A stretch of 64,000 nucleotides of DNA from assembly GCA_026018925.1 (NCBI GenBank), contig JAKSZU010000032.1, positions 186,001-250,000 on the forward strand. The letters run 5' to 3'. The stretch is from Tupaia tana. Its lineage: Eukaryota > Chordata > Mammalia > Scandentia > Tupaiidae. Shown here piece after piece: positions 1 through 64,000 of this stretch (positions are counted from its first letter, which is position 1; the number at the start of each line of letters is the position of its first letter). The notes beneath the pieces are model-generated. The model made no database searches and was not told the DNA's origin. It was given only the letters and a program-made list of their open reading frames with translations. A program made the translations under genes and the position numbers.

Positions 1-10
1 AACCTAACCT

Positions 11-178
11 GAAGCCTAAATCAAACCATACACCTAACCCTAACCCTAGGCGGACACCTTAAGCTCAACCCCAAACCTAACATGACCCTGACGATTACTC
101 CAACCTTAACAGTTAACCGAAAACTAACAGTAGCCCTAAACTGACTCCCTCAAACTAAGTTCAAACCTAACCTAACCT
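11..178 (+). repeat. First complete satellite monomer (reference phase)
   Basis: This is the first full 168-bp unit and sets the phase used here. Written as 28 hexamers, the general consensus keeps a TAACCC-like rhythm: 106 of 168 positions match by hand count, while base composition predicts about a third. Two adjacent hexamers, numbers 5 and 6, are perfect. Hexamers 24 and 25, in the CTCAAACTAAGT stretch, fit worst. This copy has the TACACC, CCTTAAG and CAGTTAACC variants. It pairs with the monomer 20 periods downstream (from 3,371), which shares its CTTAACAGTTAACC and CTGACTCCC variants. Nothing in it suggests coding or an RNA gene. Confidence 0.95.
33..50 (+). repeat. Telomere-like (CCCTAA)n core, first instance
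   Basis: The 18-bp run CCTAACCCTAACCCTAGG contains two full CCCTAA hexamers plus flanking partial ones, the complement of TTAGGG telomere repeat. It occupies consensus positions 23-40 and recurs, exactly or with one or two changes (CCTAAACC, CTAACACTAGG, CCCGAGG), in nearly every monomer. It ends in the palindrome CCTAGG. I saw no run long enough to be a true telomere or a classic interstitial telomere block. It is best read as the best-preserved part of a telomere-derived monomer. Confidence 0.9.
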
Positions 179-1858
179 GAAGCCTAAATCAAATCACAGA
201 CCTAAACCTAACCCTAGGCGGACACCTTATGCTTAACCCCCACCATAACCTGACCCTGAGGCTAACTCCAACCATAACACTGAACCGAAAACTAACACTA
301 GCCCGAAACTTACTCCCTCAAACTAACTTGAAACCTAACCTAACCTGAAGCCTAACTCAAACCATAGACCTAACCCTAACCCTAGGCGGACACCTGAAGC
401 TAAACCCCAACCCTAACCTGACCCTGACGCTATCTCCAACTGTAACACTGAACCGAAAACTAAGAGTAGCCCTAAACTTACTCCCTCAAACTAAGTTCAA
501 ACATAACATAACCTGAAGCCTAAATCAAACCATACACCTAACCCTAACCCGAGGCGGACACCTTAAGCTCCACCCCAACCCTAAACTGGCCCTGACGCTA
601 ACTCCAACCATAACAGTTACCCGAAAACTAACAGTACCCCTAAACTTACTCCCTCAAACTAAGTTCAAACCTAACCTAACCTGAAGCCTAAATCAAACCA
701 TACACCTAACCCTAACCCTAGGCGGACAACTTAAGCTCAACCCCTACCCTAACCTGATCCTCACGCTAACTCCAACCGAAACACTGAACCGAAAACTAAC
801 AGTAGCCCTAAACTCACTCCCTCAAACTAAGTTCAAACCTAACCTAACCTTAAACCTAACTCAAACAATAGATCTAACCCTAACCCTAGGCGTACACCTT
901 AAGCTTAACCCCAACCCTAACCTGACCCTGACGCTATCTCCAACCGTAACACTGAACCGAAAACTAACAATAGCACTAAACTTACTCCCTCAAACTAAGT
1001 TCAAACCTAAACTAACCTGAAGCCTAACTCAAACAATAGACCTAACCCTAACCCTAGGCAGACACCTTAAGCTTAACCCCAACCCTAACCTGTACCTGAG
1101 GCTAAAACCAACCGTAACACTGAACCGAAAACTAACAGTAGCTCTAAACTTACTCCCTCAAACTAAGTTCAATCCTAACCTAACCTGAAGCCTAAATGAA
1201 ACCATAGACCTAACCCTAACCCTAGGCGGACACCTTATGCTTAACCCCCACCGAAACCTGACCCTGACGCTTACTCCAACCGTAACACTGAACCGAAAAC
1301 AAACAGTAGCCCTAAACTTACCCCCTCAAGCTTAGTTCAAACCTAACCTATCCTGAAGCCTAACTCAAAGCATAGACCTAACCCTAACCCTAGGCGGACA
1401 CCTGAAGCTCAACCCCAACCCTAACCTGACCCTGACTCTATCTCCAACCGTAACACTGAACCGAAAACTAACAGTAGCCCTAAACTTACTCCCTCAAACT
1501 AAGTTCAATCCTAACCTAACCTGAAGCCTAAATGAAACCATAGACCTAACCCTAACCCTAGGCGGACACCTGAAGCTCAACCCCAACCCTAAACTGACCC
1601 AGACTCTTACTCCAACCGTAACACTGAACCGAAAACTAACAGTAGCCCTAAACTTACTCCCTCAAACTAAGTTCAATCCTAACCTAACCTGAAGCCTAAC
1701 TGAAACCATAGACCTAACCCTAACCCTAGGCGGACACCTTAAGCTCAACAACAACCCTAAAATGGCCGAGACGCTAACGCCAACCATAACAGTGACCCGA
1801 AAACTAACAGTAGACCTAAACTTACTCCCTCAAACTAAGTTCAAACCTAACCTAACCT

Positions 1859-3370
1859 GAAGCCTAAATCAAACCATACACCTAAACCTAACCCTAGGCG
1901 GACGCCTTAAGCTCAACCCCAACCCTAACCTGACCCTCACGCTAAATCCAACCATAACACTGAACCGAAAACTAACAGTAGCCCTAAACTTACTCCCTCA
2001 AACTAAGTTCAAACCTAACCTAACTTTAAGCCAAACTCAAACCATAGACCGAACCCTAACCCTAGGCGGATACCTGAAGCTCAACCCCAACCCTAACCTG
2101 ACCCTGACGCTATCTCCAACCGTAACACTGAACCGAAAACTAACAGTAGCCCTAAACTTACTCCCTCAAACTAAGTTCAAACCTAACCTAACCTGAAGCC
2201 TAACTCAAACCATAGACCTAACCCTAACCCGAGGCGGACACCTTAAGCTCAACCCCAACCCTAACATGGCAATGACGCTAACTCCAACCATAACAATTAC
2301 CCGAAAACTAACAGTAGCCCTAAACTTACTCCCTCAAACTAAGTTCAAACCTAACCTAACCTGAAGCCTAACTCAACCCACAAACCTAACCCTAACCCTA
2401 GGTGGACACCTGAAGCTCAACCCCAACCCTAACCTGACCCTGACTCTTACTCCAACCGTAACACTGAACCAAAAACTAACAGTAGCCCTAAACTTACTCC
2501 CTCAAGCTAAGTTCAAACCTAACCTCACCTGAAGCCTAACTCAAACCACAGACCTAACCCTAACCCTAGGCGGACACCTTAAGCTCAACCCCAATCCTAA
2601 CCTGACCCTGACGCTAACTCCAACCATAACACTGAACCGAAAACTAACAGTAGCCCTAAACTTACTCCCTCAAACTAAGTTCAAACCTAACCTAACCTGA
2701 AGCCTAAATCAAACCATACACCTAACCCTAACCCTAGGCGGACACCTTAAGCTTAACCCCTACCCTAACCTGACCCTCACGCTAACTCCAACCGAAAAAC
2801 TGAACCGAAAACTAACAGTAGCCCTAAACTTACTCCCTCAAACTAAGTTCAAACCTAACCTAACCTGAAGCCTAACTCAAACAATAGATCTAACCTTAAC
2901 CCTAGGCGTACACCTTAAGCTTAACCCCAAACCTAACCTGACCCTGACGCTATCTCCAACCGTAACACTGAACCGAAAACTAACAATAGCCCTAAACTTA
3001 CTCCCTCAAACTAAGTTCAATCCTAAATTAACCTGAAGCATAACTCAAACAATAGACCTAACCCTAACCCTAGGCAGACACCTTAAGCTCAACCCCAACC
3101 CTAACCTGTACCTGAGGCTAAAACCAACCGTAACACTGAACAGAAAACTAACAGTAGCCCTTAACTTACTCCCTCAACCTAAGTTCAAACCTAACCTAAC
3201 CTGAAGCCTAACTCAAACCATAGACCTTACCCTAACCCTAGGCGGACACCTGAAGCTCCACCCCAAGCCTAACCTGACCCTGACTCATACTCCAACCGTA
3301 ACACTGAACTGAAAACTAACACTAGCCCTAAATTTAATCCTTCAAACTAAGTTCAATCCTAACCTAACCT
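1859..3370 (+). repeat. Block related to 8,074-9,754, one monomer shorter
   Basis: Nine monomers here correspond in order to ten monomers from 8,074. Shared rare variants include GAAAAACTGAACC, GATCTAACCTTAACC, CTGTACCTGAGG, CTCCACCCCAAGCC, CTGACTCATACTCC and TTTAATCCTTC. The offset is 6,215 bp (37 monomers less 1 bp) at the left end and 6,382 bp (38 monomers less 2 bp) at the right, so this copy lacks exactly one monomer. The loss is resolved within the hybrid monomer 3,035-3,202, which is annotated separately. Confidence 0.8.
3035..3202 (+). repeat. Hybrid monomer at a one-monomer deletion
   Basis: The left part carries CTGTACCTGAGG and CTAAAACC, as does the monomer at about 9,250. The right part carries GTAGCCCTTAAC and CCTCAACCTAAG, as does the next monomer at about 9,417 in the longer block. 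The intervening sequence, one monomer in all, is missing. Total length stays 168 bp. The crossover lies in the second half of the monomer, roughly positions 85-127. Confidence 0.75.
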
Positions 3371-5050
3371 GAAGCCTAAATGAAACCATAGACCTAACCC
3401 TAACCCTAGGCGGACACCTTAAGCTCAACCTCAAACCTAACCTGACCCTGACGCTTACTCCAACCTTAACAGTTAACCGAAAACTAACAGTAGCCCTAAA
3501 CTGACTCCCTCAAATTAAGTTCAAACCTAACCTAACCTGAAGCCTAAATCAAATCACAGACCTAACCCTAACCCTAGGCGGACACCTTATGCTTAACCCC
3601 CACCATAACCTGACCCTGACGCTAACTCCAACCATAACACTAAACCGAAAACTAACAGTAGCCCGAAACTTACTCCCTCAAACTAACTTCAATCCTAACC
3701 TAACCTGAAGCCTAACTGAAACCATAGACCTAACCCTAACCCTAGGCGGACACCTGAAGCTCAACCCCAACCCTAACCTGACCCTGACGCTATCTCCAAC
3801 CGTAACACTGAACCGAAAACTAACAGTAGCCCTAAACTTACTCCCTCAAACTAAGTTCAAACCTAACCTAACTTGAAGCCTAACTCAAACCATAGACCGA
3901 ACCCTAACCCTAGGCGGATACCTGAAGCTCAACCCCAAACCTAACCTGACCCTGACGCTATCTCCAACCGTAACACTGAACCGAAAACTAACAGTAGCCC
4001 TAAACTTACTCCCTCAAACTAAGTTCAAACCTAACCTAACCTGAAGCCTAACTCAAACCATAGACCTAACCCTAAACCTAGGCGGACACCTTAAGCTCAA
4101 CCCCAACCCTAACATGGCCCTGACGCTAACTCCAACCATAACAATCACCCGAAAACTAACAGTAGCCCTAAACTTACTCCCTCAAACTAAGTTCAAACCT
4201 AACCTAACCTGAAGCCTAAATCAAACCATACACCTAACCCTAACCCTAGGCGGACACCTTAAGCTTAACCCCTACCCTAACCTGACCCTCACGCTAACTC
4301 CAACCGAAAAACTGAACCGAAAACTAACAGTAGCCCTAAACTTACTCCCTCAAACTAAGTTCAATCCTAAACTAACCTGAAGCCTAACTCAAACAATAGA
4401 CCTAACCCTAACCCTAGGCAGACACCTTAAGCTCAACCCCAACCCTAACCTGTACCTGAGGCTAAAACCAACCGTAACACTGAACCGAAAACTAACAGTA
4501 GCCCTAAACTTACTCCCTCAAACTAAGTTCAATCCTAACCTAACCTGAAGCCTAAATGAAACCATAGACCTAACCCTAAACCTAGGCGGACACCTTATGC
4601 TTAACCCCCACCGTAACCTGACCCTGACGCTTACTCCAACCGTAACACTGAACCGAAAACAAACAGTAGCCCTTAACTTACTCCCTCAAGCTAAGTTCAA
4701 ACCTAACCTAACCTGAAGCCTAACTCAAACCATAGACCTAACCCTAACCCTAGGCGGACACCTGAAGCTCCACCCCAAGCCTAACCTGACCCTGGCTCTT
4801 ACTCCAACCGTAACACTGAACTGAAAAATAACAGTAGCCTTAAATTTACTCCCTCAAACTAAGTTCAATCCTAACCTAACCTGAAGCCTAAATCAAACCA
4901 TAGACCTAAACCTAACCCTAGGCGGACACCTTAAGCTCAAACCCAACCCTAACCTGACCGTCACGCTAACTCCAACCGAAACACTGAACCGAAAACTAAC
5001 AGTAGCCCTAAACTGACTCCCTCAAACTAAGTTAAAACCTAACCTAACCT

Positions 5051-6560
5051 GAAGCCTAACTCAAACAATAGATCTAAACCTAACCCTAGGCGTACACCTT
5101 AAGCTTAACCCCAACCCTAACCTGACCCTGACGCTATCTCCTACCGTAACACTGAACCGAAAACTAACAATAGCCCTAAACTGACTCCCTCAAACTAAGT
5201 TCAAACCTAACCTAACCTGAAGCCTAAATCAAATCACAGACCTAACCCTAACCCTAGGCGGACACCTTATGCTTAACCCCCACCATAACCTGACCCTGAC
5301 GCTAACTCCAACCATAACACTGAACCGAAAACTAACAGTAGCCCGAAACTTACTCCCTCAAACTAACTTAAACCTAACCTAACCTGAAGCCTAAAACAAA
5401 CCACAGACCTAACCCTAACCCTAGGCGGACACCTGAAGCTAAACCCCAACCCTAACCTGACCCTGACGCTATCTCCAACCGTAACACTGAACCGAAAACT
5501 AACAGTACCCTAAACTTACTCCCTCAATCTAAGTTCAAACCTAACCTCACCTGAAGCCTAACTCAAACCACAGACCTAACCCTAACCCTAGGTGGACACC
5601 TTAAGCTCAACCCCAATCCTAACCTGACCCTGACGCTAACTCCAACCATAACACTGAACCGACAACTAACAGTAGCCCTAAACTTACTCCCTCAAACTAA
5701 GTTCAAACCTAACCTAACCTGAAGCCTAACTCAAACCATAGACCTAACCCTAACCCTAGGCGGACACCTGAATATCCACCCCAAACCTAACTTGACCCTG
5801 ACGCTATCTCCAACCGTAACACTGAAACGAAAACTAACAGTAGCCCTAAACTAACTCCCTCAAACTAAGTTCAAACATAACCTAACCTGAAGCCTAAATC
5901 AAACCATACACCTAACCCTAACCCTAGGAGGACACCTGAAGCTCAACCCCAACCCTAACCTGACCCTGACGCTATCTCCAACCGTAACACTGAACCGAAA
6001 ACTAATAATAGCCCTAAACTTACTCCCTCAAACTAAGTTCAGATCTAAACTAACCTGAAGCCTAACTCAAACAATACTCCTAACCCGAACCCTAGGCGGA
6101 CACCTTAAGATCAACCCCAACCCTAACCTGGACCTGAGGCTAAAACCAACCGTAACACTGAATCTAAAACTAACAGTCGCCCTAAACTTACTCCCTCAAA
6201 CAAAGTTCAATCCTAACCTAACCTGAAGCCTAAATGAAACCATAGACCTAACGCTAACCCTAGGCGGACACATGAAGCTCAACCCCAACCCTAAACTGAC
6301 CCAGACTCTTACTCCAACCGTAACACTGAACCGAAAACTAACAGTAGCCCTAAACTTACTCCCTCAAACTAAGTTCAATCCTAACCTAACCTGAAGCCGA
6401 ACTGAAACCATAGACCTAACCCTAACCCTAGGCGGACACCTTAAGCTCAACCACAACCCTAAAACGGCCGAGACGCTAACTCCAACCATAACAGTTACCC
6501 GAAAACTAACAGTAGACCTAAACTGACTCCCTCAAACTAAGTTAAAACCTAACCTAACCT
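5051..6560 (+). repeat. 9-monomer tandem duplication, copy 1
   Basis: Nine monomers (1,510 bp, two 1-bp deletions near 5,370 and 5,508) repeat immediately as 6,561-8,073. Both copies share uncommon variants in the same order: AAGTTAAAACC just before the first monomer, GATCTAAACC, the TATGCTT type, CTAGGTGG, the GAATATCC type, CTAGGAGG, AATACTCC, ACACATGAAG and CCGAGACGC. The last monomer of this copy (6,393-6,560) is a hybrid. Its left part matches the end of copy 2 (AGTAGACC) and its right part matches the monomer before copy 1 (CTGACTCCC then AAGTTAAAACC). That joint marks where an unequal crossover created the duplication. Confidence 0.9.
5721..5888 (+). repeat. GAATATCC-type monomer (first of 11)
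   Basis: This marker monomer type has CACCTGAATATCCACC in place of CACCTGAAGCTCAACC, together with ACTGAAACG and CTAACTCCC. I find it at monomer starts 5,721, 7,234, 12,776, 16,806, 22,347, 26,040, 26,208, 27,215, 27,383, 31,920 and 34,608. Spacings are whole monomer multiples within 3 bp. The type is absent from the right domain, which helps to separate the two domains. Confidence 0.9.
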
Positions 6561-8073
6561 GAAGCCTAACTCAAACAATAGATCTAAACCTAACCCTAGG
6601 CGTACACCTTAAGCTTAACCCCAACCCTAACCTGACCTTGACGCTATCTCCTACCGTAACACTGAACCGAAAACTAACAATAGCCCTAAACTGACTCCCT
6701 CAAACTAAGTTCAAACCTAACCTAACCTGAAGCCTAAATCAAATCACAGACCTAACCCTAACCCTAGGCGGACACCTTATGCTTAACCCCCACCATAACC
6801 TGACCCTGACGCTAACTCCAACCATAACACTGAACCGAAAACTAACAGTAGCCCGAAACTTACTCCCTACAAACTAACTTCAAACCTAAACTAACCTGAA
6901 GCCTAAAACAAACCACAGACCTAACCCTAACCCTAGGCGGACACCTGAAGCTAAACCCCTACCCTAACCTGACCCTGACGCTATCTCCAACCGTAACACT
7001 GAACCGAAAACTAACAGTAGCCCTAAACTTACTCCCTCAAGCTAAGTTCAAACCTAACCTCACCTGAAGCCTAACTCAAACCACAGACCTAATCCTAACC
7101 CTAGGTGGACACCTTAAGCTCAACCCCAATCCTAACCTGACCCTGACGCTAACTCCAACCATAACACTGAACCGACAACTAACAGTAGCCCTAAACTTAC
7201 TCCCTCAAACTAAGTTCAAACCTAACCTAACCTGAAGCCTAACTCAAATCATAGACCTAACCCTAACCCTAGGCGGACACCTGAATATCCACCCCAAACC
7301 TAACCTGACCCTGACGCTATCTCCAACCGTAACACTGAAACGAAAACTAAAAGTAGCCCTAAACTAACTCCCTCAAACTAAGTTCAAACATAACCTAACC
7401 TGAAGCCTAAATCAAAACATACACCTAACCCTAACCCTAGGAGGACACCTGAAGCTCAACCCCAACCCTAACCTGACCCTGACGCTATCTCCAACCGTAA
7501 CACTGAACCGAAAACTAATAATAGCCCTAAACTTACTCCCTCAAACTAAGTTCAAATCTAAACTAGCCTGAAGCCTAACTCAAACAATACTCCTAACCCG
7601 AACCCTAGGCGGACACCTTAAGATCAACCCCAACCCTAACCTGGACCTGAGGCTAAAACCAACCGTAACACTGAATCTAAAACTAACAGTCGCCCTAAAC
7701 TTACTCCCTCAAACAAAGTTCAATCCTAACCTAACCTGAAGCCTAAATGAAACCATAGACCTAACGCTAACCCTAGGCGGACACATGAAGCTCAACCCCA
7801 ACCCTAAACTGACCCAGACTCTTACTCCAACCGTAACACTGAACCGAAAACTAACAGTAGCCCTAAACTTACTCCCTCAAACTAAGTTCAATCCTAACCT
7901 AACCTGAAGCCTAACTGAAACCATAGACCTAACCCTAACCCTAGGCGGACACCTTAAGCTCAACCACAACCCTAAAATGGCCGAGACGCTAACTCCAACC
8001 ATAACAGTTACCCGAAAACTAACGGTAGACCTAAACTTACTCCCTCAAACTAAGTTCAAACCTAACCTAACCT
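6561..8073 (+). repeat. 9-monomer tandem duplication, copy 2
   Basis: This is the second copy of the preceding block, 1,513 bp including one inserted base near 6,869 (CCCTACAAAC). It ends in the undisturbed form of the monomer that is a hybrid in copy 1 (AGTAGACCTAAACTTACTCC). Its later part, from 7,066, also belongs to an 11-monomer block that recurs 33 monomers downstream. The duplication therefore happened within a region that also took part in a longer-range copy event. Confidence 0.9.
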
Positions 8074-8912
8074 GAAGCCTAAATCAAACCATACACCTAA
8101 CCCTAACCCTAGGCGGACGCCTTAAGCTCAACCCCAACCCTAACCTGACCCTCACGCTAAATCCAACCGTAACACTGAACCGAAAACTAACAGTAGCCCT
8201 AAACTTACTCCCTCAAACTAAGTTCAAACCTAACCTAACTTGAAGCCAAACTCAAACCATAGACCGAACCCTAACCCTAGGCGGATACCTGAAGCTCAAC
8301 CCCAACCCTAACCTGACCCTGACGCTATCTCCAACCGTAACACTGAACCGAAAACTAACAGTAGCCCTAAACTTACTCCCTCAAACTAAGTTCAAACCTA
8401 ACCTAACCTGAAGCCTAACTCAAACCATAGACCTAACCCTAACCCTAGGCGGACACCTTAAGCTCAACCCCAACCCTAACATGGCAATGACGCTAACTCC
8501 AACCATAACAATTACCCGAAAACTAACAGTAGCCCTAAACTTACTCCCTCAAACTAAGTTCAAACCTAACCAACCTGAAGCCTAACTCAAACCACAAACC
8601 TAACACTAACCCTAGGCGGACACCTGAAGCTCAACCCCAACCCTAACCTGACCCTGACTCTTACTCCAACCGTAACACTGAACCGAAAACTAACAGTAGC
8701 CCTAAACTTACTCCCTCAAGCTAAGTTCAAACCTAACCTCACCTGAAGCCTAACTCAAACCACAGACTTAACCCTAACCCTAGGCGGACACCTTAAGCTC
8801 AACCCCAATCCTAACCTGACCCTGACGCTAACTCCAACCATAACACTGAACCGAAAACTAACAGTAGCCCTAAACTTACTCCCTCAAACTAAGTTCAAAC
8901 CTAACCTAACCT
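7066..8912 (+). repeat. 11-monomer block recurring 33 monomers downstream (copy 1)
   Basis: This block corresponds to 12,608-14,455 at an offset of 5,542 bp (33 monomers less 2 bp), becoming 5,543 bp after a 1-bp deletion near 8,570 in this copy. Shared landmarks in order are the CTCACC monomer, GAATATCC, CTAGGAGG, AATACTCC, AAAATGGCCG with AACGGTAGACC, CTAAATCC, and AACATGG with AACAATTACCC. Similarity ends where this copy continues with TACACC and the other continues with CTAACGC. Confidence 0.85.
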
Positions 8913-9754
8913 GAAGCCTAAATCAAACCATACACCTAACCCTAACCCTAGGCGGACACCTTAAGCTTAACCCCTACCCTAACCTGACCCTCACGCTAAC
9001 TCCAACCGAAAAACTGAACCGAAAACTAACAGTAGCCCTAAACTTACTCCCTCAAACTAAGTTCAAACCTAACCTAACCTGAAGCCTAACTCAAACAATA
9101 GATCTAACCTTAACCCTAGGCGTACACCTTAAGCTTAACCCCAAACCTAACCTGACCCTGACGCTATCTCCAACCGTAACACTGAACCGAAAACTAACAA
9201 GAGCCCTAAACTTACTCCCTCAAACTAAGTTCAATCCTAAACTAACCTGAAGCCTAACTCAAACAATAGACCTAACCCTAACCCTAGGCAGACACCTTAA
9301 GCTCAACCCCAACCCTAACCTGTACCTGAGCCTAAAACCAACCGTAACACTGAACCGAAAACTAACAGTAGCCTTAAACTTACTCCCTCAAACTAAGTTC
9401 AATCCTAACCTAACCTGAAGCCTAAATGAAACCATAGACCTAACCCTAAACCTAGGCGGACACCTTATGCTTAACCCCCACCGTAACCTGACCCTGACGC
9501 TTACTCCAACCGTAACACTGAACCGAAAACAAACAGTAGCCCTTAACTTACTCCCTCAACCTAAGTTCAAACCTAACCTAACCTGAAGCCTAACTCAAAC
9601 CATAGACGTAACCCTAACCCTAGGCGGACACCTGAAGCTCCACCCCAAGCCTAACCTGACCCTGACTCATACTCCAACCGTAACACTGAACTGAAAACTA
9701 ACACTAGCCCTAAATTTAATCCTTCAAACTAAGTTCAATCCTAACCTAACCTGA
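8074..9754 (+). repeat. Longer copy of the 1.9-3.4 kb block
   Basis: Ten monomers match 1,859-3,370 in order, with one extra monomer near 9,417-9,584 (TATGCTTAACCCCCA type with AAAACAAACAGTAG). The left part of the block lies directly after the 9-monomer duplication and overlaps the 11-monomer block at 7,066-8,912, so several copying events are layered here. The coordinates follow shared variants rather than an alignment, so the edges are good to about one monomer. Confidence 0.7.
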
Positions 9755-10927
9755 AGCCTAAATGAAACCATAGACCTAACCCTAACCCTATGCGGACACC
9801 TTAAGCTCAACCTCAAACCTAACCTGACCCTGACGCTTACTCCAACCTTAACAGTTAACCGAAAACTAACAGTAGACCTAAACTGACTCCCTCAAACTAA
9901 GTTCAAACCTAACCTAACCTGAAGCCTAAATCAAATCACAGACCTAACCCTAACCCTAGGCGGACACCTTATGCTTAACCCCCACCATAACCTGACCCTG
10001 ACGCTAAGTCCAACCATAACACTGAACCGAAAACTAACAGTAGCCCGAAACTTACTCCCTCAAACTAACTTCAAACCTAACCTAACCTGAAGCCTAACTC
10101 AAACTATAGACCTAACCCTAACCCTAGGCGGACACCTGAAGCTAAACCCCAACCCTAACCTGACCCGGACGCTATCTCCAACCGTAACACTGAACCGAAA
10201 ACTAACAGTAGCCCTAAAATTACTCCCTCAACTAAGTTCAAACATAACATAACCTGAAGCCTAAATCAAACCATACACCTAACCCTAACGCTAGGCGGAC
10301 ACCTGAAGCTCAACCCCAACCCTAACCAAACCCTCCCGCTAAATCCAACCGTAACACTCAACCGAAAACTAACAGTAGCCCTAAACTTACTCCCTCAAAC
10401 TAAGTTCAAACCTAACCTAACCTGAAGCCTAACTCAAACCATAGACCTAACCCTAACCCTAGGCGGACACCTGAAGCTCAACCTCAACCATAAACTGTAC
10501 CTGAGGCTAAAACCAACGGTAACACTGAACCAAAAACTAACAGTAGCCCTAAACTTACTCCCTCAAACAAACTTCAAACCTAACCTAACCTGAAGCCTAA
10601 CTGAAACCATAGACCTAACCCTAACCCTAGGCGGACACCTTAAGCTCAACCCCAACCCTAAAATGTCCCTGACGCTAACTCCAACCATAACAGTTACCCG
10701 AAAACTAACAGTAGACCTAAACTTACTCCCTCAAACTAAGTTCAAACCTAACCTAACCTGAAGCCTAAATCAAACCATACACCTAACCCTAACCCTAGGC
10801 GGACACCTTAAGCTCAACCCCAAACCTAACCTGACCCTGATGCTATCTCCAACCGTAACACTGAACCGAAAACTAACAATAGCCGTAAACTTACTCCCTC
10901 AAACTAAGTTCAAACCTAACCTAACCT

Positions 10928-11095
10928 GAAGCCTAACTCAAACCATAGACCTAACCCTAACCCTAGGCGGACACCAGAAGCTCAACCCCAAACCTAACCT
11001 GGCACGTACGCTAACTCCAACCATAACACTGAACCGAAAACTAACAGTCGCCCTAAACTTACTCCCTCAAGCTAAGTTCTAACCTAACCTTACCT
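10928..11095 (+). repeat. GCACGTACGC-type monomer (first of 7)
   Basis: This marker type has CTGGCACGTACGCTAAC where most monomers have CTGACCCTGACGC. It is followed by CAGTCGCCC, AGCTAAGTTCTAACC and a next monomer starting GAAGCGATAATC. It starts at 10,928, 19,325, 23,523, 28,895, 34,103 (as GCCACGTACGC), 36,119 and 41,159. Spacings are 50, 25, 32, 31, 12 and 30 monomers within 4 bp. It contains the short palindrome CGTACG. Confidence 0.9.
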
Positions 11096-12607
11096 GAAGC
11101 GATAATCAATCCATACACCTAACCCTAAACCTAGGCGGACACCTTAAGCTCAAACCCCAACCCTAACCTGACCCTCACGCTAACTCCAACCGTAACACTG
11201 AACCGAAAACTAACAGTAGCCCTAAACTTACTCCCTCAAAGTAATTTCAAACCTAACCTAACCTGAAGCCTAACTCAAACCATAGACCTAACCCTAACCC
11301 TAGGCGGACACCTGAAGCTCAACCCCAACCCTAACCTGACGCTGACGCTATCTCCAACCGTAACACTGAACCAAAACTAAGAGAAGCCCTAAACTTACTC
11401 CCTCAAACTAAGTTCAAACCTAACCTAACCTGAAGCCTAAATCAAAGCATACACCTAACCCTAACCCGAGGCGGGCACCTTAAGCTCCACCCCAACCCTA
11501 AACTGGCCCTGACGCTAACTCCAACCATAACAGTTACCCGAAAACTAACAGTAGCCCTAAACTTACTCCCTCAAACTAAGTTCAAACCTAACCTAACCTG
11601 AAGCCTAAATCAAACCATACACCTAACCCTAACCCTAGGCGGACAACTTAAGCTCAACCCCTACCCTAACCTGATCCTCATGCTAACTCCATCCGAAACA
11701 CTGAACCGAAAACTAACAGTAGCCCTAAACTTACTCCCTCAAACTAAATTCAAACCTAACCTAACCTGAAACCTAACTCAAAAAATAGATCTTAACCTAA
11801 CCCTACGCGTACACCTTAAGCTTAACCCCAACCCTAACCTGACCCTGATGCTATCTCCAACCGTAACACTGAACCGAAAACTAACAATAGCCCTAAACTT
11901 ACTCCCTCAAACTAAGTTCAAACCTAAACTAACCTGAAGCCTAACTCAAACAATAGACCTAACCCTAACACTAGGCAGACACCTTAAGCTCAAACCCAAC
12001 CCTAACCTGTACCTGAGGCTAAAACCAACCGTAACACTGAACCGAAAACTAACAGTAGCCCTAAACTTACTCCCTCAAACAAACTTCAAACCTAACCTAA
12101 CCTGAAGCCTAACTGAAACCATAGACCTAACCCTAAACCTAGGCGGATACCTGAAACTCAACCCCAACCCTAACCTGACCCTGACGCTATCTCCAACCGT
12201 AACACTGAACCGAAAACTAACAGTAGCCCTAAACTTACTACCTCAAACTAAGTTCAAACCTAACCTAACCTGAAGCCTAACTCAAACCATAGACCGAGAC
12301 CTAACCCTAGGCGGACACCTTAAGCTCAACCCCAACCCTAACATGGCCCTGACGCTAACTCCAACCATAACAGTTACCCGAAAACTAATAATAGCCCTAA
12401 ACTTACTCCCTCAAACTAAGTTCAAATCTAACCTAACCTGAAGCCTAACTCAAACCACAAACCTAACCCTAACCCTAGGTGGACACCTGAAGCTCAACCC
12501 CAACACTAACCTGACCCTGACTCTTACTCCAACCGTAACACTGAACCGAAACCAAACAGTAGCCCTAAACTTACTCCCTCAAGCTAAGTTCAAACCTAAC
12601 CTCACCT

Positions 12608-14455
12608 GAAGCCTAACTCAAACCACAGACCTAACCCTAACCCTAGGCGGACACCTTAAGCTCAACCCCAATCCTAACCTGACCCTGACGCTAACTCCAA
12701 CCATAACACTGAACCGACAACTAACAGTAGCCCTAAACTTACTCCCTCAAACTAAGTTCAAACCTAACCTAACCTGAAGCCTAACTCAAACCATAGACCT
12801 AACCCTAACCCTAGGCGGACACCTGAATATCCACCCCAAACCTAACCTGACCCTGACGCTATCTCCAACCGTAACACTGAAACGAAAACTAACAGTAGCC
12901 CTAAACTAACTCCCTCAAACTAAGTTCAAACATAACCTAACCTGAAGCCTAAATCAAACCATACACCTAACCCTAACCCTAGGAGGACACCTGAAGCTCA
13001 ACCCCAACCCTAACCTGACCCTGACGCTATCTCCAACCGTAACACTGAACCGAAAACTAATAATAGCCCTAAACTTACTCCCTCAAACTAAGTTCAAATC
13101 TAAACTAACCTGAAGCCTAACTCAAACAATACTCCTAACCCGAACCCTAGGCAGACACCTTAAGCTCAACCCCAACCCTAACCTGGACCTGAGGCTAAAA
13201 ACAACCGTAACACTGAATCGAAAACTAACAGTCGCCCTAAACTTACTCCCTCAAACTAAGTTCAATCCTAACCTAACCTGAAGCCTAAATGAAACCATAG
13301 ACCTAACCCTAACCCTAGGCGGACACCTGAACCTCAACCCCAACCCTAACCTGACCCAGACTCTTACTCCAACCGTAACTCTGAACTGAAAACTAACAGT
13401 AGCCCTAAACTTACTCCCTCAAACTAAGTTCAATCCTAACCTAACCTGAAGCCTAACTGAAACCATAGACCTAACCCTAACCCTAGGCGGACACCTTAAG
13501 CTCAACCACAACCCTAAAATGGCCGTGACGCTAACTCCAACCATAACAGTTACCCGAAAACTAACGGTAGACCTAAACTTAATCCCTCAAACTAAGTTCA
13601 AACCTAACCTAACCTGAAGCCTAAATCAAACCATACACCTAACCCTAACCCTAGGCGGACGCCTTAAGCTCAACCCCAACCCTAACCTGACCCTCACGCT
13701 AAATCCAACCGTAACACTGAACCGAAAACTAACAGTAGCCCTAAACTTACTCCCTCAAACTAAGTTCAAACCTAACCTAACTTGAAGCCTAACTCAAACC
13801 ATAGACCGAACCCTAACCCTAGGCGGATACCTGAAGCTCAACCCCAACTCGAACCTGACCCTGACGCTATCTCCAACCGTAACACTGAACCGAAAACTAA
13901 CAGTAGCCCTAATCTTACTCCCTCAAACTAAGTTCAAACCTAACCTAACCTGAAGCCTAACTCAAACCATAGACCTAACCCTAACCCTAGGCGGACACCT
14001 TAAGCTAAACCCCAACCCTAACATGGCCCTGATGCTAACTCCAACCATAACAATTACCCGAAAACTAACAGTAGCCCTAAACTTACTCCCTCAAACTAAG
14101 TTCAAACCTAACCTAACCTGAAGCCTAACTCAAACCACAAACCTAACCCTAACCCTAGGCGGACACCTGAAGCTCAACCCCAACCCTAACCTGACCCTGA
14201 CTCTTACTCCAACCTTAACACTGTACCGAAAACTAACAGTAGCCCTAAACTTACTCCCTCATGCTAAGTTCAAACCTAACCTCACCTGAAGCCTAACTCA
14301 AACCACAGACCTAACCCTAACCCTAGGCGGACACCTTAAGCTCAACCCCAATCCTAACCTGACCCTGACGCTAACTCCAACCATAACACTGAACCGAAAA
14401 CTAACAGTAGCCCTAAACTTACTCCCTCAAACTAAGTTCAAACCTAACCTAACCT
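12608..14455 (+). repeat. 11-monomer block recurring 33 monomers upstream (copy 2)
   Basis: This is the second copy of 7,066-8,912, with the same order of diagnostic variants. It differs at scattered bases (for example AAAATGGCCGTG here and CCGAG in copy 1, CTAGGCGG here and CTAGGTGG in copy 1). Divergence is visibly higher than between the higher-order units of the right domain, so this copy event looks older. Confidence 0.85.
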
Positions 14456-15127
14456 GAAGCCTAACTCAAACCATAGACCTAACGCTAACCCTAGGCGGAC
14501 ATCTTAAGCTCAACCCAAACCCTAACCTGACCCTCACGCTATCTCCAACCATAACACTGAACCGAAAACTAACAGTAGCCCTAAACTTACTTCCTAAAAC
14601 TAAGTTCAATCATAACCTAACCTGAAGTCTAAATGAAACCATAGACCTAACACTAACCCTAGGCGGACACCTTAAGCTTAACCCCAACCCTAACCTGACC
14701 CTCACGGTAACCCCAACCGTACCACTGAACCGAAACCTAAAAGTAACCCTAAACTTACTCCCTCAAACTAAGTTCAAACCTAACCTAACCTGAAGCCTAA
14801 CTCAAACCATAGACCTAACCCTAACCCTCGGCGGACACCTGAAACTAAACCCCAACCCTAACCTGACCCTGACGCTATCTGCAACTGTAACACTGAACCG
14901 AAAAGTAACAGTAGCCCTAAACTTACTCCCTCAAACTAAGTTCAAACATAACATAACCTGAAGCCTAAATCAAACCATACACCTAACCCTAACCCTAGGC
15001 GGAAACCTGAAGCTCAACCCCAACCCTAACCAAACCCTCACGCTAAATCCAACCGTAACACTGAACCGAAAACTAACAGTAGCCCTAAACTTACTCCCTC
15101 AAACTAAGTTCAAACCTAACCTAACCT
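14456..15127 (+). repeat. Four-monomer block, instance 1
   Basis: The four monomers carry, in order: CTAACGCTAACC with ACATCTTAAG and TTACTTCCTAAAAC; CTAACACTAACC with CTCACGGTAAC and GTACCACTG; GAAACTAAACC with AAAAGTAACAG and AACATAACATAACC; and AACCAAACCCTCACGC with CTAAATCC. The same order recurs from 17,646 and 41,496, and in shortened form from 38,472. The spacings are whole monomer multiples give or take a few bases. Confidence 0.85.
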
Positions 15128-17645
15128 GAAGCCTAACTCAAAGCATAGACCTAACCCTAACCCTAGGTGGACACCTGAAGCTCAACCCCAACCCTAACCT
15201 GACCCTGAAGCTATCTCCAACCGTAACACTGAACCAAAACTAAGAGTAGCCCTAAACTTACTCCCTCAAACTAAGTTCAAACCTAACCTAACCTGAAGCC
15301 TAAATCAAACCATACACCTAACCCTAGCCTGAGGCGGACACCTTAAGCTCCACCCCAACCCTAAACTGGCCCTGACGCTAACTCCAACCAAAACAGTTAC
15401 CCGAAAACTAACAGTAGCCCTAAACTGACTCCCTCAAACTAAGTTCAAACCTAACCTAACTTGAAGCCTAAATCAAATCATAGGCCTAACCCTAACCCTA
15501 GGCGTACACCTTATCCTTAACCCCCACCATAACCTGACCCTGAAACTAACTCCAACCGTAACACTGAACCGAAAACTAACAGTAGCCCTAAACTTACTCC
15601 CTCAAACTAACTTCAAACCTAACCTAACCTGAAGCCTAACTGAAACCATAGACCTAACCCTAACCCTAGGCGGACACCTTAAGCTCAACCCCAACCCTAA
15701 AATGTCCCTGATGCTAACTCCAACCATAACAGTTACCCGAAAACTAACAGTAGACCTAAACTTACTCCCTCAAACTAAGTTCAAACCTAACCTAACCTGA
15801 AGCCTAAATCAAACCATACACCTAACCCTAACCCTAGGAGGACACCTTAAGCTCAACCCCAACCCTAACCAGACCCTCACGCTAAATCCAACCGTAACAC
15901 TGAACCGAAAACTAACATTACCCCTAAACGTACTCCCTCAAACTAAGTTCAAACCTAACCTAACCTGAAGCCTAACTCAAACCGTACACCTAACCCTAAC
16001 CCTAGGCCGACACCTGAACCTCAACCCCAACCCTAACCTGACCCTGACGCTATCTACAACCGTAACACTGAACCAAAACTAAGAGTAGCCCTAAACTTAC
16101 TCCCGCAAACTAAGTTCAAACCTAACCTAACCTGAAGCCTAAATCAAACCATACACCTAACCCTAACCCGAGGCGGACACCTTAAGCTCCACCCCAACCC
16201 TAAACTGGCCCTGACGCTAACTCCAAGCATAACATTTACCCGAAAACTAACAGTAGCCCTAAACTTACTCCCTCAAACTAAGTTCAAATCTAACCTAAAC
16301 TGAAGCCTAAATCAAACCATACACCTAACCCTAAACCTAGGCGGACAACTTAAGCTCAACCCCTACCCTAACCTGATCCTCACGCTAACTCCAACCGAAA
16401 CACTGAACCGAAAACTAACAGTAGCCCTAAACTTACTCCCTCAAACTAAGTTCAAATCTAACCTAACCTGAAGCCTAACTCAAACCACAAACCTAACACT
16501 AACCCTAGGCGGACACCTGAAGCTCAACCCCAACCCTAACCTGACCCTGACTCTTACTCCAACCGTAACACTGAACCGAAAACTAACAGTAGCCCTAAAC
16601 TTACTCCCTCAAGCTAAGTTCAAACCTAACCTCACCTGAAGCCTAACTCAAACCACAGACCTAACCCTAACCCTAGGCGGACACCTTAAGCTCAACCCCA
16701 ATCCTAACCTGACCCTGACGCTAACTCCAACCATAACACTGAACCGACAACTAACAGTAGCCCTAAACTTACTCCCTCAAACTAAGTTCAAACCTAACCT
16801 AACCTGAAGCCTAACTCAAACCATAGACCTAACCCTAACTCTAGGCGGACACCTGAATATCCACCCCAAACCTAACCTGACCCTGACGCTATCTCCAACC
16901 GTAACACTGAAACGAAAACTAACAGTAGCCCTAAACTAACTCCCTCAAACTAAGTTCAAACATAACCTAACCTGAAGCCTAAATCAAACCATACACCTAA
17001 CCCTAACCCTAGGAGGACACCTGAAGCTCAACCCCAAACCTAACCTGACCCTGACGCTATCTCCAACCGTAACACTGAACCGAAAACTAACAATAGCCCT
17101 AAACTTACTCCCTCAAACTAAGTTCAAACCTAACCTAACCTGAAGCCTAACTCAAACCATAGACCTAACCCTAACCCTAGGCGGACACCTTAAGCTCAAC
17201 CCCAACCCTAACATGGCCCTGACGCTAACTCCAACCATAACAATTACCCGAAAACTAACAGTAGCCCTAAACTTACTCCCTCAAACTAAGTTCAAACCTA
17301 ACCTAACCTGAAGCCTAACTCAAACCACAAACCTAACCCTAACCCTAGGCGGACACCTGAAGCTCAACCCCAACCCTAACCTAACCCTGACTCTTACTCC
17401 AACCGTAACACTGAACCGAAAACTAACAGTAGCCCTAAACTTACTCCCTCAAGCTAAGTTCAAACCTAACCTCACCTGAAGCCTAACTCAAACCACAGAC
17501 CTAACCCTAACCCTAGGCGGACACCTTAAGCTCAACCCCAATCCTAACCTGAACCTGACGCTAACTCCAACCATAACACTGAACCGAAAACTAACAGTAG
17601 CCCTAAACTTACTCCCTCAAACTAAGTTCAAACCTAACCTAACCT

Positions 17646-18317
17646 GAAGCCTAACTCAAACCATAGACCTAACGCTAATCCTAGGCGGACATCTTAAGCT
17701 CAACCCCAACCCTAACCTGACCCTCACGCTATCTCCAACCATAACACTGAACCGAAAACTAACAATAGCCCTAATCTTACTTCCTAAAACTAAGTTCAAT
17801 CATAACCTAACCTGAAGCCTAAATGAAACCATAGACCTAATACTAACCCTAGGCGGACACCTTAAGCTTAACCCCAACCCTAACCTGACCCTCACGGTAA
17901 CTCCAAACGTACCACTGAACCGAAAACTAACAGTAACCCTAAACTTACTCCCTCAAACTAAGTTCAAACCTAACCTAACCTGAAGCCTAACTCAAACCAT
18001 AGACCTAACCCTAACCCTAGGCGGACACCTGAAGCTAAAACCCAACCCTAACCTGACCCTGACGCTATCTCCCACCGTAACACTGAACCGAAAAGTAACA
18101 GTAGCCCTAAACTTACTCCCTCAAACTAAGTTCAAACATAACATAACCTGAAGCCTAAATCAAACCATACACCTAACCCTAACCCTAGGCGGACACCTGA
18201 AGCTCAACCCCAACCCTAACCAAACCCTCACGCTAAATCCAACCGTAACACTGAACCGAAAACTAACAGTAGCCCTAAACTTACTCCCTCAAACTAAGTT
18301 CAAACCTAACCTAACCT
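17646..18317 (+). repeat. Four-monomer block, instance 2
   Basis: This has the same four monomer types as 14,456-15,127, 3,190 bp (19 monomers less 2 bp) downstream. Private differences include CTAATCC for CTAACCC in the first monomer and CTAATACTAACC in the second. Individual members, such as the AACATAACATAACC and AACCAAACCCTC pair, also occur alone near 10,250 and 32,240. Confidence 0.85.
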
Positions 18318-21300
18318 GAAGCCTAACTCAAACCATAGACCTAACCCTAACCCTAGGCGGACACCTGAAGCTCAACCCCAACCCTAACCTGACCCTGACG
18401 CTATCTCCAACCGTAACACTGAACCGAAAACTAACAGTAGCCCTAAACTTACTCCCTCAAACTAAGTTCAAACCTAACCTAACCTCAAGCCTAACTCAAA
18501 CCATAGACCTAACCCTAACCCTAGGTGGACACCTTAAGCTCAACCCCAACCCTAACATGGCCCTGACGCTAACTCCAACCATAACAGTTCCCCGAAAACT
18601 AACAGTAGCCCTAAACTAACACCCTCAAACTAAGTTCAAACCTAACCTAACCTGAAGCCTAACTCAAACCACAAACCTAACCCTAACCCTAGGCGGACAC
18701 CTGAAGCTCAACCCCAACCCTAACCTGACCCTGACTCTTACTTCAACCGTAACACTGAACCGAAAACAAACAGTAGCCCTAAACTTACTCCCTCAAGCTA
18801 AGTTCAAACCTAACCTCACCTGAAGCCTAACTCAAACCACAGACCTAACCCTAACCCTAGGCGGACACCTTAAGCTCAACCCCAACCCTAACCTGACCCT
18901 GACGCTAACTCCAACCATAACACTGAACCGACAACTAACAGTGGCCCTAAACTTACTCCCTCAAACTAAGTTCAAACCTAACCTAAACTGAAGCCTAACT
19001 CAAACCATAGACCTAACCCTAACCCTAGGCGAACACCTGAAGCTCCACCCCAACCCTAACCTGACCCTGACGCTATCTCCAACCGTAACACTGAATCGAA
19101 AACTAACAGTAGCCCTAAACTTACTCCCTCAGACTAAGTTCACACCTAACCTAACCTGAAGCCTAACTCAAACCACAGACCTAACCATAACCCTAGGCGG
19201 ACACCTTATGCTTAACCAAACCCTAACCTGACTCTGACGCTTACTCCAACCGTAACAGTTAAACGAAAACTAACAGTAGCTGTAAACTGACTCCCTCAAA
19301 CTAAGTTCAAACCTAACCTAACCTGAAGCCTAACTCAAACCATAGACCTAACCCTAACCCTAGGCGGACACCTGAAGCTCAACCCCAAACCTAACTTGGC
19401 ACGTACGCTAACTCCAAACATAACACTGAACCGAAAACTAACAGTCGCCCTAAACTTACTCCCTCAAGCTAAGTTCTAACCCAACCTTACCTGAAGCTAT
19501 AAAAAAACCATACACCTAACCCTAACCCTAGGCGGACACCTTAAGCTCAACCCCAACCCTAACCTGACCCTCACGCTAAATCCAACCGTAACACTGAACC
19601 GAAAACTAACATTACCCCTAAACGTTCTCCCTCAAACTAAGTTCAAACCTAACCTAACCTGAAGCCTAAATCAAATCACAGACCTAACCCTAACCCTAGG
19701 CGGAAACCTTATGCTTAACCCCACCGTAACGTGACCCTGACGCTTACTCCAACCGTAACACTGAACCGAAAACAAACAGTAGCCCTTAACTTACTCTCTC
19801 AAGCTAAGTTCAAACATAACCTAACCTGAAGCCTAACTCAAACAATAGATCTAACCCTAACCCTAGGCGTACACCTTAAGCTTAACCCCAACCCTAACCT
19901 GACCCTGACGCTATCTCCAACCGTAACACTGAACCGAAAACTAACACTAGCCCTAAACTTACTCCCTCAAACTAAGTTCAAACCTAAACTAACCTGAAGC
20001 CTAACTCAAACAATAGACCTAATCCTAACCTTAGGCAGACACATTAAGCTCAACCCCAACCCTAACCTGTACCTGAGGCTAAAACCAACCATAACACTGA
20101 ACCAAAAACTAACAGTAGCAGTAAACTTACTCCCTCAAACTAAGTTCAATCCTAACCTAACCTGAAGCCTAAATGAAACCATAGACCTAACCCTAACCCT
20201 AGGCGGACACCTTATGCTTAACCACCACCGTAACCTGACCCTGACGCTTACTCCAACCGTAACACTGAACCGAAAACAAACAGTAGCCCTAAACTTACTC
20301 CCTCAAACTAAGTTCAAACCTAACCTAACCTGAAGCCTAAATCAAACCATACACCTAACCCTAACCCTCGGCGGACACCTTAAGCTCAACCCAAACACTA
20401 ACCTGACCCTCACGCTAACTCCAACCGTAACACTGAACCGAAAACTAACAGTAACCCTAAACTTACTCCTTCAAACTAAGTTCAAACCTAACCTAACCTG
20501 AAGCCTACCTCAAACCATAGACCTAACCCTAACCGTAGGCGGACACCTGAAGCTCAACCCCAACCCTAACCTGACCCTGACGCTATCTCCAACCGTAACA
20601 CTGAACCGAAAACTAACAGTAGCCCTAAACTTACTGCCTCAAACTAAGTTCAAACCTAACCTAACCTGAAGCCTAACTCAAACCATAGACCTAACCCTAA
20701 CCCTAGGCGGACACCTTAAGCTCAACCCCAACCCTAACATGGCCCTGACGCTAACTCCAACCATAACAGTTACCCGAAAACTAACAGTAGCCCTAAACTA
20801 ACACCCTCAAACTAAGTTCAAACCTAACCTAACCTGAAGCCTAACTCAAACCATAGACCTAACCCTAACCCTAGGCGGACACCTGAAGCTCAACCCCAAC
20901 CCTAACCTGACCCTGACGCTATCTCCAACCGTAACACTTTATCGAAAACTAACAGTAGCCCTAAATTTACTCCCTCAAACTAAGTTCACACCTAACCTAA
21001 CCTGAAGCCTAACTGAAACCACAGACCTAACCCTAACCCTAGGCGGACACCTTATGCTTAACCCCACCCTAAACTGACCCTGACGCTTACTCCAACCGTA
21101 ACAGTTAAACGAAAACTAACAGTAGCCCTAAACTGACTCCCTCAAACTAAGTTCAAACCTAACCTGACCTGAAGCCTAACTCAAACCATAGACCTAACCC
21201 TAACCCTAGGCGGACACCTGAAGCTCAACCCCAACCCTAACCTGACCCTGACTTTTACTCCAACCGTAACACTGAACCGAAAACTAACAGTAGCCCTAAA

Positions 21301-24300
21301 CTTACTCCCTCAAACTAAGTTCAAACCTAACCTAACCTGAAGCCTAACTCAAACAATAGACCTAACCCTAACCCTAGGCAGACACCTTAAGCTTAACCCC
21401 AACCCTAACCTGACCCTGAGGCTAAATCCAACCGTAACACTGAACCAAAAACTAAGAGTAGCCCTAAACTTACTCCCTCAAACTGAGTTCAATCCTAACC
21501 TAACCTGAAGCCTAAATGAAACCATAGACCTAACCCTAACCCTAGGCGGACACCTTATGCTTAACCCCCACCCTAACCTGACCCTGGCGCATACTCCAAC
21601 CTTAACAGTTAACCGAAAACTAACAGTAGCCCTAAACTGACTCCCCTAAACTAAGTTCAAACCTAACCTAACCTGAAGCCTAAATCAAATCACAGAACTA
21701 ACCCTAACCCTAGGCGGACACCTTATGTTTAACCCCCACCATAACCTGACCCTGACGCTAACTCCAACCATAACACTGAACCGAAAACTAACAGTAGCCC
21801 GAAACTTACTCCCTCAAACTAACTTCAAACCTAACCTAACCTGAAGCCTAACTCAAACCATAAACCTAACCCTAACCCTAGGCGGACACCTGAAGCTAAA
21901 CCCCAACCCTAACCTGACCCTGACGCTATCTCCAACCGTAACACTGAACCGAAAACTAACAGTAGCCCTAAACTTACTCCCTCAAACTAAGTTCAATCCT
22001 AACCTAACCTGAAGCCTAAATGAAACCATAGACCTAACCCTAACCCTAGGCGGAAACCTTATGCTTAACCCCCACCGTAACCTGACCCTGACGCTTACTC
22101 CAACCGTAACACTAAACAGAAAACAAACAGTAGCCCTAAACTTACTCCCTCAAGCTAAGTTCAAACCTACCCTCACCTGAAGCCTAACTCAAACCACAGA
22201 CCTAACACTAACCCTAGGCGGACACGTTAAGCTCAACCCCAATCCTAACCTGACCCTGACGCTAACTCCAACCATAGCACTGAACCGACAACTAACAGTA
22301 GCCCTAAACTTACTCCCTCAAACTAAGTTCAAACCTAACCTAACCTGAAGCCTAACTCAAACCATAGACCTAACCCTAACCCTAGGCGGACACCTGAATA
22401 TCCACCCCAAACCTAACCTGACCCTGACGCTATCTCCAACCGTAACACTGAAACGAAAACTAACAGTAGCCCTAAACTAACTCCCTCAAACTAAGTTCAA
22501 ACATAACCTAACCTGAAGCCTAAATCAAACCATACACCTAACCCTAACCCTAGGAGGACACCTTAAGCTCAACCCCAACCCTAACCTGACCCTGACACTA
22601 TCTCCAACCGTAACACTGAACCGAAAACTACCAATAGCCCTAAACTTACTCCCTCAAACTAAGTTCAAACCTAAACTAACCTGAAGCCTAACTCAAACAA
22701 TAGACCTAACCCTAACCTTAGGCGGACACCTTAAGCTCAACCCCAACCCTAACCTGTACCTGAGGCTAAAACCAACCATAACACTGAACCGATAACTAAC
22801 AGTAGCAGTAAACTTACTCCATCAAACTAAGTTCAATCCTAACCTAACCTGAAGCCTAAATGAAACCATAGACCTAACCCTAACCCTAGGCGGACACCTT
22901 ATGCTTAACCACCACCGTAACCTGACCCTGACGCTTACTCCAACCTTAACACTGAACCGAAAACAGACAGTATCCCGAAACTTACTCCCTCAAGCTAAGT
23001 TCAAACCTAACCTAACCTGAAGCCTAACTCAAACCATAGACCTAACCCTAACCCTAGGCGGACACATGAAGCTCAACCCCAACCCTAACCTGACCCTGAC
23101 TTTTACTCCAACCCTAACACTGAACCGAAAACTAACAGTAGCCCTAAATTTACTCCCTCAAACTAAGTTCAATCCTAACCTAACCTGAAGCTTAAATGAA
23201 ACCATAGACCTAAACCTAACCCTAGGCGGACACCTTAAGCTCAACCCCAACCCTAACCTGACCGTCACGCTAACTCCAACCGAAACACTGAACCGAAAAC
23301 TAACAGTAGCCCTAAACTTACTCCCTCAAACTAAGTTAAAACCTAACCTAACCTGAAGCCAAACTCAAACAATAGATCTAACCCTAACCCTAGGCGTACA
23401 CCTTAAGCTTAACCCCAACCCTAACCTGACCCTGACGCTTACTCCAACCGTAACAGTTAAACGAAAAGTAACAGTAGCCCTAAACTGACTCCCTCAAACT
23501 AAGTTCAAACCTAACCTGACCTGAAGCCTAACTCAAACCATAGACCTAACCCTAACCCTAGGCGGACACCTGAAGCTCAACCCCAAACCTATCCTGGCAC
23601 GTACGCTAACTCCAACCATAACAATGAACCGAAAACTAACAGTCGCCCTAAACTTACTCCCTCAAGCTAAGTTCTAACCTAACCTTACCTGAAGCGATAA
23701 TCAAACCATACACCTAACCCTACCCTAGGCGGACACCTTAAGCTCAACCCCAACACTAACCTGACCCTCACGCTAACTCCAACCGTAACACTGAACCGAA
23801 AACTAACAGTAGCCCTAAACTTACTCCCTCAAACTAATTTCAAACCTAACCTAACCTGAAGCCTAACTCAAACCATAGACCTAACCCTAACACTAGGCGG
23901 ACACCTGAAGCTCAACCCCAACCCTAACCTGACCCTGACTTTTACTCCAACCGTAACACTGAACCGAAAACTAACAGTAGCCCTAAACTTACTCCCTCAA
24001 ACTAAGTTCAAACCTAACCTAACCTGAAGCCTAACTCAAACAATAGACCCAACCCTAACCCTAGGCGGACACCTTAAGCTTAACCCCAACCCTAACCTGA
24101 CCCTGAGGCTAAATCCAACCGTAACACTGAACCAAAAACTAAGAGTAGCCCTAAACTTACTCCCTCAAACTGAGTTCAATCCTAACCTAAAATGAAGCCT
24201 AAATGAAACCATAGACCTAACCCTAACCCTAGGCGGACACCTTATGCTTAACCCCCACCCTAACCTGACCATGACGCATACTCCAACCGTAACAGTTAAA

Positions 24301-25201
24301 CGAAAACTAACAGTAGCCCTAAACTTACTCCCTCAAACTAAGTTCAAACCTAACCTAACCTGAAGCCTAACTCAAACAATAGACCTAACCCTAACCCTAG
24401 GCGGACTCCTTAAGCTCAACCTCAAACCTAACCTAACACTGACGCTTACTCCAACCTTAACAGTTAACCGAAAACTAACAGTAGCCCTAAACTGACTCCC
24501 CTAAACTAAGTTCAAACCTAACCTAACCTGAAGCCTAAATCAAATCACAGACCTAACCCTAACCCTAGGCGGACACCTTATGCTTAACCCCCACCATAAC
24601 CTGACCCTGACGCTAACTCCAACCATAACACTGAACCGAAAACTAACAGTAGCCCGAAACTTACTCCCTCAAACTAACTTCAAACCTAACCTAACCTGAA
24701 GCCTAACTCAAACCATAAACCTAACCCTAACCCTAGGCGGACACCTGAAGCTAAACCCCAACCCTAACCTGACCCTGACGCTATCTCCAACCGTAACACT
24801 GAACCGAAAACTAACAGTAGCCCTAAACTTACTCCCTCAAACTAAGTTCAATCCTAACCTAACCTGAAGCCTAAATGAAACCATAGACCTAACCCTAACC
24901 CTAGGCGGAAACCTTATGCTTAACCCCCACCGTAACCTGACCCTGACGCTTACTCCAACCGTAACACTAAACAGAAAACAAACAGTAGCCCTTAACTTAC
25001 TCCCTCAAGCTAAGTTCAAACCTAACATAACCTGAAGCCTAACTCAAACCATAGACCTAACCCTAACCCTAGGCGGACACCTGAAGCTCAACCCCAACCC
25101 TAACCTGACCCTGACTCTTACTCCAACCGTAACACTTAACCGAAAACTAACAGTAGCCCTAAATTTACTCCCTCAAACTAAGTTCAATCCTAACCTAACC
25201 T

Positions 25202-26375
25202 GAAGCCTAAATGAAACCATAGACCTAAACCTAACCCTAGGCGGACAACTTAAGCTCAACCCCAACCTTAACCTGACCATCACGCTATCTCCAACCGTAA
25301 CACTGAACCGAAAACTAACAATAGCCCTAAACTTACTCCCTCAAACTAAGTTCAAACCTAAACTAACCTGAAGCCTAACTCAAACAATAGACCTAACCCT
25401 AACTTAGGCGGACACCTTAAGCTCAAACCCAACCCTAACCTGTACCTGAGGCTAAAACCAACCATAACACTGAACCAGAAACTAACAGTAGCAGTAAACT
25501 TACTCCCTCAAACTAAGTTCTATCCTAACATAACCTGAAGCCTAAATGAAACCATAGACCTAACCCTAACCCTAGGCGGACACCTTATGCTTAACCACCA
25601 CCGTAACCTGACCCTGACGCTTACTCCAACCGTAACACTGAACCGAAAACAAACAGTAGCCCTAAACTTACTCCCACAAGCTAAGTTCAAACCTAACCTA
25701 ACCTGAAGCCTAACTCAAACCATAGACCTAACCCTAACCCTAGGCGGACACCTGAAGCTCAACCCCAACCCTAAACTGACCCTGACTTTTACTCCAACCG
25801 TAACACTGAACTGAAAACTAACAGTAGCCCTAAATTTACTCCCTCAAACTAAGTTCAATCCTAACCTAACCTGAAGCCTAAATGAAACCATAGACCTAAA
25901 CCTAACCCTAGGCGGACACCTTAAGCTCATCCCAACACTAACCTGACCGTCACGCTAACTCCAACCGAAACACTGAACCGAAAACTAACAGTAGCCCTAA
26001 ACTTACTCCCTCAAGCTAAGTTCAAACCTAACCTAACCTGAAGCCTAACTCAAACCATAGACCTAACCCTAACCCTAGGCGGACACCTGAATATCCACCC
26101 CAAACCTAACCTGACCCTGACGCTATCTCCAACCGTAACACTGAAACGAAAACTAACAGTAGCCCTAAACTAACTCCCTCAAACTAAGTTCAAACCTAAC
26201 CTAACCTGAAGCCTAACTCAAACCATAGACCTAACCCTAACCCTAGGCGGACACCTGAATATCCACCCCAAACCTAACCTGACCCTGACGCTATCTCCAA
26301 CCGTAACACTGAAACGAAAACTAACAGTAGCCCTAAACTAACTCCCTCAAACTAAGTTCAAACATAACCTAACCT
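25202..26375 (+). repeat. 7-monomer tandem duplication, copy 1
   Basis: Seven monomers (1,174 bp, two 1-bp deletions) repeat directly as 26,376-27,550. Shared variants in order are GGACAACTTAAG with GACCATCACGC, CCTAACTTAGGCGG (a 1-bp deletion inside the telomere-like core), TATGCTTAACCACCA, GACTTTTACTCC, CTCATCC with CCGAAACACTG, and two successive GAATATCC monomers. The deletion near 25,930 (CTCATCCCAAC) is private to this copy, so it arose after the duplication. Confidence 0.93.
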
Positions 26376-27550
26376 GAAGCCTAAATGAAACCATAGACCT
26401 AAACCTAACCCTAGGCGGACAACTTAAGCTCAACCCCAACCTTAACCTGACCATCACGCTATCTCCAACCGTAACACTGAACCGAAAACTAACAATAGCC
26501 CTAAACTTACTCCCTCAAACTAAGTTCAAACCTAAACTAACCTGAAGCCTAACTCAAACAATAGACCTAACCCTAACTTAGGCGGACACCTTAAGCTCAA
26601 ACCCAACCCTAACCTGTACCTGAGGCTAAAACCAACCATAACACTGAACCAGAAACTAACAGTAGCAGTAAACTTACTCCCTCAAACTAAGTTCAATCCT
26701 AACCTAACCTGAAGCCTAAATGAAACCATAGACCTAACCCTAACCCTAGGCGGACACCTTATGCTTAACCACCACCGTAACCTGACCCTGACGCTTACTC
26801 CAACCGTAACACTGAACCGAAAACAAACAGTAGCCCTAAACTTACTCCCACAAGCTAAGTTCAAACCTAACCTAACCTGAAGCCTAACTCAAACCATAGA
26901 CCTAACCCTAACCCTAGGCGGACACCTGAAGCTCAACCCCAACCCTAAACTGACCCTGACTTTTACTCCAACCGTAACACTGAACTGAAAACTAACAGTA
27001 GCCCTAAATTTACTCCCTCAAACTAAGTTCAATCCTAACCTAACCTGAAGCCTAAATGAAACCATAGACCTAAACCTAACCCTAGGCGGACACCTTAAGC
27101 TCATCCCCAACACTAACCTGACCGTCACGCTAACTCCAACCGAAACACTGAACCGAAAACTAACAGTAGCCCTAAACTTACTCCCTCAAGCTAAGTTCAA
27201 ACCTAACCTAACCTGAAGCCTAACTCAAACCATAGACCTAACCCTAACCCTAGGCGGACACCTGAATATCCACCCCAAACCTAACCTGACCCTGACGCTA
27301 TCTCCAACCGTAACACTGAAACGAAAACTAACAGTAGCCCTAAACTAACTCCCTCAAACTAAGTTCAAACCTAACCTAACCTGAAGCCTAACTCAAACCA
27401 TAGACCTAACCCTAACCCTAGGCGGACACCTGAATATCCACCCCAAACCTAACCTGACCCTGACGCTATCTCCAACCGTAACACTGAAACGAAAACTAAC
27501 AGTAGCCCTAAACTAACTCCCTCAAACTAAGTTCAAACATAACCTAACCT
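26376..27550 (+). repeat. 7-monomer tandem duplication, copy 2
   Basis: This is the second copy of 25,202-26,375, 1,175 bp long and almost identical. It keeps the CCTAACTTAGGCGG deletion but not the CTCATCC deletion. The minus-strand 60-codon open frame at 26,682-26,864 lies here and is satellite sequence. Confidence 0.93.
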
Positions 27551-30500
27551 GAAGCCTAAATCAAACCATACTCCTAACCCTAACCCTAGGAGGACACCTG
27601 AAGCTCAACCCCAACCCTAACCTGACCCTGACGCTATCTCCAACCGTAACACTGAACCGAAAACTAACAATAGCCCTAAACTTACTCCCTCAAACTAAGT
27701 TCAAACCTAAACTAACCTGAAGCCTAACTCAAACAATAGACCTAACCCTAACCTTAGGCGGACACCTTAGGCTCAACCCCAACCCTAACCTGTACCTGAG
27801 GCTAAAACCAACCATAACACTGAACCGATAACTAACAGTAGCAGTAAACTTACTCCCTCAAACTAAGTTCAATCCTAACCTAACCTGAAGTCTAAATGAA
27901 ACCATAGAACTAACCCTAACCCTAGGCGGACACCTTATGCTAAACCACCACCGTAACCTGACCCTGACGCTTACTCCAACCGTAACACTGAACCGAAAAC
28001 AAACAGTAGACCGAAACTTACTCCCTCAAGCTAAGTTCAAACCTAACCTAACCTGAAGCCTAACTCAAACCATAGACCTAACCCTAACCCTAGGCGGACA
28101 CATGAAGACCAACCCCAACCCTAACGTGACCCAGACTTTTACTCCAACCCTAACACTGAACCGAAAACTAACAGTAGCCCTAAATTTACTCCCTCAAACT
28201 AAGTTCAATCCTAACCTAACCTGAAGCTTAAATGAAACCATAGACCTAAACCTAACCCTAGGCGGACACCTTAATCTCAACCCCAACCCTAACCTGACCG
28301 TCACGCTAACTCCAACCGAAACACTGAACCGAAAACTAACAGTAGCCCTAAACTTACTCCCTCAAACTAAGTTAAAACCTAACCTAACCTGAAGCCAAAC
28401 TCAAACAATAGATCTAACCCTAACCCTAGGCGTACAACTTAAGCTTAACCCCAACCCTAACCTGACCCTGACGCTATCTCCAACTGTAACACTGAACCGA
28501 AAACTAACAATAGCACTAAACTTACTCCCTGAAACTAAGTTCAAACCTAACCTAACCTGAAGCCTAACTCAAACAATAGACCTAACCCTAACCCTAGGCG
28601 GACACCTTAAGCTTAACCCCAACCATAACCTGACCCTGAGGCTAAATCCAACCGTAACACTGAACCGAAAACTAAGAGTAGCCATAAACTTACTCCCTCA
28701 AACTGAGTTCATTCCTAACCTAACCTGAAGCCTAAATGAAACCATAGACCTAACCCTAACCCTAGGCGTACACCTTATGCTTAACCCCCACCCTAACCTG
28801 ACCCTGACGCATACTCCAACCGTAACAGTTAAACGAAAACTAACAGTAGCCCTAAACTTACTCCCTGAAACTAAGTTCAAACCTAACCTAACCTGAAGCC
28901 TAACTCAAACCATAGACCTAACCCTAACCCTAGGCGGACACCTGAAGCTCAACCCCAAACCTAACCTGGCACGTACGCTAACTCCAACCATAACACTGAA
29001 CCGAAAACTAACAGTCGCCCTAAACTTACTCCCTCAAGCTAAGTTCTAACCTAACCTTACCTGAAGCGATAATCAAACCATACACCTAACCTTAACCCTA
29101 GGCGGACACCTTAAGCTCAAACCCCAACCCTAACCTGACCCTCACGCTAACTCCAACCGTAACACTGAACCGAAAACTAACAGTAGCCCTAAACTTACTC
29201 CCTCAAACTAAGTTCAAACATAACATAACCTGAAGCCTAACTCAAACCATAGACCTAACCCTAACCCTAGGCGGACACCTGAAGCTCAAACCCAACCCTA
29301 ACCTGACCCTGACGCTATCTCCAACCGTAACACTGAACCGAAAACTAAGAGTAGCCCTAAACTTACTCCCTCAAATTAAGTTCAAACCTAACCTAACCTG
29401 AAGCCTAACTCAAACCATAGACCTAACCCTAACCCGAGGCGGACACCTTAAGCTCCACCCCAACCCTAAACTGGCCCTGACGCTAACTCCAACCATAGCA
29501 GTTACCCGACAACTAACAGTAGCCCTAAACTTACTCCCTCAAACTAAGTTCAAACCTAACCTAACCTGAAGCCTAAATCAAACCATACACCTAACCCTAA
29601 CCCTAGGCGGACAACTTAAGCTCAACCCCTAACCTAACCTGATCCTCACGCTAACACCAACCGAAACACTGAACCGAAAACTAACAGTAGCCCTAAACTT
29701 ACTCCCTCAAACTAAATTCAAACCTAAACTAACCTGAAACCTAACTCAAACAATAGATCTAACCCTAACCCTAGGCGTACACCTTAAGCTTAACCCCAAC
29801 CCTAACCTGACCCTGACGCTATCTCCAACCGTAACACTGAACCGAAAACTAACAATAGCCCTAAACTTACTCCCTCAAACTAAGTTCAATCCTAAACAAA
29901 CCTGAAGCCTAACTCAAACAATAGACCTAACCCTAACCCTAGGCAGACACCTTAAGCTCAACCCCAACCCTAACCTGTACCTGAGGCTAAAACCAACCGT
30001 AACACTGAACCGAAAACTAACAGTAGCCCTAAACTTACTCCCTCAAACTAAGTTCAAACCTAAACTAACCTGAAGCCTAACTCAAACAATAGACCTAACC
30101 CTAACCCTAGGCAGACACCTTAAGCTCAACCCCAACCCTAACCTGTACCTGAGTCTAAAACCAACCGTAACACTGAACCGAAAACTAACAGTAGCCCTAA
30201 ACTTACTCCCTCAAACTAAGTTCAATCCTAACCTAACCTGAAGCCTAAATGAAACCATAAACCTAACCCTAACCCTAGGCGGACACCTTATGCTTAACCC
30301 CCACCGTAACCTGACCCTGACGCTTACTCCAACCGTAACACTGAACCGAAAACAAACAGTAGCCCTAAACTTACCCCCTCAAGCTAAGTTCAAACCTAAC
30401 CTATCCTGAAGCCTAACTCAAACCATAGACCTAACCCTAACCCTAGGCGGACACCTTAAGCTCAACCCCAACCCTAACCTGACCATCACGCTAACTCCAA

Positions 30501-32927
30501 CCGAAACACTGAACCGAAAACTAACAGTAGCCCTAAACTTACTCCCTCAAACTAAGTTCAAACCTAACCTAACCTGAAGCCTAACTCAAACAATAGATCT
30601 AACCCTAACCCTAGGCGTACACCTTAAGCTTAACCCCAACCCTAACCTGACCCTGACGCTATCTCCAACCGTAACACTGAACCGAAAACTAACAATAGCC
30701 CTAAACTTACTCCCTCAAACTAAGTTCAAACCTAAACTAACCTGAAGCCTAAATCAAACCATACACCTAACCCTAACCCTAGGCGGACACCTGAAGCTCA
30801 ACCCCAACCCTAACCTGTACCTGAGGCTAAATCCAACCGTAACACTAAACCGAAAACTAACAGTAGCCCTAAACTTACTCCCTCAAACTAAGTTCAAACC
30901 TAACCTAACCTGAAGCCTAACTCAAACCGTAGACCTAACCCTAACCCTAGGCGGACACCTGAAGCTCAACCCCAACCCTAACCTGACCCTGACGCTATCT
31001 CCAACCGTAACACTGACCCGAAAACTAACAGTAGCCCTAAACTTACTCCCTCAAACTAAGTTCAAACCTAACCTAACCTGAAGCCTAAATCAAACCATAC
31101 ACCTAACCCTAACCCTAGGCGGACACCTTAAGCTCAACCCCAACCCTAACCTGACCCTGACGCTATCTCCAACCGTAACACTGACCCGAAAACTAACAGT
31201 AGCCCTAAGCTTACTCCCTCAAACTAAGTTCAAACCTAACCTAACCTGAAGCCTAACTCAAACCATAGACCTAACCCTAACCCTAGGCGGACACCTGAAG
31301 CTCAACCCCAACCCTAACCTGACCCTGACGCTATCTCCAAACGTAACACTGAACCGAAAACTAACAGTAGCCCTAAACTTACTACCTCAAACTAAGTTCA
31401 AACCTAACCTAACCTGAAGCCTAACTCAAACCATAGACCTAGCCCTAACACTAGGCGGACACCTTAAGCTCAACCCCAAACCTAACATGGCCCTGACCCT
31501 AACTCCAACCATAACAGTTACCCGAAAACTAACAGTAGCCCTAAACTTACTCCCTCAAACTAAGTTCAAATCTAACCGAACCTGAAGCCTAAATCAAACC
31601 ATACACCTAACCCTAACCCTAGGCGGACACCTGAAGCTCAACCCCAACCCTAACCTGACCCTGACGCTATCTCCAACCGTAACACTGAACCGAAAACAAA
31701 CAGTAGCCCTAAACATACTCCCTCAAGCTAAGTTCAAACCTAACCTCACCTGAAGCCTAACTCAAACCACAGACCTAACCCTAACCCTAGGTGGACACCT
31801 TAAGCTCAACCCCAATCCTAACCTGACCCTGACACTAACTCCAACCATAACACTGAACCGACAACTAACAGTAGCCCTAAACTTACTCCCTCAAACTAAG
31901 TTCAAACCTAACCTAACCTGAAGCCTAACTCAAACCATAGTCCTAACCCTAACCCTAGGCGGACACCTGAATATCCACCCCAAACCTAACCTGACCCTGA
32001 CGCTATCTCCAACCGTAACACTGAAACGAAAACTAACAGTAGCCCTAAACTAACTCCCTCAAACTAAGTTCAAACATAACCTAACCTGAAGCCTAAATGA
32101 AACCAAAGACCTAACCCTAACCCTAGGCGGACACCTGAAGCTCAACCCCAACCCTAACCTGACCCAGACTCTTACTCCAACCATAACACTGAACCGAAAA
32201 CTAACAGTAGCTCTAAACTTACTCCCTCAAACTAAGTTCAAACATAACATAACCTGAAGCCTAAATCAAACCATACACCTAACCCTAACGCTAGGCGGAC
32301 ACCTGAAGCTCAACCCCAACCCTAACCAAACCCTCACGCTAAATCCAACCGTAACACTGAACCGAAAACTAACAGTAGCCCTAAACTTACTCCCTCAAAC
32401 TAAGTTCAAACCCAACGTAACCTGAAGCCTAACTCAAACCATAGACCTAACCCTAACCCTAGGCGGACACCTGAAGCTCAACCTCAACCCTAAACTGTAC
32501 CTGAGGCTAAAACCAACGGTAACACTGAACCAAAAACTAACAGTAGCCCTAAACTTACTCCCTCAAACTAAGTTCAATCCTAACCTAACCTGAAGCCTAA
32601 ATGAAACCATAGACCTAACCCTAACCTTAGGCGGACACCTTATGCTTAACCCCCACCCTAACCTGACCCTGACGCTTACTCCAACCGTAACAGTTAAACG
32701 AAAACTAACAGTAGCCCTAAACTAACTCCCTCACACAAAGTTCCAACCTAACCTTACCTGAAGCCTAAATCAAACCACACACCTAACCCTAAACCTAGGC
32801 GGACACCTTAAGCTCAACCCCAAACCTATCCTGACCCTGACGCTTACTCCAACCGTAACAGTTAACCGAAAACTAACAGTAGCCCTAAAATGACTCCCTC
32901 AAACTAAGTTCAAACCTAACCTAACCT

Positions 32928-34439
32928 GAAGCCTAAATCAAATCATAGACCTAACCCTAACCCTAGGCGGACACCTTATGCTTAACCCCCACCATAACCT
33001 GACCCTGACGCTAACTCCAACCGTAACACTGAACCGAAAACTAACAGTAGCCCTAAACTTACTCCCTCAAACTAACTTCAAACCTAACCTAACCTGAAGC
33101 CTAACTGAAACCATAGACCTAACCCTAACCCTAGGAGGACACCTTAAGCTCAACCCCAACCCAAAAATGTCCCTGACGCTAACTCCAACCATAACAGTTA
33201 CCCGAAAACTAACAGTAGACCTAAACTTACTCCCTCAAACTAAGTTCAAACCTAACCTAACCTGAAGCCTAAATCAAACCATAGACCTAACCCTAACCCT
33301 AGGCGGACACCTTAAGCTCAACCCCAAACCTAACCTGACCCTGACGCTTACTCCAACCGTAACAGTTAACCGAAAACTAACAGTAGCCCTAAACTGACTC
33401 CCTCAAACTAAGTTCAAACCTAACCTAACCTGAAGCCTAAATCAAATCATAGACCTAACCCTAACCCTAGGCGGACACCTTATGCTTAACCCCCAACATA
33501 ACCTGACCCTGACGCTAACTCCAACCGTAACACTGAACCGAAAACTAACAATAGCCCTAAACTTACTCCCTCAAACTAAGTTCAAACCTAACCTAACCTG
33601 AAGCCTAAATCAAACCATACACCTAACCCTAACCCTAGGCGGACACCTTAAGCTCAACCCCAACCCTAAACTGACCCTCACGCTAACTCCAACCGTAACA
33701 CTGAACCGAAAACTAACAGAACCCCTAAACTTACTCCCTCAAACTAAGTTCAAACCTAACCTAACCTGAAGCCTAACTCAAACCATAGACCTAACCTTAA
33801 CCCTAGGTGGACACCTGAAGCTCAACCCCAACCCTAACCTGACCCTGACGCTATCTGCAACCGTAACACTGAACCGAAAACTAACAGTAGCCCTAAACAT
33901 ACTCCCTCAAACTAAGTTCACACCTAACCTAACATGAAGCCTAACTCAAACCACAGACCTAACCCTAACCCTAGGCGGACACCTTATGCTTAACCCCACC
34001 CTAACCTGACCCTGACGCTTACTCCAACCGTAACAGTTAAACGAAAACTAACAGTAGCCCTAAACTGACTCCCTCAAACTAAGTTCATACCTAACCTAAC
34101 CTGAAGCCTAACTCAAACCATAGACCTAACCCTAACCCTAGGCGGACACCTGAAGCTCAACCCCAAACCTAACCTGCCACGTACGCTAACTCCAACCATA
34201 ACACTGAACCGAAAACTAACAGTCGCCCTAAACTTACTCCCTCAAGCTAAGTTCTAACCTAACCTTACCTGAAGCGATAATGAAACCATACACCTAACCC
34301 TAACCCTAGGCCGACACCTTAAGTTCAAACCCCAACCCTAACCTGACCCTCACGCTAACTCCAACCGTAACACTGAACCGAAAACTGACAGTAGCCCTAA
34401 ACTTACTCCCTCAAACTAATTTCAAACCTAACCTCACCT
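32928..34439 (+). repeat. 9-monomer block recurring 42 monomers downstream (copy 1)
   Basis: This block matches 39,984-41,495 at a constant offset of 7,056 bp, exactly 42 monomers. Shared variants in order are AAATCAAATCATAG, AACTGAAACC with AATGTCCCTG, CTGACTCCC, CTATCTGCAACC, TTCACACC then AACATGAAGCC, CCCCACCCTAACC (1-bp deletion), TTCATACC, the CACGTACGC monomer, and GCGATAAT with TTCAAACCCC (1-bp insertion). Both indels are shared, so the two copies descend from one event. Confidence 0.88.
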
Positions 34440-37400
34440 GAAGCCTAACTCAAACCACAGACCTAACCCTAATCCTAGGTGGACACCTTAAGCTCAACCC
34501 CAATCCTAACCTGACCCTGACGCTAACTCCAACCATAACACTGAACCGACAACTAACAGTAGCCCTAAACTTACTCCCTCAAACTAAGTTCAAACCTAAC
34601 CTAACCTGAAGCCTAACTGAAACCATAGACCTAACCCAAACCCTAGGCGGACACCTGAATATCCACCCCAAACCTAACCTGACCCTGACGCTATCTCCAA
34701 CCGTAACACTGAAACGAAAACTAACAGTAGCCCTAAACTAACTCCCTCAAACTAAGTTCAAACATAACTTAACCTGAAGCCTAAATGAAACCATAGACAT
34801 AATCCTAACCTAGGCGGACACCTGAAGCTCAACCCCAACCCTAACCTGACCCAGACTCTTACTCCAACCGTAACACTGAACCGAAAACTAACAGTAGCCC
34901 TAAACTTACTCCCTCAAACTAAGTTCAAACATAACATAACCTGAAGCCTAAATCAAACCATACACCTAACCCTAACGCTAGGCGGACACCAGAAGCTCAA
35001 CCCCAAACCTAACCAAACCCTCACGCTAAATCCAACCGTAACACTGAACCGAAAACTAACAGTAGCCCTAAACTTACTCCCTCAAACTAAGTTCAAACCC
35101 AACCTAACCTGAAGCCTAACTCAAACCATACACCTAACCCTAACCCGAGGCGGACACCTTAAGCTCCACCCCAACCCTAAACTGGACCTGACGCTAACTC
35201 CAACCATAACAGTTACCCGAAAACTAACAGTAGCCCTAAACTTACTCCCTCAAACTAAGTTCAAACCTAACCTAACCTGAAGCCTATCTCAAACAATAGA
35301 TCTAACCCTAATCCTAGGCGTACACCTTAAGCTTAACCCCAACCCTAACCTGACCCTGACGCTATCTCCAACCGTAACACTGAACCGAAAACGAACAATA
35401 GCCCTAAACTTACTCGCTCAAACTAAGTTCAAACCTAAACTAACCTGAAGCCTAACTCAAACAATAGACCTAACCGTAACCCTAGGCGGACACCTTAAGC
35501 TCAACCCCAACCCTAACCTGTACCTGAGGCTAAATCCAACCGTAACACTAAAGCGAAAACTAACAGTAGCCCTAAACTTACTCCCTCAAACTAAGTTCAA
35601 ACCTAACCTAACCTGAAGCCTAACTCAAACCGTAGACCTAACCCTAACCCTAGGCGGACACCTGAAGCTCAACCCCAACCCTAACCTGACCCTCACGCTA
35701 ACTCCAACCGTAACACTGAACCGAAAACTAACAGTAACCCTAAACTTACGCCCTCAAACTAAGTTCAAACCTAACCTAACCTGAAGCCTAACTCAAACCA
35801 TAGACCTAACCCTAACCCTATGCGGACACCTGAAGCTCAACCCCAACCCTAACCTGACCCTGACGCTATCTCCAACCGTAACACTGAACCGAAAACTAAC
35901 AGTAGCCCTAAACTTACTACCTCAAACTAAGTTCAAACCAAACCTAACCTGAAGCCTAACTCAAACCATAGACCTAGCCCTAACCCTAGTCGGACACCTT
36001 AAGCTCAACCCCAACCCTAACATGGCCCTGAAGCTAACTCCAACCATAACAGTTACCCGAAAACTAACAGTAGCCCTAAACTTACTCCCTCAAACTAAGT
36101 TCAAATCTAACCTAACCTGAAGCCTAAATCAAATCATACACCTAACCCCAACCCTAGGCGGACACCTGAAGCTCAACCCCAAACCTAACCTGGCACGTAC
36201 GCTAACTCCAACCATAACACTGAACCGAAAACTAACAGTCGCCCTAAACTTACTCCCTCAAGCTAAGTTCTAACCTAACCTTACCTGAAGCGATAATCAA
36301 ACCATACACCTAACCCTAACCCTAGGCGGACACCTTAAGCTCAAACCCCAACCCTAACCTGACCCTCACGCTAACTCCAACTGTAACACTGAACCGAAAA
36401 CTAACAGTAGCCCTAAACTTACTCCCTCAAACTAATTTCAAACCTAACCTAACCTGAAGCCTAACTCAAACCATAGACCTAACCCTAACCCTAGGCGGAC
36501 ACCTTAAGCTCAACCCCAATACTAACCTGACACTGACGCTAACTCCAACCATAACACTGAACCGAAAACTAACAGTAGCCCTAAACTTACTCCCTCAAAC
36601 CAAGTTCAAACTTAACCTAACCTGAAGCCTAAATCAAACCATACACCTAACCCTAACCCTAGGCGGACAACTTAAGCTCAACCTCTAGCCTAACCTGATC
36701 CTCACGCTAACTCCAACCGAAACACTGAACTGAAAACTAACAGTAGCCCTAAACTTACTCCCTCAATCTAAGTTCAAACCTAACCTAACCTGAAACCTAA
36801 CTCAAACAATAGATCTAACCCTAACCCTAGGCGTACACCTTAAGCTTAACCCCAACCCTAACCTGACCCTGATGCTATCTCCAACCGTAACACTGAACCG
36901 AAAACTAACAATAGCCCTAAACTTACTCCCTCAAACTAAGTTCAAACCTAAACTAACCTGAAGCCTAACTCAAACAATAGACCTAACCCTAACACTAGGC
37001 AGACACCTTAAGCTCAACCCCAACCCTAACCTGTACCTGAGGCTAAAACCAAACGTAACACTGAACCGAAAACTAACAGTAGCCCTAAACTTACTCCCTC
37101 AAACTAATTTCAATCCTCACCTAACCTGAAGCCTAACTGAAACCATAGACCTAACCCTAACCCTAGGCGGACACCTTATGCTTAACCCCCACCGTAACCT
37201 GACCCTGACGCTTACTCCAACGGTAACACTGAACCGAAAACAAACAGTAGCCCTAAACTTACCCCCTCAAGCTAAGTTCAAACCTAACCTATCCTGAAGC
37301 CTAACTCAAACCATAGACATAACCCTAACCCTAGGCGGACACCTGAAGCTCAACCCCAACCCTAACCTGACCCTGACGCTATCTCCAACCGTAACACTGA

Positions 37401-38471
37401 ACCGAAAACTAACAGTAGCCCTAAATTTACTCCCTCAAACTAAGTACAATCCTAACCTAACCTGAAGCCTAAATGAAACCATAGACCTAAACCTAACCCT
37501 AGGCGGACACCTGAAGCTCAACCCCAACCCTAACCTGACCCTGACTCTTACTCCAACCGTAACACTGAACCAAAAACTAACAGTAGCCCTAAACTTACTC
37601 CCTCAAACTAAGTTCAAACCTAACCTAACCTGAAGCCTAAATCAAACCATACACCTAACCCTAAACTTAGGCGGACACCTTAAGCTCAACCCCAACCCTA
37701 ACCTGACCCTCACGCTAACTCCAACCATAACACTGAACCGAAAACTAACAATAACCCTAAACTTACGCCCTCAAACTAAGTTCAAACCTAACCTAACCTG
37801 AAGCCTAACTCAAACCACAGACCTAACCCTAACCCTAGGCGGACACCTGAAGCTCAACCACAATCCTAACCTGACCCTGACTCTTACTCCAACCGTAACA
37901 CTGAACCGGAAACAAACAGTAGCCCTAAACTTACTCCCTCAAGCTAAGTTCAAACCTAACATCACCTGAAGCCTAACTCAAACCACAGACCTAACCCTAA
38001 CCCTAGGTGGACACCTTAAGCTCAACCCCAATCCTAACCTGACCCTGACGCTAACTCCAACCATAACACTGAACCGACAACTAACAGTACCCCTAAACTT
38101 ATTCCCTCAAACTACTTTCAAACCTAACCTAACCTGAAGCCTAACTCAAATCACAAACCTAACCCTAACCCTAGGCGGACACCTGAAGCTCAACCCCAAC
38201 CCTAACTTGACCCTGACTCTTACTCCAACCGTAACACTGAACCGAAAACTAACAGTAGCCCTAAACTTACTCCCTCAAGTTAATTTCAAACCTAACCTCA
38301 CCTGAAGCCTAACTCAAACCACAGACCTAACCCTAACCCTAGGCGGACACCTTAAGCTCAACCCCAATCCTAACCTGACCCTGACGCTAACTCCAACCAT
38401 AACACTGAACCGAAAACTAACAGTAGCCCTAAACTTACTCCCTCAAACTAAGTTCAAACCTAACCTAACCT

Positions 38472-39311
38472 GAAGCCTAACTCAAACCATAGACCTAACG
38501 CTAACCCTAGGCGGACATCTTAAGCTCAACCCCAACCCTAACCTGACCCTCACGCTATCTCCAACCATAACACTGAACCGAAAACTAACAGTAGCCCTAA
38601 ACTTACTTCCTAAAACTAAGTTCAATCATAACCTAACCTGAAGCATAAATGAAACCATAGACCTAACACTAACCCTAGGCGGACACCTTTAGCTTAACCC
38701 CAACCCTAACCTGACCCTCACGGTAACTCCAACCATACCACTGAACCGAAAACTAATAGTAACCCTAAACTTACTCCCTCAAACTAAGTTCAAACCTAAC
38801 CTAACCTGAGGCCTAACTCATACCATATACCTAACCCTAACCCTAGGCGGACACCTGAAGCTAAATCTCAACCCTAAACTTTACCTGAGGCTAAAACCAA
38901 CCGTAACACTGAACCAAAAACTAACAGTCGCCCTAAACTTACTCCCTCAAACTAAGTTCAATCCTAACCTAACCTGAAGCCTAAATGAAACCATAGACGT
39001 AACCCTAACCTTAGGCGGACACCTTATGCTTAACCCCCACCCTAACCTGACCCGGACGCTTACTCCAACCGTAACAGTTAAACGAAAACTAACAGTAGCC
39101 CTAAACTTACTCCCTCAAACTAAGTTCCAACCTAACCTAACCTGAAGCCTAAATCAAACCACACACCTAACCGTAAACCTAGGCGGACACCTTAAGTTCT
39201 ACCCCAAACCTAACCTGACCCTGGCGCTTACTCCAACCGTAACAGTTAACCGAAAACTAACAGTAGCCCTAAACTGACTCACTCAAACTAAGTTCAAACC
39301 TAACCTAACCT
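38472..39311 (+). repeat. 5-monomer block, shortened copy of 41,496-42,671
   Basis: Five monomers match seven in the downstream copy. Both share CTTTAGCTTAACC, CTCATACCAT, AAATCTCAACC, GACCCGGACGC and CTTAAGTTCTACC. The offset is 3,024 bp (18 monomers) at the left and 3,360 bp (20 monomers) at the right, so exactly two monomers (336 bp) are missing here. The joint falls in the hybrid monomer 38,808-38,975. Confidence 0.9.
38808..38975 (+). repeat. Hybrid monomer at a two-monomer deletion
   Basis: The left end carries CTCATACCAT, matching the monomer at 41,832. From CTAAATCTCAACC onward it matches the monomer at 42,168 (CTGAGGCTAAAACC, CAAAAACTAACAGTCG). The crossover lies between about positions 20 and 55 of the monomer, in or near the telomere-like core. 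Length is unchanged at 168 bp. It also has its own variants: GAGGCC at the start and TATACC for TAGACC. Confidence 0.85.
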
Positions 39312-39983
39312 GAAGCCTAAATCAAACCATATACCTAACCCTAACCCTAGGCGGACACCTTAAGCTCAACCTCAACCCTATCCTGACCCTCATGCTATAT
39401 CCAACCGTAACACTGAACCGAAAACTAACATTACCCCTAAACGTACTCCCTCAAACTAAGTTCAAACCTAACCTAACCTGAAGCCTATCTCAAACCATAC
39501 ACCTAACCCTAAACCTAGGCGGACACCTGAAGCTCAACCCCAACCCTAACCTGACCCTGACGCTATCTCCAACCGTAACACTGAACCGAAAACTAACAGT
39601 AGCCCTAAACTTACTCCCTCAAACTAAGTTCAAACCTAACCTAACCTGAAGCCTAAATCAAACCATACACCTAACCCTAACCCTCGGCGGACACCTTAAG
39701 CTCAACCCAAACCCTAACCTGACCCTCACGCTAACTCCAACCATAACACTGAACCGAAAACTAACAGTAACCCTAAACTTACTCCCTCAAACTAAGTTCA
39801 AACCTAACCTAACCTGAAGCCTACCTCAAACCATAGACCTAACCCTAACCCTAGGCGGACACCTGAAGCTCAACCCCAACCCTAACCTGATCCTGACGCT
39901 ATCTCCAACCGTAACACTGAATCGAAAACTAACAGTAGCCCTAAACTGACTCCCTCAAACTAAGTTCAAACCTAACCTAACCT

Positions 39984-41495
39984 GAAGCCTAAATCAAATC
40001 ATAGGCCTAACCCTAACCCTAGGCGGACACCTTATGCTTAACCCCCACCATAACCTGACCCTGACGCTAACTCCAACCGTAACACTGAACCGAAAACTAA
40101 CAGTAGCCCTAAACTTACTCCCTCAAACTAACTTCAAACCTAACCTAACCTGAAGCCTAACTGAAACCATAGACCTAACCTTAACCCTAGGCGGACACCT
40201 TAAGCTCAACCCCAACCCTAAAATGTCCCTGACGCTAACTCCAACCATAACAGTTACCCGAAAACTAACAGTAGACCTAAACTTACTCCCTCAAACAAAG
40301 TTCAAACCTAACCTAACCTGAAGCCTAAATCAAACCATACACCTAACCCTAACCTTAGGCGGACACCTTCAGCTCAACCCCAAACCTAACCTGACCCTGA
40401 CGCTTACTCCAACCGTAACAGTTAACCGAAAACTAACAGTAGCCCTAAACTGACTCCCTCAAACTAAGTTCAAACCTAACCTAACCTGAAGCCTAAATCA
40501 AATCATAGACCTAACCCTAACCCTAGGCGGACACCTTATGCTTAACCACCACCATAACCTGACCCTGACGCTAACTCCAACCGTAACACTGAACCGAAAA
40601 CTAACAGTAGCCCTAAACTTACTCCCTCAAACTAAGTTCAAACCTAACCTAACCTGAAGCCTAAATCAAACCATACACCTAACCCTAACCCTAGGCGGAC
40701 ACCTTAAGCTCAACCCCAACCCTAACCTGACCCTCACGCTAACTCCAACCGTAACACTGAACCGAAAACTAACAGTAACCCTAAACTTACTCCCTCAAAC
40801 TAAGTTCAAACCTAACCTAACCTGAAGCATAACTCAAACCATAGACCTAACCTTAACCCTAGGCGGACACCTGAAGCTCAACCCCAACCCTAACCTGACC
40901 CTGACGCTATCTGCAACCGTAACACTGAACCGAAAACTAACAGTAGCCCTAAACTTACTCCCTCAAACTAAGTTCACACCTAACCTAACATGAAGCCTAA
41001 CTCAAACCACAGACCTAACCCTAACCCTAGGAGGACACCTTATGCTTAACCCCACCCTAACCTGACCATGACGCTTACTCCAACCGTAACAGTTAAACGA
41101 AAACTAACAGTAGCCCTAAACTGACTCCCTCAAACTAAGTTCATACCTAACCTAAACTGAAGCCTAACTCAAACCATAGACCTAACCTTAACCCTAGGCG
41201 GACACCTGAAGCTCAACCCCAAACCTAACCTGGCACGTACGCTAACTCCAACCATCACACTGAACCGAAAACTAACAGTCGCCCTAAACTTACTCCCTCA
41301 AGCTAAGTTCTAACCTAACCTTACCTGAAGCGATAATCAAACCATACACCTAACCCTAACCCTAGGCGGACACCTTCAGTTCAAACCCCAACCCTAACCT
41401 GACCCTCACGCTAACTCCAACCGTAACACTGAACCGAAAACTAACAGTAGCCCTAAACTTACTCCCTCAAACTAAGTTCAAACCTAACCTAACCT
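39984..41495 (+). repeat. 9-monomer block recurring 42 monomers upstream (copy 2)
   Basis: This is the second copy of 32,928-34,439, with the same order of monomer types and the same two indels. Small private changes include CTAGGAGG near 41,031, ACCTTCAGTTC near 41,373 and ACCACCACC near 40,546. It ends exactly where the 7-monomer block 41,496-42,671 begins. Confidence 0.88.
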
Positions 41496-42671
41496 GAAGC
41501 CTAACTCAAACCATAGACCTAACGCTAACCCTAGGCGGACATCTTAAGCTCAACCCCAACCCTAACCTGACCCTCACGCTATCTCCAACCATAACACTGA
41601 ACCGAAAACTAACAGTAGCCCTAAACTTACTTCCTAAAACTAAGTTCAATCATAACCTAACCTGAAGCCTAAATGAAACCATAGACCTAACACTAACCCT
41701 AGGCGGACACCTTTAGCTTAACCCCAACCCTAACCTGACCCTCACGGTAACTCCAACCATACCACTGAACCGAAAACTAACAGTAACCCTAAACTTACTC
41801 CCTCAAACTAAGTTCAAACCTAACCTAACCTGAAGCCTAACTCATACCATAGACCTAACCCTAACCCTAGGCGGACACCTGAAGCTAAACCCCAACCCTA
41901 ACCTGACCCTGACGCTATCTCCAACCGTAACACTGAACCGAAAAGTAGCAGTAGCCCTATACTTACTCCCTCAAACTAAGTTCAAACATAACATAACCTG
42001 AAGCCTAAATCAAACCATACACCTAACCCTAACCCTAGGCGGACACCTGAAGCTCAACCCCAACCCTAACCAAACCCTCACGCTAAATCCAAACGTAACA
42101 CTGAACCGAAAACTAACAGTAGCCCTAAACTTACTCCCTCAAACTAAGTTCAAACCTAACCTAACCTCAAGCCTAACTCAAACCATAGACCTAACCCTAA
42201 CCCTAGGCGGACACCTGAAGCTAAATCTCAACCCTAAACTGTACCTGAGGCTAAAACCAACCGTAACACTGAACCAAAAATTAACAGTCGCCCTAAACTT
42301 ACTCCCTCAAACTAAGTTCAATCCTAACCTAACCTGAAGCCTAAATGAAACCATAGACCTAACCCTAACCTTAGGCGGACACCTTATGCTTAACCCACAC
42401 CCTAACCTGACCCGGACGCTTACTCCAACCGTAACAGTTAAACGAAAACTAACAGTAGCCCTAAACTTACTCCCTCAAACTAAGTTCCAACCTAACCTAA
42501 CCTGAAGCCTAAATCAAACCACACACCTAACCCTAAACCTAGGCGGACACCTTAAGTTCTACCCCAAACCTAACCTGACCCTGGCGCTTACTCCAACCGT
42601 AACAGTTACCCGAAAACTAACAGTAGCCCTAAACTGACTCCCTCAAACTAAGTTCAAACCTAACCTAACCT
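41496..42671 (+). repeat. 7-monomer block, full copy
   Basis: Seven monomers (1,176 bp). The first four repeat the block seen at 14,456 and 17,646 (CTAACGC with ACATCTTAAG; CTAACACTAACC with CTCACGGTAAC; AAAAGTAGCAGTAG then AACATAACATAACC; AACCAAACCCTC). The last three carry AAATCTCAACC, GACCCGGACGC and CTTAAGTTCTACC. This is the likely parent form of 38,472-39,311. It lies one monomer before the unit that holds the domain boundary. Confidence 0.88.
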
Positions 42672-42839
42672 GAAGCCTAAATCAAATCATAGACCTAACC
42701 CTAACCCTAGGCGGACACCTTATCCTTAACCCCCACCATAACCTGACCCTGACACTAACTCCAACCGTAACACTGAACCGAAAACTAACAGTAGCCCTAA
42801 ACTTACTCCCTCAAACTAACTTCAAACCTAACCTAACCT

Positions 42840-43006
42840 GAAGCCTAACTGAAACCATAGACCTAACCCTAACCCTAGGCGGACACCTTAAGCTCAACCC
42901 CAACCCTAACCTGACCCTGACGCTATCTCCAACCTAACACTGAACCGAAAACTAACAGTAGCCCCAAACTTACTCCCTCAAACTAAGTTCAAACCTAACC
43001 TAACCT
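42840..43006 (+). repeat. Boundary monomer between mosaic and higher-order domains
   Basis: This is a 167-bp hybrid. Its left part (AACTGAAACC, CCTTAAGCTC) matches left-domain monomers such as 33,096 and 40,152. Its right part (CTATCTCC followed by AACCTAACACTG, with one base deleted) matches the 17th monomer of the higher-order unit. The switch lies between about positions 51 and 90, near 42,890-42,930. The left edge of the young higher-order array therefore falls inside a monomer rather than at its end. Confidence 0.8.
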
Positions 43007-43174
43007 GAAGCGTATCTCAAACCATAGACCTAACCCTAACCCTAGGCGGACACCTGAAGCTAAACCCCAACCAAAACCTGACCCTGACGCTATCTCCAAC
43101 CGTAACACTGAACCGAAAACAAACAGTAGCCCTAAACTTACTCCCTCAAGCTAAGTTCAAACCTAACCTAACCT

Positions 43175-46100
43175 GAAGCCTAACTCAAACCATAGACCTA
43201 ATTATAACCCTACGCGGACACCAGAAGCTCAACCCCAACCCTAACCTGACCCTGACTCTTACTCCAACTGTAACACTGAACCGAAAACTAACGGTAGCCC
43301 TAAACTTACTCCCTCAAACTAAGTTCAATCCTAACCTAACCTGAAGCTTAACTGAAACCATAGACCTAACCCTAACCCTAGGCGGACACCTTAAGCTCAA
43401 CCCCAACCCTAAAATGGCACTGACGCTAACTCCAACCATAACAGTTACCCGAAAACTAACAGTAGACCTAAAATTACTCCCTCAAACTAAGTTCAAACCT
43501 AACCTAACCTGAAGCCTAAATCAAACCATAGACCTAACCCTAACCCTAGGCGGACAACTTAAGCTCCACCCCAACCCTAACCTGGCCCTGACGCTAACTC
43601 CAACCATAACAGTTACCCGAAAACTAACAGTCGCCCTAAACTTTCTCCCTCAAACTAAGTTCAAACCTAAACTAACCTGAAGCGTATCTCAAACCATAGA
43701 CCTAACCCTAACCCTAGGCGGACACCTGAAGCTAAACCCCAACCAAAACCTGACCCTGACGCTATCTCCAACCGTAACACTGAACCGAAAACAAACAGTA
43801 GCCCTAAACTTACTCCCTCAAGCTAAGTTCAAACCTAACCTAACCTGAAGCCTAACTCAAACCATAGACCTAACCCTAACCCTACGCGGACACCTGAAGC
43901 TCAACCCCAGCCCTAACCTGACCCTGACTCTTACTCCAACTGTAACACTGAACCGAAAACTAACAGTAGCCCTAAACTTACTCCCTCAAATGAAGTTCAA
44001 ACCTAACCTAACCTGAAGCCTAACTCAAACCATAGACCTAACCCTAACCCTAGGCGGACACCTGAAGCTAAACCCCAACCGTAACCTGACCCTGATGCTA
44101 TCTCCAACCGTAACACTGAAGCGAAAACAAAGAGTAGCCCTAAACTTACTCCCTCAAGCTAAGGTCAAACCTAACCTAACCTGAAGCCTAACTCAAACCA
44201 TAGACCTAACCCTAACCCTACGCGGACACCTGAATCTCAACCCCAACCCTAACCTGACCCTGACTCTTACTCCAACTGTAACACTGAACCGAAAACTAAC
44301 AGTAGCCCTAAACTTACTCCCTCAAACTAAGTTCAATCCTAACCTAACCTGAAGCCTAACTCAAACCATAGACCTAACCCTAACCCTAGGCGGACACCTT
44401 AAGCTCAACCCCATCCCTAAAATGGCCCTGAGGCTAAGTCCAACCATAACAGTTACCCGAAAACTAACAGTAGACCTAAAATTACTCCCTCAAAGTAAGT
44501 TCAAACCTAACCTAACCTGAAGCCTAAATCAAACCATACACCTAACCCTAACCCTAGGCGAACCCCTTAAGCTCAACCCCAACCCTAACCTGACCCTCAC
44601 GCTAAATCCAACCGTAACACTGAACCGAAAACTAACAGTAGCCCTAAACTTACTCCCTCAAACTAAGTTCAAACCTAACCTAACCTGAAGCCTAACTCAA
44701 ACCATAGACCTAACCCTAACACTAGGCGGACACCTGAAGCTCAACCCCAACCCTAACCTCACCCTCACGGTAATTCCAACCGTACCACTGAACCAAAAAC
44801 TAACAGTAACCGTAAACGTACTCCCTCAAACTAAGTTCAAACCTAACCTAACCTGAAGCCTAACGCAAACCATAGACCTAACCCTAACCCTAGGCGGACA
44901 CTTGAAGCTAAACCCCAACCCTAACCTGACCCTGACGCTATCTCCAACCGTAACACTGAACCGAAAACTAACAGTAGCCCTAAACTTACTCCTTCAAACT
45001 AAGTTCAAACCTAACCTAACCTGAAGCCTAACTCAAACCATAGACCTAACCCTAACCCTAGACGGACACCTTAAACTCAACCCCAACACTAACGTGGCAC
45101 TGACGCTAACTCCAACCATAACACTGAACCGAAAAATAACAGTTGCCCTAAACTTACTCCCCCAAGCTAAGTTCAAACCTAACCTAACCTGAAGCCTAAC
45201 TCAAACCACAGACCTAACCCTAACCCTAGGCGGACACCTTAAGCTCAACCCCAACCCTAACCGGACCCTGACGCTAACTCCAACCATAACAGTTACCCGA
45301 AAACTAACAGTAGCCCTAAACTTACTCCCTCAAACTAAGTTCAAACATAACCTAACCTGAAGCCCAAATCAAACCATCCACCTAACCCTAACCCTAGGCG
45401 GACACCTGAAGCTCAACTCCAACCCTAACCTGACCCTGACGCTATCTCCAACCGTAACACTGAACTGAAAACTAACAATAGCCCTAAACTTACTCCCTCA
45501 AACTAAGTTCAAATCTAAACTAACCTGAAGCCTAACTCAAACAATAGACCTAACCCTAACCCTAGGCGGACACCTGAAGCTCCACCCCAACCCTAACCTG
45601 ACCCTGACGCTATCTCCAACCGTAACACTGAACCGAAAACTAACAGTAACCCTAAACTTACTCCTTCAAACTAAGTTCACACCTAACCTAACATGAAGCC
45701 TAACTCAAACCACAGACCTAACCCTAACCCTAGGCGGACACCTTATGCTTAACCCCACCCTCGCCTGACCCTGACGCTTATTCCAACCGTAACAGTTAAA
45801 CGAAAACTAACAGTAGCCCTAAATTTACTCCCTCAAACTAAGTTCAAACCTAACCTAACCTGAAGCATAACTCAAACCATAGACCTAACCCTAACCCTAG
45901 GCGGACACCTTAAGCTCAACCCCAACCCTAAAATGGCCCTGACGCTATCTCCATCCTAACACTGAACCGAAAACTAACAGTAGCCCTAAACTTACTCCCT
46001 CAAACTAAGTTCAAACCTAACCTAACCTGAAGCGTATCTCAAACCATAGACCTAACCCTAACCCTAGGCGGACACCTGAAGCTAAACCCCAACCAAAACC

Positions 46101-46196
46101 TGACCCTGACGCTATCTCCAACCGTAACACTGAACCGAAAACAAACAGTAGCCCTAAACTTAGTCCCTCAAGCTAAGTTCAAACCTAACCTAACCT
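43175..46196 (+). repeat. Higher-order unit 1: 18 monomers, variant form
   Basis: The unit is 3,022 bp. It contains M1 to M5, then two monomers not seen in the other complete units (44,038 region with ACTGAAGCGAAAAC and AAAGAGTAG; 44,175 region with CCTGAATCTC), then M6 to M14, a hybrid of M15 and M17, and a final GAAGCGTATCTC monomer of M4 type. The AAAGAGTAG monomer reappears at the window end (about 63,925), so the incomplete last unit is of this form. Confidence 0.85.
45862..46028 (+). repeat. M15/M17 hybrid monomer
   Basis: The left part (CCTTAAGCTC, AAAATGGCCCTGACGCTATC) is M15 and the right part (CTAACACTGAACC with one base deleted) is M17. The crossover is at about positions 80-95, where it also shows the private word CCATCCTAACAC. 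Two monomers' worth of sequence (336 bp) is absent relative to the complete order M15-M16-M17. Confidence 0.85.
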
Positions 46197-48042
46197 GAAG
46201 CCTAACTCAAACCATAGACCTAATTATAACCCTACGCGGACACCAGAAGCTCAACCCCAACCCTAACCTGACCCTGACTCTTACTCCAACTGTAACACTG
46301 AACCGAAAACTAACAGTAGCCCTAAACTTACTCCCTCAAACTAAGTTCAATCCTAACCTAACCTGAAGCCTAACTGAAACCATAGACCTAACCCTAACCC
46401 TAGGCGGACTCCTTAAGCTCAACCCCAACCCTAAAATGGCACTGACGCTAACTCCAACCATAACAGTTACCCGAAAACTAACAGTAGACCTAAAATTACT
46501 CCCTCAAACTAAGTTCAAACCTAACCTAACCTGAAGCCTAAATCAAACAATAGACCTAACCCTAACCCTAGACGGACACCTTAAACTCAACCCCAACACT
46601 AACGTGGCACTGACGCTAACTCCAACCATAACACTGAACCGAAAAATAACAGTTGCCCTAAACTTACTCCCCCAAGCTAAGTTCAAACCTAACCTAACCT
46701 GAAGCCTAACTCAAACCACAGACCTAACCCTAACCCTAGGCGGACACCTTAAGCTCAACCCCAACCCTAACCGGACCCTGACGCTAACTCCAACCATAAC
46801 AGTTACCCGAAAACTAACAGTAGCCCTAAACTTACTCCCTCAAACTAAGTTCAAACATAACCTAACCTGAAGCCTAAATCAAACCATCCACCTAACCCTA
46901 ACCCTAGGCGGACACCTGAAGCTCAACTCCAACCCTAACCTGACCCTGACGCTATCTCCAACCGTAACACTGAACTGAAAACTAACAATAGCCCTAAACT
47001 TACTCCCTCAAACTAAGTTCAAATCTAAACTAACCTGAAGCCTAACTCAAACAATAGACCTAACCCTAACCCTAGGCGGACACCTGAAGCTCCACCCCAA
47101 CCCTAACCTGACCCTGACGCTATCTCCAACCGTAACACTGAACCGAAAACTAACAGTAACCCTAAACTTACTCCTTCAAACTAAGTTCACACCTAACCTA
47201 ACATGAAGCCTAACTCAAACCACAGACCTAACCCTAACCCTAGGCGGACACCTTATGCTTAACCCCACCCTCACCTGACCCTGACGCTTATTCCAACCGT
47301 AACAGTTAAACGAAAACTAACAGTAGCCCTAAATTTACTCCCTCAAACTAAATTCAAACCTAACCTAACCTGAAGCCTAACTCAAACCATAGACCTAACC
47401 CTAACCCTAAGCGGACACCTTAAGCTCAACCCCAACCCTAAAATGGCCCTGACGCTATCTCCAAAAATAACAGTTACCCGAAAACTAACAGTAGACCTAA
47501 AATTACTCCCTCAAACTAAGTTCAAACCTAACCTAACCTGAAGCCTAAATCAAACCATACACCTAACCCTAACCCTCGGCGGACACCTTAAGCTCAACCC
47601 CAAACCTAACCTGACCCTCACGCTAAATCCAACCGTAACACTGAACCGAAAACTAACAGTAGCCCTAAACTTACTCCCTCAAACTAAGTTCAAACCTAAC
47701 CTAACCTGAAGCCTAACTCAAACCATAGACCTAACCCTAACCCTAGGCGGACACCTGAAGCTCAACCCCAACCCTAACCTGACCCTGACGCTATCTCCAA
47801 CCTAACACTGAACCGAAAACTAACAGTAGCCCTAAACTTACTCCCTCAATCTAAGTTCAAACCTAACCTAACCTGAAGCGTATCTCAAACCATAGACCTA
47901 ACCCTAACCCTAGGCGGACACCTGAAGCTAAACCCCAACCAAAACCTGACCCTGACGCTATCTCCAACCGTAACACTGAACCGAAAACAAACAGTAGCCC
48001 TAAACTTACTCCCTCAAGCTAAGTTCAAACCTAACCTAACCT
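46197..48042 (+). repeat. Higher-order unit 2: 11 monomers
   Basis: The unit is 1,846 bp. The order is M1, M2, an M3/M10 hybrid, M11 to M17, then an M4-type monomer (GAAGCGTATCTC). Seven monomers are missing relative to the 18-mer. Private changes include GGACTCCTTAAG near 46,406, CCCTCACCTG near 47,270, CTAAGCGG near 47,408 and CTCAATCTAAG near 47,846. It is nearly identical to the next unit and shares its hybrid joint. Confidence 0.9.
46533..46700 (+). repeat. M3/M10 hybrid monomer, first copy
   Basis: It starts as M3 (AAATCAAAC) and continues as M10 (CTAGACGGACACC, CTTAAACTC, AACGTGGCACTG, AAAAATAACAGTTGCCC). The crossover is between about positions 10 and 38, within the telomere-like core. 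It explains the seven-monomer loss in this unit. It carries a private CAATAGACC where the second copy has CCATAGACC. Confidence 0.9.
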
Positions 48043-49888
48043 GAAGCCTAACTCAAACCATAGACCTAATTATAACCCTACGCGGACACCAGAAGCTCAA
48101 CCCGAACCCTAACCTGACCCTGACTCTTACTCCAACTGTAACACTGAACCGAAAACTAACAGTAGCCCTAAACTTACTCCCTCAAACTAAGTTCAATCCT
48201 AACCTAACCTGAAGCCTAACTGAAACCATAGACCTAACCCTAACCCTAGGCGGACACCATAAGCTCAACCCCAACCCTAAAATGGCACTGACGCTAACTC
48301 CAACCATAACAGTTACCCGAAAACTAACAGTAGACCTAAAATTACTCCCTCAAACTAAGTTCAAACCTAACCTAACCTGAAGCCTAAATCAAACCATAGA
48401 CCTAACCCTAACCCTAGACGGACACCTTAAACTCAACCCCAACACTAACGTGGCACTGACGCTAACTCCAACCATAACACTGAACTGAAAAATAACAGTT
48501 GCCCTAAACTTACTCCCCCAAGCTAAGTTCAAACCTAACCTAACCTGAAGCCTAACTCAAACCACAGACCTAACCCTAACCCTAGGCGGACACCTTAAGC
48601 TCAACCCCAACCCTAACCGGACCCTGACGCTAACTCCAACCATAACAGTTACCCGAAAACTAACAGTAGCCCTAAACTTACTCCCTCAAACTAAGTTCAA
48701 ACATAACCTAACCTGAAGCCTAAATCAAACCATCCACCTAACCCTAACCCTAGGCGGACACCTGAAGCTCAACTCCAACCCTAACCTGACCCTGACGCTA
48801 TCTCCAACCGTAACACTGAACTGAAAACTAACAATAGCCCTAAACTTACTCCCTCAAACTAAGTTCAAATCTAAACTAACCTGAAGCCTAACTCAAACAA
48901 TAGACCTAACCCTAACCCTAGGCGGACACCTGAAGCTCCACCCCAACCCTAACCTGACCCTGACGCTATCTCCAACCGTAACACTGAACCGAAAACTAAC
49001 AGTAACCCTAAACTTACTCCTTCAAACTAAGTTCACACCTAACCTAACATGAAGCCTAACTCAAACCACAGACCTAACCCTAACCCTAGGCGGACACCTT
49101 ATGCTTAACCCCACCCTCGCCTGACCCTGACGCTTATTCCAACCGTAACAGTTAAACGAAAACTAACAGTAGCCCTAAATTTACTCCCTCAAACTAAGTT
49201 CAAACCTAACCTAACCTGAAGCCTAACTCAAACCATAGACCTAACCCTAACCCTAGGCGGACACCTTAAGCTCAACCCCAACCCTAAAATGGCCCTGACG
49301 CTATCTCCAAAAATAACAGTTACCCGAAAACTAACAGTAGACCTAAAATTACTCCCTCAAACTAAGTTCAAACCTAACCTAACCTGAAGCCTAAATCAAA
49401 CCATACACCTAACCCTAACCCTCGGCGGACACCTTAAGCTCAACCCCAAACCTAACCTGACCCTCACGCTAAATCCAACCGTAACACTGAACCGAAAACT
49501 AACAGTAGCCCTAAACTTACTCCCTCAAACTAAGTTCAAACCTAACCTAACCTGAAGCCTAACTCAAACCATAGACCTAACCCTAACCCTAGGCGGACAC
49601 CTGAAGCTCAACCCCAACCCTAACCTGACCCTGACGCTATCTCCAACCTAACACTGAACCGAAAACTAACAGTAGCCCTAAACTTACTCCCTCAAACTAA
49701 GTTCAAACCTAACCTAACCTGAAGCGTATCTCAAACCATAGACCTAACCCTAACCCTAGGCGGACACCTGAAGCTAAACCCCAACCAAAACCTGACCCTG
49801 ACGCTATCTCCAACCGTAACACTGAACCGAAAACAAACAGTAGCCCTAAACTTACTCCCTCAAGCTAAGTTCAAACCTAACCTAACCT
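48043..49888 (+). repeat. Higher-order unit 3: 11 monomers
   Basis: The unit is 1,846 bp, with the same monomer order and the same M3/M10 joint as unit 2. The short form therefore arose once and was then duplicated. Private changes include CAACCCGAACCC near 48,100, CACCATAAGC near 48,255 and ACTGAACTG near 48,480. Confidence 0.9.
48379..48546 (+). repeat. M3/M10 hybrid monomer, second copy
   Basis: This is the same joint as at 46,533-46,700: AAATCAAACCATAGACC from M3, then CTAGACGG and CTTAAACTC from M10. Having the same crossover interval in two adjacent units is direct evidence that the 11-monomer unit was itself duplicated after the deletion. Confidence 0.9.
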
Positions 49889-52742
49889 GAAGCCTAACTC
49901 AAACCATAGACCTAATTATAACCCTACGCGGACACCAGAAGCTCAACCCCAACCCTAACCTGACCCTGACTCTTACTCCAACTGTAACACTGAACCGAAA
50001 ACTAACAGTAGCCCTAAACTTACTCCCTCAAACTAAGTTCAATCCTAACCTAACCTGAAGCCTAACTGAAACCATAGACCTAACCCTAACCCTAGGCGGA
50101 CACCTTAAGCTCAACCCCAACCCTAAAATGGCACTGACGCTAACTCCAACCATAACAGTTACCCGAAAACTAACAGTAGACCTAAAATTACTCCCTCAAA
50201 CTAAGTTCAAACCTAACCTAACCTGAAGCCTAAATCAAACCATAGACCTAACCCTAACCCTAGGCGGACAACTTAAGCTCCACCCCAACCCTAACCTGGC
50301 CCTGACGCTAACTCCAACCATAACAGTTACCCGAAAACTAACAGTCGCCCTAAACTTTCTCCCTCAAACTAAGTTCAAACCTAAACTAACCTGAAGCGTA
50401 TCTCAAACCATAGACCTAACCCTAACCCTAGGCGGACACCTGAAGCTAAACCCCAACCAAAACCTGACCCTGACGCTATCTCCAACCGTAACACTGAACC
50501 GAAAACAAACAGTAGCCCTAAACTTACTCCCTCAAGCTAAGTTCAAACCTAACCTAACCTGAAGCCTAACTCAAACCATAGACCTAACCCTAACCCTACG
50601 CGGACACCTGAAGCTCAACCCCAACCCAAACCTGACCCTGACTCTTACTCCAACTGTAACACTGAACCGAAAACTAACAGTAGCCCTAAACTTACTCCCT
50701 CAAATGAAGTTCAAACCTAACCTAACCTGAAGCCTAACTCAAACCATAGACCTAAACCTAACCCTAGGTGGACACCTTAAGCTCAACCCCAACCCTAAAA
50801 TGGCACTGAGGCTAAGTCCAACCATAACAGTTACCCGAAAACTAACAGTAGACCTAAAATTACTCCCTCAAAGTAAGTTCAAACCTAACCTAACCTGAAG
50901 CCTAAATCAAACCATACACCTAACCCTAACCCTACGCGAACCCCTTAAGCTCAACCCCAACCCTAACCTGACCCTCACGCTAAATCCAACCGTAACACTG
51001 AACCGAAAACTAACAGTAGCCCTAAACTTACTCCCTCAAACTAAGTTCAAACCTAACCTAACCTGAAGCCTAACTCAAACCATAGACCTAACCCTAACAC
51101 TAGGCGGACACCTGAAGCTCAACCCCAACCCTAACCTCACCCTCACGGTAATTCCAACCGTACCACTGAACCGAAAACTAACAGTAACCGTAAACTTACT
51201 CCCTCAAACTAAGTTCAAACCTAACCTAACCTGAAGCCTAACGCAAACCATAGACCTAACCCTAACCCTAGGCGGACACTTGAAGCTAAACCCCAACCCT
51301 AACCTGACCCTGACGCTATCTCCAACCGTAACACTGAACCGAAAACTAACAGTAGCCCTAAACTTACTCCTTCAAACTAAGTTCAAACCTAACCTAACCT
51401 GAAGCCTAACTCAAACCATAGACCTAACCCTAACCCTAGACGGACACCTTAAACTCAACCCCAACCCTAACGTGGCACTGACGCTAACTCCAACCATAAC
51501 ACTGAACCGAAAAATAACAGTTGCCCTAAACTTACTCCCCCAAGCTAAGTTCAAACCTAACCTAACCTGAAGCCTAACTCAAACCACAGACCTAACCCTA
51601 ACCCTAGGAGGACACCTTAAGCTCAACCCCAACCTTAACCGGACCCTGACGCTAACTCCAACCATAACAGTTACCCGAAAACTAACAGTAGCCCTAAACT
51701 TACTCCCTCAAACTAAGTTCAAACATAACCTAACCTGAAGCCTAAATCAAACCATCCACCTAACCCTAACCCTAGGCGGACACCTGAAGCTCAACTCCAA
51801 CCCTAACCTGACCCTGACGCTATCTCCAACCGTAACACTGAACTGAAAACTAACAATAGCCCTAAACTTACTCCCTCAAACTAAGTTCAAATCTAAACTA
51901 ACCTGAAGCCTAACTCAAACAATAGACCTAACCCTAACCCTAGGCGGACACCTGAAGCTCCACCGCAACCCTAACCTGACCCTGACGCTATCTCCAACCG
52001 TAACACTGAACCGAAAACTAACAGTAACCCTAAACTTACTCCTTCAAACTAAGTTCACACCTAACCTAACATGAAGCCTAACTCAAACCACAGACCTAAC
52101 CCTAACCCTAGGCGGACACCTTATGCTTAACCCCACCCTCGCCTGACCCTGACGCTTATTCCAACCGTAACAGTTAAACGAAAACTAACAGTAGCCCTAA
52201 ATTTACTCCCTCAAACTAAGTTCAAACCTAACCTAACCTGAAGCCTAACTCAAACCATAGACCTAACCCTAACCCTAGGCGGACACCTTAAGCTCAACCC
52301 CAACCCTAAAATGGCCCTGACGCTATCTCCAAAAATAACAGTTACCCGAAAACTAACAGTAGACCTAAAATTACTCCCTCAAACTAAGTTCAAACCTAAC
52401 CTAACCTGAAGCCTAAATCAAACCATACACCTAACCCTAACCCTCGGCGGACACCTTAAGCTCAACCCCAAACCTAACCTGACCCTCACGCTAAATCCAA
52501 CCGTAACACTGAACTGAAAACTAACAGTAGCCCTAAACTTACTCCCTCAAACTAAGTTCAAACCTAACCTAACCTGAAGCCTAACTCAAACCATAGACCT
52601 AACCCTAACCCTAGGCGGACACCTGAAGCTCAACCCCAACCCTAACCTGACCCTGACGCTATCTCCAATCTAACACTGAACCGAAAACTAACAGTAGCCC
52701 TAAACTTACTCCCTCAAACTAAGTTCAAACCTAACCTAACCT
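49889..52742 (+). repeat. Higher-order unit 4: 17 monomers
   Basis: The unit is 2,854 bp and holds M1 to M17 with no extra M4-type monomer at the end. Diagnostic variants in order: M1 ATTATAACCC; M2 AAAATGGCACTGACG; M3 AACTTTCTCC; M4 GAAGCGTATCTC; M5 CTCAAATGAAG; M6 CTGAGGCTAAGTCC; M7 GAACCCCTTAAG; M8 CTCACGGTAATTCC; M9 ACACTTGAAG; M10 CTAGACGG; M11 CCGGACCC; M12 CATCCACC; M13 CTCCTTC then TTCACACC; M14 CCCTCGCC; M15 CTCCAAAAATAACAG; M16 CCCTCGGCGG; M17 CTAACACTG with a 1-bp deletion. This is the reference order. Confidence 0.92.
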
Positions 52743-54924
52743 GAAGCCTAACTCAAACCATAGACCTAATTATAACCCTACGCGGACACCAGAAGCTCAA
52801 CCCCAACCCTAACCTGACCCTGACTCTTACTCCAACTGTAACACTGAACCGAAAACTAACAGTAGCCCTAAACTTACTCCCTCAAACTAAGTTCAATCCT
52901 AACCTAACCTGAAGCCTAACTGAAACCATAGACCTAACCCTAACCCTAGGCGGACACCTTAAGTTCAACCCCAACCCTAAAATGGCACTGACGCTAACTC
53001 CAACCATAACAGTTACCCGAAAACTAACAGTAGACCTAAAATTACTCCCTCAAACTAAGTTCAAACCTAACCTAACCTGAAGCCTAAATCAAACCATAGA
53101 CCTAACCCTAACCCTAGGCGGACAACTTAAGCTCCACCCCAACCCTAACCTGGCCCTGACGCTAACTCCAACCATAACAGTTACCCGAAAACTAACAGTC
53201 GCCCTAAACTTTCTCCCTCAAACTAAGTTCAAACCTAAACTAACCTGAAGCCTAACTCAAACCATAGACCTAACCCTAACACTAGGCGGACACCTGAAGC
53301 TCAACCCCAACCCTAACCTCACCCTCACGGTAATTCCAACCGTACCACTGAACCGAAAACTAACAGTAACCGTAAACTTACTCCCTCAAACTAAGTTCAA
53401 ACCTAACCTAACCTGAAGCCTAACGCAAACCATAGACCTAACCCTAACCCTAGGCGGACACTTGAAGCTAAACCCCAACCCTAACCTGACCCTGACGCTA
53501 TCTCCAACCGTAACACTGAACCGAAAACTAACAGTAGCCCTAAACTTACTCCTTCAAACTAAGTTCAAACCTAACCTAACCTGAAGCCTAACTCAAACCA
53601 TAGACCTAACCCTAACCCTAGACGGACACCTTAAACTCAACCCCAACCCTAACGTGGCACTGACGCTAACTCCAACCATAACACTGAACCGAAAAATAAC
53701 AGTTGCCCTAAACTTACTCCCCCAAGCTAAGTTCAAACCTAACCTAACCTGAAGCCTAACTCAAACCACAGACCTAACCCTAACCCTAGGAGGACACCTT
53801 AAGCTCAACCCCAACCTTAACCGGACCCTGACGCTAACTCCAACCATAACAGTTACCCGAAAACTAACAGTAGCCCTAAACTTACTCCCTCAAACTAAGT
53901 TCAAACATAACCTAACCTGAAGCCTAAATCAAACCATCCACCTAACTCTAACCCTAGGCGGACACCTGAAGCTCAACTCCAACCCTAACCTGACCCTGAC
54001 GCTATCTCCAACCGTAACACTGAACTGAAAACTAACAATAGCCCTAAACTTACTCCCTCAAACTAAGTTCAAATCTAAACTAACCTGAAGCCTAACTCAA
54101 ACAATAGACCTAACCCTAACCCTAGGCGGACACCTGAAGCTCCACCCCAACCCTAACCTGACCCTGACGCTATCTCCAACCGTAACACTGAACCGAAAAC
54201 TAACAGTAACCCTAAACTTACTCCTTCAAACTAAGTTCACACCTAACCTAACATGAAGCCTAACTCAAACCACAGACCTAACCCTAACCCTAGGCGGACA
54301 CCTTATGCTTAACCCCACCCTCGCCTGACCCTGACGCTTATTCCAACCGTAACAGTTAAACGAAAACTAACAGTAGCCCTAAATTTACTCCCTCAAACTA
54401 AGTTCAAACCTAACCTAACCTGAAGCCTAACTCAAACCATAGACCTAACCCTAACCCTAGGCGGACACCTTAAGCTCAACCCCAACCCTAAAATGGCCCT
54501 GACGCTATCTCCAAAAATAACAGTTACCCGAAAACTAACAGTAGACCTAAAATTACTCCCTCAAACTAAGTTCAAACCTAACCTAACCTGAAGCCTAAAT
54601 CAAACCATACACCTAACCCTAACCCTCGGCGGACACCTTAAGCTCAACCCCAAACTTAACCTGACCCTCACGCAAAATCCAACCGTAACACGGAACTGAA
54701 AACTAACAGTAGCCCTAAACTTACTCCCTCAAACTAAGTTCAAACCTAACCTAACCTGAAGCCTAACTCAAACCATAGACCTAACCCTAACCCTAGGCGG
54801 ACACCTGAAGCTCAACCCCAACCCTAACCTGACCCTGACGCTATCTCCAATCTAACACTGAACCGAAAACTAACAGTAGCCCTAAACTTACTCCCTCAAA
54901 CTAAGTTCAAACCTAACCTAACCT
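52743..54924 (+). repeat. Higher-order unit 5: 13 monomers
   Basis: The unit is 2,182 bp. M3 (ending AACTTTCTCC and CCTAAACTAACC) is followed directly by M8 at 53,247, so M4 to M7 are missing. The start of M8 is intact, so the joint lies in the monomer tail or the shared first bases. It shares CTTAAGTTC in M2 (near 52,960) with unit 6. M16 here has private changes (CACGCAAAATCC, ACACGGAACTG near 54,670-54,690). Confidence 0.9.
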
Positions 54925-57106
54925 GAAGCCTAACTCAAACCATAGACCTAATTATAACCCTACGCGGACACCAGAAGCTCAACCCCAACCCTAACCTGAC
55001 CCTGACTCTTACTCCAACTGTAACACTGAACCGAAAACTAACAGTAGCCCTAAACTTACTCCCTCAAACTAAGTTCAATCCTAACCTAACCTGAAGCCTA
55101 ACTGAAACCATAGACCTAACCCTAACCCTAGGCGGACACCTTAAGTTCAACCCCAACCCTAAAATGGCACTGACGCTAACTCCAACCATAACAGTTACCC
55201 GAAAACTAACAGTAGACCTAAAATTACTCCCTCAAACTAAGTTCAAACCTAACCTAACCTGAAGCCTAAATCAAACCATAGACCTAACCCTAACCCTAGG
55301 CGGACAACTTAAGCTCCACCCCAACCCTAACCTGGCCCTGACGCTAACTCCAACCATAACAGTTACCCGAAAACTAACAGTCGCCCTAAACTTTCTCCCT
55401 CAAACTAAGTTCAAACCTAAACTAACCTGAAGCCTAACTCAAACCATAGACCTAACCCTAACCCTAGGCGGACACCTGAAGCTCAACCCCAACCCTAACC
55501 TCACCCTCACGGTAATTCCAACCGTACCACTGAACCGAAAACTAACAGTAACCGTAAACTTACTCCCTCAAACTAAGTTCAAACCTAACCTAACCTGAAG
55601 CCTAACGCAAACCATAGACCTAACCCTAACCCTAGGCGGACACTTGAAGCTAAACCCCAACCCTAACCTGACCCTGACGCTATCTCCAACCGTAACACTG
55701 AACCGAAAACTAACAGTAGCCCTAAACTTACTCCTTCAAACTAAGTTCAAACCTAACCTAACCTGAAGCCTAACTCAAACCATAGACCTAACCCTAACCC
55801 TAGACGGACACCTTAAACTCAACCCCAACCCTAATGTGGCACTGACGCTAACTCCAACCATAACACTGAACCGAAAAATAACAGTTGCCCTAAACTTACT
55901 CCCCCAAGCTAAGGTCAAACCTAACCTAACCTGAAGCCTAACTCAAACCACAGACCTAACCCTAACCCTAGGAGGACACCTTAAGCTCAACCCCAACCTT
56001 AACCGGACCCTGACGCTAACTCCAACCATAACAGTTACCCGAAAACTAACAGTAGCCCTAAACTTACTCCCTCAAACTAAGTTCAAACATAACCTAACCT
56101 GAAGCCTAAATCAAACCATCCACCTAACCCTAACCCTAGGCGGACACCTGAAGCTCAACTCCAACCCTAACCTGACCCTGACGCTATCTCCAACCGTAAC
56201 ACTGAACTGAAAACTAACAATAGCCCTAAACTTACTCCCTCAAACTAAGTTCAAATCTAAACTAACCTGAAGCCTAACTCAAACAATAGACCTAACCCTA
56301 ACCCTAGGCGGACACCTGAAGCTCCACCCCAACCCTAACCTGACCCTGACGCTATCTCCAACCGTAACACTGAACCGAAAACTAACAGTAACCCTAAACT
56401 TACTCCTTCAAACTAAGTTCACACCTAACCTAACATGAAGCCTAACTCAAACCACAGACCTAACCCTAACCCTAGGCGGACACCTTATGCTTAACCCCAC
56501 CCTCGCCTGACCCTGACGCTTATTCCAACCGTAACAGTTAAACGAAAACTAACAGTAGCCCTAAATTTACTCCCTCAAACTAAGTTCAAACCTAACCTAA
56601 CCTGAAGCCTAACTCAAACCATAGACCTAACCCTAACCCTAGGCGGACACCTTAAGCTCAACCCCAACCCTAAAATGGCCCTGACGCTATCTCCAAAAAT
56701 AACAGTTACCCGAAAACTAACAGTAGACCTAAAATTACTCCCTCAAACTAAGTTCAAACCTAACCTAACCTGAAGCCTAAATCAAACCATACACCTAACC
56801 CTAACCCTCGGCGGACACCTTAAGCTCAACCCCAAACCTAACCTGACCCTCACGCTAAATCCAACCGTAACACTGAACTGAAAACTAACAGTAGCCCTAA
56901 ACTTACTCCCTCAAACTAAGTTCAAACCTAACCTAACCTGAAGCCTAACTCAAACCATAGACCTAACCCTAACCCTAGGCGGACACCTGAAGCTCAACCC
57001 CAACCCTAACCTGACCCTGACGCTATCTCCAACCTAACACTGAACCGAAAACTAACAGTAGCCCTAAACTTACTCCCTCAAACTAAGTTCAAACCTAACC
57101 TAACCT
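54925..57106 (+). repeat. Higher-order unit 6: 13 monomers
   Basis: The unit is 2,182 bp, with the same M3-to-M8 joint as unit 5 (M8 starts at 55,429), so this short form was also duplicated after it formed. M8 here reads CTAACCCTAGGCGG where unit 5 has CTAACACTAGGCGG. M10 shows CTAATGTGGC and AAGGTC near 55,833 and 55,913. M16 keeps ACTGAACTG, shared with unit 4. Confidence 0.9.
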
Positions 57107-59960
57107 GAAGCCTAACTCAAACCATAGACCTAATTATAACCCTACGCGGACACCAGAAGCTCAACCCGAACCCTAACCTGACCCTGACTCTTACTCCAAC
57201 TGTAACACTGAACCGAAAACTAACAGTAGCCCTAAACTTACTCCCTCAAACTAAGTTCAATCCTAACCTAACCTGAAGCCTAACTGAAACCATAGACCTA
57301 ACCCTAACCCTAGGCGGACACCTTAAGCTCAACCCCAACCCTAAAATGGCACTGACGCTAACTCCAACCATAACAGTTACCCGAAAACTAACAGTAGACC
57401 TAAAATTACTCCCTCAAACTAAGTTCAAACCTAACCTAACCTGAAGCCTAAATCAAACCATAGACCTAACCCTAACCCTAGGCGGACAACTTAAGCTCCA
57501 CCCCAACCCTAACCTGGCCCTGACGCTAACTCCAACCATAACAGTTACCCGAAAACTAACAGTCGCCCTAAACTTTCTCCCTCAAACTAAGTTCAAACCT
57601 AAACTAACCTGAAGCGTATCTCAAACCATAGACCTAACCCTAACCCTAGGCGGACACCTGAAGCTAAACCCCAACCAAAACCTGACCCTGACGCTATCTC
57701 CAACCGTAACACTGAACCGAAAACAAACAGTAGCCCTAAACTTACTCCCTCAAGCTAAGTTCAAACCTAACCTAACCTGAAGCCTAACTCAAACCATAGA
57801 CCTAACCCTAACCCTACGCGGACACCTGAAGCTCAACCCCAACCCTAACCTGACCCTGACTCTTACTCCAACTGTAACACTGAACCGAAAACTAACAGTA
57901 GCCCTAAACTTACTCCCTCAAATGAAGTTCAAACCTAACCTAACCTGAAGCCTAACTCAAACCATAGACCTAACCCTAACCCTAGGCGGACACCTTAAGC
58001 TCAACCCCAACCCTAAAATGGCACTGAGGCTAAGTCCAACCATAACAGTTACCCGAAAACTAACAGTAGACCTAAAATTACTCCCTCAAAGTAAGTTCAA
58101 ACCTAACCTAACCTGAAGCCTAAATCAAACCATACACCTAACCCTAACCCTACGCAAACCCCTTAAGCTCAACCCCAACCCTAACCTGACCCTCACGCTA
58201 AATCCAACCGTAACACTGAACCGAAAACTAACAGTAGCCCTGAACTTACTCCCTCAAACTAAGTTCAAACCTAACCTAACCTGAAGCCTAACTCAAACCA
58301 TAGACCTAACCCTAACACTAGGCGGACACCTGAAGCTCAACCCCAACCCTAACCTCACCCTCACGGTAATTCCAACCGTACCACTGAACCGAAAACTAAC
58401 AGTAACCGTAAACTTACTCCCTCAAACTAAGTTCAAACCTAACCTAACCTGAAGCCTAACGCAAACCATAGACCTAACCCTAACCCTAGGCGGACACTTG
58501 AAGCTAAACCCCAACCCTAACCTGACCCTGACGCTATCTCCAACCGTAACACTGAACCGAAAACTAACAGTAGCCCTAAACTTACTCCTTCAAACTAAGT
58601 TAAAACCTAACCTAACCTGAAGCCTAACTCAAACCATAGACCTAACCCTAACCCTAGACGGACACCTTAAACTCAACCCCAACCCTAACGTGGCACTGAC
58701 GCTAACTCCAACCATAACACTGAACCGAAAAATAACAGTTGCCCTAAACTTACTCCCCCAAGCTAAGTTCAAACCTAACCTAACCTGAAGCCTAACTCAA
58801 ACCACAGACCTAACCCTAACCCTAGGAGGACACCTTAAGCTCAACCCCAACCCTAACCGGACCCTGACGCTAACTCCAACCATAACAGTTACCCGAAAAC
58901 TAACAGTAGCCCTAAACTTACTCCCTCAAACTAAGTTCAAACATAACCTAACCTGAAGCCTAAATCAAACCATCCACCTAACCCTAACCCTAGGCGGACA
59001 CCTGAAGCTCAACTCCAACCCTAACCTGACCCTGACGCTATCTCCAACCGTAACACTGAACTGAAAACTAACAATAGCCCTAAACTTACTCCCTCAAACT
59101 AAGTTCAAATCTAAACTAACCTGAAGCCTAACTCAAACAATAGACCTAACCCTAACCCTAGGCGGACACCTGAAGCTCCACCCCAACCCTAACCTGACCC
59201 TGACGCTGTCTCCAACCGTAAGACTGAACCGAAAACTAACAGTAACCCTAAACTTACTCCTTCAAACTAAGTTCACACCTAACCTAACATGAAGCCTAAC
59301 TCAAACCACAGACCTAACCCTAACCCTAGGCGGACACCTTATGCTTAACCCCACCCTCGCCTGACCCTGACGCTTATTCCAACCGTAACAGTTAAACGAA
59401 AACTAACAGTAGCCCTAAATTTACTCCCTCAAACTAAGTTCAAACCTAACCTAACCTGAAGCCTAACTCAAACCATAGACCTAACCCTAACCCTAGGCGG
59501 ACACCTTAAGCTCAACCCCAACCCTAAAATGGCCCTGACGCTATCTCCAAAAATAACAGTTACCCGAAAACTAACAGTAGACCTAAAATTACTCCCTCAA
59601 ACTAAGTTCAAACCTAACCTAACCTGAAGCCTAAATCAAACCATACACCTAACCCTAACCCTCGGCGGACACCTTAAGCTCAACCCCAAACCTAACCTGA
59701 CCCTCACGCTAAATCCAACCGTAACACTGAACCGAAAACTAACAGTAGCCCTAAACTTACTCCCTCAAACTAAGTTCAAACCTAACCTAACCTGAAGCCT
59801 AACTCAAACCATAGACCTAACCCTAACCCTAGGCGGACACCTGAAGCTCAACCCCAACCCTAACCTGACCCTGACGCTATCTCCAACCTAACACTGAACC
59901 GAAAACTAACAGTAGCCCTAAACTTACTCCCTCAAACTAAGTTCAAACCTAACCTAACCT
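57107..59960 (+). repeat. Higher-order unit 7: 17 monomers
   Basis: The unit is 2,854 bp with M1 to M17 in the reference order. It shares a set of recent changes only with unit 8: CTACGCAAACCCC in M7 (near 58,150), GTAGCCCTGAAC (near 58,235), AAGTTAAAACC in M9 (near 58,598), and GACGCTGTCTCC with GTAAGACTG in M13 (near 59,205). Units 7 and 8 are therefore the most recent large duplication in the window. Confidence 0.93.
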
Positions 59961-62900
59961 GAAGCCTAACTCAAACCATAGACCTAATTATAACCCTACG
60001 CGGACACCAGAAGCTCAACCCGAACCCTAACCTGACCCTGACTCTTACTCCAACTGTAACACTGAACCGAAAACTAACAGTAGCCCTAAACTTACTCCCT
60101 CAAACTAAGTTCAATCCTAACCTAACCTGAAGCCTAACTGAAACCATAGACCTAACCCTAACCCTAGGCGGACACCTTAAGCTCAACCCCAACCCTAAAA
60201 TGGCACTGACGCTAACTCCAACCATAACAGTTACCCGAAAACTAACAGTAGACCTAAAATTACTCCCTCAAACTAAGTTCAAACCTAACCTAACCTGAAG
60301 CCTAAATCAAACCATAGACCTAACCCTAACCCTAGGCGGACAACTTAAGCTCCACCCCAACCCTAACCTGGCCCTGACGCTAACTCCAACCATAACAGTT
60401 ACCCGAAAACTAACAGTCGCCCTAAACTTTCTCCCTCAAACTAAGTTCAAACCTAAACTAACCTGAAGCGTATCTCAAACCATAGACCTAACCCTAACCC
60501 TAGGCGGACACCTGAAGCTAAACCCCAACCAAAACCTGACCCTGACGCTATCTCCAACCGTAACACTGAACCGAAAACAAACAGTAGCCCTAAACTTACT
60601 CCCTCAAGCTAAGTTCAAACCTAACCTAACCTGAAGCCTAACTCAAACCATAGACCTAACCCTAACCCTACGCGGACACCTGAAGCTCAACCCCAACCCT
60701 AACCTGACCCTGACTCTTACTCCAACTGTAACACTGAACCGAAAACTAACAGTAGCCCTAAACTTACTCCCTCAAATGAAGTTCAAACCTAACCTAACCT
60801 GAAGCCTAACTCAAACCATAGACCTAACCCTAACCCTAGGCGGACACCTTAAGCTCAACCCCAACCCTAAAATGGCACTGAGGCTAAGTCCAACCATAAC
60901 AGTTACCCGAAAACTAACAGTAGACCTAAAATTACTCCCTCAAAGTAAGTTCAAACCTAACCTAACCTGAAGCCTAAATCAAACCATACACCTAACCCTA
61001 ACCCTACGCAAACCCCTTAAGCTCAACCCCAACCCTAACCTGACCCTCACGCTAAATCCAACCGTAACACTGAACCGAAAACTAACAGTAGCCCTGAACT
61101 TACTCCCTCAAACTAAGTTCAAACCTAACCTAACCTGAAGCCTAACTCAAACCATAGACCTAACCCTAACACTAGGCGGACACCTGAAGCTCAACCCCAA
61201 CCCTAACCTCACCCTCACGGTAATTCCAACCGTACCACTGAACCGAAAACTAACAGTAACCGTAAACTTACTCCCTCAAACTAAGTTCAAACCTAACCTA
61301 ACCTGAAGCCTAACGCAAACCATAGACCTAACCCTAACCCTAGGCGGACACTTGAAGCTAAACCCCAACCCTAACCTGACCCTGACGCTATCTCCAACCG
61401 TAACACTGAACCGAAAACTAACAGTAGCCCTAAACTTACTCCTTCAAACTAAGTTAAAACCTAACCTAACCTGAAGCCTAACTCAAACCATAGACCTAAC
61501 CCTAACCCTAGACGGACACCTTAAACTCAACCCCAACCCTAACGTGGCACTGACGCTAACTCCAACCATAACACTGAACCGAAAAATAACAGTTGCCCTA
61601 AACTTACTCCCCCAAGCTAAGTTCAAACCTAACCTAACCTGAAGCCTAACTCAAACCACAGACCTAACCCTAACCCTAGGAGGACACCTTAAGCTCAACC
61701 CCAACCCTAACCGGACCCTGACGCTAACTCCAACCATAACAGTTACCCGAAAACTAACAGTAGCCCTAAACTTACTCCCTCAAACTAAGTTCAAACATAA
61801 CCTAACCTGAAGCCTAAATCAAACCATCCACCTAACCCTAACCCTAGGCGGACACCTGAAGCTCAACTCCAACCCTAACCTGACCCTGACGCTATCTCCA
61901 ACCGTAACACTGAACTGAAAACTAACAATAGCCCTAAACTTACTCCCTCAAACTAAGTTCAAATCTAAACTAACCTGAAGCCTAACTCAAACAATAGACC
62001 TAACCCTAACCCTAGGCGGACACCTGAAGCTCCACCCCAACCCTAACCTGACCCTGACGCTGTCTCCAACCGTAAGACTGAACCGAAAACTAACAGTAAC
62101 CCTAAACTTACTCCTTCAAACTAAGTTCACACCTAACCTAACATGAAGCCTAACTCAAACCACAGACCTAACCCTAACCCTAGGCGGACACCTTATGCTT
62201 AACCCCACCCTCGCCTGACCCTGACGCTTATTCCAACCGTAACAGTTAAACGAAAACTAACAGTAGCCCTAAATTTACTCCCTCAAACTAAGTTCAAACC
62301 TAACCTAACCTGAAGCCTAACTCAAACCATAGACCTAACCCTAACCCTAGGCGGACACCTTAAGCTCAACCCCAACCCTAAAATGGCCCTGACGCTATCT
62401 CCAAAAATAACAGTTACCCGAAAACTAACAGTAGACCTAAAATTACTCCCTCAAACTAAGTTCAAACCTAACCTAACCTGAAGCCTAAATCAAACCATAC
62501 ACCTAACCCTAACCCTCGGCGGACACCTTAAGCTCAACCCCAAACCTAACCTGACCCTCACGCTAAATCCAACCGTAACACTGAACCGAAAACTAACAGT
62601 AGCCCTAAACTTACTCCCTCAAACTAAGTTCAAACCTAACCTAACCTGAAGCCTAACTCAAACCATAGACCTAACCCTAACCCTAGGCGGACACCTGAAG
62701 CTCAACCCCAACCCTAACCTGACCCTGACGCTATCTCCAACCTAACACTGAACCGAAAACTAAGAGTAGCCCTAAACTTACTCCCTCAAACTAAGTTCAA
62801 ACCTAACCTAACCTGAAGCGTATCTCAAACCATAGACCTAACCCTAACCCTAGGCGGACACCTGAAGCTAAACCCCAACCAAAGCTGACCCTGACGCTAT

Positions 62901-62981
62901 CTCCAACCGTAACACTGAACCGAAAACAAACAGTAGCCCTAAACTTACTCCCACAAGCTATGTTCAAACCTAACCTAACCT
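59961..62981 (+). repeat. Higher-order unit 8: 18 monomers
   Basis: The unit is 3,021 bp. It holds M1 to M17 nearly identical to unit 7, then an added M4-type monomer (GAAGCGTATCTC, from about 62,815) with a private 1-bp deletion (ACCAAAGCTGACC). Unit 7 lacks that last monomer, as do units 4 to 6, while units 1 to 3 have it. Its presence varies independently of the internal deletions. Confidence 0.93.
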
Positions 62982-64000
62982 GAAGCCTAACTCAAACCAT
63001 AGACCTAATTATAACCCTACGCGGACAGCAGAAGCTCAACCCCAACCCTAACCTGACCCTGACTCTTACTCCAACTGTAACACTGAACCGAAAACTAACA
63101 GTAGCCCTAAACTTACTCCCTCAAACTAAGTTCAATCCTAACCTAACCTGAAGCCTAACTGAAACCATAGACCTAACCCTAACCCTAGGCGGACACCTTA
63201 AGCTCAACCCCAACCCTAAAATGGCACTGACGCTAACTCCAACCATAACAGTTACCCGAAAACTATCAGTAGACCTAAAATTACTCCCTCAAACTAAGTT
63301 CAAACCTAACCTAACCTGAAGCCTAAATCAAACCATAGACCTAACCCTAACCCTAGGCGGACAACTTAAGCTCCACCCCAACCCTAACCTGGCTCTGACG
63401 CTAACTCCAACCATAACAGTTACCCGAAAATTAACAGTCGCCCTAAACTTTCTCCCTCAAACTAAGTTCAAACCTAAACTAACCTGAAGCGTATCTCAAA
63501 CCATAGACCTAACCCTAACCCTAGGCGGACACCTGAAGCTAAACCCCAAACAAAACCTGACCCTGACGCTATCTCCAACCGTAACACTGAACCGAAAACA
63601 AACAGTAGCCCTAAACTTACTCCCTCAAGCTAAGTTCAAACCTAACCTAACCTGAAGCCTAACTCAAACCATAGACCTAACCCTAACCCTACGCGGACAC
63701 CTGAAGCTCAACCCCAACCCTAACCTGACCCTGACTCTTACTCCAACTGTAACTCTGAACCGAAAACTAACAGTAGCCCTAAACTTACTCCCTCAAATGA
63801 AGTTCAAACCTAACCTAACCTGAAGCCTAACTCAAACCATAGACCTAACCCTAACCCTAGGCGGACACCTGAAGCTAAACCCCAACCGTAACCTGACCCT
63901 GACGCTATCTCCAACCGTAACACTGAAGCGAAAACAAAGAGTAGCCCTAAACTTACTCCCTCAAGCTAAGTTCAAACCTAACCTAACCTGAAGCCTAAAT
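62982..64000 (+). repeat. Higher-order unit 9: incomplete at window end
   Basis: Six complete monomers (M1 to M5, then the AAAGAGTAG monomer found otherwise only in unit 1) are followed by 11 bp of a seventh cut by the window edge. Private changes include GGACAGCAG near 63,024, AACTATCAG near 63,264, CTGGCTCTG near 63,390 and GTAACTCTG near 63,750. The array clearly continues beyond this end. Confidence 0.9.

Follow-up and report, generated by a model that had tools for sequence, protein, structure and literature searches.

A local higher-order repeat island of changing unit length in an abundant, probably telomere-derived 168-bp satellite of Tupaia tana

The window analysed here, a 64 000-nucleotide stretch of Tupaia tana DNA, consists throughout of a satellite with a 168-bp monomer, and towards its right-hand end the satellite contains a higher-order repeat (HOR) island in which the number of monomers changes from unit to unit. 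We assign a probability of about 0.8 to the reading that this is a local HOR island produced by unequal exchange inside an abundant, noncoding, telomere-derived satellite of a probable mammal; the units, their junctions, the confinement of the landmarks, the abundance of the monomer family and the telomeric register on which it builds are read directly from the DNA. Variation of unit size by unequal exchange is textbook knowledge for human alpha satellite, and the less usual part is a telomere-derived satellite of nucleosome length with private local islands. The case adds a satellite in which both the birth, from telomeric hexamers, and the current homogenization, as small local islands with a single consensus across three sampled contigs, would be readable from the sequence.

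The landmark ATTATA occurs nine times in the window with spacings of 3022, 1846, 1846, 2854, 2182, 2182, 2854 and 3021 bp, corresponding to 18, 11, 11, 17, 13, 13, 17 and 18 monomers. These values reproduce exactly the list given in an earlier note on this DNA; clustering of the monomers returned the same order of units, and the tandem repetition at offsets of 1846, 2182 and 2854 expected from the note was found by offset runs that use no landmark. A second landmark (CCCTCGCC) had been said to give the same unit sizes, which it does not. Its seven matches in the window are spaced at 3356, 3022, 2182, 2182, 2854 and 2854 bp, and with inclusion of the copy in unit 2, which carries a point difference and so has no exact match, the corresponding monomers lie 9, 11, 18, 13, 13, 17 and 17 apart. 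The two landmarks disagree because the units lack different segments, and the list of unit sizes therefore depends on the landmark chosen. All units are sub-sets of one inferred 20-mer, of which the series holds no intact copy; their junctions lie in register at homologous monomer positions and are common to neighbouring units (Table 1). The hybrid q/t monomer of U1 switches between columns 85 and 104, with one diagnostic site off. Counts omit the last partial monomer (21 bases), the U1 hybrid monomer (from the site count only) and monomers with more than 20 gaps from the sampled loci.

Table 1 Features of the window, with lettered monomers referring to the inferred 20-mer
Feature	Positions	Strand	Remarks
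Head-to-tail array of 168-bp monomers, 381 full copies	1..64000	+ (C/A-rich strand)	Mean 94.4% identity to consensus
Separate small tandem block, period 9 monomers	5529..8023	+	
Separate small tandem block, period 7 monomers, outside the island	25191..27561	+	
HOR island	42760..63979	+	Left edge set by an offset run, right edge by typing the monomers that follow; precision about one monomer
Partial unit U0, last two monomers (t, u)	42830..43164	+	
U1, 18 monomers	43165..46186	+	20-mer with one q/t hybrid monomer replacing q, r, t
U2, 11 monomers, without c-k	46187..48032	+	Junction in columns 20-50 of monomer l
U3, 11 monomers	48033..49878	+	Junction marker common to U2
U4, 17 monomers, without f, g, u	49879..52732	+	
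U5, 13 monomers, without d-i and u	52733..54914	+	Junction in columns 3-16 of monomer j
U6, 13 monomers	54915..57096	+	Junction marker common to U5
U7, 17 monomers, U4 type	57097..59950	+	
U8, 18 monomers, U7 plus terminal u	59951..62971	+	1 difference from U7 over 17 shared monomers
U9, partial unit a-f	62972..63979	+	
11-monomer segment, about 2.3 tandem copies	45955..50263	+	Offset 1846, 99.47%, landmark-free
13-monomer segment, three tandem copies	51058..57615	+	Offset 2182, 99.66%, landmark-free
17-monomer segment, about 2.6 tandem copies	55422..62819	+	Offset 2854, 99.8%; covers U7/U8

The arrangement is that of an HOR. Monomers of the composite 20-mer differ from one another at 5-24 of 168 positions (3-14%), far more than the 0.04-1.59% by which U1-U8 diverge over aligned monomers, and in the tandem units the monomer types succeed one another in constant order, apart from gaps. 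As in cascading HORs, some types (11, 50 and 53) recur within a unit when monomers are clustered at a threshold of six differences, a result that depends on the threshold. Homogenization over hundreds of kilobases to megabases was not found; the island extends for ∼21 kb and both of its edges were located. The series is not due to chance, given the low divergence between units and the fact that, of the 14 exact matches that the 2.95-Gb assembly contains for ATTATA in its 16-base context, nine are here.

By analogy with human D17Z1, the variation in unit size is probably the outcome of ordinary unequal exchange. Sister or neighbouring copies would have paired out of step by one or more full monomers, and recombination would repeatedly have added or removed segments, with resulting units short of the 20-monomer parent by 2, 3, 7 or 9 monomers. 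Segments of 17, 13 and 11 monomers would have been amplified locally in tandem, the nearly identical pair U7/U8 would represent the latest step and the islands would have remained local, so that different places of one satellite carry different blocks. We infer loss rather than gain of segments, although U1 and U9 could, for instance, have gained f and g.

The earlier note had instead described the 11-mers and 13-mers as internal-deletion forms of the 17/18-mer, each duplicated after its deletion, and the 21 kb as a record of the growth of a higher-order array. The short units do consist of monomers that the longer ones also contain, joined at homologous positions, but the simplest reference is the inferred 20-mer. 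An origin by deletion to a single short unit that was then duplicated whole, with the 21 kb representing stages of array growth, is in our judgement unlikely, even though it accounts for the junction markers common to U5/U6 and to U2/U3, for the adjacent pairs of unit sizes defined by ATTATA and for an additional site (b64) that groups U5 with U6. The identical string would result if out-of-register exchange had inserted a segment of 11 or 13 monomers, and the blocks delimited independently of landmarks comprise three or ∼2.3 copies. Of the pairs proposed as nearest relatives (2/3, 5/6 and 7/8), only U7/U8 is fully borne out, being the most similar pair in the series. U2 has U3 as its nearest relative (0.49%), yet the nearest relative of U3 is U7 (0.42%). 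U4 is nearest to both U5 and U6 (0.32%), which diverge by 0.37% from one another. Shared variants also group units 4, 5 and 6 (two sites, in monomers m and r) and units 1, 2 and 3 (two sites, in l and m), in addition to 5/6 (two sites, one being the junction itself) and 2/3 (one site, the junction). Only 14 of the 57 sites that vary between units group two or more of them, with slight conflict among the 14; the sequence of events can therefore be traced with little certainty, and part of the pattern could stem from gene conversion.

Within the assembly the landmarks form a series at this place only: all seven exact matches to the second landmark lie in the island, the series stops at the right-hand edge of the window and ATTATA is absent from the following 20 kb. 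The three monomers that follow U9 beyond the window differ from any island type at 5, 15 and 14 positions. Twenty other 10-kb samples of the satellite, from three contigs, display varied local blocks of their own, and the claim that the 21 kb records the successive growth of a higher-order array is not sustained. The island periods of 11, 13, 17 and 18 monomers also lead in five other samples, and single monomers resembling island types are found outside the island; 'private' therefore applies to the landmark series and not to each period or monomer. The consensus sequences of five sampled groups from the three contigs are 0, 0, 1, 0 and 0 bases from that of the window. One satellite 20-mer has 206,351 matches in the assembly, from which a total of ∼70 Mb is extrapolated. 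In ten contigs of at least 41 Mb, 16 ends were examined and three of them carry the satellite. A satellite 20-mer had no exact match in the viral and genome contig collections searched, nor did phage sequences match the satellite by BLAST with the low-complexity filter on; as the assembly also contains alpha- and beta-type globin exons, a prokaryotic, viral or phage origin was rejected. For one beta and one alpha exon, the top solved haemoglobins include no identical counterpart; since guinea pig haemoglobin is solved, guinea pig is probably not the source, and the beta-globin pieces may resemble tree shrew beta globin. A coding repeat was likewise rejected, as no stop-to-stop frame of 250 amino acids appears in a list that excludes frames running off the ends. 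Among the papers listed by word searches we recognized no description of the satellite, and five monomer strings were absent from the papers searched.

As its register suggests, the most likely ancestor of the monomer is a telomeric-type tract of TTAGGG. The consensus matches (CCCTAA)28 at 63.7% of positions in one 6-bp register, and the gapped fit to CCCTAA matches in 122 of 169 columns. A tract of 28 hexamers would have diverged and then been frozen as a nucleosome-length 168-bp unit, which would have been amplified in both orientations. The satellite differs from a het-ITS, with its large and essentially pure TTAGGG blocks, in that the longest perfect tract in the 64 kb is 17 bp. Neither a near-pure telomeric monomer nor an intermediate form was present among the 381 monomers of the window and 1225 others (maximum fit 0.643). 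The arthropod (CCTAA) and plant (CCCTAAA) telomere types were rejected with gapped scores of 51 and 44, compared with 72 for CCCTAA.

The telomeric sequence raises an alternative that we consider improbable, namely that the array is an active platform for telomere proteins, with predicted TRF-type sites, and not a neutral or centromeric satellite. The motif YTAGGGTTR, which we take to be the TRF site, has 867 matches, all on the − strand, against a mean of 32.7 in ten shuffles, and at least one match lies in 374 of the 381 monomers. Conservation of the telomeric core ranks seventh of 168 windows over all 381 monomers but just 21st of 168 in the older region alone; selection on the core is thus weak in the former and unsupported in the latter. 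Of 947 variants at off-register columns, 181 carry the telomeric base, a share below one in three, and the register fit of single monomers is as expected from neutral drift. G-quadruplexes of four GGG runs are absent from both strands.

Somewhat less probable still is that the 6-bp register is a mere by-product of C/A-rich simple composition, devoid of telomeric descent. The strand bias is strong, telomeric bases are barely spared by divergence (0.947 versus 0.9385 conserved) and a similar hexamer fits equally well: the ungapped fit of ACCTAA-type hexamers is marginally above that of CCCTAA (0.643 versus 0.637). Gapped z-scores of 8.5 for GCCTAA and 8.3 for CCCCAA come close to the 9.2 of CCCTAA, with lower raw scores (49 and 41 versus 72). 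These fits leave the precise hexamer of the ancestor unproven. Against composition alone, 1000 dinucleotide-preserving shuffles gave a mean of 0.384 (s.d. 0.023) and a maximum of 0.470 compared with 0.637 for the consensus, so that the register exceeds chance as expected of a telomere-derived satellite; 168 equals 28 × 6, period 6 and its multiples alone stand out among periods 2 to 42, and columns 33-48 form a perfect telomere stretch of 16 bases. Very improbable is an assembly artefact in which near-identical units were joined or dropped, as the single differing site in 17 monomers of U7 and U8 would be difficult for an assembler but the units carry 57 variable sites, the in-register junctions (one forming a hybrid monomer) are unlike a random join and edges are present on either side of the island.

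Unequal exchange within a telomere-derived satellite has partial counterparts in described systems. In D17Z1, the alpha satellite of human chromosome 17, 15-, 14-, 13- and 12-mers beside a 16-mer are attributed to unequal-exchange deletions, from which unit-length polymorphism follows, as described in PMC3966626. The shorter variants alongside a longer unit are the likeness; D17Z1 as described is a chromosome-specific centromeric array, whereas in T. tana the landmarks recur in series over 21 kb only and the monomer has a telomeric register and no CENP-B box core. Cascading HORs of human chromosome 15, with 429 and 164 copies in the account of PMC11050224, similarly repeat a monomer type within the unit and include variant copies, but here there are nine landmark units (the last partial) and no canonical majority size. 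For Eulemur collaris, a preprint (PMC13228423) describes megabase TTAGGG arrays at centromeres away from chromosome ends, with centromere function backed by co-immunoFISH and a higher-order structure that it reports as not distinguishable. Both are mammals with a telomeric-type array; the lemur repeat is the hexamer itself, whereas ours is a unit of 168 bp in which perfect telomere repeat runs for no more than 17 bp. Chironomus telomere-associated repeats, to judge from a paper title, are likewise complex units with an origin in sequences resembling simple telomeric repeats, but they are ∼350 bp insect repeats at chromosome ends. Guinea pig alpha-satellite is also an abundant mammalian satellite of telomeric hexamer type with GC near 46% (likened by description), and its buoyant density is 1.705. 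It was an early source of the TTAGGG/CCCTAA repeat, as recounted in PMC9498494.

The array may be centromeric or pericentromeric. It is possible, at rather less than even odds, that the satellite is the main centromeric satellite of its host, a Eulemur collaris-like hexamer array that aged into a nucleosome-length unit and is now starting private higher-order islands. It would then represent a later stage on a path from telomere to centromere with the hexamer register still legible, and a test of how a nucleosome-length centromere satellite is built from a simple repeat and of the scale of homogenization. Primate alpha satellite has a CENP-B box core and a 171-bp unit; compared by these features, the 168-bp satellite has no CENP-B core match on either strand. 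The assembly also contains long perfect TTAGGG tracts, among those listed mostly near the end of one contig, behind a run of N. The strongest lag is 78 (P = 0.0155 against hexamer-order shuffles), which may reflect an intermediate 78-bp sub-unit.

A single head-to-tail satellite fills all 64 kb of the window. Of its 381 full monomers, 340 are 168 bp long, 35 are 167 bp and six are 169 bp, and a 21-base remainder is left over. The monomers have a mean identity of 94.4% to their consensus, and the C- and A-rich strand is the + strand across the entire window, in which no stop-to-stop frames of 250 amino acids were listed. Across positions 1–42760 these monomers are arranged as a patchwork that includes small tandem blocks of seven and nine monomers as well as longer-range copies.

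The higher-order island (about 42760–63979) comprises units U0–U9, from left to right, each of which is a sub-set of an inferred 20-mer that is seen complete nowhere in the island. Monomer f is confined to U1 and the cut-off U9 and monomer g to U1; these two could represent a gain in U1/U9 instead of a loss elsewhere. The junctions fall at homologous monomer positions (columns 20–50 in the 11-mers and 3–16 in the 13-mers), and the penultimate monomer of U1 is a q/t hybrid that switches between columns 85 and 104, with one diagnostic site off. In-register exchange between paralogous monomers would leave such junctions and such a hybrid.

Units of the island (monomer-type letters are our own) and the five strongest near-identical runs at fixed offsets
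Feature	Position in window	Offset	Identity (%)	Monomer types
U0 (partial)				tu
U1				abcdefghijklmnop(q/t)u
U2 and U3, each				ablmnopqrtu
U4 and U7, each				abcdehijklmnopqrt
U5 and U6, each				abcjklmnopqrt
U8				abcdehijklmnopqrtu
U9 (cut-off)				abcdef
Run	55422–59965	2854	99.8	
Run	51058–55433	2182	99.66	
Run	49865–53251	7218	99.56	
Run	49865–52668	10072	99.57	
Run	45955–48417	1846	99.47	

The unit lengths read from the ATTATA landmark by the earlier note were reproduced exactly, with nine copies at gaps of 18, 11, 11, 17, 13, 13, 17 and 18 monomers. A second landmark, CCCTCGCC, had been said to give the same sizes, but its spacing differs: it has seven exact matches in the window, and the eight monomers of its type (one with a point difference) lie at gaps of 9, 11, 18, 13, 13, 17 and 17 monomers. 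The list of unit lengths thus depends on the landmark chosen, because the missing segments sit at different places among the units. In the landmark-free view, the 4376-base run at offset 2182 corresponds to a 13-monomer segment present three times in tandem, a block that runs across the ATTATA-defined boundaries, and the 11-monomer run (offset 1846) to about 2.3 tandem copies. Misalignment by 13 or 11 monomers during exchange would produce strings of this kind directly. Deletion and subsequent duplication of the shortened unit, as originally proposed, yields the observed string too, and the sequence variants do not decide between the two. The mechanism is most likely to be ordinary unequal exchange.

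The units differ at 57 variable sites, of which 14 group two or more units: five group (7,8), two each (5,6), (1,2,3) and (4,5,6), and one apiece (3,7,8), (2,3) and (4,5). Of these, the sole 2/3 site and one 5/6 site are the junction markers themselves. Over aligned monomers, U7 and U8 diverge by only 0.04% and are nearest relatives, as had been expected of all three adjacent pairs. The 2/3 pairing holds one way only (U3–U7, 0.42%; U2–U3, 0.49%), and the 5/6 pairing fails, with U4–U5 and U4–U6 (both 0.32%) closer than U5–U6 (0.37%). The initial observation is real apart from one wrong sub-claim; its reading as a record of the growth history of the array exceeds what the data support.

Matching to the island has its left limit near 42760, and the first three monomers to the right of U9 differ from all island types by 5, 15 and 14 positions or more. 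Farther right, single monomers lie within one to three differences of types q, r, t and m; the surroundings thus share these monomer types with the island but do not contain its unit series. No ATTATA occurs in the 20 kb following the window. In the assembly (2.95 Gb, 1198 contigs), where the window occupies C453:186001–250000, the 16 bases that include ATTATA are matched exactly 14 times, nine in the island and five as singles inside other large contigs. The second landmark, in its 18-base context, is matched seven times, always in the island.

The satellite itself is of more interest than the unit-size series. One 20-base consensus word has 206 351 exact matches in the assembly (106 270 and 100 081 by strand; none for the reversed control), which, at the 188 matches per 381 monomers of the window, extrapolates to about 418 000 monomers, 70 Mb or 2.4% of the assembly. 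All 20 sampled 10-kb stretches (16 on the 4.19 Mb contig of the window, C453, and two each on contigs C258 and C251) are satellite end to end. On these contigs each of 15 short probes is likewise satellite, at 99% or more, and so is a further probe at 1.75 Mb on C453, a contig that is satellite at every place examined. The orientation of the satellite reverses inside C453, between 1 750 600 and 2 000 001. Among ten contigs of at least 41 Mb, three of the 16 ends examined are satellite (C297 start, C275 end and C642 start); among smaller contigs this holds for one of 14 starts (C33), and one other reads N. The consensuses of five sampled groups differ from that of the window by 0, 0, 1, 0 and 0 bases, the single difference coming from a group of only 20 monomers.

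In the 20 samples, the share of monomers that have a partner (one difference or fewer) within their own 10 kb varies from 0.00 to 1.00, and within the window it is 0.88 at 50001–60000 and 0.00 at 30001–40000; homogenization is thus patchy and local. C453:60001–70000 is a higher-order block with a 24-monomer period in which 59 of 59 monomers have such a partner. Leading periods across samples span about seven to 30 monomers, including 11, 13, 17 and 18, some resting on runs barely over 100 bases.

Set against a CCCTAA repeat in one constant phase, the consensus matches at 63.7%, compared with 38.4% for dinucleotide-preserving shuffles (s.d. 2.3, highest 47.0; n = 1000), and a gapped fit matches 122 of 169 columns. 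Among periods of 2–42, only 6 and its multiples exceed z = 3 (30 shuffles each), and 168 is 28 × 6. In a ranking of all hexamers the ACCTAA class is marginally first (0.643) and CCCTAA second (0.637); of the eleven telomere-like units given a gapped fit, CCCTAA has the top score (72), with GCCTAA and CCCCAA near in z. Single monomers have a mean register fit of 0.608, which by our arithmetic is the expectation for neutral drift from the consensus. From these comparisons of sequence we conclude that the satellite probably descends from telomeric repeats and has since drifted neutrally. There is no support for an ongoing telomeric role: telomeric bases are barely more conserved than others (0.947 versus 0.9385) and 181 of 947 off-register variants change to the telomeric base. 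The window consensus also gives a weak hint, at lag 78/90, of an internal duplication of 13 + 15 hexamers (P = 0.0155).

Long perfect telomeric tracts are present in the assembly (29 forward and 919 reverse matches to a CCCTAA/TTAGGG 42-mer; control 0), mostly on contig C608 among the 100 matches listed. Contig C508, which starts with Ns, carries perfect tracts at intervals at 10106–12319, several of about 430 bp. An interstitial degenerate telomeric tract lies within the large contig C297 at 54.04 Mb, where weak (72%) satellite matches cover 21%.

Unit-length variants of human D17Z1 are attributed to unequal exchange (PMC3966626), and units in which monomer types recur are described as cascading HORs (PMC11050224). 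A preprint reports telomeric arrays as centromeres in Eulemur collaris, with higher-order structure not distinguishable there (PMC13228423); another source names a telomeric hexamer satellite in guinea pig and kangaroo rat (PMC9498494), and a review covers large interstitial telomeric blocks and the amplification by unequal exchange that has been proposed (PMC6410037). The literature searched yielded no telomere-derived unit of 168 bp that forms private higher-order islands.

Globin exons of the host are present at two groups of contig places. By our count, one beta exon is identical at 62 of 70 positions to the solved structure that matches it best, 3fh9. For one alpha exon the matches are to haemoglobin alpha chains of solved structure, none identical in the alignments shown. 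The solved partners are mammalian, and the beta globin may resemble that of tree shrew.
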